From Mayamaea pseudoterrestris (lineage: Eukaryota; Bacillariophyta; Bacillariophyceae; Sellaphorales; Sellaphoraceae): a DNA stretch of 64,000 bases. The position numbers and the translations under genes are program-made. The stretch covers positions 558,001 to 622,000 of the forward strand of contig BROI01000011.1 in the NCBI GenBank assembly GCA_027923505.1, written 5' to 3'. The notes below the pieces were generated by a model that was given only the letters and a program-made list of their open reading frames with translations, did no database searches and was not told where the DNA came from. Below are positions 1-64,000 of the stretch, in pieces (position 1 is the stretch's first letter; each line of letters starts with the position of its first letter).

Positions 1-3000
1 GCAAGGTCTCCTTTCGCTCCAGCTCGCCAAAGTACTTTTCGAGGTTTGGGCTGTATTGAGACGAGTTAGACCGTACTTGTGACAACAACTCTTTGGCGTG
101 GGCGCAAACTTGCTGAATCTCGACTGCATCAGCGCCTCGTTTGACAAAGCTGCTCAAATCGAGCATTGGCAAGCCGGAATCCCGACCTTGCTCGGCCTTC
201 TCCGAGTCAATCAAGCAACTCATGCTTTTGCTTAGCTCCTCGTCGCCTTTTGCTGTTCCGCGATGACTAACGCTAGATCCCATATCCATCTTCTTCTTGC
301 CAATGGCTGTCATGCTAGCGAACGGATCACTTGGGCGGCCAGTCGACTTCATTCCCGCAAACGGGTTCGCCACGGCCGTCGACCGAGGCGCGCTGACAGC
401 AATTGAGGCACTTGCGCCTATATCCTCGACGAAAAGACTCTTTGTATCAATCTTACACTTCTTTGCCGAGACCACCAACACCTGATCCATTCGAATGCTG
501 GCAGTTGTGTAATATCGCTCTTTGCAAGTGCCCACATACCCCAACCGTAGCGGTTTTCCTATGTTCTTGCCGTCTTTCAATTGAAAACTTGCTGGTAAAA
601 GAAGCAGGCATACCAATGGTCCATTTTCGTGTGCATCGGGCGACGCAGACGTTGCTCCGATGGCCGAAAACGCATTCCACTTGAGAATAATAGCAGGCGC
701 TCGAACACACTCGAGTTTTCGTGCGGCTGACACGAGAATGATGCGTCCGGGGCAACAAATGTCACTTATAAGCTCTGGCGCAGACATCGATACAAAATCG
801 AGAATCTCAGCATTGGCACGTGTCAGTTGCAAGCATGTATTGTAATACGCTTCAAGGTCGTCCAACCCGACGCGATCAATGGCGCCCTTCTTAAATTCGG
901 CCTCCAGCTTCTCCAAAGTTCGTGTACCCCGAACAAGAAGCCGCGGATATTCTTTAGCCGTCAATGCGCGCTGAGTCGCAAACTCCGAAAACGACCTGGC
1001 GATCATCGACTCCACGCTCATTTCTTCCACTCGCAGCAAGTTTAAGATCATATTATACGTCAAGCGAAATTGACTCGACAACAAGGTGGATGATCCTGTG
1101 AGCATTTGCTTTAATACCTGCTGTGGCGAAGGCTCTTCTCCAAAGCAACACATGATCACCGTCCCCACCTTGTCGAGACCCCGTCGTCCCGCTCTCCCAG
1201 CCATTTGCGTATACTCGCCTGGCTCAAGTACGCGGAACTTTGTTCCGTCGTGTTTCCGAATGGAGTTGAAAACAACAGCTCGAGCGGGCATATTGACCCC
1301 CATTGCCTAAATAGAAGATCAGCAGGGTTAGTTTTAGATGTTGCTCAAAGCGGACATATCACAGGTAAACTCACAAAGGTTTCGGTGGCAAATAGAACTT
1401 TGATGAGGCCCTTGCCGAACAAAATTTCGACCACCTCTTTTAGTAATGGCAAGAGACCACCGTGATGTATGCCAATTCCCCTTTCTACCATTTCACAAAC
1501 AGCAATGACCTGCGGTAAGCTAGCATCATTCTTTGAAAGACGCGCCATGGCCTGCAGACAAAAGCCTTGTACAGCCGAACGTTCCTTTGCAGTATTTAGA
1601 TCCAACGATCGGAGCATCTGAGCAATCTCTTCGCATTTCTTCTGAGAAAAGGAAAACACCACCGTTGGCGTCAAGAGCTCTCTGTCAAGAAACCTGACCA
1701 GCGACATCCAGTTCTGCTTGCTTCCCTGCGCTTGCCACGCTAAGTGTTTTGATCCAGTAGCGTGCGGCTTGGGGGCTTTTGGATCCGCCTTTTTCTTTGG
1801 ATCTTTCGCAGATGGCGGAAGGAGGGCGCGAGTTGCCGCCTTGTACCCTGCCTCGATAAAGCCTCCTTTTCCTTCCATGATTTTGTGGAGCTCCAGGCCC
1901 GCCCAAAGGTGATGCGACAAGGGAACGGGTCGGTAATCCGTCTTGACGACGTGAATTGGCTTTCTCTTGGTACGTCCCACCCAGTCTGCAAACTCTAGCG
2001 TATTTGGCGTTGTCGCAGACAGAAAGATGAGGTTAACGTAAGATGGAAGCATGATAATCACCTCCTCCCACACCACACCGCGTTCGGTGTCGTTAATGTA
2101 ATGCACTTCGTCAAAGATTACAAACTCAATGTCGCGAATCAAGTCGGCTCCTCGATACAGCATGCTTCGCAGAATCTCAGTCGTCATGATGAGACAAGTG
2201 GAATCATCGACATTGACCTGCAAGTCGCCAGTCACAAGTCCAATCGACGTTTGACCAAACTTGAGACTAAAATCCCGAAATTTTTGGTTCGACAGTGCTT
2301 TAATGGGAGACGTGTAGACACACCGGGTCGCTCGCTGCATGGCCAGCGCCACGGCGTACTCCGCCACCACCGTCTTGCCGGCACTCGTGTGCGCCGCCAC
2401 AAAAACGGATTCGGATCGCTCGAGGCGCGCAATCGCTTGCTGCTGGAAACCGTCGAGCGAAAAGGGAAAGGTCATGGCGGGATTCATAATGAGTGAATTG
2501 AAATCGTTGATTTGCAGCAGCTTGGTCGTGGCCCATGATTTGCGCGTGGAATCGTTTTGGTCCTTGGCGTGCCGAGCGGCCAGCTCGAGTGGATTCATGG
2601 ACGTGGCAATCTTGCTGCTCGACTTGGCGTGTGTGGGAGAAGTGGATTGTGCAAGCTCGACGAGCAGCTCGTCAATGTCCTCGGCGCCGTCGGCTGGAGG
2701 CTGCAACTCTTCCCTGAGTGGCACTGCAGCTTTCTCTGCTTCCAAGTCGATTGCGGCGTCGTTTGCATTCAATTCGTCCTCTTCTTCATTTTCGTCCTCG
2801 GACTCGTCGCTGCTACTGCTCCCAAACAAGGAGTCGTCATCGAGCAACGATTGGCTAAAGAGCTTTGCTGCCATCGGACGTTCACTACGATAATTATGAC
2901 TAGAAACATGGAGCGGCGACTCTGGTCTTGTCGCTCCAACAGCAGTAGTAGTTTCATCTTGTATATCGTCATTTTCATCGTCGTCATGTTTTTCGCTGCC

Positions 3001-3627
3001 ATGCACGTCGTTCCACGTAATGCCAGCCTTAAAGAACACGCCCGGCGGAGCAGTAATAATGGTTCCATCCTTCCAGCTAGCCTCCGATCCCTGCTCCAAA
3101 ACTTGCATGGACCGTTGAATGGCGTCAGGAGTTCGGTAGGGATCAATGGCAACTTCCTTGTCGAATTGCCCCAAGCCTCCTGGTGTAAACGGACGACTCT
3201 GACCAACGACGCCGCGCGTGTAGTCGGAAAGCTTGCTCGACAAGTTGCCCGTCAATTGTCGCTTCTGCAAATCCGAGTCGGCTGTGTTTTCGAGCAACGT
3301 CAGTGGCACTTCAATGACGGCGTTGCCTTGTGCAAGATTTGGATCACGTTGCAGCAGTTTGTTTTGAACTTGTTTGGAGAGCGACTTCCACTCCACCAAG
3401 GTTGTCTGCGGCTGCGAGAGTGGACATTTGAATAGTGAATCTGATATTGGTCGTATAAACTGTCCCGTCCGCGGCGAAACAATTCCATGGGCCTGCCAAG
3501 CCTTGCGAATGAGTGCTAGCTGGTGCTGCTTGCCTGCAGATTGCTGCTGCTTTTCTTGCGCTTCCCTTTGTTTCCGTTCCTCGTCTTCCTTTAGTAGACT
3601 TTTCAAACGACTGAGTGACAGTGTCAT
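1..3627 (-). CDS. SKI2: Ski2-type DEVH RNA helicase (3' end outside window)
   Basis: This is the cytoplasmic helicase of the Ski complex, which feeds mRNA to the exosome for 3'-5' decay. Exon 1 is 3627-1375 (751 codons). An intron at 1374-1307 (GTGAGT...TTAG, 68 bp, phase 0) leads to exon 2, which stays open to base 1, so the C-terminus is missing. The first ~390 residues are a low-complexity, acid-rich Ski2 N-terminus. Walker A AHTSAGKT lies near residue 412, DEVH near 506, and SATTPN follows. Exon 2 opens with [13 protein letters not shown] and contains the helicase motif [12 protein letters not shown]. The [11 protein letters not shown] context and long N-terminus favour SKI2 over nuclear MTR4. 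The ATG at 3627 is the first in frame. Assignment as a Ski2-like helicase is very secure; SKI2 rather than MTR4 is likely. Confidence 0.95.
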
Positions 3628-4231
3628 CGTGTTACCGTAGTGAATGTATAAGATGGGCTGATGCGGCTACAAAAGCTACAAGTGCCATGATCAAAAATCA
3701 AAATGCGAGTGATGATGGGTGCGCAAAGGTGCCATTTTGACGTCGCACTGGTTATGACTGTTTTCCGAGGGATAGTACGTAGCTGGACAGCATAACCTGA
3801 ATAAGTTTAAATTCGTGAATTAGGGCTTTCATCATGGAGTATTCATCAATACGACTCAGGAATGACCCTCATTACGTCAAGCAACCATTGGTGTCGAAAG
3901 ATATTAATGACCCAAGGTGCCAAAATGGGGTTATGGCTCAAACGTGATGCAGCTTCTGGGACCTAATTTACATCATTTTGATGAAGTACAACATAACATC
4001 ATCACCTTGTGGGTTTATACAAATGGATCGTTGTGTTTGTAGCTTTTCAGCACTTGTCGTTCCTTCGTTGTCGCTGGGTGGTGAAATTGGTCCATTTTGG
4101 CGAAGCTAAACGCGCTTGTGAAAAGTGGCGAAACGAGTCCCGGTTGCAAAAATCCATCACAACAGCTGGCGCATCTCTAGATGTGCCGAAGCGATTTTCA
4201 CCAAACTTGGACCCTGTATTCTTTAAGCCTA
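3628..4231. other. intergenic, no gene seen
   Basis: Upstream region of the SKI2 gene, AT-rich. A 79-codon plus-strand frame (4009-4248) has no recognisable homology or composition and is not called. The SKI2 promoter must lie at the left end of this stretch, but no specific element could be identified. Confidence 0.6.
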
Positions 4232-4307
4232 TTATCCCGAACTATTAACCGCACTCAGTCGGTCTTTCGTTTTCACGCCAGTTGCGCACCTCCGCCGCCC
4301 ATCAAAA
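4232..4307 (+). repeat. left arm of a 76-bp inverted repeat pair
   Basis: This segment (starting TTATCCCGAACTATTAACCG) reappears as its reverse complement at 5902-5977 with about three differences, roughly 96% identity. The 1.6 kb between the arms carries a Gypsy relic and no intact gene. The similarity stops at both ends of the 76 bp. The pair could be a non-autonomous fold-back transposon or two scattered copies of a short repeat. Confidence 0.8.
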
Positions 4308-4842
4308 TTGCTTCGTGACCGCCCATCCCATCGCCCAAGCATGCATTTTCCTCTTTTGAAGCTTATAATAGGCTGTTTTCATTGATTTAAAGCACTAGAT
4401 CTATTAAGTTAGGTAAGCGGCATCGAACGGTGTACTTGGTTTGGTCATCGAAGGCGTATTGGTCCCGCCGCAGCACCTTTTTGTTCCCGTTGCACCCGTT
4501 TCATCCTCGTCGTCAATCACAGCCTCAATTTACAGCGCTATCCATTTACTCCTATAGTATACACTGACATATCGCTTCTCTAATATATACAGGATAGATA
4601 TCGCATGGAAGATCTGCTTGAATCCATTAGATGGCGCGTAAGCATGTCGCAGAAGAAGGTTGTTGTTGCAGCACGACAAACGACCCAACACTCTCAATAT
4701 GAAACTCCACAAACGCTATTGCTGACGCTTTCAAAGCTATTGAAGACGTCATAATCTTGACCAATCTTGTAAATGGCATTTGTAAGCAAGCAATTGGACA
4801 GAGTCGCCATGCACGTCGAAAGCTATTCGCGATTGGGAGCCA

Positions 4843-5420
4843 TTGTGTCACATTGAGGAAGACAACAAGATTGCAGACGCATTGAGTCGCTTACCCATTG
4901 AAACAGAGAAGGCTAAAACGGATGCCTCAAACAAAACATCCTTTGCCATCGTGGAGGCAACAAGCTCCCACGCTCGTGCTTTACAAATAGCCAAGGCACT
5001 TGCATCGTTACCAAGCAATTTCAAACAGGTCTATCCACACGCAAGCTTACCAATCGTCGATGAATAAACCATGCAATAAGCAGATTAATTATGCATTACG
5101 CTATTCTCTAGATCCATCTATAGAGATCTGATTCTCCCCTTGTGATTCAATGGCTACAATACTCCTCGTCTTAGAGACGTCGTACCGCGGTGTCAGCGTG
5201 TCAGCTCAACGCAAGCTTACCGATCGTCGAGGACTCTCCAACAATTAACAAACAGTCGAGTCAAGAGGAACCAATGGCCTCGGCAAGAGATGCAAACGAA
5301 GACGTCTTTATCTATCCATTGCAGCTGCAAAACATTGTTAAAGCTCAAGCTGCAGCAGCAACCTTGCAACCTTGCGCGAGGAAACTTTTGCATCCCTTCC
5401 TTGAGCTGTTCGTACACTAG
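4843..5420 (+). mobile_element. Gypsy retrotransposon relic (end of RNase H and linker)
   Basis: A plus-strand frame contains DNKIADALSRLP, the signature at the end of Ty3/Gypsy RNase H, followed by the linker toward integrase. It differs from the Gypsy element at 54.8-60.0 kb, so it is another lineage. Only a few hundred bases survive, with no LTRs, and it is broken at several points. A ~21-bp stretch (CGCAAGCTTACCAATCGTCG) occurs twice, at 5033 and 5209, in slightly different form, which suggests an internal duplication or a small insertion between the copies. It is old by its decay. Confidence 0.75.
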
Positions 5421-5901
5421 CGCAACGTGTAGGCGCTGCTGTTCTTGTATATTCCGACATTCTGGTTGTTTGCAAGAATAGAGTTGAAGAGGACTGGCGA
5501 GGGATAGTTTGTCATGGTGGTTTCGACGTTTCGACAAGCAGACAAGCAGCATCTTGATGAGCCGATAAAAATCGGGTGAATGACAACCTTAAACGTTTCT
5601 TTTGGATAATAGCAATCCTGCATATTGAGTTTACGTGGCTTGTGAGACATTATGGGCCAAATAAGCTTTGTAATAGCGCATCGCTTGGTGCCATGCTTGC
5701 CGTTTAAAGCAGCGGCAACGATGCGGTTTGGAAGTCACAAAAGCACCCAAAACGGGACCACTATGGAAAACCAAGTATACCATTGAATGCGCAATATCAA
5801 ACTTAGTCTACTTACAATATTGAATTACTTATAGAGGCTTGGGATGGAATGAAAGAAGCAGCCATGGTTGAAAAAGGGAATGATGGCAAGAAACGGATGC
5901 G

Positions 5902-5977
5902 TTTTTGATGGGCCGCGGAGGTGCCAACTGGCGTGAAAACGAAAGACCGACTGAGTGCGGTTAATAGTTAGGGATAA
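5902..5977 (-). repeat. right arm of the 76-bp inverted repeat pair
   Basis: Reverse complement of 4232-4307 with about three differences. See the left arm. Confidence 0.8.
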
Positions 5978-6708
5978 TTGGTTACCTACGGCAAGTTGCG
6001 GGGGGCAAACTTGTATGCTTGGCATAAGCTTGAGGTAGCAGACCAACAAATCTATCATTCCACCATCAGTACAGTAATGAATCTGCAGACTTACAGTAAG
6101 CCAGTGATAGACGTTGCATTGTCGGCAGCTTCTGGACAACAGTGTGTTCCAAAAGCAAGGCATTAAAGCTAACCAGGCTGCAGCATATCTAGTAAGAACA
6201 TCCACTGTTCTCATGTCATAAGAACAAGTAGTACATTCACCACATTATAGTACTGCATAAGTCAGTACACAACACCTTCTTGGCATGGCTACGATAGCTA
6301 GCAGCACGTGGGAAAGGCCATGAGTACGGTAGCTTTTCACAAACGGTTTGTCGCATCGGTTCTCATAACGAGGAAGTCGACAAGCTCGTTCTTCTGTGGG
6401 ATCAAACTCGGTCCAGAATAGGGATACAGAGAATTTGAGCATACCACCATGTTTGATACTACTTCAAGCATGACATATGTCAAAAATGCAACATACATCT
6501 GGAATTTGATCATGCTGGGACGATTCTTAAAAAAGTGCTCAAATTTCCAATACGAATTAGTCCAACAACTTCGGCTGTATCAATCAGACCAAGCTGCTGA
6601 CTCGCCCATTGTATCAACTATATATATAATGGCCTATTGTGCTTGGTCCAGCCAAAAACATGCATGTTAAGGTCGTCGCGTCGACGATTGAAGATTTGAC
6701 CAGTTTGC
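5978..6708. other. non-coding, no gene seen
   Basis: AT-rich stretch between the right inverted-repeat arm and the Copia insertion. Short frames (6245-6442 minus, 6449-6670 plus) show no family features. It ends with the Copia target site ACCTC at 6709-6713. Likewise nothing was recognised in 5421-5901. Confidence 0.55.
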
Positions 6709-6713
6709 ACCTC

Positions 6714-7025
6714 TTGCAGGATGCGAACGAAAACAGCGAAAATCGGGCAAGTCACACCGAATGTCCGATAGGGTGACACAGCGGCACTCGCGGCTCACCA
6801 CAGCCTCACGATCGCGTGATGCGTGGCAGCGACGGCTTCGAAGCGATTCAACGAGTATATTGCTGAAACTAGTGCGATATAGAGTAGAAACAAGCAGACT
6901 TACTAAGCTTGAAGAGTTAAGAAAGCGATTTATTCGTCTCTCGTATTGTAGCAACTGCAAGCTTGGATTGGCCATCCAAGGACAGCTACAAGCGAAAGGT
7001 GCAACGATTTGATTTACAAGTTACA
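6714..7025 (+). repeat. 5' LTR of the Copia element
   Basis: 312 bp, starting TTGCAGGATGCG and ending AAGTTACA. It is identical to the 3' LTR except for one A in a short A-run. The choice of TTG rather than TG as the first bases follows from the flanking duplication ACCTC. Confidence 0.93.
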
Positions 7026-10000
7026 AGATTAACACTGTCTTGAGACTCATTGCCTCGGCATAGAGACTTTATCGACGAAGAGTACTATTGATTTACGAAG
7101 TAACGTGGACGCACGTTGGTTCTTGGCCCGGAAAGTTCCGCAGGTGATAGCAAGAACATTGTCACGACGACAACGATGGCGGAAACTCGCGCGCAGAAAG
7201 ACGCGGCGTTTGCGCATGTTTACGAAGAGAACGTAGGCGTTTTCCAAGATCCTCAGTTCAAGGAGTTATTCGACGAACTCGGAGTAGAATCGCTTACGCA
7301 ATTGATCGAGATGGAGTACGACGATTTCGCGACGAAGTGGAACGTCACGACGACGACAACGACGACGACTGACGATGGCGACAATGTCACGCAGGAAACG
7401 AGCGAACACTCGCTAACGAAGATGAAACAACGCACGATCACGAACGCGATCGAATGGTATTTGGCGCAAGAGTCGCCGGACATCAAGACATGGTCGCAAC
7501 TGACCACCGAAACGCTGGCGACGTTCGTCACAGCACGAGCGAAGGAACGAGTCCAAGCGCGCAACATTGCGAGCGTGGGCAGCGGAAGCGGAGCGAAACC
7601 TCCAGCGAAGGAAAGCGAAACGGAATCCAAGAAGGACGAATCCAAGGACTCCACGCTAACGAACGAAGGCGACGAGTCGAAGCCCGACTCGGCCGACAAG
7701 GTGCCACCGACGAGCGTGGACGTGGACACGAAGCAGTCACCGACATCCGTACTGGACCTCGGTGACGACGAAGACGACGAGAAGTATTCAGACCAATTTA
7801 CGAAGTCTATCAAGTTCTCGGCGAAGGATTGTAAAGAAATGAAGCTGGATTCCTCGTGGAAACAGTGGATTTCCGAGTTGAAAGTCATCGCTACATTGCA
7901 CGACTTCCACGAAGTCTTTGACGACGATTATGACCCGAAGGAAAAGGGACCGAAGGAACAGAAGGCGTATGCAAAGAAGAATGTGTTTGTATACAGAATC
8001 TTCCTCACGCACTGTCGAACTCCGTCTGCATCACTCGCAGTACAGCAGTTCAAGAAGACGATGGACGGACGCGAAGTCTACCAACGATTGCGAACGCGAT
8101 ACGAAGAAGGCGCTACTGCTCACATCGAGAAGGAACGCGCGCGAACGGAACTGCAGGGAATGCGGCTGACCGAGAAGTGGTCAAGGCCGACGATCGAATT
8201 TCTCGCACTGTTCTACAAGAAAGTCATCTGGCTGCTCGAAATGGACGCAGAAGCTCTGACAGGTTTACAACGATACGACATGCTACGCGACGCTTTCTCT
8301 GAGCACACTGGATTCAGCGCCTCGCTAGCAGGTTTTGACGGAATGATTGCCATCAAGAAACACATGGGGCAACACGACTCGGAAGACAATTTCGCGCAGT
8401 TGTACGCGCACTTAGAAGAGTGCTGCATCAAGTATGACAAGAAGCACCCATCGACGACGAAGACTAAGCGCACAATCAATCAAGCGCAGTCTAGTGGAAC
8501 GAAAGGAGGCGGCGGCGGCAATGGCGGCGCGACTCCAAGCGGCTTATCGGCGGAACGATTTGCAGCGATCATGAAGAAACCTCACGCGAGCGTGAAGGAT
8601 GAAGTCTGGTTGGAGATGAAGTTCGATCAGCGAAAGCAGTTGAAGGACAAGCGTGCGACGGCGCCCAAGACACCCGAAAACGGATGGCGACCGCGCAACC
8701 AACGAGGCACGGCTACGACGCAGACGCAAGTCAACGCGGCGCATCAAGAGCGTCACGCGACGGAATCTGTAGCGAACGATCACGCAAGCGTTCCTGGCAC
8801 GATTAATATTCAGCCAGGCAATAGTGGAATGTCAGTCCAAACGGCTGCACGATCGGTTCTGCAAGCGAATAATGCGAGTACTACAACTCAGCAAGTGACA
8901 GGATCGTTGACGACTGATAACACCGGACGAGGTACATTCAGCTTCAACATGCATCGTCGTATGCGCGTCAATCGCGCACACTACGAGCGGATCAACGAAG
9001 GCGCGCTCATCGACAGCGGCGCGAACGGAGGCTTATGCGGAGGAGACATGCTCGTCGTTTCGGAAACGAACGCCGAGGTGGATGTGACTGGTATTGACGA
9101 TCATATTGTCCCAGCTCTCAAGATTGGCACTGCAGCTGGACTGGCTAAGACCCTTAGTGGCGAAACCATTCTGCTTTTGTGTCACCAGTATGCTTTAAAG
9201 CGAGACGGACCGACGATTCATTGCCCGAATCAATTGCGCGCAATGGGACATCGTGTCGACGATATTCCGACCATGTTTGGCGGAACGCAACGAATTACGA
9301 CGAACATTGGAGGCTACGTTTTGCCATTGGCGATTCGCGATGGCCTGGTGTACTTGGACGTGACGAAACCCACGTTCGATGATTTGGATAAGTATCCGAC
9401 TGTCATCATGACGTCGGACGTGCCGTGGGACCCGACTGTTTACGATGTCGAGCACGCGCACGACGATTTCGACGAACGCGATCACGATTATGGATCTTTC
9501 GACGAACGATTCGACGATGACGGTATCACGCACCGCAATCGTCACACGCCGACACGCACTGGCGACGAACTTGACGTACTGATCAATCGGTGCGTGCGAC
9601 ACGCTCAGTTTTCACGCGTTAATTTGCGGAAGCTACGAAGCAAGGAACCGGACTATAATGCTCTTCGGCCGTACCTCGGATGGGTCCCGACTGAGCGAGT
9701 TCAACAGACTTTACGTCACACGGAAGCATGGTATCATCTCAGCGAACATCCGCGATTACCATTTCGACACCTCACGAAATCACGATTTCCGGCCGCGAAC
9801 GTTCAGCGGTTGCGCGAACTATTCGCCACGGACACGATACACTCTGACACGCCAGCTTTGGATGATGGAATTCTAGGGCATGGGTGAGCTACTAAGATGC
9901 AGCTCTTTGTTGGACGAGAAAGTTTTTACACGCGCGGCTACCCGATGAAGTCGGAGAGCGAAATGTCAAACGCGTTAGAGGATTTTATCCGCGAAGTGGG

Positions 10001-12985
10001 CGCTCCTAACGGACTGCTCAGCGACAATGCCAAGTCGGAGACTGGCAAGGCTGTGAGGGATCTCTGTCGGATGTACAATATTCCTCAAGTGACCACAGAA
10101 CCGGGTCATCCAGAACAAAATCCATGCGAACGTCACACGTCGCACATTAAGCCAATGATGGAGAACCTCCAACGAGATTCGGGTTCGCCAGGGCATTGCT
10201 GGGTTTTGCTGATTAAATTCGTAATCATGATTCTGAACGTCCTCGCGACGAAATCGCTGGGATGGCGCACTCCAACGGAAGTTGCGTTCGGAAATTTGCC
10301 GGATATTTCGCCTTTGTTACATTTCAAGTGGTGGGAACCGGTCACGTTTGAGGCGCAGGGGAGTTTTCCCTCGGCGGTACGATCTGGCAACGGCCGATTC
10401 GTGGGCATCGCAGAGAATAGCGGTCCGCACATGACTTTTCTCGTTCTGACGGACGACACGCTTCAGGCGATTCCGCGCTCCAACGTGGTCTCGCGCAGCT
10501 ACTTGTTACCACGAGAGTTGCCTTCCTTCCCTGAGTCTGGAGGGGAGATTTCTGAAGAAGCTACACGCGCAAGCGAGCGAAATTTTGAAACTCCAGATCT
10601 CGCGACAGGACGCTACCATAGCACGCATGCGACAGAAAGTAGTCACGACAACTACGAAGGAAACGACGACGAAACAATTCCGATGGCGAACCACGCCAAC
10701 GTACCAGCGAAGTTCTTCAGAAGGGCTGAGCAAGAATCAGGGAATAAATGCCCTCTGTTCTCTCCAAGCGAACTCATCGGACGCACGTTCGTAAGGGAAC
10801 ACGAAAACGGTCAGAAAATGCGAGCGACTGTATGCGAATATATCGAAGTACGCGATAACGAGCTACTCGAAACGACGAAAGGTTTCCTGATCCAGATGGG
10901 AGAGGAGCCAGCGAAAGACTTAATAAGTTACAACGAACTGTCGGATTTAATCGAACGACAGATGGACGAAGATATACGAAACGATCCGGCGACTCAGTGG
11001 GTATTCACGAAGGTAATCGGACACGAGCTTAATTTGAAACCGAACGATCCGACATACAAAGGAAGTTCAAGTAACGTTCTCGTCGAATGGACTGACGGAA
11101 CGACGACGTGGGAGCCTCTCGCGATCATGAAGAAGGACGATCCGATAACGATCGCAGAGTATGGACTCAAGCACGGCTTACTCGACAAGCCAGGATGGAA
11201 GCAGCTGGAGCATTACACTCGGAAGCGAAAGAAGTTTCGACAGATGGTAACAGCGGCGAAACGAAAATCGAAAGCAAACGGCGTACGCTACAAATTCGGC
11301 GTAAGGTTGCCGCGCAATTATAAAGATGCGAAAGCTCTCGACGAGATCAACGGCAACACGCTGTGGACGGATGCGATTCGAACGGAATTAAATCAGATAA
11401 ATGATTACGACACGTTCGCAGATCAAGGAGTCGGTAAGGTTATGCCGGCGCCGTGGAAACGAATAAACGTGCACATGATATTCGATGTCAAGCACGATTT
11501 GCGACGGAAAGCACGACTCGTCGCAGGAGGACATATGACAGAGCCGCCGAAGGATTCAGTTTACTCGGGCGTTGTGTCATTGCGAAGTCTACGAATGGTA
11601 GCGATGTTAGCGGAACTCAACGGTCTGGAACTGTGGGCAGCTGACGTCGGCAACGCATACTTGGAAGCGAAAACGAAAGAGAAGGTTTATATCGTGGCAG
11701 GTCCGGAGTTCGGGGAGCTCGAGGGTCACACGCTCACGATCGTGAAGGCATTATACGGTCTTCGCACGTCAGGCGCACGCTGGCACGAGCACTTTGCAGA
11801 CACGCTCCGCGACATTGGCTTCATGCCGTGTATCGCAGAACCGGACGTGTGGATGCGCGATAAAGGCACGCACTACGAATACGTTTGTGTGTATGTCGAC
11901 GATTTAGCGATAGCGATGAAGAATCCGAAGGAACTAACGGATCTTTTAATTGAGAACTACAACTACAAGTTGAAGGGCGTCGGTCCATTGGCATATCATT
12001 TGGGCGCAGACGTTTGGCGAGACGACGACGGCGTACTCTGCTTCGGAGCGAAGAAGTACGTCACAAGACTATTAGCGAACTACAAAGAAATGTTCGGCGA
12101 GGAACCGCGACCGCAGACAAGTCCACTACGCGACGGCGATCATCCGGAACTCGACGAAACGAAAGAACTTGACGACGACGGAATTGCGAAGTATCAATCG
12201 ATAATTGGTGCGTTGCAATGGGCAGTAAGTTTATGTCGATTCGACATTCACTGTGCTGTCATGACTATGGGGAGATTCCGAGCTGCGCCACGAGCGGGGC
12301 ACTTGGAACGGTTGAAGCATATTTGCGGATACTTACGAAGATACCCGGATGGAGCGATTCGATTCAACGTTTCGATTCCAACGGACGAGCGATACGCGAC
12401 AGTTGACAAGATGGATTGGGATTACAGTGTGTACGGCAAGATCTGCGAAGAGCTTCCGTGGAACATGCCCACGCCGCGCGGCAAGGCGGTGCGAATGTCA
12501 ACGTTCGAAGATGCAAACCTGTACCACGATTACACGACGGGACGGGCAGCGATGGGCATGCTACACATGTTGAATGGAACAGTCGTTGATTGGTTTTCGA
12601 AACGCCAAGCGACGGTCGAGACGGCGACGTACGGCTCGGAGTTTGTAGCAGCGAGAGTGAGCACGGAGCAGATCATGGATCTTCGCTTCACGCTACGCAT
12701 GTTGGGAGTTCCGCTCGACGGACCTTCATGGATGTTTGGAGACAACAAGTCGGTAACGCAAAGCAGCAACCTACCGCACTCTAGTCTGACGAAGCGACAC
12801 AATGCACTGGCATTTCACCGTGTACGCGAAGCGATTGCGGCGGGAATTATTAATTTCAACCACATCATGGGAACGACAAACCCGGCGGATGTACTTACCA
12901 AGTTTCTTCCACGGGCTACGGCAAGCAAGCACTTAAAGAACCTGCTCTTCAAGGAATCGAACTATTAGGTATGACTTGAGGGGAG

Positions 12986-13298
12986 TTGCAGGATGCGAAC
13001 GAAAACAGCGAAAATCGGGCAAGTCACACCGAATGTCCGATAGGGTGACACAGCGGCACTCGCGGCTCACCACAGCCTCACGATCGCGTGATGCGTGGCA
13101 GCGACGGCTTCGAAGCGATTCAACGAGTATATTGCTGAAACTAGTGCGATATAGAGTAGAAACAAGCAGACTTACTAAGCTTGAAGAGTTAAGAAAGCGA
13201 TTTATTCGTCTCTCGTATTGTAGCAACTGCAAGCTTGGATTGGCCATCCAAGGACAGCTACAAGCGAAAAGGTGCAACGATTTGATTTACAAGTTACA
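12986..13298 (+). repeat. 3' LTR of the Copia element
   Basis: 313 bp, preceded directly by the purine tract TTGAGGGGAG and followed by ACCTC, the copy of the target site. Confidence 0.93.
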
Positions 13299-13303
13299 AC
13301 CTC

Positions 13304-13699
13304 CTTCGTTTGGAAGCGACTCGCTCACTCAGTTTGGTCCCGTGCGCAATTTTTCCAACGGAATCAAATTCCCTGCTTTCTTGTGGTTCTCATGACATCT
13401 TGCTGGTTGCAATGCAACGCCTCCTTGGTCCCGCGAATCCAGCGCAAAAAATGGTGATGCCATGAAAATCGATGTAAAAACCCGGAAACCAAGGAACCGC
13501 GCTTTAGATGGGATGTGGCACCGACCCAGTTCAATCCAGTCTCGATCACCGCTCGCCCAAGGAGTGACAAGAAGAGCGGCAGTCCTTTGTCCTAGCCGAC
13601 ATACCGGCTTGCTGTCATCCAGCCCATCTAGGCAGCTAGCTAGTTGGAGAGACGAGTTGGTGTTAACAGGCAAAGCATAATCTTCTCGACAAGGACGGA
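13304..13699. other. non-coding between two Copia elements
   Basis: No recognisable domain on either strand. Long overlapping frames exist here but are unrelated to known families, and they run on into the antisense of the next Copia relic. It may be unrecognised remains of that relic's 5' half. Confidence 0.5.
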
Positions 13700-15830
13700 T
13701 GGACATCGTTGAATCGATGGGCCCGGAACGCCAAGAAGGTTGCGCGCAAGGTGGCGACCGCCCGAATGGAGCAGCAGAAGAACGGACCGCGCTACAAGTT
13801 TGGAGTCCAAGTACCCCGAGATTGGAAGGAAGCGCGGCGTTTGCAGGAAGCTGCAGGGCACACGAAGTGGACGGATGCGGAAGGCGTGGAGCTTGCGAAC
13901 CTGGACGAGTAAGACGTTTCAAGATCTTGGTCCGAGTTCCACCACAACACCACCAACTGGTTACCAAAAGATCCGAGTCCATTTTGTGTACGATGTCAAG
14001 CACGATTTGCGATACAAGGCACGTCTCGTTGCAGGCGGCCACATGACGAAAGACAACGACGATGCCTACTCCAGTGTTATCTCATTGAAGGCAATGCGTC
14101 TAGCTCGTCATTGGAGCAGCAACGGCAAGAAGTGCATGGTCGGTGACATTGGGAATGCTTATCTCGAAGCCGTTCACCAAGGAGAAGGTATACTTCGTTG
14201 GAGGCCCCGAGTCCGGGAGCGCCGGGCGACATATACTGGTCATCGTCAAGGCTTTGTACGGATTAACGAGCGGAGCACGATTTCACCTAACGCTTAGCCG
14301 ACGCCCTACTTGCGGAAGGGTGGAAGCCGTCCTATTGCGATTCCGATCTGTGGATCAAGGACGCCGGCGACAGCTACGACTACCTCTGTGTATGGGTCGA
14401 CGATCTGTTAAATATTTCAGACGATCCAGCAGCGTTCTTCAAGATGCTAGAGGAGAAGTACAAGTTTAAGCTCAAAGGTGTTGGACATCCCGAGTATCAT
14501 CTCGGCGGTGACTTTGGACGAGACCCTGACGGAACTCTTTACTGGTCGGCCAAGACCTACGTTGCGAAACTCTTGGCGCAGTACGAGCGTTTGTTTGAAG
14601 GTCCCCCGAAGAAGTACTCATCACCAATCGACAAAGACGATCATCCAGAACTTGACCAAAGCGAGCTACTGAACGACCAAGAGAAGAAGATTTACCAGTC
14701 TCTAGTCGGAGCACTTCAGTGGGCAATTACTTTGGGTGCGTTTGACATTGCCGTAAGCAGTTGTGAGTCTGTCGCGATTCTGTGTGGAGCCGGCAAGAGG
14801 ACACCTGCAGCGGGTGAAGCGAGTCTGTGGATATTTGGCGAGTTACCGGACGCAGCAATCCGTTCCGTCAAGTGGCCAGCCAACGAGGAGCACCCGGCAC
14901 CATGGAGGAACAAGATTGGGAGCGCAGCGTTACGGGAAGGACGGAGTTGATGAGATGTTGGACGTCTACCCACCGCCAAAGGGTGTGACTGTACGAACAT
15001 CAACTTTCGAGGATGCGTGTCTCATGCATTGCATGGTGACAGGCAAGTCATTGGAAGGAGTTTTGTCATTTGTCAACCAGACGCCTGTCGACTGGCATTG
15101 CAAACTCCAGGCTACAGTCGAGACTGCGACCTTCGGATCGGAATTCGGCGTAGCAAAGAGTGGAACGGATATCAGCATTTCTCTACGTGCGTCGCTCATG
15201 GCTATGGGCGTACCATTGGAGAAGTCTGCCTGGATGTACGGAGACAACCAAGCAGTGATTACACAATCTACAATCCCGAGTTCGACATTGTCCAAGCGAC
15301 ACAATGCGTTGGCCTACCATCGTGTTCGTTGGGCAGTTGCTGCGGGAATTATCAAGTTTGTGAAGATTGACGGAAAGGAGAACATTGCGGACGTACTGAC
15401 GAAATTGCCGTCTGTGATGCGATGCCATTGCTCAAGCCAGTATTGTTTTGGCGCGGCGATACATCGTATGCGATTGTGAAGGACAAGAATGCGGCTACGA
15501 CGAGCAGCGTACCCGAGGGGAGTGACAAGTCGCAGAGCGGCGAAGTCAAGAGCCAGAACCCTAATTAGCTTGTGTCGAGTCCGCAGCTGTCGTATGTGAC
15601 ATGTGAATGAAGAAAGTGCGCAACCGTCGTGTGGATGCGTTGTATGAATGGAACGACCAGTTACGACTGATGTAATGTGATTGAAAGAAACGGATTGATC
15701 GGATGATCTTCCGAGTGGTCGATGTAGCGATGTAGCGATAAGCTCACAATATAGAACTACTAGTTTGTGACGAGAGTGCAGTCGTATTCGTGTAGTGGCG
15801 AGCGCAAGACTATTCGATGAGCCATCTCCA
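13700..15830 (+). mobile_element. decayed Copia relic (RT-RNase H and 3' LTR)
   Basis: A plus-strand relic of the second half of a Copia pol gene. The linker motif YKFGVQVPRDWKEA lies near 13795, RT pieces run through 14000-14500, RNase H-like motifs (ETATFGSEF, YGDNQAV) lie around 15120-15250, and ADVLTK near 15390. A purine tract ending at 15522 is followed by TGACAAG..., the likely start of its 3' LTR, which seems to end near 15830. The Gag, protease and integrase half is missing. It has roughly four or more breaks and is clearly older than the neighbouring Copia. The two belong to different families, judging by protein and LTR sequence. Confidence 0.88.
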
Positions 15831-18800
15831 TCAAGAGCTGTACAGACCGTGGCCAAGGACCCTGTATCGGAGCTTTTTGGAGGTAGAGCTGGAAATCGAC
15901 GGTGAAAGGGCACGGATTGCTGCCAATCTGGGCGACGGATCCACGGGGCTTCGGGGGGAAGGCTCAGCGGGCAGGCAAGATAGCTAATGGGAGGGACGGA
16001 CGGCGGGTCTGGTGATGGACTTGGCATGGCTTGGTGCTCGTGCTGGGTTGATTGCCTCAGGATTACGGGAGGGACTGCGAGACTGGTCTCTTCCAAGGGA
16101 CTTGCCTTTACGGGAACGGCCTCGGCCTCGGCAGCCTCGACGGCGGGATTTAGGGCCTTGAGGGACTGGAAGAGGCAGCGGAGGAGGAGGAGCCACAGCA
16201 ACACAGCGGTCGCGCTTGTTGCGGCGCTGGCGGCGGCGGCGCTTGTTGCGGGGAGAAGCAGGTACATACCGAGGATATTGAGGATCCACATGGCCAATCA
16301 TGCATTGATTAGAGGGTGCTGTAAGGTGTAGGCGTCGCAGGCCGCGCATGGCATCTTCCCCCATTGGCAGGCCAGTAGGAGAGCCAGTAGGCAGAGTGCC
16401 AAGCAAACCACCGTGTGAGGCGCCGGTCAAGATGATCCATCAAAAGGAAGGCTTCCCACCAGACAGACCTGTGAATACGTCGCCAGCCAGTGCGACTCAA
16501 GGCGCGGTAGGCAGGGCAGGAGGAGGCGCCCAAGTATGGAGCACGGTTGGCTCCGGGTGAAGGCGTGGCGGTAGGCGGTGTACCAGCAGGCAAGCAGAAC
16601 CAATCCAGCCAGAAAGAACCACAAAAGGAAAGGTTCAATGAGCTCCCAGTGCATCAGTAGTGAAGAGGGTGGCATGCACAAGAGAGAGGATGGAGCTGGC
16701 GAGCTCAAGGAGCGAGGAGGCCAGAAGGGTGACGGCAGGCACAGGCACACCAATGGCTTCCTTAAACCGAGAGGCAGTCTCCTGAAGGTGAATGGTGGCG
16801 GTAGGCAAGGCAGGCTCAGGAACTGGGGTGAACACGGGCGGAAACCACTCATAAACTTGGCTGAGTGTAGGGCTTGGAGCTGGGGTCACAGCAGGGCGGA
16901 GGGCGACAAACGGGGCAAATGCATCAGCCTTGGGAGCACACAGGCTCAAAAGGAGCAAGGTACCAACAGCAATCTTGGCAGACTTGGGGAACCGAGAGGG
17001 ACTGCTGTGGGACCGAGCAGGGCGCTTTGCCTTGTTGGTGCTGGGAACGGTGGAGGCACTGTGACCGGATTCACTGTCAGATCCCCCGTCAAGGGTCAAA
17101 TCCACAACCGTCTCAGTTAAATCAATGACAGTAGGAGCTGCAGCCATGGGAGGAGGAACTGTAGGAGGGCCATCAGGAATGATGCGAGGAGGCGCCACCC
17201 AACGGTTCACAAGTGGGGCAGCAACTGGGACAGTGGCAGGATCAGGCGACGGGGCAGACCAGCGCTTTTGGAACTCAACTTGCGCCAGGTTAACATAAGG
17301 GACCACCCACTCATTGGGATCATGCACATTTGCAAGGTTTGCCTGATGAGTAGGAGGCTCCTTGGGTGGGTTCTTCATGGTGCGCGTGTCCTTGTGCTCC
17401 TTGGTGCAATGGGTGCCATACCGAGTGCAATAGCCACACCAGAGCTTGGAGTCCTGGTTGGAGGAGGAACGGCCCTTTTTGCCATTGGAGGAGCGGTTGT
17501 TGTTGCCTTTGTTGCCCTTGCCATTATTGTTCTGATGGGAGGAGTTGCCTTTGCCTTGGTTGCCTTGGTTGCCTCGACCAGAACCGGAATGGGAGGGCTT
17601 GCTGGGTCCACCGGAGCCACCACCGTTGGAACCACCATCCTTCTTTGGGTTGAAATGCTCGTCCTTTTTGGGGCAGTCGGCAATTTGGTGAGCCATGGAA
17701 CCGCATACAAAACAACCGCGCTGGGCAAGGGTGGAGCGGGAGGAGCTCTGGGACTTGGTATTGAGCTCGAGGAGATTGGCTTGGGGAACCCGTGAATCCG
17801 TGCGGTTGCGGGCAGGCTGCCACAATTGCTTAGAGCAGAGGACGTCATAGGAGGCAATGGCATCAGCAAACAGGTCTTCAGGCAGGCACCGCTGTTCCGC
17901 CATGTAGAAATGCCGTTCACTTTCACGCATGGGACGGAGCTCCAGGCGGGCCTTATAGTAACGCTTTTTGAAGGGGTAAAGCGCCTCACGGAAGGCCAGC
18001 TCACCAGGGTTTTCCTTCAAACACTCGCCTCCTGCAGTGTTTAGGGCCATGATGAGCTCCTCGGTGGTATCATGATTGTAGGTGCAGGCATTGAAGAGAG
18101 GCTTGAGCTTGTCCAGTACAGCGGTCGCATAAGCAGTGATGTTTTGGCCTGCAAAAGCTTGGGGACGGATGGCCACCGCCTCCCGTTCGATGCGGTGGTG
18201 AACCTCGCGGTTGTGCTGGCGCATCATTGACATGACACGGGAAAAGGTGATGACAAATGGCTCTTTCTTGCCGCCGGGCGTCTGGTACATGAGGCGCTTG
18301 AGCAACTCGGAATCAATGGAATTGCGAAGGAATGTGGTGGCTTCATCATCATTGGCCTCATCATAAGGGTCCCAGGTCTTCTTGGGTCCCTCGAGATGAC
18401 GGATGACCTCGTCGGTGGTCAAGAAAAGCCCACTGTGCTTGATAATGGAGACGGTTTGCTTGTCATCCAAAGGGTGATCAAGGTGCACAATGGTGTCCAT
18501 TCCATGGGTGACGAGATGCTCCTCAACCTGCATCTCCCAAGCGAGCAGGTCGCCCTTTAAGGACAGCTTTTGCGACAGTCCTTTGGTACGGGCGTTCCAA
18601 CCGGTGAGCTTGGCATCATCAAACCGGAGGCGAGCCAATGGAGACGGACGGATGGTGTAGGCCGGCTGAGGGAACTCGGCAAAGTCACGGGCCGGCTCAC
18701 CGCCAGTGTAGGGGATGTACTTCTTTTCCAATTTGCAAAGTGCACCGTGCACCGGTTTAGGAGGGCGATCCGCATCCACGGCTGCCGCCAAGGTGCCTGG

Positions 18801-19420
18801 ATCTTCAGGCGGCTCGTCTGCCGGCGGGGCAGGAGGAGCAGGCGGGGCAGGAGGCGCTGGAGCTGGAGGAGCTGGAGGCGCCGGAGGCGCCGGAGGAGCT
18901 GGAGGAGCTGGAGGCGCCGGAGGGGCTGGAGGAGCAGGAGCAGGCGGCGGGACGGGCGCCGGAGCTGGAGCGGGAGCGGGAGCAGGAGCGGGAGCAGGAG
19001 CGGGAGCGCGGGGAGGTGTAGGCCATGGCTTGCCTCCAACCTTTGGAGACGGCGTCGGGGGTTCCTCTCCATCCTTTGGAGCAGGGACTGGACCCTCTCC
19101 ATCCTTTGGAGCAGGGTTGCGCTTTTTCTTGGGGAGGACGGGCTGAAACGGATCCTCGGCCGGTTCAGTGTCTTGGGGAGCAGTAGTAGGTGTCGACATG
19201 CTTCTTGCAGGGTATGGAGCTTGATATCAAAGGCTTGTTGGCTTGTTTAAACGGCGGCGTCCCGACGTAAAAGGAATCGTTTGCTTGAGGGAAACGTTGG
19301 CGTGTAAGGCTTTAACTTGGGCTCGTAACCAGTGAAGAATGCTTGATGCAATCTACTTGAGTACGATGAAAGAGATGCTTTGTAATGCAACTGTTGCTTT
19401 TATAGTGTTATGGACCAACC
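15831..19420 (-). mobile_element. Gag-bearing retroelement without polymerase
   Basis: A minus-strand element with one long open frame, 19199-16635 (854 residues). The N-terminus is a Pro/Ala-rich tract. A Gag-like helical region (about residues 190-480) follows, then a CCHC zinc knuckle (CFVCGSMAHQIADC), a Gly/Asn-rich basic stretch, and two adjacent hydrophobic-acidic motifs, VIDLTE and VVDLTLD, near residue 690. The last part is hydrophobic. Downstream to about 15830 there are further hydrophobic and proline-rich frames but no protease, integrase or RT, and the decayed Copia LTR abuts it there. A TATAAAA at 19403-19396 lies about 200 bp before the frame. No second LTR is visible, so family and age cannot be fixed; the Gag frame looks whole, the element as a unit is incomplete. 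Confidence 0.75.
18820..19015 (-). repeat. GC-rich minisatellite coding (Pro-Ala)n
   Basis: Irregular repetition of GGAGCT, GGAGGC and GCCGGA units, read on the minus strand as runs of Pro-Ala and Pro-Pro-Ala within the Gag frame. The high GC keeps several frames open on both strands, so none of the opposite-strand frames here should be taken as genes. Confidence 0.85.
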
Positions 19421-19960
19421 AGACTATCAGATTGTGAGCGAGATTTGAGCGAACAAGTTGCAAAACCATCGCCCGAGGCGTTGGGCGAAAACTACAGTTA
19501 TGCATGCCAAACGGATCGCCTCAACTGCTTCCCTATGTAATATTAGACCGTTTGACAGTGTAACCATGCTTGCGAGAGGTTGGGGCATGCCTTTACTAGC
19601 AAGGCGTTGCCATGGTGAAGCAAGCAACATGAAGAACATTCCGACCACACATGATGGGTGTCGAAACGGACCCGGAGTACCGGAGAGATATGAACCCGAT
19701 CCGAAGATACCTTAACTAACAGAGTGCTGGCGAATGTGAAGATGTCTTGAAGACTTTTTGAGTTCTGGAAATTAAATCTTCAGGTACTATACAATACGGC
19801 AAAGCGCTTGGTGTACATGAGCAATCTAGCCTTTGTCGCGCGATATTCGAATACTTCATGATTGCTGTTCCGGTAAGTTATTAAATCCAACCTCTTTATA
19901 GCGCAGTAAGTATATGCCCCTTATCTATACGAACATTTAGGGTGTAGCTTAGCAATACCT
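19421..19960. other. non-coding, possible LTR remnant
   Basis: Lies upstream of the Gag-bearing element and downstream of the cysteine-rich gene. It may include promoter or LTR sequence of that element, but there is no second copy in the window to confirm it. No gene seen. Confidence 0.45.
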
Positions 19961-19961
19961 C

Positions 19962-20459
19962 ATCAAGTTTGCACTTGCCGAGCGAACCTTTTTTCTTGCG
20001 ATCAAAAACGCAATCCATATTGCCGCAGCATTGTTCGTCCGTGACACAGTCCCCGTCTTCCTTGCGGCATTGCTTGCAAACGTGTCCAAATCACAGCAAT
20101 CGTTGTTTTTGTCCTTGCCTTCACACTTGTGTCCATCGCGAAAAAACTTCTTGCACTAACAGCAAACAAATCGGAGCAGCGAGGGACGAATGAGTTGTTT
20201 ATCGATGGTCAACGACTTTAGCAAGGCAGCGCACATATAATCAGAACATGCGTACCTCAGTTGAGAACTTGTTGGGGACGCAGACCGACTTGCTGCCACA
20301 ACAGTCATCGTCTTCATCGCATTCATCGTTTCGTTCAGTGCAGCTGCTGCTGCCGGGAAGTTTGCGGAGAAATCCGTGGTCGGAATCGATCTGCGCTTGA
20401 GTGTGAAGGAACACCAGAGAAAGAAGAGTGAGTAAAGAGATAAGCTTGGAGAACAACAT
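19962..20459 (-). CDS. small secreted knottin-like cysteine-rich protein
   Basis: Exon 1 (20459-20256) starts with a clear signal peptide (MLFSKLISLLTLLSLVFLHTQAQ), followed by an acidic mature part with CTERNDECDEDDDCCGSKS and a further Cys. The C-x6-C-x5-CC-x4-C spacing is that of inhibitor-cystine-knot folds. The donor GTACGC follows GAG at 20256. An intron of 100 bp (20255-20156, ending GTTAG) leads to exon 2, which opens CKKFFRDGHKC and keeps the Cys-rich, Asp/Lys-rich style down to about 19962. The reading frame in exon 2 seems disturbed, so the gene may be decayed or the sequence imperfect. The protein would be exported; its partner is unknown. No close family is recognised. Confidence 0.6.
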
Positions 20460-20909
20460 GGTGTTTGATGGTGATGAGATCTATTGTGGGCGCCAAAGAA
20501 TCCAACTTTGTGAGCCGCTGAGAGCTGAGCTGAGTTGACACGCAGTCAAACTCGCAAAGAGAATCCCTTCGATCGACTTCACAATTTAGATCAGCGTTGA
20601 ATAGCCCATCCGCTTAATGAGTGTCAAGCACACTAGCAGGATCTCGTTGACTTGCCGTAGTACGCAGGGATCTTGATGGATTGCGATCTGGTTTCGATTT
20701 ACTTGCCTCGAGTAAGAAGTGTGAATCAATTCTTGCTTTCACCACCCAAAACAGCTGCGAAAGGAAAAAATCTGTCACAGCGCAACTTGGACAGTCGCAC
20801 AGGCATCCGATGACGAGCGATTTTACCACCAAGAGTGCGACCATGACCATTTGCACCGCGTCTCGTCCTTGTCATCAAACGTCATAGCAACCATTGCAGC
20901 GCCAATATC
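20460..20909. promoter_or_regulatory. divergent promoter region
   Basis: 450 bp between the start of the cysteine-rich gene (minus) and the UPF0652 gene (plus). It must hold both promoters, but I see no clear TATA box or repeated operator. No gene seen. Confidence 0.45.
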
Positions 20910-22559
20910 ATGACAATGCTCGCAGGCAACGACAAACTAAGCAACAGCAGCATGAATATTGCCGAGATGGCTCGATTCGTGCCGCTACGCTTGACGCCAG
21001 TCGAACGGTCACTTTTGATGGTCCTCGAACAGGCCTTGAACGTGAGCGAGTATACAGACCTCGTCGACGTTACGGCGGCTTCTCGTCGGGCTGGACTTAA
21101 GACGCATCGAATTTTGGAATGTATTTTAGAGATTGTACATATTGCTACGGGTCTAGCGGTTGCCAGTTCCGTTCAGCCGATTGTGGGAATGAGTGCTGCG
21201 AGCGTTGCCGCGACGACCCCAATCGCCATTAAGAAGAAGGACAAGAAGATGCTAAAGAAACTCAAGCTTAAGAAGAAGGAAAAGGAAAAGAAAGATGCTA
21301 GTGCAAAAGGTAGCTCGGAAGCTGTCGAGCCCGTCATTGATGAATCATTCTTGCAAGCCATGTTTGAGATTGGACGACGGAACAAAGTCTTAAACCCTTC
21401 GTCCATGCGGACAACCTATGGCAAGCTCATGTACCTTTTACAGGACTCTCAAAACTCTACTGTTGCGCGGTCGCTTGGTTTTTCGTTGCACAAGGACATG
21501 CTTTTGTGTGGATCGTTCTTGGACGACCGGGATTGCACGGCACTTCTTCGTGATGCTCGACTGGAGTGTGCCGTTCAGTATATTTCCGATCGCGAAGAGG
21601 ATGATGGCAAGAAAATTGATCGAGCGCATTTGCAAGCATTGGTGCAGGGAAAGCAACGCATGCTAGACGAGCTTGTGGAGCATTACACGAGCGAGAAAAT
21701 GCCAGCGGACGACGTTCGCCGTGTTATTGAATCCATTGCTGATGCCGTAGCGTATATCCAAGGCAATCTGCGACCCGTCCAGCGCATGCTTCGGTATTTG
21801 GAAGAGAATTTCGATCCAAACGTACCGGAGAAGGGCTACTCGTTGACGCTCAGGGGTGGTGGGAGCTACACCTACTCATCCAACTCGTATGCAAGCAAGT
21901 ATGGCTTGTCGGCATACAGCAGTGGCAGCAACGAAGGGCCAAAGTTGAGCCACTCGCATGATACTCAATACACGTTTGTTTGGCAGTCGCTGCGCCTGTG
22001 GTGTAAGGTACAGCAGAATATGCATCGACTGTGGATTTGCGCCGACGAAGACTTGCTTAGCGTTGATTGTCCATATCGTCTCTTCAATACTGGCCAAGGT
22101 TTGAACCGAGTGCAGCAATGTCCTCGTGTACGCAGAGTCATGCAAGGCTTGCTGAACGAAACGCAGATCGAAGCTGGTTCCTCATGGGTTGGTTTGTCGG
22201 TGATTCACCTGGGCGATCGCGATGTTCCAAACGCTCTAGTGTTCATTGATAAATACACGTACATTCCACGATTCCTGGGGCCGATTGTCCTCTTCCTACA
22301 GACTTTACCTGAGCTGTGCCTTGATGAACGCATCGATGCGTACATTCAGCGTGAATTTGGCTCGCAGCGCAAGCTAATGATGACTTTGCTGGCCGACTAC
22401 TTCAAGCATGGTTTCGATGGCAGTGGCGACGACGGAGGAAGCTGCATCGATGGACGGTTGACAAGCAGTTGGAACTGGACGAGTCGTATAGCTAAGAAGC
22501 CGTACTATCATGCGTTCATGCTCTCGGGCTTTCAGGGCTTTGATGGCGATTGGAAATAG
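20910..22559 (+). CDS. UPF0652 / DUF2009 family protein
   Basis: A 549-residue protein of the conserved eukaryotic UPF0652 (DUF2009) family, known from plants, fungi and protists with no settled function. Family blocks visible are RFVPLRLTPVERSLLMVLE near residue 22, the SEYTDLVDV block, RLFNTGQGLNRVQQCPRVR near 390, and SVIHLGDRDVPNALVFIDKY near 430. A lysine-rich insertion (about residues 107-135) could be a nuclear signal or a linker, and a Ser/Tyr-rich linker lies near 320. Single exon. The ATG at 20910 is the first in frame; ATGs a few residues on would also keep all conserved blocks. It ends 79 bp from the convergent eIF3f gene. Confidence 0.9.
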   Translation: MTMLAGNDKLSNSSMNIAEMARFVPLRLTPVERSLLMVLEQALNVSEYTDLVDVTAASRRAGLKTHRILECILEIVHIATGLAVASSVQPIVGMSAASVAATTPIAIKKKDKKMLKKLKLKKKEKEKKDASAKGSSEAVEPVIDESFLQAMFEIGRRNKVLNPSSMRTTYGKLMYLLQDSQNSTVARSLGFSLHKDMLLCGSFLDDRDCTALLRDARLECAVQYISDREEDDGKKIDRAHLQALVQGKQRMLDELVEHYTSEKMPADDVRRVIESIADAVAYIQGNLRPVQRMLRYLEENFDPNVPEKGYSLTLRGGGSYTYSSNSYASKYGLSAYSSGSNEGPKLSHSHDTQYTFVWQSLRLWCKVQQNMHRLWICADEDLLSVDCPYRLFNTGQGLNRVQQCPRVRRVMQGLLNETQIEAGSSWVGLSVIHLGDRDVPNALVFIDKYTYIPRFLGPIVLFLQTLPELCLDERIDAYIQREFGSQRKLMMTLLADYFKHGFDGSGDDGGSCIDGRLTSSWNWTSRIAKKPYYHAFMLSGFQGFDGDWK

Positions 22560-22638
22560 AATACAGTTTACTATGCTTTCTGAAAACACAATATAATGCT
22601 AAGATTGTACAAAGCAAGCAGTCTCTTTCAACTAACAT

Positions 22639-23562
22639 TTAAACACCGACTCCAAGACTAGCATTTAGTTTCTCGGCAATCGTCAACTGCGTTCTTGTCA
22701 CGTTCGATAAATACGTGACCATGAGCAAATCTTGCAAAGAGCTGTGGAACAGCTTGTCAAAGACCTCAGGACGAACTCGTGGTATGGTCGCCAAGCAATC
22801 GGCAATCTTGCGGCCAGTTTCGGCGTCCGCTGGCGTCGTTCCATCGACGACCGAGTCAACGTAGGCAAGGGTGCTATCCAGCATGGCATAAAGCTTTTCC
22901 ATGGATACCAACAGGTTATTTGCCGGATCGTCAGCAATCATCTTGTCGCCATTGCCTGACTCTTGTGCATTGTCATCCTTGATCATTTGATGAAGCGCAA
23001 TAGCTTCTGATTCAGTGCTCTTGAGTGACAGGCTGAGCTCATTGAACAGATTACCAAGCTGCTCGCCTTGAATGACAATCGGCGTACTTTTGAATGCTCT
23101 GACGGAAAGCTTGTCCTCCAAAAGACGTGTGTCTACAACCATGTGAACGCAGTCTCCATCCTCCGCTTCGCCGGCGTAAAACTCGTGGATCAAGGAGGAA
23201 GTATCGGTAATCAATGATGGTGCATCGTCACCAGAAGCTGCCGAGGAATACCAGCCAACGACCGATTCTTTTCGGTTCGTTCGCATATGCAAGGCGAGCA
23301 TGGTTTTGTTAAAGTCTTTTCCGATAGCTACTTCCTCTCCCCGCTCCGCATGAGGTACAGCAAAGCAGTTGGTAATCTCGACAATGTTGCCATCACGACG
23401 ACCGAGCAAAGTTCCAATCACTCGACTCGAAGCTTCCTGGCGACGCGTATGGTGATCCAAAACTTGAAACAAGACCAGTGGGTGGACAATAACCTTAGTG
23501 GTCGCTGTGTCGTCCTCCTCGTCCAGCAAGAGAGCTGGTGATGAGACGAAAGGCGCCGCCAT
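22639..23562 (-). CDS. EIF3F: eukaryotic translation initiation factor 3 subunit f
   Basis: A 307-residue MPN-domain subunit of eIF3, which helps recruit the 40S ribosome to mRNA. The N-terminus shows VIVHPLVLFQVLDHHTRR and SSRVIGTLLGRRDG, the core MPN strand-helix pattern of eIF3f. The JAMM metal-binding set needed for protease activity is not evident, as expected for this subunit. The C-terminal helices (DKLFHSSLQDLLMVTYLSN) match the family. I chose the ATG at 23562 (MAAPFVSS). An ATG at 23628 extends the frame by 22 residues, but the sequence TTTTCACAG between them looks like a splice acceptor, so the upstream part may be a 5'-UTR intron. Confidence 0.92.
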   Translation of the reverse strand: MAAPFVSSPALLLDEEDDTATTKVIVHPLVLFQVLDHHTRRQEASSRVIGTLLGRRDGNIVEITNCFAVPHAERGEEVAIGKDFNKTMLALHMRTNRKESVVGWYSSAASGDDAPSLITDTSSLIHEFYAGEAEDGDCVHMVVDTRLLEDKLSVRAFKSTPIVIQGEQLGNLFNELSLSLKSTESEAIALHQMIKDDNAQESGNGDKMIADDPANNLLVSMEKLYAMLDSTLAYVDSVVDGTTPADAETGRKIADCLATIPRVRPEVFDKLFHSSLQDLLMVTYLSNVTRTQLTIAEKLNASLGVGV

Positions 23563-24977
23563 GGTGCAATTGTCAAGCCGGAATCTGTGAAAATGAGAGG
23601 CTGCGAGGCGCGGCGATGCACGTTTCATCTCTGTCCGAACGGTATTTGTTTCAAAGCTTTAAATAGCGCTGCAGATGCACGATTGTGTTCTTGTCCAGAG
23701 ACATTACGTAAGTCAATGAGGTTCTACCGACGACTACGTTATTGCGTATTGCAAATTAAAAAGCTGACTGTGACGTTCGAAAGAGCGGAACGAATATTTG
23801 AATGCCTCATTGAGGTACCCACTCTTTTGGCGGAATGTAAATTCGATATCTTTATTCTTTTCCGGTTGTGGAGTTTGGCGAATGTCCCAGGCCAACAGCG
23901 AGAGCTGCAATTTGCCCGGCGGACGATCCTTTGAACGAATCTTCCTTTACCGACGAGAGATTTTCATTTCCGAGAGGCTCGCTTCAAAATTTGTCCGACA
24001 ATAGCGCCTGCAGCGATGCGTCATGCGTCTGCTCACTGCTTATGCGGAAATCGGAAACAAGGCATTTCTTTGGAAAGGAGCATGGCGGTCGAGCGGCGGC
24101 ATATGGATTGGAACGAGACAGAATATTCGGCTCGATCATACAACGATTGGCGTGCCTTTAGAGAACAATCAGAGCCATTTAATGGAATCAATCAAAGGAC
24201 GATCCCTCTATTCCAGCTCGAATTCCAGCTTGAGCCTACGGGTGTGTCGCAAAACTTGTGTTGTTCTTGCTATTCTGATGGACGATTGGTTGTTGGCTGT
24301 TGGTGGTTGATCGCACCAAGTTCTTGCTTGCCGACACGCTCATACTAAATTGGCCATGAACAGCTCTGACACGACGTTGTACGGTACTTGGTAATGTTGT
24401 CGATTTAAGGAGCTGCATGTCGGCGAGAATTATATACCAAACACACACCCCGCCTACGTCGAATCTGTCACAACATGGCCGAACGATCCGCCTGCCGGAA
24501 GTGACACCGGTGTTGCGATATTTCTTGGTGCTTGGTGGGAGTCGGGCGCTTGGGTGAAGTGCTGTAGTTTACAGCCCACCATGAGCGTTTATGATAATAA
24601 AAACGGCTACTGATTTTGGCAGCTGACGAGGCACCCAAATTATTTGCTGCACATCTGATTTAAATTGTGCTTCAAGGAGCTCAATTTGACGTATGGCTCG
24701 GATGATCCGACCACCGATTCGCCACCACAGAGCTACCTCCCGGACGTTACCTGCGGAGAACAACAAAGTGAGCTACGTAGACAAGCTGCGTGATGTGGCG
24801 TTTGTCACAACAGACAGCACTTACGTGCATGCAATAGAATAGCGATAGCATAACTCTTTATTTACAGGACAGTTGCCTTTGTTATTTATCTGGGAATATT
24901 ATTTCGACACCGCCTTGCGTCATTTACGACCTTTGCAGTTTACCTTTGTTGACAACTTACCGTATAACAAACGAAGC
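23563..24977. other. 1.4-kb intergenic, no gene seen
   Basis: Between the start of eIF3f and the end of the large secretory orphan, both on the minus strand. Several frames of 65-115 codons occur but overlap one another without domain features. A TATATA-containing stretch (about 24430-24436) is near the middle. The eIF3f promoter is at the left end. Confidence 0.5.
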
Positions 24978-27900
24978 TCACCGGAAGAATGGCATTCCCG
25001 GAAGCAGCGTGCGTCCGGTCCGAAAAGTTGGTTTTTGATAATGCAGGGCAAACGAATTAAGCGCATCGTTGCGGATGCTAGCTGCTATTCGAATCGCTTT
25101 GTCGGCGGCGCCAATGCTAAACTCCTTCTTCATGTCTCTTGGGCTTCTGTATGACGGCTTGCCATCATCGTCGCGCCAGCTCAAATCGTTCGAGTCAAGA
25201 AGAAGTTCAGCTTCTCTATCGAGTAAATTGTTGTCGTCGTCGTCATCATCTACATCTGTAATGTATAAATCAGATATTCCATCTTTTTCGTCTGAGACGC
25301 ACAGATCGTCCAACGTCGCCATAGCGTCCCAGTCACATCCATCGCGGAGCACCTCAATCTCGCTGTCATCCATGGACTCCCATTCCTCGTCCACCAACTG
25401 AAGGTTCGATCTGAGCGCAAGACTTAAAGCATCCTTTGCTTTTTGGCGAGATCGATTTCTCGTGTAATCGTCTTTGCGCACGTAAACAGTACTATCATCT
25501 AAATTTGCTGTCGCGGAGCCGCTGCCCGTGTCGTATGTTTCGTTCTTAATTATAAAATTGTTTCTTTCCGGAATTACCTCGTTTGTCGCCAAGCTGCGCT
25601 CCCGCGAGGATGGCTCCAAAGTACGATGAGAGTGTGAAGACATCAATCCGCTTAGTTCACCAAGACTGTCTGCAGCTAAAGCCATAGAAGAAGTAAACTG
25701 ACGGCCAATGTCCTGCGACTCTGGCCGAACTCGTCGCGTCCACATGTCAACGTCAGGATCCCTACCTTCTGAAAGTCTTTCTGTTGGTTTGGCAAACCGA
25801 TCCGCCGAAATAGAACGGCCAGCAGTGTCAAAGAAAAGTTGATCCAAAACGGCAGGGTTTGACGAGTTCTTTATGTCGCCATCTGCGCGAATATCTCCAG
25901 CGAGCTTCGGCAACGAGGCATTAACCGTGGTTCTTTCTTCCTCGTCTTCAGTAAAAGATTCAGTCGAATCGGAATATCTTTCCTCGAAGACATCAATTTG
26001 TATCAGGTCTTCCAGGAAAGGCGATGCTGGTGACCGGTTGGCAGCAGTGGGTGAAGAATTATGAAGTCCGATATTTTGCAACTTGTCAACTTGTGGATAA
26101 GCTTGGGAATGGACATTATCTTTCTTTTTTGTAGCGAGGTCATGCGAGCCTCGCGCCAATGCCGTAGAATTAGCTCGAGATAGCTGACTCGCCATGGTAA
26201 TTGTTTTCTCGTTACGAGTAGAATCGTGATCTTTCCAAATCGCTCTTGCTGTTCTTGTCGACACTGGCGGTAATTGCCTGACAACGGAGCGCCGCATTAA
26301 CGAGCCTGCGTCATGGCACTTCCGTAACCTGTCATCATTTCGACGACGCGAAATGCTCTGCTTAGGCGCACTGGTGTCTGATTGACCGCAATAGATGTTA
26401 TCGTTCATTCGATGCTGAAGCGATTGAAATTCATGATGGCGAACTGCTCGGGAAGTCTTACGTCGCCTCTGATGAGGTACACGAAAATCGTGCAACCGGG
26501 CTGAATTAAGCTTGGACTGAAGTCTCGATGCGTCCTCGTTGCTCGAAGCAAATCCAGAGGGTGTCTTATGTAAAAATCGTAAATTCTTCTGTTGATGTTG
26601 ATTGTCGTAATTATCCTCGGCTTCGTGCTCGTTTTGATTACGCCCCGCCCAAGTAAATTGTCGTGGAAAGCCTGTTGCATGATTGTGAGCTGACGACGAT
26701 CCTGAAAGCGCGCCGTGAACAATATCTGGGACGCTATCACGCCGTATCCTTTTCTTCGTGTATTTTCGTGCCGCATCATAAAGCTCAGCTGCCGATCCAG
26801 AAAGTGCTCTTTCGACCTTCTCACGTCCAACTCGCGAATCAACAAAAATGCTTTCGGTGTTAACAGTGTGTGACGCCCGTTCGACAGTTGCATCTCGAAT
26901 AACATCAAGTTCGCCGTGTGAATTGCATTCGGGAGCGTTTATAGCCTCCACTTCGCCTGTTTGCTGTCGTTTTGCCCGCACATAAACATCCATACCTTTA
27001 ACGGATTTCCCATTTACAGCTGCACATCCAGAAACCGCCGTCAAAATCACGTCCATATCACTTTCGTGGTCCAAACTAGCGGCCGCCTCCTTACAAACAA
27101 TCTGGCGCCGCATCTGCCGCGCCGCCATGCCGTCAGAACTATCGGTTCTCATGCGCTTCCCGCCATACAACTCATTTTCTGCAGCGGAATGTCTGCGCCA
27201 TCCATTGGGCCGGCTCTCATCGAAAATCACTTTGTTCAAATTATCACTGAAGAGTGCACGTCTGTCGAGAGCTACCCCGGCTGTCCGCGGTTGTAAATTA
27301 TCTCGAGAAACGAAAACTTTGTTGTGCTCGTCGGGTTCGATAAGAGTAGAACCATAGCTTTGAGACGCCACCCGTTGCTGATTGCTCGTCGCAGTTGCAT
27401 GTCCCATGCATGAAGCCGATACCGCAAGCGCTTGATGAACAATTATATCATCTAGCACCGTTTCCGGAATTGCAACGTTATCTGTAGGTAACGCATCTGG
27501 ACCGACACCGATCCGACCATACACTGCTCGTCTTGTCTTCGCAACCTCTATTTCACGTTGCTTGAGTGATGCGGCGTACGTGTCGCGCATGACTCGCTGG
27601 TTTGATGAAAGTACTGCCGATGCTTCAGTCGCCAGACCGACATCCTTTAAAGCTCCGCTTTCTCTAGTGTACTGATCCATGCCACCAGCGGTAAGCCAGG
27701 GTCCAATGTGTCCGGGGCTTGAAACCGAACCGGAAAGAGCCCGACGAGTGTTTTCGTCGTTACCCGAATTATGGATGTAAAGATTGCTGATCAATCCTAC
27801 TTCGTCATTATGCTCTGTTTTGCCGTCCAATTTATTATAACCCGATTGTACACATCCTCTCTCATTGGCACGCTCGTCCGCACTATCGTTCGCAGTCAAT

Positions 27901-29882
27901 TTTAACTCCGTGGAGAAAGGGAGATCGGGTGAACGCCATGAATTAGGCACACCAGCACTTTTCCGAGACTTTTCATCAGTTCCATACTCTTGTAAAACGT
28001 CGGCAAAAGTCTCATCATAGGTTTGTTGTAAATGGGCATGCTCCGGTGTTGCAATTTCAAACTCCCCCAATGTTTTGATGTTCCTGGCATGATTAATGAT
28101 AGACTCTTTTGGTCCTTTGTCCCAATTTAAAACGGCTTGTCGAAGTAGATGGATATCCTCCATTTCCAAAAGCACCTGCTTTGCAGATGTATTATTTTTA
28201 GTACCACTGTTACCATCCTCTGGCAGTTGCGCGTCCTGTGGGCAAGCGACACTGCCTACATGCGTCGAGTGAGGCCAAGCCTTTGTCGGCGCACCGTGTG
28301 TGTAACTTGTCACGACGGTACCTCCATTCAAGATTGAAAGCTCGTGCAGATTGTCAATTGTTGGTGCGTTGATCTGTACGCTATGACTTGGAAAATTGTT
28401 TTCTCGAGACTTCGCGTGCATACCGTGATCTTTGTCTCTAGCATGATCTCGATCCGAGTCGCTACGAACTTCAGCAGCATTTGTTGTCTCTGGAGTATCA
28501 AACTGCCAGCCGGACACAGCCTCTCGAAGAAAGCGAACGTCGTCACAAGCTACATGTTCTCCACTGGCCAAGCCGTCTCTACCGTCGCTCCGCTCCGCGG
28601 TTAAATCATGTATCAGTTCATTGTCGGCAACACCCCACCCGGCGAACCTTTCATTTAACAAGTCAGGTTCGACTGTAGCAAGTTTTGATTCGTTATCAAG
28701 CGATGTTCCCCAATTAAACTTCCGATCAATAGCGTCGCCAGAGTCTTCAAATTGATAAGCCATTGACGATCCACCAGCACTTAAAACACCTTCTATAAAC
28801 GGTTGCTCTTCACCGTCACCCTGCATCATGACATCTGTACTTCCTCCCCTTGGCCGTCGACGTCGGTGAGCTTCGCGTGCCCGATCTGCTGCCGATTGAC
28901 GTTCCACCTTGCGAAAGGAAGAATGTGCGCTGATCACTGTATTCGCGTCCGCAAAATGGTTGCGAGACTCGATAGGTCGTTGTCGTGGCGGAGGTTGTCG
29001 TCTAGTTCGTTCTACACGTGTCTCCGGTCGTTTATTTTGCGTTAGCATGGGGTGGAGCTGCACTGGTTCGTCGTGATCGCATGCTTCTTCGTATTCAAAA
29101 GCGTTGAGGTTCACCAACCGAAGTAAACTGTCGTCTCGAGGAAATGCAAACGTGAATTGCTGTCGCTGTAAAACATTGTAGCGTCGTCGACCCGAAAGCC
29201 CCACAAGAAAATTAGTCGCATTCCAAAGCACTAGACCGGGCCTTGGCCATCGAAATTGCTCCATTTCTTGGTCGATATCGACGCCATCCTCAAAGTATTC
29301 TTCCTCGTACTCTACAAAGTCCGAGTATTCTTCCTCGATAAATTTGCTTTGGCTCAAGTCTTGCACCAGCGATTCGAAATAATCATCATCCAAGTCATGA
29401 TCGAAGTCAGTAATGTTACTGAGCTTGGTCCGACGAGGGACGCGTCGGGTCTTGATCACTCGTGCTTGTACTGTCCGTCGAATGGCATTTCCTTGTTGCT
29501 GCTGCCGCCACGATTCTAGTTCCATCAGTCGTTGCTGCTTCTTCGCGTCATATCTCGCTCGTACAAGCTCCATGAAAGTACCAGTAACGTCGTTCGCGTT
29601 TAGAGCGCTTTCGCGACACGTTTCATAGACAAGTCTCAGCAAATGGAAAGAAGCGTCTCGTCTGTCTGTACAAATATCCAGCAGTAGTGCATCACGCGAA
29701 CGTTTCCGTTGCTTTGATTTGGTTGATAAATCAAGATTGTCGAGTTGTAAAGGATCTATCAAATGTAAAATCTCTTGTATTGGAAACAAGCGATGAGAAG
29801 CATGTTCGATCCAGTGGGTGATGGGCAATGCCAAGCAGACTGATATCTGAATGAAGACAGTCAAGTAGCGTACAGCTCTCAT
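24978..29882 (-). CDS. 1634-residue secretory protein of unknown function
   Basis: One uninterrupted exon. The true ATG is at 29882 (the frame opens slightly earlier, without a Met). Residues 1-20 (MRAVRYLTVFIQISVCLALP) form a signal peptide or anchor. An Arg/Gln-rich, then Asp/Glu-rich region covers about residues 100-240. From about 445 to 1060 a short motif recurs in degenerate form, roughly [RH]-x-A-[LV]-x-G: REAVSGW, RQAVLNW, RRALSGS, RRAVYGR, ERALSGS, HGALSGS. The C-terminal part has an acidic block (DVDDDDDDNN) near 1545 and a basic end (FRTGRTLLPGMPFFR). No transmembrane segment after the leader and no catalytic motif is visible. The composition suggests a largely disordered secreted, wall or plastid-lumen protein. 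I recognise no family; the length of open frame makes the gene itself certain. Confidence 0.85.
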   Translation of the reverse strand: MRAVRYLTVFIQISVCLALPITHWIEHASHRLFPIQEILHLIDPLQLDNLDLSTKSKQRKRSRDALLLDICTDRRDASFHLLRLVYETCRESALNANDVTGTFMELVRARYDAKKQQRLMELESWRQQQQGNAIRRTVQARVIKTRRVPRRTKLSNITDFDHDLDDDYFESLVQDLSQSKFIEEEYSDFVEYEEEYFEDGVDIDQEMEQFRWPRPGLVLWNATNFLVGLSGRRRYNVLQRQQFTFAFPRDDSLLRLVNLNAFEYEEACDHDEPVQLHPMLTQNKRPETRVERTRRQPPPRQRPIESRNHFADANTVISAHSSFRKVERQSAADRAREAHRRRRPRGGSTDVMMQGDGEEQPFIEGVLSAGGSSMAYQFEDSGDAIDRKFNWGTSLDNESKLATVEPDLLNERFAGWGVADNELIHDLTAERSDGRDGLASGEHVACDDVRFLREAVSGWQFDTPETTNAAEVRSDSDRDHARDKDHGMHAKSRENNFPSHSVQINAPTIDNLHELSILNGGTVVTSYTHGAPTKAWPHSTHVGSVACPQDAQLPEDGNSGTKNNTSAKQVLLEMEDIHLLRQAVLNWDKGPKESIINHARNIKTLGEFEIATPEHAHLQQTYDETFADVLQEYGTDEKSRKSAGVPNSWRSPDLPFSTELKLTANDSADERANERGCVQSGYNKLDGKTEHNDEVGLISNLYIHNSGNDENTRRALSGSVSSPGHIGPWLTAGGMDQYTRESGALKDVGLATEASAVLSSNQRVMRDTYAASLKQREIEVAKTRRAVYGRIGVGPDALPTDNVAIPETVLDDIIVHQALAVSASCMGHATATSNQQRVASQSYGSTLIEPDEHNKVFVSRDNLQPRTAGVALDRRALFSDNLNKVIFDESRPNGWRRHSAAENELYGGKRMRTDSSDGMAARQMRRQIVCKEAAASLDHESDMDVILTAVSGCAAVNGKSVKGMDVYVRAKRQQTGEVEAINAPECNSHGELDVIRDATVERASHTVNTESIFVDSRVGREKVERALSGSAAELYDAARKYTKKRIRRDSVPDIVHGALSGSSSAHNHATGFPRQFTWAGRNQNEHEAEDNYDNQHQQKNLRFLHKTPSGFASSNEDASRLQSKLNSARLHDFRVPHQRRRKTSRAVRHHEFQSLQHRMNDNIYCGQSDTSAPKQSISRRRNDDRLRKCHDAGSLMRRSVVRQLPPVSTRTARAIWKDHDSTRNEKTITMASQLSRANSTALARGSHDLATKKKDNVHSQAYPQVDKLQNIGLHNSSPTAANRSPASPFLEDLIQIDVFEERYSDSTESFTEDEEERTTVNASLPKLAGDIRADGDIKNSSNPAVLDQLFFDTAGRSISADRFAKPTERLSEGRDPDVDMWTRRVRPESQDIGRQFTSSMALAADSLGELSGLMSSHSHRTLEPSSRERSLATNEVIPERNNFIIKNETYDTGSGSATANLDDSTVYVRKDDYTRNRSRQKAKDALSLALRSNLQLVDEEWESMDDSEIEVLRDGCDWDAMATLDDLCVSDEKDGISDLYITDVDDDDDDNNLLDREAELLLDSNDLSWRDDDGKPSYRSPRDMKKEFSIGAADKAIRIAASIRNDALNSFALHYQKPTFRTGRTLLPGMPFFR

Positions 29883-30321
29883 GACGTTGTTGCTCTGCAA
29901 AATGATGAATGGTCGCTTCTTCTAGCGTAGTGTGACAGTAGAAGGACTGAGCGAAAAGTTTATGCGATCGAGACAGCTTTGTTTTGCACCTCCTCCTGCT
30001 GTTTTTTGCTTCGACTGTCATGTCGCTCGCTCAACGGCGCATTTGAAAACCGATGCAACGAATCCACGGACGAAGGACTGACACGAGGCACAATCGTTAG
30101 CTACTGTCACCCTCTTATACACTTCATGGTGTTTCGGCCAACCTACAAGTAGAGCTGCATCACTTAAAAGGGTGTCGTATGTCTAAACTCGCTAAACATG
30201 CAGGAACGAAATTTTAAAATGAGCTTCGCTTACGACAGTGGATGCGCGGGCCGAAGCGGTTTTTGCAATGTTCGCTCTTGAATCACAACTTCTGCAATCA
30301 ACATTCATTCCTATTACTCCG
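29883..30321. promoter_or_regulatory. upstream region of the large secretory gene
   Basis: 439 bp between the end of the N-acetyltransferase gene and the start of the large gene, both minus strand. No gene or clear promoter element was recognised. Confidence 0.45.
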
Positions 30322-31254
30322 CTACATATGTGACCAAAGCGCTGCTTCTGCTTGTATTGATCGCGTCAGATCCAAACCAGCGGACGATTCCAGTGGATAA
30401 TCAAAGATCTCCAACAGTTTTTTCCGAGCTTCCTCGCTACCAGCCAAGCTTTCGTTCGTAACACTTTCATCTGAAGAAAATCTGTTGAGGGTGAACTTGA
30501 TCTTGTTGCCTGCCATGGTGGTCTTTTTGGTTCGTGTGAGTTTGCAGACAATCAATTTCTGGCTAAACGGCGAAGCGTCACTCTGAACGGTTCTCAAAGC
30601 TGACTCAAAGTCCAATAAAGATGGACCATTTTCGACAAAGCAAGCTGAATAGCTCCATTTCAATCGAGGTCTCCAAGCGCCATCCTTTTTCCAGTATAAA
30701 ACGACTTCATCTCCGCCATTTAATCTTCCAAATTTGCTGCACATTCCTTCCGGCGTTACTTGCTCCAATTCCATTTCGAATAACAACGGATGCAGCGCCG
30801 GCTCTCCAAAACCAACATCGCAAAGGTAAATCTCGTTGCTGCTATGATCCCGGTCGCCGTTGTTCGAAGTGTGAACAATCAAAACGACATGCGTCGGATC
30901 TCCGCGAAACTCGCCTTCATTGGCAACAAACGCTGGCACTCTCGTCACCGAGAAATCGAGCTCCTCAAGCCAGGCTCCAAACAACAAATTTAGCTCCAAG
31001 CAGAAACCTCCTCGACCTTTGTTAAGCACCTTGTTGGCTGTTGTTCGAATGTCAAGGACTGCTGGTCCGCCAACGACGCCATGCTGTGCCGTATTTTCAA
31101 AAGGAATGCGTTCCAAGTGGCTCTCATGAATAGCTTTAAGAGGAGCTATTCTGTCACCATTGTGCTCGGCAAGAAATGAAGTGTCCAGGTTGAGACGTTT
31201 CAAGTATAGTTCCGTCAACGTAAACGGCGAGGTGGAGTCGATTGGTGTGTTCAT
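30322..31254 (-). CDS. NAT: arylamine N-acetyltransferase
   Basis: A 310-residue enzyme that moves an acetyl group from acetyl-CoA to arylamines or arylhydroxylamines by a ping-pong mechanism. The Cys-His-Asp triad is complete: Cys85 in RGGFCLELN, His122 in DPTHVVLIV, and Asp146 in LCDVGFG. The early blocks FTLTELYLKRLNLD and HLERIPFENT are typical. The frame is open upstream to 31341, but that extension has no Met and contains TTTCACAG before the ATG at 31254, which suggests a 5'-UTR intron or leader. Length agrees with bacterial and eukaryotic NATs (about 270-300). The C-terminal third is less conserved, as usual. Confidence 0.95.
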   Translation of the reverse strand: MNTPIDSTSPFTLTELYLKRLNLDTSFLAEHNGDRIAPLKAIHESHLERIPFENTAQHGVVGGPAVLDIRTTANKVLNKGRGGFCLELNLLFGAWLEELDFSVTRVPAFVANEGEFRGDPTHVVLIVHTSNNGDRDHSSNEIYLCDVGFGEPALHPLLFEMELEQVTPEGMCSKFGRLNGGDEVVLYWKKDGAWRPRLKWSYSACFVENGPSLLDFESALRTVQSDASPFSQKLIVCKLTRTKKTTMAGNKIKFTLNRFSSDESVTNESLAGSEEARKKLLEIFDYPLESSAGLDLTRSIQAEAALWSHM

Positions 31255-31567
31255 AGCTCGTCTCGGCGGCTGAATCTGTGAAAGATTTCGTCTAAACACT
31301 ACCACCCGTTTAATGTAAATATGAGAGGCAAAATCAATCAATAGAAGTGTGACATTGCCTTGAAGACTTGATCAATAAGATTACCGGTAGCTCGACGAAC
31401 GTATCGACGAAACCGAAACGTTATGTGCGCTTGTAGCGGTACGACAGCTTCAGTACAGTATCGGTATGTACCGGTACCGCTCTCATTGCGGCTTACCTTA
31501 CGTCGTCGTACAAGTAAACTACAATGACAAGTAACAGTGAAAAATTCTTAACGTTGTACTATCAGCT
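31255..31567. other. intergenic, 313 bp
   Basis: Upstream of the N-acetyltransferase and downstream of the GAF-HPP gene. It contains a repeated GGTAC-rich stretch (about 31430-31480, CGGTATGTACCGGTACCG), a short palindrome that could be regulatory. No gene seen. Confidence 0.4.
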
Positions 31568-33418
31568 TCAAGGATCCAGCGCAATATCCACTGGTGGATT
31601 GGATTGCCCATTCAAGCCTACCGAGGTTTCCATATCCGCTCGCTCAGGCGACGTTGTTGCATCCGGTGCCACTTTGGAACGACCGGAAATGGACGTATCT
31701 TTCGGAAGCGTATATTTCTTCTTATACCCAGGCAATGGCTTCAAACAGCAGCCAAAAATATGACATGCCGATTGAATTGCTTTTAAACCACTTTCCAGGT
31801 CTGCCCACAATGACTCCGCACCCCAATATGTAGGATACTGCCGCTTTGTCGACAGATTGTTTAAAGAAGTCGACAAAAGAACAGCAATAACGTTGGCAAC
31901 CAAGAGGAACCCCATGCTTGGCCAGTTCACAAGACCCGAAGCAAAAATGGCGGCGGAAGCGGCAGCCGGTGGGTGCGTCACACCGAGCTTGGCCATTACC
32001 GCCACAGAAAGTGCCGTTGCTAATCCTTGGCGCAACCAGATTGGTATAGCTTCCGAGGAAGCCACCGACAGTGAAATCGTCATGGAGACAGCTTGTCCGA
32101 CGATAGCGTTGCGTGGTTGTGAGGCTGGCGCAGCCGTCAAACCAAAAAGTAAACACATGAGTGCTCCGTTTGGACCAATTGCAACAGCGTAATCATCGCC
32201 AGCATCGTTGCGAATGTACTTGTGGAGAAAGGTCAATGTTGTCATTGTAATCAGAACACATATAAATGTGAAACAGGATTCCGCCCAACCAAACGCTGGT
32301 GGAATTGGAACACCCGCTCCCTTCGCTTTTTCGAGAACCATGTTTGCCCTCTTTTGCGCGCCTCGTCCTGCATCGGCAAGCAGGCCAACGTGCCGCATGC
32401 GACGACGACCCTTTGGCGATACATGCAGCTTCGCCTGATCGTCGACAAAGGCTTTCAAGGATATACCGTCACGATGTATAGCCAAAATCTTATCGCGGAC
32501 CCGATGTAAAGTTGTGAGCAATTCCTTGCGTCGCTCCATGACAGCTGCCTTTCGAGGAGCTCCAAACGCGCTGGCTGCTCCAATCAGGTCCGTCGCAGCT
32601 CGTAGATAAACCTCATTTTGTTCCGACTGTAGGCGGCTCATATCAACGCTATCGCGCGCCATGAATATTACAATGCCACGGCTCCCGTGCATGCTAAATG
32701 GCACCGCAGCAGCCCATCCCAGTCCGAACTCGGCGAGCAGTTTCAGACGCAGATTCCACGGCTGATCCGGATCATCATGTAGTTGCTGTACATTCCGCCA
32801 AACTATATGCCGGGTTCGAAAGTGTGCCAGCGTAATTTCGTGCCGAAACTCCTTGTCGTTGGTCGAGGAATTCATAATGCTCGATGCCAATGACTCGCGG
32901 TGATTCTTGCTCCAATTTCCAACTGATACGTCGGCCCAAAGTGCTCCAGGCAAGCCTTCACCAGGCGCAACGTGCTTGGGCTCTGCATAGTCGTGATGTT
33001 CTGGATAAAAGAGGCGACAAATCTGACAGTCATCGCCTACACATTCCTCATGGTACGTCGGATCAAACCAGTAACCTCCGTTCGGCCGGAAAAGTTTGGT
33101 CTGATCGTCAGATATACACCAGACTTCCGCGACAATGATTCCATACGCCCATCGACCAGCATCCTCGACTGCTTTATGCAAAAGTGCTTCATTGTAGTTT
33201 TCGCATGTGGCGTCCAGAGATTCCTGCGAACCGAGAATGGCGTGATTGTGTTCATAATGATTGTTGTTCGTGTTAAATGTTGCTGCAACAGCTTTCGCCG
33301 TCTTTAAGGTTCCGCGACCTGCCGGGCGAGCATTCAACCGCTCTAGAATGCGACCTGCGTATGAGGACTTTGGCGATGGACGAGGCTTGGAAGCAGAAGC
33401 AGCACCATTAGTTGGCAT
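31568..33418 (-). CDS. GAF-like domain fused to HPP-family membrane transporter
   Basis: 616 residues in one exon. The N-terminal half (about 75-285) resembles a GAF sensor fold, with GRWAYGIIVAEVW, GEGLPGALWADVSV and AEFGLGWAAAVPFSMHGSRG in the usual order. A basic linker follows. The C-terminal half has four hydrophobic helices (about 385-545) with the HPP family marks APASQPRNAIVGQ and GVTHPPAAAS. Plastid HPP proteins of plants and cyanobacteria transport nitrite, so a nitrite or related anion channel gated by a small-molecule sensor is a reasonable inference, not shown. The N-terminus has no evident plastid leader, so the membrane is uncertain. The ATG at 33418 is the first in frame. Confidence 0.85.
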   Translation of the reverse strand: MPTNGAASASKPRPSPKSSYAGRILERLNARPAGRGTLKTAKAVAATFNTNNNHYEHNHAILGSQESLDATCENYNEALLHKAVEDAGRWAYGIIVAEVWCISDDQTKLFRPNGGYWFDPTYHEECVGDDCQICRLFYPEHHDYAEPKHVAPGEGLPGALWADVSVGNWSKNHRESLASSIMNSSTNDKEFRHEITLAHFRTRHIVWRNVQQLHDDPDQPWNLRLKLLAEFGLGWAAAVPFSMHGSRGIVIFMARDSVDMSRLQSEQNEVYLRAATDLIGAASAFGAPRKAAVMERRKELLTTLHRVRDKILAIHRDGISLKAFVDDQAKLHVSPKGRRRMRHVGLLADAGRGAQKRANMVLEKAKGAGVPIPPAFGWAESCFTFICVLITMTTLTFLHKYIRNDAGDDYAVAIGPNGALMCLLFGLTAAPASQPRNAIVGQAVSMTISLSVASSEAIPIWLRQGLATALSVAVMAKLGVTHPPAAASAAIFASGLVNWPSMGFLLVANVIAVLLSTSLNNLSTKRQYPTYWGAESLWADLESGLKAIQSACHIFGCCLKPLPGYKKKYTLPKDTSISGRSKVAPDATTSPERADMETSVGLNGQSNPPVDIALDP

Positions 33419-35141
33419 CGTTCAACCGCAAGGTTAACTACTGACTGTTATTACCGAATCGACGATGATATTGTATAAACCCAACTGCTTTTGTCTGGAT
33501 TGGAGGTACTGGCATTTAAGGAAAGAAGTGGAAGTTGTTGACATTCGAGCTACGGAATGCTTGCTCATGGGCGACGTTGCTCCGTCATACCACGAACTAT
33601 TCAACACGTTCGCTCGTTATCCAAGTCGTGCTCGGCCATGGTCAAAGTGCTGGAAGATGGCGACTCGCGCGCTTCCATGGGGTTCGGGTGAAAAAGTCAC
33701 TTCAACCTACGCGTCTCTATGAGCTATCACCGAAGCAAGAGCCTCCTCTATGTTGTACTTACTATACCTTCCTTCAATGCGGGTATGTAAAATAAGTTCA
33801 TCGCTTGGGAGTTATGGATGGTACCATGGTCGAACGAGATTGACAGTAAACTACGGTAGGACGAGCTTGATCGTGCCATAGTAAATTGTATCGTGACAAC
33901 GATAATGAATGTCCAACAGTTTCACTAAACTGACGAGCTATAGACTTGAGTGTACACATCGGATTTCACTCCAGCACTCCACTTTCGCAGATGCTGACGA
34001 ACGGTACCGGTAGAAGTTGGAACGGTTGTGTTTGCAGCTTTACTGCTGTCGTTAAAAAAGGATGTTCAGCTGGTCGTCTTTCCTTGTTGATCGGCCGAAA
34101 CGGTCGACGGATAATGTTGATTGTGACTGTCGCCGTTCTCATTCGATGGTTCGATGGATGTAAACAACATCGGTTTAGCAACCCATTTTGCCAGTCGTGT
34201 CATTGTATTTCCAGCTTCTAAAGAAGGATTGCGTATTCGATGATGCTTGCTTTGCTAACTTTTTCAGTGGAAGCCAAGCACCTACCCTACGTTGATGGCT
34301 TAATGGCTTGACGGATGCAACTACCTAGCAGCGTCATTCAGGGTCCAAGAAACCAGTGCTTATTTACAAGTTTTTATATAGGTTTAAGGTAAAGGAGCAC
34401 ATTTAAGGTGCAACATATGAGAGGCAACGGTCGATGTCGACTCGGACTTGTTGCGGCGAGATATGCTTGCATAAAAAATTTGAATGCTACAATGATTGGT
34501 TTTACATGATACCATTCCTCCTTGGGGAAAGAAACAGTGATGGTTGGTTATAGACCAACGGGCTCACGCATGGGATTATATGAGGGTTTTCGATGGGCCG
34601 TTTGCACCTTTGTCGGGTATTAAAACTTTAAAACGATTTACGAGTAAGCGACAGGCAGCGACAGTCCATGCGGCTCCAGCGCTGCTGCTGCCGGCCACAA
34701 ACTCTACAGTAAGTTTGCTTTCAAAAGATGGAGCCATGTCATTTACGTTCTTTACATGTGCAAAACGCTATGAACACCGCTGGCCGAGGCCAGAATTCTT
34801 TGCCAAGACGAAATGGCTCTAACCTACAGTCACATTTCACGAAGAGGCACTTGGGCTGTTGCGGACCACAAGCTATTTGATCTCGGATCAATACAATGGC
34901 ACTGGTGTGGGAATTGGCAGAGGGAGAGACAAAAATTTTAAAACATAGTATGCAGATTAAATCAATACTTGCTTAAAATTTAACGATAGTTGGACCATGC
35001 CTGTTGCTTTCAAACCATAGTGTAAAGCTGCTACGCAATAAGGAATGACTGATTCGATTCGTTTGTATGTGCATTTGCACGAGCAGCTTTCGATTGTAAT
35101 GGTGCGACAAGAGAAAATTAAAAAAGTGAAGTCCCATGGTC
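33419..35141. other. 1.7-kb intergenic, no gene seen
   Basis: Between two minus-strand genes. Frames at 33465-33722, 33946-34221 and 34544-34822 (plus) are short, lack family motifs and have non-coding composition. The promoter of the GAF-HPP gene is at the left end. It may hold decayed repeats that have no partner in this window. Confidence 0.5.
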
Positions 35142-36230
35142 TCACAAAAAGCCTGCAATGGCGGCCGATAGATCTGCCAAGCTATGTATCCTTGTCGCCA
35201 CAAGCTCCTCAGCAGCTAGCGCCAACTTCTTTCGCTCTTCCACATCTTGTCGGGATGCGGTCGAATATCTGTAGCTTGAACCTATACTTACCGGTACTCG
35301 CGATGACTTGTCAGCAGCCTCAGGCGCGTACCACACCGAATATGCGCCACATGCGGCACTCCCACCAACGTCATTGGCCAAGCAATCACCAACATGACAC
35401 CATATATGACTCTCGACAGCATGGTCTGCGTACAAAGCTCTATATTTGGTAAGCGTCGCTTCGTAAATTCCAGCATGCGGCTTGCGATTTGGAAACACAC
35501 TCTCGTCCTCGCCGCTCACACAAAACTCAAAGAATTTTGCCAAAGCATGCATATTCAGCGGATTCCCCTTGCCATTTGTGATGGCTGCGATGCACGCATC
35601 AGGATAGGCCTGCTTGATCGATTGAAGCATGGGAATTGTTTCGGCGAAAAGGTATCGTTCTGCAGCGGCATGGCGCTCGTGTTCCCAAACTTGGTAGCAC
35701 TCGTCAACAAGGCTTGGCATGCCTTCACACCTGTCTTCGATACTTGTCAATCGTTTCATTTCTGCTTCAATGGCCAACTTACGAAGGGCCGTGTAAGTTA
35801 TCGGTTGGTGTAAAAGTTTACGAACCGCGCGAGTGGTCTCCAAGAAGTCAGCAACACTGGTTGGAAAGCCAAGAGTCTGTAGATGCGTTACCATCTTTTC
35901 ATTGGCATCATGGACGACTTCGCTAACCGGAAACAACGTGTCATCCAAATCAAACGTAAGCAGGCCAAGGGTACGTTCGGTTTCCGAAGCTTCGGCCAGC
36001 GCCAAACAAGGAGTGTACCCCTGATGTTGTAGATAATGATGCACGGGCAAAGTAGCAAACCAAAAACCGCTAACGCACGGAGTAGATGACAGTGCGATTA
36101 GTAAGATCGAAAGTAATGCCAGTTGCACTTTAGCTGAACCAACTCGTCTTTTTGGAATTGGCGTCCAATTGTCGCTGATGTTCCGCTTGACGACATTGTT
36201 TGTATTCGTCAAAGAAATTCTGACAGGCAT
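35142..36230 (-). CDS. HAD-superfamily phosphatase with N-terminal membrane/signal segment
   Basis: A 362-residue haloacid dehalogenase-like hydrolase, probably a phosphomonoesterase. Motif I is FDLDDTLFP (nucleophile Asp and the +2 Asp), motif II AAITNGKG, motif III the Lys in NRKPHAGIYE, and motif IV HVGDCLANDVGG. The cap between motifs I and II is helical, as in subfamily I enzymes. A hydrophobic stretch (VQLALLSILLIAL, about residues 36-48) before the catalytic part suggests secretion or plastid import. The only ATG upstream of motif I is at 36230, and its first 101 bases overlap the COX23-like gene in another frame. An unseen upstream exon or a downstream non-AUG start are the alternatives. 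Confidence 0.88.
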   Translation of the reverse strand: MPVRISLTNTNNVVKRNISDNWTPIPKRRVGSAKVQLALLSILLIALSSTPCVSGFWFATLPVHHYLQHQGYTPCLALAEASETERTLGLLTFDLDDTLFPVSEVVHDANEKMVTHLQTLGFPTSVADFLETTRAVRKLLHQPITYTALRKLAIEAEMKRLTSIEDRCEGMPSLVDECYQVWEHERHAAAERYLFAETIPMLQSIKQAYPDACIAAITNGKGNPLNMHALAKFFEFCVSGEDESVFPNRKPHAGIYEATLTKYRALYADHAVESHIWCHVGDCLANDVGGSAACGAYSVWYAPEAADKSSRVPVSIGSSYRYSTASRQDVEERKKLALAAEELVATRIHSLADLSAAIAGFL

Positions 36231-36330
36231 CTCGATCACCAAGATGTTCCGATAGACAGTGCAATGAGGCAGAATGTTCTCTACTGCAGTCTGTCTGCAG
36301 TTTGCTGGCTGATTCGCTTTTGCTTGGCAT
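36130..36330 (-). CDS. COX23: twin CX9C mitochondrial protein, COX23/CHCHD7-like
   Basis: A 66-residue protein with two CX9C motifs: C-SREHSASLH-C and C-QNFFDEYKQ-C. The intervening LSEHLGDRDA and the following RQAEHQR match the CHCHD7/COX23 pattern. Such proteins fold in the mitochondrial intermembrane space through the Mia40 relay and serve cytochrome c oxidase assembly. The ATG at 36330 is the only possible start and gives the normal small size. Its last 101 bases are shared, in another frame on the same strand, with the start of the HAD gene. Confidence 0.88.
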   Translation of the reverse strand: MPSKSESASKLQTDCSREHSASLHCLSEHLGDRDACQNFFDEYKQCRQAEHQRQLDANSKKTSWFS

Positions 36331-37028
36331 CGATCAATGACGCTGCTGCTCTTTTAATCGCTGGCTCCAGCCTGAATATCCAAGTCGAGACGTTTATTGT
36401 GCCGGTTGTTTGATCTCAATGCTACGAAACTACCGGAACTGAGGGTATGCTCGAGCAAGCAAAGTTTTCGCCGTCACAATTCGTTGACTTCTGGCAGGGC
36501 GCACCATGGTGGTGGCGCTGCGTCTTGGATCTCACACACGTTTGGGTAATGAGCCAGCACTGTGCTGCCGAGTGTAGAGTCTGTCGATAAGGGCATAGAA
36601 GAATACTCGGAAGGCTAAGGATTTGCAGAAGTTAAGAGTACAGTGTTTATCCATGTCAGATTTATCCAGAGAAATGACCATGACCGAACTGGCGTCTCCG
36701 AGTCTTATGAGTCGGTCGAGGCAATAGTGATCTAAGACACGATCGCAAATGGCACCGTTCCACGTACGTGGCGCGAGGTGCATTTCATCGCATCACTGTT
36801 GTTCCAAGTGCTTCCTCGTCGCGATTGGCTGTTCCAGCGACTTCATCAATCGTTCGGCATCACCCCCGAGGCGATTGAGTCTGTCGCGACACCGCACGCA
36901 GAAGCACCGGCGAAGCGAGCAAGCTGCAACTCCACTCACTTCCTCGTACGACTCTCAACTGCACACACACCAAACGATAGCAGGCTTGTAACTTCTTGTT
37001 ACAGTACTTCTATACAGAAATAAACACC
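36331..37028. promoter_or_regulatory. divergent intergenic region
   Basis: About 700 bp between the COX23-like gene (minus) and the next plus-strand gene, holding the promoters of both. Short frames at 36532-36783 and 36749-36991 lack any support. No clear elements. Confidence 0.45.
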
Positions 37029-38387
37029 ATGAGCTCACCCATGGATAACAACGACGAAAAGATTGTCGAAGATGCCCCGCGTATGCGGAGCGTTAGCATG
37101 ATGACGGCTTCGCCGTCTTCAACCTTGATCCGCGAAGCTCCTTCACTCGTGAAGCGCTACGGCAGTGTCCCTCAGGAACTAATCACGGCCAAGAGCCCTC
37201 CTGTTGTCCAGGCGGCGCCTGCCAAAGTTTCTTCATTGCCTCCTTCTTGGACTGTTTCATCGCTTCCTTGCGTTCCGCTCTACTATCAGTTGGAACGCAC
37301 CCACGTCAAGATCAGCGCGGAACCGGCTGTAGTGGCGCAGCGAGTTTCCGACTGCCTTCGCGATCAATCTACAAGTGCAATCTATCATGATGATCAGGTA
37401 GGTGATCATGATCCCGTAAGAGGAGACGAGAGGATCGACTTGCTTGCGGCAAAAGAGCACGACTTGGCGAGGTCTGCTCGCCGACCTCTCGAAATGTACG
37501 ACTGTTTGGTTCAATTTGACGATCTTTTCCTCACCTCTTGTCTTCTTTCATTTCAGGCCAGCGCCGATGTCGAGACTTGCGACAATGTCTCATTTACGGT
37601 CCGTCTTTGGAAGTCGCAGGAGGACAACCAAGTGATTGTGGAAGTCCAGCGAACATCGGGCTGCTGTTACCTCTTCCACCAAGCATGCAAGGCTGTCCTT
37701 CGCGCGGCCATGGGAGAACCGATTACGAAGCAACCCGTCACGTTCACGTTGCCGAAGTGCATTCCTCAAGAAACGGAGGCTGAGCGTCTCGCATGTCTTG
37801 AGGAGAGTCTTAGCATTTGCTCTGGCCTTTTACAGAACGAACGCATGGACGCTCACCTCATGGCACTCGAAACTCTCGTCAAGCTTTCGAAGTGCTGTCG
37901 ATTGCAAGGGTCAGCTGCGCGGTGTATTCTCAGCTCAGGAGATTTGCTGCACACGCTTGTTTTTTTGATTCAAGCGTCATCCCTCTCTTCCCGCACGGAG
38001 GCCGACGCTAATCGCACGGACGCTGAACAGGAACACCTTGTTCTCATGAATCGCCTCGCCATGACTGTTTTGGCTAATTGCTTGTCCGTTTTGCAAGAAG
38101 AAGGCAAGGAGGAAACGAAGTCGGCTTTGCAGGCTGATATTACTTCGGATACAACACTCTTGGCACTGATTGACCGAGTCGCTCACTGCGACAAGCGACC
38201 GCATGATGCATGCCAGGCTGTTCGATGTCTCCAGAAGCTTGTTCTTCTCAAGAACAACAACTGCAAGCAACGTGCGTTGGCTCTGGGGCTAGCTAACCAC
38301 GCAGATTTTGCGAAGCAGTTCGGGGATCATCGTCATTTGCAGCTGTCTGCAGAGTCTCAAAAGCTGTTGAATCAGTTGAAGGACTAG
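37029..38387 (+). CDS. unknown protein with helical-repeat C-terminus
   Basis: Start ATG at 37029 (MSSPMDNNDEK). The frame opens a little earlier without a Met. An intron at 37398-37556 (CAG/GTAGGTG...TTTCAG/GCC, 159 bp) is a multiple of three and lacks stops, so either 399 (spliced) or 452 residues result. The spliced form joins DCLRDQSTSAIYHDDQ to ASADVETCDNVSF and VRLWKS, which reads as one small alpha/beta domain. The N-terminal 70 residues are Ser/Pro-rich and probably disordered. The C-terminal half is made of Leu-rich helices (METLVKLSKCC, HTLVFLIQASS) like Armadillo-type repeats. I cannot name a family. Confidence 0.75.
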   Translation: MSSPMDNNDEKIVEDAPRMRSVSMMTASPSSTLIREAPSLVKRYGSVPQELITAKSPPVVQAAPAKVSSLPPSWTVSSLPCVPLYYQLERTHVKISAEPAVVAQRVSDCLRDQSTSAIYHDDQVGDHDPVRGDERIDLLAAKEHDLARSARRPLEMYDCLVQFDDLFLTSCLLSFQASADVETCDNVSFTVRLWKSQEDNQVIVEVQRTSGCCYLFHQACKAVLRAAMGEPITKQPVTFTLPKCIPQETEAERLACLEESLSICSGLLQNERMDAHLMALETLVKLSKCCRLQGSAARCILSSGDLLHTLVFLIQASSLSSRTEADANRTDAEQEHLVLMNRLAMTVLANCLSVLQEEGKEETKSALQADITSDTTLLALIDRVAHCDKRPHDACQAVRCLQKLVLLKNNNCKQRALALGLANHADFAKQFGDHRHLQLSAESQKLLNQLKD

Positions 38388-38957
38388 GCATAAGTACATG
38401 TAAAGCAATATAGCTTGTACCTTTATTTACATTGGCAATCTCTTGATCAGGTAGTTCACTTAATTGTATAGTACTGGACCCGACGCTTGACGAGGCACTC
38501 ATGCCTTTGAAGAATAGTGCCGTGCCCAAACAACAAGCTACCCCTAGCAGAGCCGGCGCTACAAGATGGATAGCAGCAACCGTAGTCCCTCAGCAGACTG
38601 TACTTTCTTTAAAAACGAATAGTTATCCAGCCCAGCGCTGGTGACAGTGAGCCATGCTGGAGCTCATAAACCATGGTCATGCATAAACCACACAAGAAAA
38701 GGCCAACACTAATACCCTAATGTGATGTACCGAGTGGCGGTATCGTACACGTACGTGCTGCTAATTTTTTATTATATAATCAACAATGCGTTCTTATCAT
38801 CTTCGCCAACTACGTGTCCCCGACAGCATGTGTAAAACAATATGCCTGTGAAGCCTGCACCAGAAGGCACGACAGACAAGTAGCGTCGCACAAATGGTGC
38901 ATGGCGGGTGACGATCCGCCTCGATTATGACTCAACTCTACCATCTAACTCTGACTT
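38388..38957. other. intergenic between convergent genes
   Basis: 570 bp between the unknown gene and the end of TRM112, holding the 3' ends of both. A 78-codon minus frame (38293-38529) is mostly antisense to the unknown gene's end and is not called. Confidence 0.5.
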
Positions 38958-39537
38958 TTAAAGTTCATCTTCATGCAGAATCATGTTAGGGATGCTGTCT
39001 TTGATGGGAAATCTGCGACCAGTGTCAGGACAGATGAGAGTCCCTTCAATGACGTGAATGTCAAATAAAACCTTGTGCAAATTCTTGAAAAGTAGCTCAT
39101 CATCGTCGCCTTCAAGTTGCGGGCACTCTTGCGGAAGCTCTGGCATGTCTGGTATTTGATTCGCGAGTTGAATGGACGCTTGGCGAAGCGTAGGGTAGTC
39201 GAGTTTGGGAAGCGTTCGTCGGAGCATTTCACGATCCACTGGACTTTCCTCGATTGTCACCTCTGTGGCTTCGATGCCAAGCGGATAGCCTTTCGTTGTT
39301 CTAAAAGCAGTAAGAAAACTTACAGTGTTTAGTGGCTCAAACAACAACGAGACGAGCCAACAAAAAAGCAGCTACAAGCTACTTGCATCGTCCAGCCACC
39401 AGCCAGCGAGTCTACTCGCTGCGGCGTTTCCTTGCAATGCCTTGTATAAGCATTAGGCGCGACAGAACAACATCTCTATAATATATAACGTACCCTTTGA
39501 CAGTAGACTGAAGGAAATTATGCGTGAAGAGTCTCAT
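38958..39537 (-). CDS. TRM112: TRM112 methyltransferase activator
   Basis: A small obligatory partner that stabilises tRNA, rRNA and release-factor methyltransferases (Trm9/Trm11, Bud23 and Mtq2 types in yeast). Exon 1 (39537-39494) codes MRLFTHNFLQSTVK plus two bases. An intron at 39493-39301 (GTACGT...TTTTAG, 193 bp) leads to exon 2 (39300-38958). The spliced 128-residue protein reads STVKGTTKGYPLGIEATEV, matching the conserved VRG...RGFPL region, and ends with EGTLICPDTGRRFPI and IPNMILHEDE. It lacks the paired cysteines that bind zinc in yeast Trm112, as in the human protein. Confidence 0.95.
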
Positions 39538-39755
39538 GCTTGCTGTTGACGTGACGGCAAAAATGAACGAAAAAGTGAGGCGACGAGCTGAGATGTCACA
39601 TCGGTTGTCGTCATGCGAGACCCTCGTTTTGGCAGCCGCTCATTTCCTTCTCGCTCATCATCCACGCACCGCCTGCCGACTGCTCACTCGTGTAGTTCCT
39701 ACACCTACCCAAGCCATCACAAAGAACCTCGTCGTATACGAATTATAGGAAAATC
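39538..39755. promoter_or_regulatory. shared divergent promoter of TRM112 and eIF2-alpha
   Basis: Only 218 bp separate the two start codons, so the core promoters must share this stretch. No canonical TATA box was recognised. Confidence 0.7.
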
Positions 39756-40817
39756 ATGTCTACGCCGGAAACAGTAGCTTCAACCGACGCAACAATTAAA
39801 CCAGAATCGACTGCCAGCAAAAAGACTGCCATTGAGCTTTCGTCAGACGCTCTTGATCCAGCCACCAATGGAGGTTTTCGCATTTACTTGGGCGAGGATC
39901 ACAAGAACTTGGACTGTCGTTTCTATGAAGAAAAGTATCCGGAGATCGAGTCCGTCGTCATGGTCAATGTCCGCAACATTGCCGACATGGGGGCGTATGT
40001 TTCCTTGCTGGAGTATGGCAACATTGAAGGCATGATTCTTCTTTCGGAACTTTCGCGCCGTCGCATTCGATCCATTCACAAGCTAATTCGAGTCGGACGC
40101 AACGAAGTTGTCATGGTGTTGCGCGTTGATAAGGAGAAGGGATACATTGATCTTTCCAAGCGTCGAGTGAGCCCTGAGGATGTGGCGGCCTGCGAGGATC
40201 GATTCAACAAGGCCAAAGCGGTGCATGGAGTCTTGCGTCATGTTGCGGAGAGGAGAAAAATGATGCTTGAGGATTTGTATGAGCGAATTGCTTGGCCGCT
40301 GTATAAGAAGTTTGGGCATGCCTACGATGCTTTCAAGCTAGCGATATCTGACGAGAAGAACGCGGCCGATCCTTTCGAGGACATTGACGTACCCGACGAT
40401 TTGAAACAAGAAATTAGAACGTACATTCTTCGACGGCTAGCGCCGCAGCCTGTCAAGATTCGAAGTGACATTGAAGTCTCGTGCTTTACGTACGAGGGCA
40501 TTGACGCGATCCGCGAGGCCTTGTTTGCTGGCATGGCATTGGGTTCGGACAATTCGCAAATCAAGATTAAACTCATTGCTCCTCCCATTTATGTCTTGTC
40601 GACGACTACGTTGGAGAAGGAAGTTGGCATTGCGCTTTTGAATGCGGCAATTGACACGATTCGCGAAAAGATTACTGCCAAGGGCGGAAAGATTGACGTG
40701 AAGATGGCGCCGAAGGCAGTCAGTGTCAAGGAAGACATGGAGCTACAAGCAATGATGGATCGCTTGGCGTTGGAGAATGAAGAAGTTGATGGGGATGCTC
40801 CCGAGGACGATGCGTAA
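39756..40817 (+). CDS. EIF2A: eukaryotic initiation factor 2 alpha subunit
   Basis: A 353-residue alpha subunit of eIF2, the GTPase complex that brings initiator Met-tRNA to the ribosome. The S1-type RNA-binding domain (about residues 54-140) includes [20 protein letters not shown] and the regulatory loop [12 protein letters not shown]. The serine at residue 100 corresponds to human Ser51, the target of stress kinases such as GCN2, so the integrated stress switch is preserved. The helical and C-terminal alpha/beta domains follow ([22 protein letters not shown]), ending in an acidic tail. The N-terminus is about 48 residues longer than in animals. Confidence 0.97.
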
Positions 40818-41126
40818 AGATGATGTGCATCTACTAGTTCACACGTTGTTGTAAAATTGGTAAACAAAGTCAAATTTATTGTCGATGTATAGCTCAGGCC
40901 CTTGCTGTTGTTGATTAGAGTATAACTTTGGAGATAAGAACTCGTCCATAGTCTTGCTTGAAGCAGGTGGGAGGAAGATAGCTACCCCTTGTCGTTACTT
41001 TCTACCGCTTACTAACCCTCATCCTTAAAATTCTTCGTGCAAATCGACCATGCCGAACGAAAACGCTCACAAGAGTCTCAGGCCGTCTCCCTTGACTTAA
41101 TCTGCTTGAGTTCCTAGTCAGTCACC
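40818..41126. other. intergenic, promoter of P1 gene
   Basis: 309 bp between eIF2-alpha and the ribosomal P1 gene, same strand. Contains the eIF2-alpha 3' end and the P1 promoter; no element recognised. Confidence 0.5.
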
Positions 41127-41841
41127 ATGAACAAGTTATCAAAATCGCAAAAGGACGAATTCGCTACAGCGTTTGCCATTTTGGCGCTTTATGACGGAGG
41201 GGTGAGTAGGAAAAATTTGGACTCTGCCGTTTTGACGAAGCAACGATGGCCAAGAGGCGATGCAAGTGTAATACGAGTTCGAAGCGGAAGTACAAAATCA
41301 GTTATCAGCTTCTTAACGAATCAATCTGCATCGGTGCGAATGGCCTGCCATCGCGCCGGCGTAGCATTTCTCGACCTCGCTTTCACGTTGTCTTTGCCAT
41401 GGTGCTGGAACCCTAAAAATGGACCTTCGTTCGATATTGCGCACATTAAATGGCTTCTGCTACTATCCCGTCGTGTTTAACAGCGAATTTGTCATTATGT
41501 TTGTCTAACCCACGTCACGTCGCTGTATTCTACAGGCCGATGTTACCACGGAACAAATCAACGGTTTGTTGAACGCCACCGGCAACACTGAAGTCGAACC
41601 TTTCTACCCCATCATCTTTTCCAACTTTCTCAGTTCACCAGAGAAGATTGCCAAGCTCATTGCTGTTCCATCCGCTGGCGGAGGTGGAGGCGGTGGTGGC
41701 GCTGCTGCTGGAGGCGCCGATGGCGGCGACGCACCGGCTGCCGCCAAGGAGGAAGAGAAGGAGGAGGAAGTTGAAATGGACCTTGCTGGAGGCATGGACA
41801 TGTTCGGCGGAGAGAGCGGCGGCGGCGGTGGTGACTATTAA
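41127..41841 (+). CDS. RPLP1: 60S acidic ribosomal stalk protein P1
   Basis: Exon 1 (41127-41201) codes MNKLSKSQKDEFATAFAILALYDGG. An intron at 41202-41535 (GTGAGT...TACAG, 334 bp, phase 0) leads to exon 2 (41536-41841), giving 126 residues. The N-terminal helical dimerisation domain (ADVTTEQINGLLNATGN, VEPFYPIIFSNFL) is typical of P1, which pairs with P2 on P0 to recruit translation GTPases. A Gly/Ala hinge and a Glu/Lys block follow. The end is unusual: MDLAGGMDMFGGESGGGGGDY instead of the common acidic tail ending GFGLFD. No further exon with the common tail is visible before the convergent gene. Confidence 0.95.
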
Positions 41842-42218
41842 GCGTATAAAATACATCCTGTAGACTTTGTCGCTTTCTATATGATCTGTGACACCATGGC
41901 AGAAGTGTATCGAAACCCTCCAACTCTTTATGCTGAAAAAGATGAACTATTCGTTCGTACTTTTACTTAACTACATGAGTCGTCGAGTGGAAGCGATCAT
42001 TCCTCCAACTACCGGTACTTCATGTGCTATTACTTCTAGAAGTAGTAATACATGCTAAGTTAGGTCAGTCACTGCCACATGCGCGGCGCTATGCGACAAC
42101 ACGACGACGTAGTCGATTCACCTTACTATCTTTAATAAAACTGAGGGAAAACGAAGATTTACTATTACAAGTCTTATCTCGCTACTGCACTTTCGCCGTG
42201 CAGGTCGTAGAAACGCAC
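41842..42218. other. intergenic between convergent genes
   Basis: 377 bp holding the 3' ends of the P1 gene (plus) and the light-harvesting gene (minus). No gene seen. Confidence 0.5.
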
Positions 42219-43058
42219 TTAAGAGCTGTGGAAGATGGGGATTCCGCTGATGGCAGGGACGGCTCCTGGGATGTTGTATTCGCTGATGAATCCGATAATG
42301 GCAATCATGGCCTGTTGTTCGCAAAAAGAAAGATTAACGAATGTTAGTATCAATAATAGCGGACGTGACCAAATGAACTTTATATTACTTACAAGTCGAC
42401 CATTGTTAAGCTCGCTTGTTCGCTTCTTCTTGAGCGTGGCAGCATCGACACCTGAGAAGTCAATGGCAGGGAACACCATACCTGGAAGATCACCGCCTTT
42501 CATGTAGTGAGTACCCTTGGACTCGGTCACAAGCTCAGCAATGAAGCAAGTGGCCAAAATCTGTGCCTTGCCCGCATCGGGGACAAGGGCCCACTGATCG
42601 ATCGGGTTGAGGCCCGAAAGGGATTCGAATGAAACATCCTTGCTTAGCATGCCCGGGAAGTGGATTCCAGCAGCCTGAACGATGTATCCAGTGACGGCAA
42701 CCATTGCTGCGCGACCATTCTTTTGCTCAGCAGCCTGAAACCAGCGGAAAGTCTCGTCGCTTCCGACCGAGGCGAGGCCGAGGGGGTCGAATTTAGGGAC
42801 CGGGAGACTGCTTCCAGGAAGTTCATCAAGGGCAACGCGGGAAGTGGTGAGTGATGCCTGGCAAAATCAAGAATGAGTATCGTAAGAAGCTGCATGTGGT
42901 ACTATGATGGTAAACATATGATGCACGAAACCATTTTGAATTTCGACAGGAAAGAGCCAGTCACCATTCAACGACAACGCACATACCTTGCTGTTGCTGG
43001 ATGGAGCAAAAGCAGCGGCAGAGCCGGCAATAGCGAGAACAGTGGCAGCGATCTTCAT
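42219..43058 (-). CDS. fucoxanthin chlorophyll a/c light-harvesting protein
   Basis: Three exons: 43058-42987, 42857-42393 and 42311-42219, with introns of 129 and 81 bp (GTATGT...CCAG and GTAAGT...ACAG), both phase 0. The product is 209 residues. The leader MKIAATVLAIAGSAAAFAPS is a signal peptide ending in the AFAP motif that directs diatom proteins across the four plastid membranes. The mature part has the first pigment helix (FRWFQAAEQKNGRAAMVAVTGY), the second (ILATCFIAELVTES) and the third (RTSELNNGRLAMIAI), with the Glu and Asn-Gly-Arg ligands for chlorophyll. It sits in thylakoids as an antenna protein. The Lhcf, Lhcr or Lhcx subgroup is not decided. Confidence 0.95.
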
Positions 43059-43320
43059 TATTAAAGTGTGATATGGCGTACTATGGATTGAATGCAAAGG
43101 CAACAGGACGACGAATGCTTTTCGCGTGGTCGAAGCGAGGACGAAGAAAAAAGCCACGGGGCTACGTGCGTATCTAGCAGGTTCAACCGTGACTCAGGAG
43201 GGACTCATCCAAGCCATCCTCGTTTGCGCCAAACTTTAGATGCCTTGATACTATGTCAGCCAGAGAAACCAGCGAGGGTTAGGTAGTAAGATGCATAATC
43301 GATATCTTGTGCTTTTAATC

Positions 43321-44853
43321 TTAAATTTTGGTGGATGAGAATATGCCCAGCACTTGCAGGCCACCATGGCTAGTTTGCATTTTTGTCTCAATATCAAGCC
43401 CGTGGAAGCCCTGTTGCGCAAGCAAACGATCATGCACTAGCATCATTGCTGATGCATTCGATCCAGACTGGTTGAACTTTTGGACCTTATTGGCCAATGT
43501 CTGATAGAGTGGCAGCATCGGATGAAACTTTCGCGAAGGGTTTCTGCTTGCACTTCGAGTGCTTGATATTCTTCGACCAAACGGCAAATTCGTTGCCACC
43601 AAGAGTCGACTTGGAGCATCTGCGGGGTTTTCAAACAATGGTTGGCTGGATATGGCGCAATGTGCAAAGTCAATCATGTGGAGGACACCGGCCCGTTCGG
43701 CGTTTGCCCTGGCCACGTCGATCGCTCCGCTGTCCCGATCCGATCCAAATATACTAATGGAACTGTTCTTTGATGCCTTATTGCTTCTTTCCAATGCATC
43801 CGCCACTTTTGCACTCCACAGTTTGTTGTCGTGTAGCCTTGTCCCTTCAAACGGCGGCGGTCGAAGCCTTCCAGGCGGCAAGCAACTGGCCATGGCAGCT
43901 GCTTCAATCGGAATCGTCCCAGACCCACAGAGAGGATCCAGCAAGCCATTGTAAAAAGGTTCTTCTTGAATTATTCTACTCGCAGGTATCCAATTAGATG
44001 CATAGAGCATTGCAAAGGCCAGATCTTCCCGCAAGGGAGCCTTGGCCGTCTGCAGCCGATACCCACGACGATGCAACGGAGTAGGAGAAGACTGCAGCGC
44101 TATCCGAAATATGTCGCGATCAACTGATACTTGCAAAACAACTGGAGTCGTAGCAGATTGTTGCATCAATCCTGGAATTGGGGCCTGTCCGTCATCTTCC
44201 TTGCATCCAAGACAAGTGTGAACGGCTCGTCGAATGCAATCCGAAACAGCCTTAGTATGCATCAACTTGCTCTTGCTCGCCGTCACTTTGATTTGAAGAT
44301 CCACAAATCCCATGTGTTCTGCACGAAATACTTCTTGCCAAGGTAATCGTTCCAGTTTTCGTTGCAGTTGATGCATCCCTCGCGCCATGAAAGGTTCATT
44401 ATGCAGTGGAAGCAAAATATGCGTCGCAGTTCCAAGATACAAATGACACTTTAAAAGTTGATCCATGTTCATGGGTGCCTTGGCTTGAATAACATGTCTC
44501 TGGTGAGTCTTTACGTGTGGCACATCAAGCGCGGAAAGCTCATCCGACAGGATTGTCTCCAGGCCTGGTTGACAAGTGATCAATGGAGGAGATGTGATGC
44601 CGTGCCGGTAGACTGTTGATTGTAGACATGTCGAATGACCAGTTTCGATTCGTTCAAACTCGTCTGCAACAAGAGACGTCTCATCGGTTTGTATTTCTCG
44701 CTTGCGATGAGATTTCCTCGGTCGTTTCGGCGGATTGATGCTTGCTGACAATGGTTGCCCTGCTCCGAACCGCCGAAGTGACGGGGCTGCAATTTTCACC
44801 AAGCCTCGACTCAAGTCGTGCACGACGCATCGATGCGTCAAGCTAGCGAGCAT
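43321..44853 (-). CDS. THUMP-domain RNA methyltransferase (RlmL/UPF0020 type)
   Basis: 510 residues, one exon, ATG at 44853. The basic N-terminus (MLASLTHRCVVHDLSRGLVK) looks like a mitochondrial or plastid leader. The THUMP region (about 90-235) starts at PPLITCQPGLETILSDEL. The Rossmann methyltransferase part has REDLAFAMLYASNW, motif I DPLCGSGTIPIEAAA near 303, FGSDRDSGAIDVARANAERAG, and the catalytic motif as TNLPFGRR near 420. The family usually has NPPYG there; NLPFG is a conservative variant. It probably methylates guanosine N2 of rRNA. Its first 408 residues are present again at 46868-48092. Confidence 0.9.
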   Translation of the reverse strand: MLASLTHRCVVHDLSRGLVKIAAPSLRRFGAGQPLSASINPPKRPRKSHRKREIQTDETSLVADEFERIETGHSTCLQSTVYRHGITSPPLITCQPGLETILSDELSALDVPHVKTHQRHVIQAKAPMNMDQLLKCHLYLGTATHILLPLHNEPFMARGMHQLQRKLERLPWQEVFRAEHMGFVDLQIKVTASKSKLMHTKAVSDCIRRAVHTCLGCKEDDGQAPIPGLMQQSATTPVVLQVSVDRDIFRIALQSSPTPLHRRGYRLQTAKAPLREDLAFAMLYASNWIPASRIIQEEPFYNGLLDPLCGSGTIPIEAAAMASCLPPGRLRPPPFEGTRLHDNKLWSAKVADALERSNKASKNSSISIFGSDRDSGAIDVARANAERAGVLHMIDFAHCAISSQPLFENPADAPSRLLVATNLPFGRRISSTRSASRNPSRKFHPMLPLYQTLANKVQKFNQSGSNASAMMLVHDRLLAQQGFHGLDIETKMQTSHGGLQVLGIFSSTKI

Positions 44854-45200
44854 TCGCTAGTGACACATAAACTCCTGACTGCGGAAGTTAAATTTTGATT
44901 GTCAATTGCAGGTTTGATGTTTGAAGGATCAGGTCGTGATGGATGAGGCGGAGGTAATGAATCGCACCGGTTCCGGATACAATTCCATCGAAGGCCACAC
45001 AGAAATTTTGTTTCGTCCGTTCGTTGTGTTACATACGCCAACTTCGCGCCGGCCGAGCTTCGGCGCATGCGTCCCGAGAACGCATTGCCACCGGCCGATC
45101 GCAGCAGTGCGCATCATTCATTTGCGACGAGTTTTGAGTGAGGCACTTGGAGCGAGGAAGAGAGCTGAGCGAGGACGCAGACACTACTCTAAACAATACG
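44854..45200. promoter_or_regulatory. divergent promoter, copy 1
   Basis: 347 bp between the methyltransferase (minus) and GT64-like (plus) start codons. Duplicated exactly at 48093-48439. No distinct element recognised. A GTG-led frame begins at 45138, but the first ATG of the GT64 gene is at 45201. Confidence 0.6.
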
Positions 45201-46448
45201 ATGAAGGAGCTCGAAGAAAACAGTCAAGGTAGCAGTGGAACCAAGGACGGAATGGATTACATAGACGACAATGATGTTCATCTCGACGAACATTCCCCTG
45301 GCCTAAAATCCTCCTCCACCACGCTCTCGACGGCGAGCGAAACTTCGGATGGCTCGTTCCTTCCATCCTTTTCGAATGATTCGGATTCCGCCTCGAGAGA
45401 CGAGGAACAGCAAGTGTTTTTGACTACTACAAGCTCTTCCGACGTACTGCGACATCGACGTGATCCTGCTGCTTCCGTCCCTCTTTCCTTTTCTCCACCC
45501 TGTCTCCTTCAATATGCGTCACCACCTGCTTCTTGTCCAGTTGATGGCTACTTTGACAATGATTACTCTCGCTCTCGTTGTACCATAGCCAATGATCAAT
45601 ATCCTGCTGCTGCATGTCCCAAGTCATGGTCTATTCATCAAGGTCTCATCCGAGTATTTCGTCTGATTCTCGTTCTTGGGTTTTCCTTTTTGCTCGCGAA
45701 CCAATTTTGGTCGCACTCCTCCGTCATGGTGGGGACCAACCCGCAACTCAACTGGCGGATACCAGCGTCACGACGACTTGTCCGCAAAATGGTGAGGCGC
45801 ATACAACAGCAGCAACAACATGATCATTACTCCACATCTACTTCTTTTACAATTCTGTTGCGAGCAACTCGCATTGACTTGCTGCAATCTTCCGTGGACC
45901 GGCATGCATCTTGTCCCAATGTAGAATCTGTTCAAATCGACTGGCAAGGCGACCCTGACGAAGAACTGCCGGCAGGTTTAATGCAGCACAAGAGTGGCAA
46001 GGTGCGCGAGCCGGTAACCGATGAGGTTGAGCTTACAAATGCCGTCTTGCTGCTAGAAGAAGGTCTTGAATTTTCATGCCAAGATCTGCAACGAGCCCAT
46101 CACGAATGGCAACGAGATCCTGTTCGCGTCGTTGGGCTTGTTTCGGAGACTAATGAAAACCTTTCGCTCGTTTCCGACAAGGCGGTCTTTGTGCACAAGC
46201 TACTTTTACTTGGTCGACCGAAACGTGACGCGAAAGACAATCTTTGTCGCGAGTTTGTTTTGTCCGCCTTTTTAACAATGGCAACAGCACGGTCAAGTGT
46301 CCCCATGATTAGCAAACCAAAGCGATTGATTGAGGTAGAGCAACAAGCCTCGAAGCAGCAAGAATTACATTGTGTTTCGTTGCTAGCCAAGGCATTTGGT
46401 TTGAAGCAGACTTCTTTGCAAGCGCAACACCATTACGTTGGACTTTAA
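45201..46448 (+). CDS. type II membrane protein with exostosin-like GT64 domain, copy 1
   Basis: 415 residues. A Ser/Asp-rich cytosolic tail of about 150 residues precedes one membrane helix (GLIRVFRLILVLGFSFLLANQFW, two parts), giving a type II Golgi topology. The lumenal domain has FTILLRATRIDLLQSSVDRH, PNVESVQIDWQGDPDEELP, ELTNAVLLLEEGLEFSCQDLQRA and WQRDPVRVVGL, the order seen in GT64 (exostosin-like) transferases that extend polysaccharides from UDP-sugars. The usual DDD metal site is LEE here, so catalysis is doubtful or altered. This is a distant assignment by pattern only. It ends at 46448 and faces the convergent chimeric gene 93 bp away. Confidence 0.7.
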   Translation: MKELEENSQGSSGTKDGMDYIDDNDVHLDEHSPGLKSSSTTLSTASETSDGSFLPSFSNDSDSASRDEEQQVFLTTTSSSDVLRHRRDPAASVPLSFSPPCLLQYASPPASCPVDGYFDNDYSRSRCTIANDQYPAAACPKSWSIHQGLIRVFRLILVLGFSFLLANQFWSHSSVMVGTNPQLNWRIPASRRLVRKMVRRIQQQQQHDHYSTSTSFTILLRATRIDLLQSSVDRHASCPNVESVQIDWQGDPDEELPAGLMQHKSGKVREPVTDEVELTNAVLLLEEGLEFSCQDLQRAHHEWQRDPVRVVGLVSETNENLSLVSDKAVFVHKLLLLGRPKRDAKDNLCREFVLSAFLTMATARSSVPMISKPKRLIEVEQQASKQQELHCVSLLAKAFGLKQTSLQAQHHYVGL

Positions 46449-46541
46449 TAAACCAATTGCTACTACCGTTATCAATTATTGTTAACTTGTCAAAGCAAAA
46501 GAGCATTTCCTTGTCATTCTAATTTATTTTTACATCGGTAG

Positions 46542-48092
46542 TTATCCACGCATGCTCATGCCTCTAGCGAATCCATCCTTTTTGTGATTCTTTGGAACTG
46601 CCTTTTTCTTTTTCTTGCGGGTTGACCGGTCCGCTTCGCTCAGTACAATAATGCGCCGACTCTTTTCAACGGATCTAACATCATTGCCTGTCATGATCAC
46701 GCCTCGGCAAGAAAACCCGACGCCAATGGTGTTATGTCCAACCGATAAGATTGGAATTTCAGACAATTCTTGCCCAATGTCATTCAATAGATGGGAACGA
46801 CCAAGCTCGCGGCCCGAGATAATATCAATGCAAACCGCACAAAGCGACATGTGCTCTGGCAGCGGCTTTTCAAACATTGGTTGGCTGGATATGGCGCAAT
46901 GTGCAAAGTCAATCATGTGGAGGACACCGGCCCGTTCGGCGTTTGCCCTGGCCACGTCGATCGCTCCGCTGTCCCGATCCGATCCAAATATACTAATGGA
47001 ACTGTTCTTTGATGCCTTATTGCTTCTTTCCAATGCATCCGCCACTTTTGCACTCCACAGTTTGTTGTCGTGTAGCCTTGTCCCTTCAAACGGCGGCGGT
47101 CGAAGCCTTCCAGGCGGCAAGCAACTGGCCATGGCAGCTGCTTCAATCGGAATCGTCCCAGACCCACAGAGAGGATCCAGCAAGCCATTGTAAAAAGGTT
47201 CTTCTTGAATTATTCTACTCGCAGGTATCCAATTAGATGCATAGAGCATTGCAAAGGCCAGATCTTCCCGCAAGGGAGCCTTGGCCGTCTGCAGCCGATA
47301 CCCACGACGATGCAACGGAGTAGGAGAAGACTGCAGCGCTATCCGAAATATGTCGCGATCAACTGATACTTGCAAAACAACTGGAGTCGTAGCAGATTGT
47401 TGCATCAATCCTGGAATTGGGGCCTGTCCGTCATCTTCCTTGCATCCAAGACAAGTGTGAACGGCTCGTCGAATGCAATCCGAAACAGCCTTAGTATGCA
47501 TCAACTTGCTCTTGCTCGCCGTCACTTTGATTTGAAGATCCACAAATCCCATGTGTTCTGCACGAAATACTTCTTGCCAAGGTAATCGTTCCAGTTTTCG
47601 TTGCAGTTGATGCATCCCTCGCGCCATGAAAGGTTCATTATGCAGTGGAAGCAAAATATGCGTCGCAGTTCCAAGATACAAATGACACTTTAAAAGTTGA
47701 TCCATGTTCATGGGTGCCTTGGCTTGAATAACATGTCTCTGGTGAGTCTTTACGTGTGGCACATCAAGCGCGGAAAGCTCATCCGACAGGATTGTCTCCA
47801 GGCCTGGTTGACAAGTGATCAATGGAGGAGATGTGATGCCGTGCCGGTAGACTGTTGATTGTAGACATGTCGAATGACCAGTTTCGATTCGTTCAAACTC
47901 GTCTGCAACAAGAGACGTCTCATCGGTTTGTATTTCTCGCTTGCGATGAGATTTCCTCGGTCGTTTCGGCGGATTGATGCTTGCTGACAATGGTTGCCCT
48001 GCTCCGAACCGCCGAAGTGACGGGGCTGCAATTTTCACCAAGCCTCGACTCAAGTCGTGCACGACGCATCGATGCGTCAAGCTAGCGAGCAT
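46542..48092 (-). CDS. chimeric gene: THUMP methyltransferase head + F-box protein tail
   Basis: Single open frame of 516 residues. Residues 1-408 are those of the methyltransferase (ending ...AHCAISSQPMFE), and the rest (KPLPEHMSLCAVCIDIISG to RKKKKKAVPKNHKKDGF) is the C-terminal tail of the zinc-finger/F-box protein. The join at 46867/46868 is the junction of the tandem duplication and keeps the frame. The THUMP domain and motif I survive, but the catalytic NLPFG motif is lost, so methylation is unlikely, while RNA binding could persist. A full copy of the methyltransferase promoter lies upstream and the F-box gene's own 3' end lies downstream, so expression is possible. Alternatively it is an assembly artefact. 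Confidence 0.85.
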   Translation of the reverse strand: MLASLTHRCVVHDLSRGLVKIAAPSLRRFGAGQPLSASINPPKRPRKSHRKREIQTDETSLVADEFERIETGHSTCLQSTVYRHGITSPPLITCQPGLETILSDELSALDVPHVKTHQRHVIQAKAPMNMDQLLKCHLYLGTATHILLPLHNEPFMARGMHQLQRKLERLPWQEVFRAEHMGFVDLQIKVTASKSKLMHTKAVSDCIRRAVHTCLGCKEDDGQAPIPGLMQQSATTPVVLQVSVDRDIFRIALQSSPTPLHRRGYRLQTAKAPLREDLAFAMLYASNWIPASRIIQEEPFYNGLLDPLCGSGTIPIEAAAMASCLPPGRLRPPPFEGTRLHDNKLWSAKVADALERSNKASKNSSISIFGSDRDSGAIDVARANAERAGVLHMIDFAHCAISSQPMFEKPLPEHMSLCAVCIDIISGRELGRSHLLNDIGQELSEIPILSVGHNTIGVGFSCRGVIMTGNDVRSVEKSRRIIVLSEADRSTRKKKKKAVPKNHKKDGFARGMSMRG

Positions 48093-48439
48093 TCGCTAGT
48101 GACACATAAACTCCTGACTGCGGAAGTTAAATTTTGATTGTCAATTGCAGGTTTGATGTTTGAAGGATCAGGTCGTGATGGATGAGGCGGAGGTAATGAA
48201 TCGCACCGGTTCCGGATACAATTCCATCGAAGGCCACACAGAAATTTTGTTTCGTCCGTTCGTTGTGTTACATACGCCAACTTCGCGCCGGCCGAGCTTC
48301 GGCGCATGCGTCCCGAGAACGCATTGCCACCGGCCGATCGCAGCAGTGCGCATCATTCATTTGCGACGAGTTTTGAGTGAGGCACTTGGAGCGAGGAAGA
48401 GAGCTGAGCGAGGACGCAGACACTACTCTAAACAATACG
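48093..48439. promoter_or_regulatory. divergent promoter, copy 2
   Basis: Copy of 44854-45200. It drives the chimeric gene to the left and the second GT64-like gene to the right. Confidence 0.6.
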
Positions 48440-49687
48440 ATGAAGGAGCTCGAAGAAAACAGTCAAGGTAGCAGTGGAACCAAGGACGGAATGGATTACA
48501 TAGACGACAATGATGTTCATCTCGACGAACATTCCCCTGGCCTAAAATCCTCCTCCACCACGCTCTCGACGGCGAGCGAAACTTCGGATGGCTCGTTCCT
48601 TCCATCCTTTTCGAATGATTCGGATTCCGCCTCGAGAGACGAGGAACAGCAAGTGTTTTTGACTACTACAAGCTCTTCCGACGTACTGCGACATCGACGT
48701 GATCCTGCTGCTTCCGTCCCTCTTTCCTTTTCTCCACCCTGTCTCCTTCAATATGCGTCACCACCTGCTTCTTGTCCAGTTGATGGCTACTTTGACAATG
48801 ATTACTCTCGCTCTCGTTGTACCATAGCCAATGATCAATATCCTGCTGCTGCATGTCCCAAGTCATGGTCTATTCATCAAGGTCTCATCCGAGTATTTCG
48901 TCTGATTCTCGTTCTTGGGTTTTCCTTTTTGCTCGCGAACCAATTTTGGTCGCACTCCTCCGTCATGGTGGGGACCAACCCGCAACTCAACTGGCGGATA
49001 CCAGCGTCACGACGACTTGTCCGCAAAATGGTGAGGCGCATACAACAGCAGCAACAACATGATCATTACTCCACATCTACTTCTTTTACAATTCTGTTGC
49101 GAGCAACTCGCATTGACTTGCTGCAATCTTCCGTGGACCGGCATGCATCTTGTCCCAATGTAGAATCTGTTCAAATCGACTGGCAAGGCGACCCTGACGA
49201 AGAACTGCCGGCAGGTTTAATGCAGCACAAGAGTGGCAAGGTGCGCGAGCCGGTAACCGATGAGGTTGAGCTTACAAATGCCGTCTTGCTGCTAGAAGAA
49301 GGTCTTGAATTTTCATGCCAAGATCTGCAACGAGCCCATCACGAATGGCAACGAGATCCTGTTCGCGTCGTTGGGCTTGTTTCGGAGACTAATGAAAACC
49401 TTTCGCTCGTTTCCGACAAGGCGGTCTTTGTGCACAAGCTACTTTTACTTGGTCGACCGAAACGTGACGCGAAAGACAATCTTTGTCGCGAGTTTGTTTT
49501 GTCCGCCTTTTTAACAATGGCAACAGCACGGTCAAGTGTCCCCATGATTAGCAAACCAAAGCGATTGATTGAGGTAGAGCAACAAGCCTCGAAGCAGCAA
49601 GAATTACATTGTGTTTCGTTGCTAGCCAAGGCATTTGGTTTGAAGCAGACTTCTTTGCAAGCGCAACACCATTACGTTGGACTTTAA
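48440..49687 (+). CDS. type II membrane protein with exostosin-like GT64 domain, copy 2
   Basis: Protein identical to the one encoded at 45201-46448 over all 415 residues, with identical flanks. It is the right-hand product of the tandem duplication and doubles the dose of this gene. Ends 93 bp from the convergent F-box gene. Function and doubts as for copy 1. Confidence 0.7.
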   Translation: MKELEENSQGSSGTKDGMDYIDDNDVHLDEHSPGLKSSSTTLSTASETSDGSFLPSFSNDSDSASRDEEQQVFLTTTSSSDVLRHRRDPAASVPLSFSPPCLLQYASPPASCPVDGYFDNDYSRSRCTIANDQYPAAACPKSWSIHQGLIRVFRLILVLGFSFLLANQFWSHSSVMVGTNPQLNWRIPASRRLVRKMVRRIQQQQQHDHYSTSTSFTILLRATRIDLLQSSVDRHASCPNVESVQIDWQGDPDEELPAGLMQHKSGKVREPVTDEVELTNAVLLLEEGLEFSCQDLQRAHHEWQRDPVRVVGLVSETNENLSLVSDKAVFVHKLLLLGRPKRDAKDNLCREFVLSAFLTMATARSSVPMISKPKRLIEVEQQASKQQELHCVSLLAKAFGLKQTSLQAQHHYVGL

Positions 49688-49780
49688 TAAACCAATTGCT
49701 ACTACCGTTATCAATTATTGTTAACTTGTCAAAGCAAAAGAGCATTTCCTTGTCATTCTAATTTATTTTTACATCGGTAG

Positions 49781-52510
49781 TTATCCACGCATGCTCATGC
49801 CTCTAGCGAATCCATCCTTTTTGTGATTCTTTGGAACTGCCTTTTTCTTTTTCTTGCGGGTTGACCGGTCCGCTTCGCTCAGTACAATAATGCGCCGACT
49901 CTTTTCAACGGATCTAACATCATTGCCTGTCATGATCACGCCTCGGCAAGAAAACCCGACGCCAATGGTGTTATGTCCAACCGATAAGATTGGAATTTCA
50001 GACAATTCTTGCCCAATGTCATTCAATAGATGGGAACGACCAAGCTCGCGGCCCGAGATAATATCAATGCAAACCGCACAAAGCGACATGTGCTCTGGCA
50101 GCGGCTCTTCTCCGGCCTGCACAAGTGAATGATGATGCACACGACACAGAGCAAAAATGTGCTGATCCTTGTAGTTTGTTAATCGAACAATCTCTATGTT
50201 ACCGTTAACATCAATCGTTCGATATGAGTCACCATCTTCACGTTCCAAACCAAAATTCACAGAATAGACTGTAATGATTGATTTGTATTTAGTGGGCTCA
50301 TTGCCATTCGTTCGACAGAAGACGTCGGCCGCAATTACGCTTTGTGCCGCGACAACCACTAGTCGTTCCGAGCGCAGAACTAATTGCCAGTCGTCAAGAA
50401 GTGTTTGCTGTCGAGCTATGTCGCAACCATCAATCGGATGCGTCGACCGAACATTACCTGTTGGTTCAATCGATCCCAAAAGGAGCGCAGCGGAGACCGG
50501 AGATGCAACAACAACATGACAATATTGCCGAGACTTTCCCGAAACGCGCTGGCGCGTATAGTTTAGCGACATATTTTCGTGTCTTGGTCGCATGCCTTTG
50601 GTTACGTCGTTTGATTCACCAATCCAAACAATTGCTCCAACACTAGCCGAGAAGAGAACAAGCTTACGATCAATTAGCAGCATGGCGGCGTCAATGTCAT
50701 CTTCGCCAGGGGCAGGTATCGAGATGGACACCTCTACCATAAACCGCCCGTCGCCGCAAGCCGCCAGCGTATGCGACACGAGTGCCTCAATCTCACCCAC
50801 TTGGCCGCCGGCGACCAAAAAGTCGATCAACTGCAACAGTCGATGATCGACGACGTCAGAGCTTAGCAAATAGTTGAGCACCGCCTCGCCGACATCAATT
50901 ATCTTCACTTGCTGGCCATCATAACATGTACCGATAGTATCTAAACCGACACTGCTCTGACCCTGCAGAAACTCATCTCGACTGACAATGATCATAACCC
51001 AGGCTTCTGTGTCGACTTTATCGGCATTCACCTGACACAAACATCCAATGAAATCATGATCAAGGTCCATGGATACAAGGACGCAGTTTCTCCGCCTTGT
51101 ATTCTTGTATGGATCGACACTATGACAAACGAGCTCGCGACAAAGTCTTTCGTCATTGTCTCGAGCAGCACATTCAAACAACCGAATGGAGCAGTCAACA
51201 GAATACGCAACGAGCATTTGACTCGGTGACCAAATTTGAACACCGACGCAAAGATTTGATGCCGTTGGCGCATATTTGCGCGCTGAAAAATCTTGATAAC
51301 ACATTTCCTTCTCTGTCTGACTTTTGCGCGAGTCCAGAGCATACATTGCAGACTGAATGGCTCTCATGTCACGCATGGCAGTGTAGTGCTCGATGAATGC
51401 TTCACGAAATAAATCTCGACTTGGCTCCTCAGGCTCTGCCAGTAAGCTTTGGAATTTAATGCTGGGCACAGGCCAATTTCGACGCTCTAACATAAGGCGC
51501 CATAAATTAGGCGATTGTCCAATTTCTTGGTGCCAAGCTTTGCAAACTTGGGTTGCAACAGCGACAGCTGAATCCGGAAGAAACGTAAGGGTGTACTCCA
51601 AAATTGATCCCGGAAAACTAAGCAACGTTTCACTTGGCAGTGTAGTGTCATCCCTCGACAGTCTACCTCCTTTATCAGTTTTTAAGCCAATGAACTCTCG
51701 ATCATTGATCAAAAGCCCTCCCTGATTTCTGTCGTAAATAAGCTTGTTGCTCACAACAGCATATACAACACTCGCCGGTTTGACACCATGAGCTGTCAAT
51801 TGGTTGGTAATCGCGTCGCTAATAAAAGTGTCTTCATCGCCACTAACAACTTGAATGTGCATGTAGTGAATCATTTCCATCGCCGCGTCGCCTGATGCTA
51901 TTCCGACGGAAGCCGCGTTCTCAGCTGATTGTTGCAGCGCTCGCTCACTCGTCTGCGTCTTTCGCGCTTTTAAAACGTCACATAGAGTTTTGTATGGAGC
52001 AAAGTAGTGATTGTAGCGGCATCCACCTTTTTTGCCCTTCACATCAAGACATTTGCCGGTAAAGAAGTGGGCTTTGCACAGGAACATAGGCTGAGACGGC
52101 CTTTCTTCGTCGACGCTGGCGAGATTCGGTCTGTTTGAATCATTGACCGAGTTGCTTCGCACACGACCCTTACCAGAGATCGAATTTCCACGCAAACCAG
52201 TCAGTAAATTGCTCCCTCGTGCAGCAGAATCGTCATATTCATGCATTGATTCTGCCCGAGCTCGTCGCTTGTCATTTTGCTCGATGCGAACTGCATCCAA
52301 TAGGGGAACACTATCCGTCGGTATACAGTCTGTCCAAACATGGATACCCAATGGACGCTGCGCATGACGATCAATCATTGAAAGCAACTCCTGCGCCATG
52401 TTTTTTTGCTGCCGCTTGTCGGCAGTTTTCTGCTTGCGCAGTTTCGTCTCGCTTCGGCGAATCTCAGTGATTTCAGCACGGCGCTCCCAACCTTGGTTTT
52501 GTTTGACCAT
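49781..52510 (-). CDS. CCCH zinc-finger and F-box-like protein
   Basis: 909 residues from the ATG at 52510 (MVKQNQGWERRAEITE); the frame opens earlier without a Met. A basic coiled start (about 1-45) precedes a CCCH-type zinc finger near residue 140 (CKAHFFTGKC...GGCRYNHYF, spacing C-x8-C-x9-C-x3-H), suggesting RNA binding. An F-box-like helix set lies near 295-345 (SILEYTLTFLPDSAVAVATQ, CKAWHQEIGQSPNLWRLML). The rest is beta-rich and may be a propeller, with a Lys-rich end (RKKKKKAVPKNHKK). It could be a substrate receptor of an SCF ubiquitin ligase acting on RNA-bound targets; this is inference. Its tail is repeated at 46542-46867 and an inner piece at 63625-64000. Confidence 0.85.
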   Translation of the reverse strand: MVKQNQGWERRAEITEIRRSETKLRKQKTADKRQQKNMAQELLSMIDRHAQRPLGIHVWTDCIPTDSVPLLDAVRIEQNDKRRARAESMHEYDDSAARGSNLLTGLRGNSISGKGRVRSNSVNDSNRPNLASVDEERPSQPMFLCKAHFFTGKCLDVKGKKGGCRYNHYFAPYKTLCDVLKARKTQTSERALQQSAENAASVGIASGDAAMEMIHYMHIQVVSGDEDTFISDAITNQLTAHGVKPASVVYAVVSNKLIYDRNQGGLLINDREFIGLKTDKGGRLSRDDTTLPSETLLSFPGSILEYTLTFLPDSAVAVATQVCKAWHQEIGQSPNLWRLMLERRNWPVPSIKFQSLLAEPEEPSRDLFREAFIEHYTAMRDMRAIQSAMYALDSRKSQTEKEMCYQDFSARKYAPTASNLCVGVQIWSPSQMLVAYSVDCSIRLFECAARDNDERLCRELVCHSVDPYKNTRRRNCVLVSMDLDHDFIGCLCQVNADKVDTEAWVMIIVSRDEFLQGQSSVGLDTIGTCYDGQQVKIIDVGEAVLNYLLSSDVVDHRLLQLIDFLVAGGQVGEIEALVSHTLAACGDGRFMVEVSISIPAPGEDDIDAAMLLIDRKLVLFSASVGAIVWIGESNDVTKGMRPRHENMSLNYTRQRVSGKSRQYCHVVVASPVSAALLLGSIEPTGNVRSTHPIDGCDIARQQTLLDDWQLVLRSERLVVVAAQSVIAADVFCRTNGNEPTKYKSIITVYSVNFGLEREDGDSYRTIDVNGNIEIVRLTNYKDQHIFALCRVHHHSLVQAGEEPLPEHMSLCAVCIDIISGRELGRSHLLNDIGQELSEIPILSVGHNTIGVGFSCRGVIMTGNDVRSVEKSRRIIVLSEADRSTRKKKKKAVPKNHKKDGFARGMSMRG

Positions 52511-52989
52511 ATTTTTGTTAAACTTGGCTGTTGTTCTAGCCTGTCTAAAAGGTTCAATTCTTATGCAATGAAGCAAAAATAGTGTCAGCACACGATGCCG
52601 TCCTCTGATCTACATCACGAGATTTCCATCGGAGGTCCGTTTCCAATTCACGCCTTGAAAACTCAAGCACAAGCATTACCTTTCGTCCTCACGTTTCAGA
52701 AGGAAATGAGGGTCGACCGGCGCGCTCATTCAACGGATGTCACATAGAGCCAGGCGAGCCGTTGGAAGTTGAACCGACCGATGGTGCATGTCCTCACAAA
52801 ACCACTGCCGTCAAACCTGTGTCCTTGCGAGCATTTTCTTATTCGAAGACAGTTTATTGCCAGCTGCTCATCAATCTATTGCCAACCGAGCCCCACATTG
52901 CAAGTTATAGCTGATCAGATAAGTCAGCATCGCTTCGAACAGCAAGTAAAACAGCGAGCAGCATAACAGCAGCAGGCAGCGGTGACAAA
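52511..52989. promoter_or_regulatory. divergent promoter region
   Basis: 479 bp between the F-box gene (minus) and the membrane-protein gene (plus). A 65-codon plus frame (52769-52966) has no signal peptide or homology and is not called. Confidence 0.5.
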
Positions 52990-54375
52990 ATGTCGCAAGG
53001 CACGCAGCAACTTCATGACCTCGTCAGAGCGTTAGAGATAATTGCGTATGATGATACTGTTGCGCTCGATCCACCGGAAGAGACAAACACCGCTAGTTTT
53101 CCAGTGGCTGTTACAGCTGCCCCAACAGAGGCGCCTGTCGACCAAATCATTGCGGACCAACTACCTCAAGCAAACGACCCAGACGACACGCCCGCATCCG
53201 CCTTCAACGCCACGACCGATATCAGCAACTACTTTGACAACTCTGAAACCGATTGTACCTTCTCCAGCAATCCAGACACGCTGTTATGCAACGTCACTGC
53301 CTTTCGTTGCTCCAACAGTCAATCCTTTGTGACGATTCCATACGACTACGAGATTGTTCACAAAGCAAGCGAAGTCAGTCGTCTATCACATCTGCTTGAG
53401 GTTATTGAAGGGAATATTCTTGATCAGCTTTCAATGGATATAGGGCTGAAGAACTGTGCGAAATCGTTTGGAGGTCGCCGCGCTCAAGCGGAAACTAGCT
53501 TTGGAAATGGTCAGATGGACTATCAACTCACCGGCATGAGCCTCCTACCGAGAGACAAAACGACTACGGAGAAGTGTTTGTCGACAATTGACCATGGAAT
53601 GGCTGTTTGTAGCAGCATCAAGGGCGCGCTGACTGTGTATACCTTGCAGACAACGGCGGAGGCAATGCTTTCCAACCAAGAACGCCTTGCATTGCAGCAA
53701 GCAGTCCTAGAAGTGATTCAAGAAGGTATGCTTGAAGAAAAGTTTCTTACTTCTGCGCATGGGGAAAAGGTTGTATACATAGGTGATCGCCTTGCGGTAT
53801 TGTCAAGTCAGCAGAGTCAAACAATGACGGAGACAGGGTGGACTACTCGCTCAAAAGGTCTCGTTTCAGCAGCGATAATCTTATCTCTCCTCGTTATTGC
53901 TGTGCTGTGCTACATCCGGTGTCACTTTAAGTTTGGCAAGGGCTCTCGTTATGTGCGCGACACTAGTGGCTCGTCAGTGGACACAGATGCACGTCCTGAT
54001 ACAGTGGAACAAATGGCAAGCAATTCGAGTTCCCTTGGACCGCAAGATCTTCCAGCGGTGCATGGAGATGCAAAAGGCATCCCGACCACAGCGACGAAGT
54101 GGAATCAATCTGGGTCGCAAGATCAAGGCACGGAATGTATTGAGTTTGACAAGCCGTCAGAGCTTGATGAATCGGTGGGCAGCATGGGAGTCGCCACGTT
54201 TGATCTGGATACACTGGTGGAAACCACGACAGACATTGGCAACTACCAGTTCAGCTATGACCAAGGCATCTCACCAATCAATGAAACCTTCGACAATCTT
54301 TACGAAGACGTGGAGATTCCCATGACATTTGATGATGCTTCGGGTGGATCAGTTGGTCAACGACTCGAGAACTGA
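52990..54375 (+). CDS. single-pass membrane protein of unknown function
   Basis: 461 residues, ATG at 52990. The first ~290 residues include a Thr/Asp/Pro-rich stretch, then a folded part with several cysteines (DTLLCNVTAFRCSNS, GLKNCAKSF, EKCLSTIDHGMAVCSS) and NxT/S sites, which looks extracellular. One membrane helix (GLVSAAIILSLLVIAVLCYI) lies near 292-312, followed by a 150-residue acidic Ser/Thr-rich tail ending in FDNLYEDVEIPMTFDDASGG. No N-terminal signal peptide is seen, so either the helix acts as a reverse anchor or a first exon has been missed. I know no family name. Confidence 0.8.
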   Translation: MSQGTQQLHDLVRALEIIAYDDTVALDPPEETNTASFPVAVTAAPTEAPVDQIIADQLPQANDPDDTPASAFNATTDISNYFDNSETDCTFSSNPDTLLCNVTAFRCSNSQSFVTIPYDYEIVHKASEVSRLSHLLEVIEGNILDQLSMDIGLKNCAKSFGGRRAQAETSFGNGQMDYQLTGMSLLPRDKTTTEKCLSTIDHGMAVCSSIKGALTVYTLQTTAEAMLSNQERLALQQAVLEVIQEGMLEEKFLTSAHGEKVVYIGDRLAVLSSQQSQTMTETGWTTRSKGLVSAAIILSLLVIAVLCYIRCHFKFGKGSRYVRDTSGSSVDTDARPDTVEQMASNSSSLGPQDLPAVHGDAKGIPTTATKWNQSGSQDQGTECIEFDKPSELDESVGSMGVATFDLDTLVETTTDIGNYQFSYDQGISPINETFDNLYEDVEIPMTFDDASGGSVGQRLEN

Positions 54376-54753
54376 ATTACACTTCGTAAGCATGTGTACG
54401 ATAATTTTCATAATGTAATTATATTTAGTGTTCATAACTCTTCATTTTTCTTGCTGGTGTTATCGGTCTGAGGAACAAGCAAGTGGAAGGGCGTTGGTGA
54501 GGTATAAATACGAGCATTGAAACGAGCATAGGTAGCTAAAACAAAGGCTCTCAGAGCATCCTCAACGCGGCGCATCCATTTCAGTTTAAAACGTCATCAT
54601 GAGTCACGCTGACGTCATTTGGTCGCACCATTTGGAATTTGCGTCTGCAACGGTGAATTTAAATCGTTTCATTTAGGTTCATTTGATCCGGCCGGCGCGC
54701 AAAAATTAAAACTTGGTGGCGCGTTTCCTTTTTCGCGCCGAAAAGGTATTGCG
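54376..54753. other. intergenic, possible left end of PIF/Harbinger transposon
   Basis: The stretch starting GGCTCTCAGAGCATCCTCAA at 54546 resembles termini of plant-type PIF/Harbinger transposons, whose genes lie to the right at 60.1-61.8 kb. The matching right terminus is not in the window, so the assignment is tentative. The stretch ends with TTGCG (54749-54753), the Gypsy target site. Confidence 0.4.
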
Positions 54754-54989
54754 TGTGCTATCTGACACGATTCACATGCACCGGCCCAGCCTCAACGGCG
54801 AGCCGGACAGTCAACGGACACGCCCGTCGGGTATTAGCGAAGATAGGCGATCCTGATGTGACATCTGCGATCCTCGCCAGTAAAAGAGCGATGGCTCGCC
54901 ATGGAGGCAACTGGAGGCAAGTTGCCGTTGTAGCGTTTAAAATACCATCATAATTTCCATTTACACATCATCCTACGATAGGTACTTCA
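54754..54989 (+). repeat. 5' LTR of the Gypsy element
   Basis: 236 bp, from TGTGCTATCTGACACG to GATAGGTACTTCA, standard TG...CA ends. Confidence 0.95.
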
Positions 54990-57900
54990 CTTTGAATTCA
55001 AAATAGACAACTGTCTATCGGAAACGGAAACAAACAACATGTTGATTAGAGGAGTCGACGTCAAGATCCCTTTGGTGCCTCGCGTCAAGTTTGAGTCGCT
55101 ACCGAAACAAGATCTCACGTTTACCAAGCAAGATGGATCCAAGCACAAGCGTAAGATTCAGATTGCCAGTGACGAAGACGTTGTCTCAGTCCTTCGAGTG
55201 ATCGAGGAGGTGGTTGGTGCAATGGAGCAGCTCGCCTTTGATGGACCGGCAGCCCATCGCATGAGGGTCCGCAAGGAATCCTTTCGCCTTTGTCTCCTTG
55301 GAGCGCCTCGTGATATCTGGGACCAGTCTGTACTAGCAGACGATACAATTGTGGCGTGGAATCAGTCCCTCAAGGCATTCCTCTCGGAGCTCATGGTGGT
55401 TGACGACGATTTGCGTCGACAGAAAGAGTACCTCAAGAACCTCAAGTTGCCTGACGGCTATACGGTTACCCAATCGATTAGTTTGTTGCGCAATATGTTC
55501 AAGTTGATGGCTTATATGCCGCAAGAAGACGAAGGAGTTTACCCGACGGACGTCCAGTATACGGACGAGGATATCAAGGATCTCCTACTCGCGATGGTTC
55601 CTACTTGGCTGCAAAGCAAGTTTGAAGAACAATCTTTAACGAGCCGTCTTGCAGACCTCTCTTTGATTCAGTTTGCCCGTTGGTTGGATAACATGATCAA
55701 CTTAAAGGCAAGCAACAGGACTCCAGTCGACACGAACGAAGGAGGCAGCCGTCGGAGCGGCAAACGCTCGCGTCGCAACGGTGGCAACGGCGGCGGCCAA
55801 AACAACGACCATGGAGGCAACGGGAACGCACGCAAGAAGCTTAAAGCAAACAACGATGCCAACGTGTGCAAATACCATGGCGGCCACACTTGGGAGCAGT
55901 GTTTCGGCAACCCCAAGGGCCCGCGCTACAAGCCGGGTTTCAAACTCGACAAGTCGAAATTGAAAAAGAAAAACAACAATGGAGGCGGCAACAATGGAGG
56001 CGGAGCTGCTCAAGGAGCTGATGAAGACCAGCACATGATAGTGGATGTTACAACAGAGGAACCAGCGCCAGCGCAAGAGCAAGAGAGCGAGTCGGAAGTT
56101 GATTGGGATCAAGCAATTGGAGCGGTCTTTGAAGAATGAGATACGGCGGCGGTCTCAGCGGCAGCCAGTGCGACGGAAGACGCTCTCGTAGCGGACGAAG
56201 TTAATCAACAAGCTACTAGCGACAAAGTTACGGATTACATTCCTGTTGTACTTATTGTCGTTGGTAAAGCTAATGGCAGTCGTTGCAAACGCACGCTTAC
56301 CGCCCTTTGCGACTCAGGAGCCTCGACAAGTTGGATTAGCCAAAGAGCGGCACATGGATTGCCTCAGTGCAAAGCGCCACGTTTAGTATCACAGACTGCA
56401 GTTGGCAAATTGGAGAGCTCTACCAAGATTGATTTTGCCGAGTCGTTCCTTCCCGAGTTTAGTACTTCAAAAAGGATCGGCGCCTTTCCAGTGCGAGTCT
56501 TCCAGCAGGATATAAGGTATGACATGCTGCTGGGACGAGACGTCTTAACGGCTCTCGGATTGACCATTGACTTTGGAGACAAACAAATCAATTGGGGTAA
56601 TCAATCGACTCCAATGGTGACGATGGAGGATTTGAGCAATCGGCCAAAACAAATCAGAGACTCTTTGATTGAGCGGTTTGTTCTCTTCTCTGATACTGAA
56701 CCAGATCTGCATACAAGCGAGGAGATTTTATCAGCTAAGTATAACAAAGTGTCGACAGACGAGGTTGCCGATCAATCAACTCATTTAAATGAGGAGCAAC
56801 GTACCGATTTAAAACGTCTCTTACGACGCTTTCCCGCTCTCTTTTCAGGCAAGCTTGGCAAATACCCACACGAGCTAGTCCACATTGACATTGATCCACA
56901 AGCTAAACCAGTCCATAAAAGACATTATCCAGTGCCTCGAGTGCATGAGCAAACCTTCAAGGAAGAGCTTGATCGACTCGTCGAACTCGGTGTACTTGAG
57001 CCTTGCGGCCGCAGCGAATGGGCGGCGCCCACCTTTATTATACCAAAGAAAGACAAGACTGTACGCTTTGTTTCTGACTTTCGGGCGTTGAATAAAGTGA
57101 TTAAAAGGCGCACGTTCCCAATGCCGCGTATCCATGAGCTACTGGCGAGGCGCAGCGGGTACAAGTTCTTCACAAAGCTTGATATTTCAATGCAGTATTA
57201 TACCTTCCAGTTGGACAAGGAAAGCAGCGAGCTCTGTACGATTGCAACGCCGTTCGGTTTATTCCGTTACTTGCGCTTGCCAATGGGCGTCAATCAAGCC
57301 CCCGATATTGCTCAAGAGGTGATGGAGAAAGTTTTACAAGGATTGCGCGACGTTGAAAAGTACCTTGACGACGTCGGTTGCTTTAGCGACACTTGGAAGG
57401 AGCATTTAACTCTCTTAGAGGCAGTTTTAAAGCGTCTCGAGGATAGCGGCTTCACAATCAATCCAAGCAAGTGCGAATGGGGCGTCAAGGAAACCGACTG
57501 GCTTGGATACTGGCTCACGCCGACAGGACTCAAACCCTGGCCCAAGAAAGTCCAAGCAATTGTGGATATGAAGCCTCCTACTAATCTCAAGCAGTTGCGC
57601 TCATTCCTTGGTCTTGTTACATACTATCGAACCATGTGGCCGCGACGGTCGCACATGCTTGCTCCTTTGACGAATCTCGTCGGCAAAAAGTCTTTTCAAT
57701 GGGGTGCGCCTCAACAAAAAGCATTCGAGGAAATGAAAGCAGTTGCAGCAAGCGATGTTCTTCTTCGTTATCCTGACCATAACAAGCCATTCGTCATTAA
57801 AACGGATGCGTCTGATTATCAACTCGGCGCCGTCATCCTTCAAGATGGCGTGCCGGTCGCCTATTTCTCGCGCAAACTCAACAGCGCCCAAGTCAATTAC

Positions 57901-59771
57901 ACAACCATTGAAAAGGAATTGCTAAGTATTGTTGAAACGCTCAAAACGTTTCGTTCGATGCTGCTTGGAGCGCGTTTGCAAATCCATACGGACCACAAAA
58001 ATCTCACCCACGAGTTGACCGCTTTTCAAACGCAGCGCGTCCTTCGATGGCGTCTGTACTTGGAGGAATTCGGTCCCGAGTTCCTTTATCTCAAAGGGGA
58101 GCTTAATACTGTCGCAGATGCTCTTTCAAGGGTTCCAACGGCAAGGGAAACCTCTCTAGTGGGGGAGAGCCCTGTTGATGTTTTAAAGCAACAACAGGAT
58201 GCCCGACAAAAGGAAGCGCAAGAGGCAGCAGTGCCCATGCGACATACCCATCACGATGACAACTTACACGGTGTCAACGATGGCCATCACGATGGCGGCG
58301 TTCTTGCACATTCAATTGAATCAACAACAAACGACCATGGGGAAAGGCAAATTGAAGAGCTATCAATTGCTAATGAAGGTTACTGTCTCCTACGGGACGA
58401 ACCAGAGCTTGCAGAGTGCCTGCTCCTCCATCCGGAGTTCGACGAACAAGGGCGATATCCCCTGTCGTATTCAACCATTGCCGAGTATCAACAAGAAGAT
58501 GCAACGCTAATGGCCGCAGTCCAAAACCAAGACGCGACAACAATACAATACAAACAACTTGGAGACGTTCAGATTGTTGTATTCCAAGCAGACGAACGCT
58601 GGCGAATCTGCATCCCCAGTGCGATCCTCGATCGCTTGATTCTTTGGTACCACCTCTCAATGGCCCACGCTGGAATGACTCGATTAACAACGAGCATCAA
58701 GCAACACTTTTACCATCCTAAGCTCAAGCAGCGCGTCGAGCATCTTGTTGGTGCCTGCGATACTTGCCAACGCAACAAAGGAGGCAGCCGTCAATATGGA
58801 GAGCTGCCAGCGAGAGACGTGCGCGTCGCTCCTTGGTATGAGGTCCACGTTGATCTCATCGGACCATGGAAAGTATCCGTAAACGGCATTGACTGTTACT
58901 TCAGAGCGTTGACGATGATTGACCCAGTTACTAACCTTGTCGAAATCGTTCGCTATCAGGACAAGTCGGCGTATCATATCGGTCGCCTCTTTGAAGACAA
59001 CTGGCTCTCTCGTTACCCTCGACCAATGCGACTCGTTGCCGACCAAGGCAGTGAGTTTAAAGGCGCATTTGGAACCATCCTTGAACACAATGGGATTGAA
59101 TGGCATGCCGCTTCGGCCAAGACGCCCACCGCTAATAGCATCTGTGAGCGCTGCCATCTTGTTATTGGGAACGTGCTTCGTACCCTGGTACACGCTCATC
59201 CGCCCGAAGACTTGATGGACGCTGACGATATAATCGATCAATGTCTCGCCACAGCAATGCATGCAACACGAGTTGTATCAAGTGGAGCTCTTGATAATCT
59301 GTCTCCCGGCGCCGTCGTTTTTCAACGCGACATGTTTCTGGATATACCGCTTGTTGCCGACATTCTAGCTATCTCTGTTAAACGAGAAGCGATTGTCAAT
59401 GAACGTTTGCTCCAAGCGAATCGTTCGAGACTGACTCATGACTTTAAAGTTGACGAGCAGATCCTCAAAAAGGTATACGACCCTAACAAGCTCGAAGAAC
59501 GATGGATCGGTCCTTATTCAATTGAACAAGTCCACGTTAATGGAACGGTTACCATTCGCCTCTCGCCAATGGTGACTGACCGAGTTAATATTCGACGTAT
59601 CAAGCCGTATCGGCAAGACGTTTGAGGTTTGCGCAGCTCCCTTGTTTGATCTACCATGATTGAGCTAAATTACGGCACCCTGCAACGACAGGAAGGCCGC
59701 TGCCACTTTATAATCAAGAAGGAAGACGATTCTGCACCTTAGCTACCATGGTCGCTCTTAGTGTGGGAGAG

Positions 59772-60007
59772 TGTGCTATCTGACACGATTCACATGCACC
59801 GGCCCAGCCTCAACGGCGAGCCGGACAGTCAACGGACACGCCCGTCGGGTATTAGCGAAGATGGGCGATCCTGATGCGACATCTGCGATCCTCGCCAGTA
59901 AAAGAGCGATGGATCGCCATGGAGGCAACTGGAGGCAAGTTGCCGTTGTAGCGTTTAAAATACCATCATAATTTCCATTTACACATCATCCTACGATAGG
60001 TACTTCA
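59772..60007 (+). repeat. 3' LTR of the Gypsy element
   Basis: 236 bp, with about three substitutions relative to the 5' LTR. Flanked on the right by TTGCG, the copy of the target site. Confidence 0.95.
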
Positions 60008-60102
60008 TTGCGAGGCCCGCAACAAAACGCATCCAAATCGCTCGCACACACAAAAGTTGACGAGCGATCACCGCGCATTTTGGTTACAAAGACAACAACA
60101 AC

Positions 60103-61176
60103 ATGGATACTATTGACCTTTCCAACTCTCCAACTGCTGCTGAGACTAACAAGAGAGCTGGTCGTGGTACTTCGTTGAGTACTATTGAGAAAATTTGTCT
60201 TCGTCGTGCGTATGGCAACGTCACAGAGAATCCCCTTGTCGGTGCCAACCAATCTTGCAAAGAATTCAAGATCGCACTCAAAAACAAGTTTGATGAGTTG
60301 ATTGATGAACAGTTGAGGAAGGATAGAATCAGTTATGCTCATTGTTCCGCTGAAACCTTAGCACTTTTGCCACCAGGTAAGCTGCAAAGCACTGCTTGCC
60401 TTGCTTGTCTCTGTGTCGCATCCAACTGTTTTGTTTCGCATCCAACTTTTTCCTTTTCCTATATTTTCTTTTATGCAGGGCACAGCTTTCCGTCGCGCAC
60501 ACCTGACGTCCTTTACAGGCATTTCAAGGATAAAATGGCGGCTCCTTCAGCTAAGCTGTTTGGAATTGTCGAGACAATGCCAAGAGCTAGCGGTGCAAAC
60601 GACGACGATCACTTTCAAAGCTGCGTTGCTCTATACGACCTGAGATACCCAAACCAAAAGTTTGACACATTCAAAGATGCGTATGAGTATTTGGTCAAGT
60701 GTCCAAAGTTCACAGTGTTCCGTCAAATGATCAACGAACAAGAGAAAGCATCAACTGCTTCCGCTATGCAGGAGAAGGAAAGCAGGCGTCCTCTGAGTGG
60801 TCGAGATGTCAAGAAGCAAATGGCTGAACGCATCATTATGGAAAAAGTCAGGCAGGAATTCAATATTCCAGCCGATGGTGCTACCGTTGCTACTGCAGTG
60901 TCACTTGACGGAAATGGGCTGCTCGGAACGCTCTGCGCGGGTGCTTTGTCATTCATGAACGACTTCATGGACAACAAGAAGAGGGAGCGCGAAGCAAAGG
61001 AAGAACAGGAGATTTTGCTGGGTGTCACCACGCCGCAGCGTAAAAGATACCAGCAAATGAAGTTTGAGGCGTTGATGCAGCGTAATTTTGGGGGATCGGC
61101 CACGAACGACGACGGCAATAACGTTCCATCGGAAATCCACCGTAGCGGCGAGTCGACTATTTCTGAGCTCCTTTAA
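60103..61176 (+). CDS. PIF/Harbinger accessory Myb/NAM-like DNA-binding protein
   Basis: The second gene usual in PIF/Harbinger transposons; its product helps the transposase enter the nucleus and bind the ends. An intron at 60377-60478 (GTAAGC...TGCAG, 102 bp, multiple of three and without stops) interrupts the gene. The spliced protein has 323 residues: a trihelix-like region (LSTIEKICLRRAYGNVTENP, VGANQSCKEF), YRHFKDKM, SGANDDDHFQSCVALYDLR and YLVKCPKFTVF, the set seen in Myb/NAM-associated proteins of these elements. A charged coiled C-terminus (DNKKREREAKEEQEILL) follows. The Gypsy element inserted about 95 bp before its ATG, into its promoter region. The frame is intact. Confidence 0.82.
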   Translation: MDTIDLSNSPTAAETNKRAGRGTSLSTIEKICLRRAYGNVTENPLVGANQSCKEFKIALKNKFDELIDEQLRKDRISYAHCSAETLALLPPGKLQSTACLACLCVASNCFVSHPTFSFSYIFFYAGHSFPSRTPDVLYRHFKDKMAAPSAKLFGIVETMPRASGANDDDHFQSCVALYDLRYPNQKFDTFKDAYEYLVKCPKFTVFRQMINEQEKASTASAMQEKESRRPLSGRDVKKQMAERIIMEKVRQEFNIPADGATVATAVSLDGNGLLGTLCAGALSFMNDFMDNKKREREAKEEQEILLGVTTPQRKRYQQMKFEALMQRNFGGSATNDDGNNVPSEIHRSGESTISELL

Positions 61177-61219
61177 CTACTAAGTGATAAAGTACGAGTT
61201 GTCATTTGATTCTTATCAT

Positions 61220-61814
61220 TTAATTGTTATCGTTCATTTCCAATTGAGTAGTGATGGCATTGCGGAGACGCATGTGTGCCTCTCCATCGTAAAGCTGTTC
61301 CCATCGCCTATGTGCAGCCGCATGCAATTGATCAAGTCGTAACTGATTACCATCTACAAGCTCATGCATTGGAATTGCAGGCCCCGTGTAGAAAGCCTCT
61401 TCAAGTTGACGCACTAACGCTAGTTCCGCAATTTGTCGACCAGTGGCCTCGTCTGCCTCATCTTCCGCTAGAGCTTCGTCATCTGCGTTTTCAACGTACT
61501 CATACCAATCCGCCGCTTCAATTTCCGATCGACGAATACGTTCTTCAACCATCATATTATGCAACACGATACAGCAATGAACTATGTCAACAATTCTTTC
61601 TCTGTACCAAAGTTCAAATGGATGCACCAGAACATGGAACTTCCGCTGGAGTACGCCGAATCCTCGTTCGACATCCTTGCGACATGCCTCTTGCCAAGCT
61701 GCATATCTTGCTTCGCGGTTACCAACAGGTTCGCGAATTGTTTTGACGAATCGGGCAAGTTCCGGATAAATTGACACGATAATATCAGACGAACCTTTAT
61801 TCCAGCGACTACAA
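61220..61814 (-). pseudogene. PIF/Harbinger transposase, truncated
   Basis: C-terminal third of a DDE_Tnp_4 transposase, about 195 residues. SIYPELARFVKTIREP corresponds to the (D)GIYP...FVKTI block, EACRKDVERGFGVLQRKFHV carries the last catalytic Glu, and DIVHCCIVLHNMMVEE follows. The N-terminal two thirds with the first two catalytic Asp residues are gone, cut at about 61814 where a Copia LTR begins. There is no ATG before the family blocks. It is convergent with the Myb-like partner gene, 43 bp apart, the usual layout of this transposon. It cannot act as a transposase in this state. Confidence 0.88.
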
Positions 61815-62100
61815 TGGACTCGGAGCGATCAACCTCTTCGTCCAGCGTAAAGCAAACAAACAAACTCAATTGCTAGAATAGTGCATGTTACTCGCTACTC
61901 TACTCGTGCGCTTCCTTCTCGTTCTCACTGGGTTCACGGTCGAGGTTCACGCCTCGATCGTCAGCGATTTCACTCATGTATGTGAGGATTCGGTCACAAG
62001 TGTGACTCAACCCTGCACAGGATTAAATGCATACAAAACACAGGTAGCTAACCGTCTTGTCATAAGACGCAGGTCAACTCAACTCAATAATATTGTGTCA
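61815..62100 (-). repeat. 3' LTR of the third Copia relic
   Basis: TG...CA ends and the adjacent purine tract (62112-62101 on the minus strand) define it. Only one copy survives. It interrupts the Harbinger transposase. Confidence 0.65.
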
Positions 62101-63624
62101 TCCCCCTTGATCTAGGCTTGTGACAACGATCGGTTTGCCGTATCGCCCTTCCAGAAAAGAATCGGAATGATCAGGGGTCGGAACGTGGCATGCGGCAAGA
62201 ACTTGGTAAGAACGTCGGCGACGTTCTGCTTGCCGAAGATGTGCTCAAAATACAGAACATTGCTTGCAATGGCCTCGCGAACTCGATGGTAGGCGAGCGC
62301 ATTGTGTCGCTTAGAAAGTGTGGAGTGCGGGATCGTTGACGACTTCTTGACACTTTCGTTGTCGCCGAACATCCAGGCTGGTCCACTCAAAGGAACTCCC
62401 AACATGCGTAGGGAGTATCGGAAATCCATAATCTGTTCCGTCGCGGTCTTGGCGACGACGAATTCGGATCCATACGTTGCAGTCTCGACAGTATTCTGAC
62501 GCTTGCAGAACCATTCGACGGGCGTCTGGTTCAGGAAATGCAGGACTCCCATTGCGGAACGTCCAGTAGTGTAATCATGGTACAGGTTCGCGTCCATAAA
62601 GGTAGTTAGTTGCACAGGCTTGCCCTTCGGGATCGGCATGTTCCACGGAAGCTCTTTGCTTGAGTTGCCGGGACCGATTGCAACCAATCATACTTGGTAG
62701 GTTCCCGTGATCGACGATCTTCGCGGAAACGAATCGCCGCATCAGGGTACTCAGCTAGGTAACCGCAGACTCGCTTGGCTCGGTCCAGGTGCCCGGGGGG
62801 GGCGCAGCGGAAGCGCCCAAGTGTCATTACGGCACAATGAATGTCAAGTCGACGCAAGAGTCACTGCCCACTGGAGGGCACCGATAAGAGACTGAGTACT
62901 GTTGAATGCCACGGGCATCCAGCTCTTCGGTAAGGTCAAGTTCGGGTGGTCCCGTTGTCAAGCGGTGACTTGCGCTTGCGTGGCTTCTCGCCAAACATGG
63001 TCTCGTAGTTCTTGAGCATGCGACCGACGTAGGTCTTTGCGCTCATGCAGAGGGTTCCATCGGGATCACGATAGAAGTCGGCTCCAAGGTGATACTTGAT
63101 GTCGCCGTCCTTCAACTTGTACTTGTACTTCTCTTTGAGGAGGTCCGTGAAGGCTTGTGGATCTTTCATGGCCATAGCCAGATCGTCGACGAACACGCCG
63201 ACGTACTCGTAGTGAGTGCCACAGTCTTTCATCCAGACGCCAGGATCCGCGAGCTTTGGTAGAATCCAATGTCGCGGAGTGTGTCGGCAAAGTGCTCATA
63301 TGCCAACGCGCCGCCAGAAGTGCGCAACCGTTATAGTGCCTTGTAGATGACCAAGGTATGGCCTTCCAATGGTCCAAACTCGGGACCGGCAACAATGTAG
63401 AGCCTTTTCCTTGGTCTTGGCCTCGAGGTAAAGCGTTACCGACATCGGCAGCCCAAAACTTGAGGTCGTTCAGTTCAGCTAACAGTGCTATGGTTCGAAT
63501 GCTTCGCATAGATACAACGCCGGAGTAGGCGGAGTCTTTGGCGGAGCGGTCAGATGTCCCCCGGGCGAACAGTCGGGCCTTACGTCGAGATCGTTCTTGC
63601 AGTCGAAAACAAGATGCGCATTGA
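61815..63624 (-). mobile_element. decayed Copia relic (RT-RNase H and 3' LTR), third Copia
   Basis: A minus-strand relic. The likely 3' LTR is 62100-61815 (286 bp, TGACACAATATT...GAGTCCA), preceded by the purine tract GATCAAGGGGGA. RNase H pieces (WMFGDNESVKKSS, ATYGSEFVV) are at about 62170-62690, and RT pieces (EYVGVFVDDLAMAMKD near 63180, and the RT start near 63600) further right. Gag, protease and integrase are absent. It was cut on its 5' side at 63624/63625, where F-box gene sequence starts. It has roughly four or five breaks. It is similar in protein to the young Copia at 6.7 kb, but its LTR is different. Confidence 0.88.
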
Positions 63625-64000
63625 CACGAAATAAATCTCGACTTGGCACATCAGGGACTGCCAGTAAGCTCTGCGATTTAATGCTGGGCAAAGGCCAATT
63701 TCGACGCTCCAACATGAGGCGCCATAAATTAGGCGATTGTCCAATTTCTTGGTGCCAAGCTTTGCAAACTTGCGTTGCAACAGCGACAGCTGAATCCGGA
63801 AGAAACGTAAGGGTGTACTCTAAAATTGATCCGGGAAAACTAAGCAACGTTTCATTTGGCAGTGTAGTGTCATCCCTCGACAGTCTACCTCCGTTATCAG
63901 TTTTTAAGCCAATATCATTGATCAAAAGCCCTCCCTGATTTCTGTCGTAGATAAGCTTGTTATTCACCACGGCGTATACAACACTCGCCGGTTTGACACC
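63625..64000 (-). pseudogene. partial paralogue of the zinc-finger/F-box gene
   Basis: Roughly 94% identical to bases 51395-51780 of the F-box gene, covering NKLIYDRNQGGLLIND through the F-box-like helices to RDLFR. It lacks nine bases (three codons, REF) relative to the parent and has scattered substitutions, yet the frame stays open. On its 3' side (left) it stops at the Copia relic, so the propeller-like part is missing here. To the right it continues beyond the window. It is either the 5' half of a truncated second gene or a dispersed fragment. Confidence 0.85.

What the first reader, a model, noticed from the sequence alone, without database searches (positions are those of the whole stretch)
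43629..50106. Exact 3239-bp tandem duplication that makes an in-frame chimeric gene
The two units are identical apart from one base that I could find. The junction joins codon 408 of a THUMP methyltransferase to the last ~109 codons of an F-box protein without loss of frame, and the duplicated divergent promoter gives the chimera its own control region. The catalytic motif is lost but the THUMP domain is kept. This looks like a new gene caught at birth, and a dosage doubling of the GT64-like gene.
Basis: seen in the sequence. Interest (0 to 1): 0.85.

Follow-up and report, generated by a model that had tools for sequence, protein, structure and literature searches.

The report
Exact tandem duplication with chimeric reading-frame
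A 3.2-kilobase piece of an algal (probably diatom) chromosome appears twice in a row, and the seam happens to fuse the front of one gene to the end of another; it is either a very young duplication or an assembly slip, and nothing shows that the fused gene works.

Summary
Observation confirmed: window 43629-46867 and 46868-50106 are head-to-tail copies (3,239 bp) with one mismatch and 1 bp of border homology. The chimeric ORF 46542-48092(-) is in frame: 408 codons of an RlmL/Trm14-type methyltransferase plus the last ~109 of a weakly supported F-box-like gene; both parents stay intact. Motif I is kept, motif IV (NLPFG) lost. The GT64-like ORF passes Pfam's cut-off but matches half the domain and has EEG where EXTL2 has DDD, so 'dosage' is weak. 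'New gene caught at birth' is not shown: in-frame is 1 in 3 by chance, and there are no substitutions or expression data to test. The case is not isolated: the same contig holds an exact 8,327-bp and a 794-bp (one mismatch) tandem copy; C2 has a 19,839-bp one (100% over 10,000 tested bases), C24 a 12,496-bp direct repeat. Two begin at a repeat-element edge, which suggests assembly errors. The lone mismatch lies 10 bp from the seam and is of the rarest spontaneous class measured in a diatom. A real, very young end-joining duplication: about 0.52; mis-assembly: 0.42. Seam chimeras are a known kind.

The parts
43629..46867 (.). Unit copy 1 (3,239 bp)
   Evidence: Offset comparison, one mismatch with copy 2
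46868..50106 (.). Unit copy 2 (3,239 bp)
   Evidence: two places listed in the assembly
46867..46868 (.). Seam, 1 bp (T) homology between the two borders; single mismatch at 46877, the 10th base of copy 2
43321..44853 (-). Intact parent: RlmL/Trm14-type RNA methyltransferase-like ORF, 510 aa, motif I DPLCGSGT at 306, motif IV NLPFG at 422
   Evidence: PF01170 4.8e-28; 3ldu 2.4e-26; RlmKL and Trm14 models matched below their cut-offs; motif positions
45201..46448 (+). GT64-like ORF copy A, 415 aa, N-terminal half of the domain only, EEG aligned to DDD of EXTL2
   Evidence: PF09258 33.6 bits, cut-off 21.3, profile 1-113/245; EXTL2 alignment
46542..48092 (-). Chimeric ORF, 516 aa: methyltransferase codons 1-408 plus about 109 terminal codons (stop included) of the F-box-like gene
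   Evidence: match to 3ldu stops at residue 396
48093..48439 (.). Copied 347-bp divergent spacer (presumed promoter region) of the chimera and GT64-like copy B; original at 44854-45200
48440..49687 (+). GT64-like ORF copy B, identical to copy A
49781..52510 (-). Intact parent: 909-aa F-box-like ORF
   Evidence: F-box-like E 0.0044, 17.2 bits, below cut-off 24.3; no PDB match at E up to 1

Best explanation
A very young tandem duplication made by end joining or template switching between two sites without homology: one breakpoint inside the methyltransferase gene, the other inside the F-box-like gene, both on the minus strand. Because the two genes point the same way, the seam joins the front of one to the tail of the other; because the copy carries the shared spacer and the F-box-like 3' end, the fusion has a start region and an end region. 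Keeping frame was a 1-in-3 accident. The product, if made, would keep the N-terminal and THUMP part and SAM motif I but lose motif IV and what follows, so I infer a dead enzyme and most likely a neutral by-product. Shown: anatomy, frame, identity, motif loss. Inferred: that it is in the living genome, the repair route, the lack of function.
For: Near-exact copies and 1-bp border homology. The search listed no further copy of the unit in the assembly, so the seam is not at a known repeat, where assemblers usually fail (general knowledge). No ordinary mutation in 3,239 bp: at 4.77e-10 per site per generation (PMC6604790) the 95% bound is about 9.7e5 generations without gene conversion. Duplication seems to be a real process at this locus: an older 95.6%-identical copy of C11:609403-612540 lies at 621625-624741 and also ends inside the F-box-like gene, joined to other sequence to give a 411-aa frame. 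Chimeras at tandem-duplication seams are documented in Drosophila (PMC4503668, passages and introduction).
Against: No read, RNA or second strain was available. The one mismatch is the 10th base from the seam (0.6% by chance, both ends counted) and an A/T transversion, the rarest class in the diatom data (4 of the 146 substitutions listed by class): a sign of a junction or consensus error rather than later mutation. Other exact repeats in the same assembly look like assembly slips.
Confidence: 0.52

Rival explanations
1. Assembly artefact: two overlapping contig or unitig ends were concatenated instead of merged (or a chimeric read was followed), writing one 3,239-bp stretch twice; the chimeric gene does not exist.
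For: Seam with 1 bp of homology and a lone mismatch 10 bp from it, as expected of a poor contig end. Other repeats of this sort: 8,327 bp with 0 mismatches, 23 bp out of register with its 48-bp array and with the same frame shift in both copies; 794 bp, one mismatch at the 22nd base from its end, starting at an LTR-like edge; 19,839 bp on C2, 100% over the 10,000 bases tested, seam within one base of the edge of a dispersed repeat; a 12,496-bp direct repeat on C24, 100% over the 2,500 bases tested, abutment not tested. False duplications and false chimeric gene gains are documented in vertebrate assemblies (PMC9516828, passages).
Against: Unlike two of those, this seam is not at a listed repeat. 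There are no gap letters, whereas the false duplications in PMC9516828 were often separated by a gap (passage). An exact copy is equally expected of a young real duplication.
Confidence: 0.42
2. A real duplication whose chimeric gene is expressed and has a new role, for example an RNA-binding methyltransferase remnant carrying the lysine-rich tail of the F-box-like protein.
For: Open frame, whole copied spacer, native 3' end, N-terminal and THUMP part kept.
Against: The methyltransferase match is cut from profile 1-141 to 1-110 of 197 and motif IV is gone; no substitutions to show constraint; no expression evidence; frame retention is 1 in 3 by chance.
Confidence: 0.05

Closest known systems
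Chimeric genes at tandem-duplication seams (Rogers and colleagues, Drosophila yakuba and D. simulans, PMC4503668, PMC5460883)
   Same: Both breakpoints inside genes of one orientation, parents kept, new fusion at the seam
   Different: No population or expression data here; an alga, probably a diatom; not verified with reads
False duplications and false chimeric gene gains in assemblies (PMC9516828)
   Same: Near-identical copies; chimeric gene at the join
   Different: No gap letters at this seam; reads not available to test it
RlmL / Trm14 THUMP methyltransferases (3ldu, 3v8v; NF008748, NF040721)
   Same: Parent gene matches through N-terminal, THUMP and methyltransferase parts
   Different: Below the equivalog cut-offs; the chimera loses motif IV onwards

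Membership tests
Tandem-duplication chimeric gene | Adjacent direct copies with breakpoints inside two genes of the same strand | tested here: met
Tandem-duplication chimeric gene | Open fused frame with both parents intact | tested here: met
   ORFs of 510, 516 and 909 aa
Tandem-duplication chimeric gene | Present in the organism's DNA (spanning reads) | not testable with these tools
   No reads held
Tandem-duplication chimeric gene | Transcribed | not testable with these tools
   No RNA data held
RlmL/Trm14 RNA methyltransferase (chimera) | SAM motif I | tested here: met
   DPLCGSGT at 306; aligned with DPMCGSGT of 3ldu
RlmL/Trm14 RNA methyltransferase (chimera) | Catalytic motif IV (role recalled; NLPFG of the parent aligned with NPPYG of 3ldu) | tested here: not met
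   NLPFG at 422 in the parent, absent in the chimera
RlmL/Trm14 RNA methyltransferase (parent) | Score above the NCBIfam equivalog cut-off | tested here: not met
   181.9 against 466 (RlmKL) and 76.8 against 280 (Trm14); PF01170 98.6 against 22.3 is met
GT64 glycosyltransferase | Pfam score above cut-off | tested here: met
   33.6 against 21.3 bits
GT64 glycosyltransferase | Whole domain and the DDD triad (its metal-binding role is recalled) | tested here: not met
   Profile 1-113 of 245; EEG aligned to DDD of EXTL2
F-box protein (parent) | F-box above Pfam cut-off | tested here: not met
   17.2 bits against 24.3

The most novel reading that the evidence does not exclude
If the exact repeats on C11, C2 and C24 are all real (and the C24 copies abut), this strain is in a burst of very recent, homology-free tandem duplication, minting chimeric genes at many seams at once, and the 516-aa fusion is one of them.
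Probability: 0.17. Interest if true: 0.6.

Novelty: new member of a known kind. Interest (0 to 1): 0.22.

Why it matters
If real, it is a clean example of the first step of gene birth by tandem duplication, outside animals. If not, it warns that gene counts and fusion genes in this assembly need checking, since several exact repeats of 0.8 to 20 kb turned up in a small sample of it.

Tried and rejected
Rejected: an old duplication kept alike by chance (outside the unit the two flanks differ at once). Rejected: recombination between flanking repeats (1 bp border homology, no further copy listed). Rejected: the mismatch as a clock (position and type). Not supported: a simple nested insertion for the 794-bp LTR-like copy (an exact 23-base piece of the remainder occurs once in the 264 kb, inside the second copy, and not after the last LTR-like end). 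Gene conversion keeping older copies identical is not excluded.

Led nowhere: naming the species. Mayamaea pseudoterrestris was a guess from recall about genome size; its paper is not held, other papers gave no size for it in what I saw (listing; PMC12159174 outline, passages and one section; PMC12803021 passages), and a search for a 30.6 Mb diatom found 0 papers. The light-harvesting gene matches fucoxanthin-binding chains (no organism is named there), hence 'probably a diatom'. The 18S search failed twice; the RuBisCO search gave 0 matches. Searches for a diatom chimera of this kind gave 0 papers and 2 papers that by their listing are on other subjects. Searches (2 papers; loose listing) were not used. 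The same locus in other strains was not sought: no collection of eukaryote genomes is held, and I ran no scan of the viral or prokaryote collections. No structure was predicted.

Full report
What was checked. The window is C11:558001-622000 of a 30.63-Mb, 41-contig assembly. A light-harvesting gene beside the locus matches fucoxanthin chlorophyll proteins (the output names no organism), so I take the organism for a diatom; the species was not identified.

The duplication. At offset 3239 the window matches itself from 43628 to 46867 with one mismatch, 43638 A against 46877 T. The match is one base longer than the period, so the borders share 1 bp (T). A search of the assembly listed the unit at these two places only (it skips very common words).

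The genes. From left to right: intact methyltransferase ORF 43321-44853(-), GT64-like ORF 45201-46448(+), chimera 46542-48092(-), second GT64-like ORF 48440-49687(+), intact F-box-like ORF 49781-52510(-). The methyltransferase matches PF01170 (4.8e-28), 3ldu (2.4e-26) and RlmL (5.3e-22), and the RlmKL and archaeal Trm14 models below their cut-offs. The THUMP part is inferred from the 3ldu and Trm14 alignments; no Pfam THUMP model was listed. The chimera keeps DPLCGSGT (306) and loses NLPFG (422 in the parent); its match to 3ldu ends at residue 396 instead of 434, and to PF01170 at profile position 110 instead of 141 of 197. The GT64-like ORF is above the Pfam cut-off but matches only the first half of the profile, and its alignment puts EEG where EXTL2 has DDD. 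Four other GT64 matches were listed in the assembly. The F-box match is below cut-off, and no solved structure matched that protein at E up to 1.

Frame and age. Frame retention has a chance of one in three; the F-box-like frame is open anyway. With the diatom rate of 4.77e-10 (PMC6604790, seen as passages), no ordinary change in 3,239 bp bounds the age at about 9.7e5 generations, if the rate carries over and no conversion occurred. The one mismatch is not usable as a clock: it is the 10th base from the seam (0.6% by chance, both ends counted) and an AT to TA change, 4 of the 146 substitutions listed by class in that paper's table.

Is it alone? In 264 kb of C11 (458001-722000) I scanned for direct repeats (exact words at any distance but with very repeated words left out; periods 300-8,999; periods 60-9,999; the printed lists are capped at 40, 25 and 40 rows, so smaller repeats may be missed). 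Besides the given unit: an exact 8,327-bp two-copy repeat at 478078 (8,328 matching positions, 0 mismatches) in a coding array of 48-bp repeats, its seam 23 bp out of register with the array though the protein frame runs on across it, and the same frame shift in both copies; a 794-bp copy at 521023, one mismatch at the 22nd base from its end, whose unit starts at an LTR-like end; and a 338-bp tandem match at 630506 in a local cluster of repeats. The other rows lie in the 48-bp-type arrays at about 459 kb and 476-496 kb. Four further 10-kb pieces showed no sizeable repeat with period 60-4,999 (best score 127, L036), though one of them, L035, turned out to hold the seam of a longer one: C2 484834-504672 / 504673-524511, period 19,839, 100% over the 10,000 of 19,839 positions tested, the two matches meeting at one shared base, and 37 of the 39 rows being a dispersed repeat that starts one base on (the query's own place is not among the rows). 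Four gene families (kinase 119 of 229 first-look candidates scored, helicase 106 of 106, AAA 19 of 106, RRM 113 of 113: 357 scored; the kinase list was cut) were read by eye for pairs with identical scores on one contig and strand within 50 kb: three places, C24 (period 12,496, kinase and AAA), C2 (the same 19,839) and C1 (period 820, RRM, not checked further). The C24 repeat is 100% over the 2,500 bases tested; whether its copies abut was not tested. So exact direct repeats are a property of this assembly, not of this locus alone.

Two readings. Seams at repeat edges (C2, 794 bp) and the out-of-register array seam are what a mis-resolved assembly graph would write; that pulls the given case towards artefact. 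Against that, its own seam is not at a listed repeat, has no gap letters, and the locus has an older duplication: C11:609403-612540 and 621625-624741 are 95.6% alike, carry a paralogue of the neighbouring 461-aa ORF (96.5%), and the second copy cuts the F-box-like gene after about 369 residues, joining it to other sequence (411-aa frame) beside Copia-like fragments (the Copia name is recalled from the look of the protein, not from a search). Copies so diverged, with different flanks, are hard to explain as a slip, although a divergent second haplotype is not formally excluded. I therefore leave the two readings close, 0.52 and 0.42.

Known kind. Chimeras at tandem-duplication seams are described for Drosophila, with a formation rate of 3.7e-10 per gene per generation in D. 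yakuba (PMC4503668, passages and introduction), and expression changes by such shuffling (PMC5460883, abstract). False duplications with false chimeric gains are described for vertebrate assemblies (PMC9516828, passages). The finding is a possible new member of the first or of the second.

Noticed in passing
C11:478078-494731 (outside the window; L005-L006): Exact 8,327-bp two-copy tandem repeat inside a ~19-kb coding array of 48-bp (16-aa) repeats of a secreted-looking protein; seam out of register with the array, same apparent frame shift in both copies.
   Followed up: partly
C2:484834-524512 (L035 holds the seam): 19,839-bp tandem copy, 100% over 10,000 tested bases, seam one base from the start of a dispersed ~394-bp repeat; kinase frame 412 aa in one copy and 857 in the other.
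   Followed up: partly
C24:416001-430996 (L038): 12,496-bp direct repeat with identically scoring kinase and AAA genes, 100% over 2,500 tested bases.
   Followed up: partly
C1:1386044-1387052: Two RRM matches with identical score 820 bp apart, frames of 166 and 1456 aa; possible further exact copy.
   Followed up: no
window 51403-54540 and C11:621625-624741: Older 95.6%-identical duplication of the start of the F-box-like gene and the neighbouring 461-aa ORF; the second copy gives a truncated 411-aa frame beside retroelement-like fragments.
   Followed up: partly
C11:521023-527056: LTR-type element with its first 794 bp in two copies, one mismatch at the 22nd base from the unit's end.
   Followed up: partly
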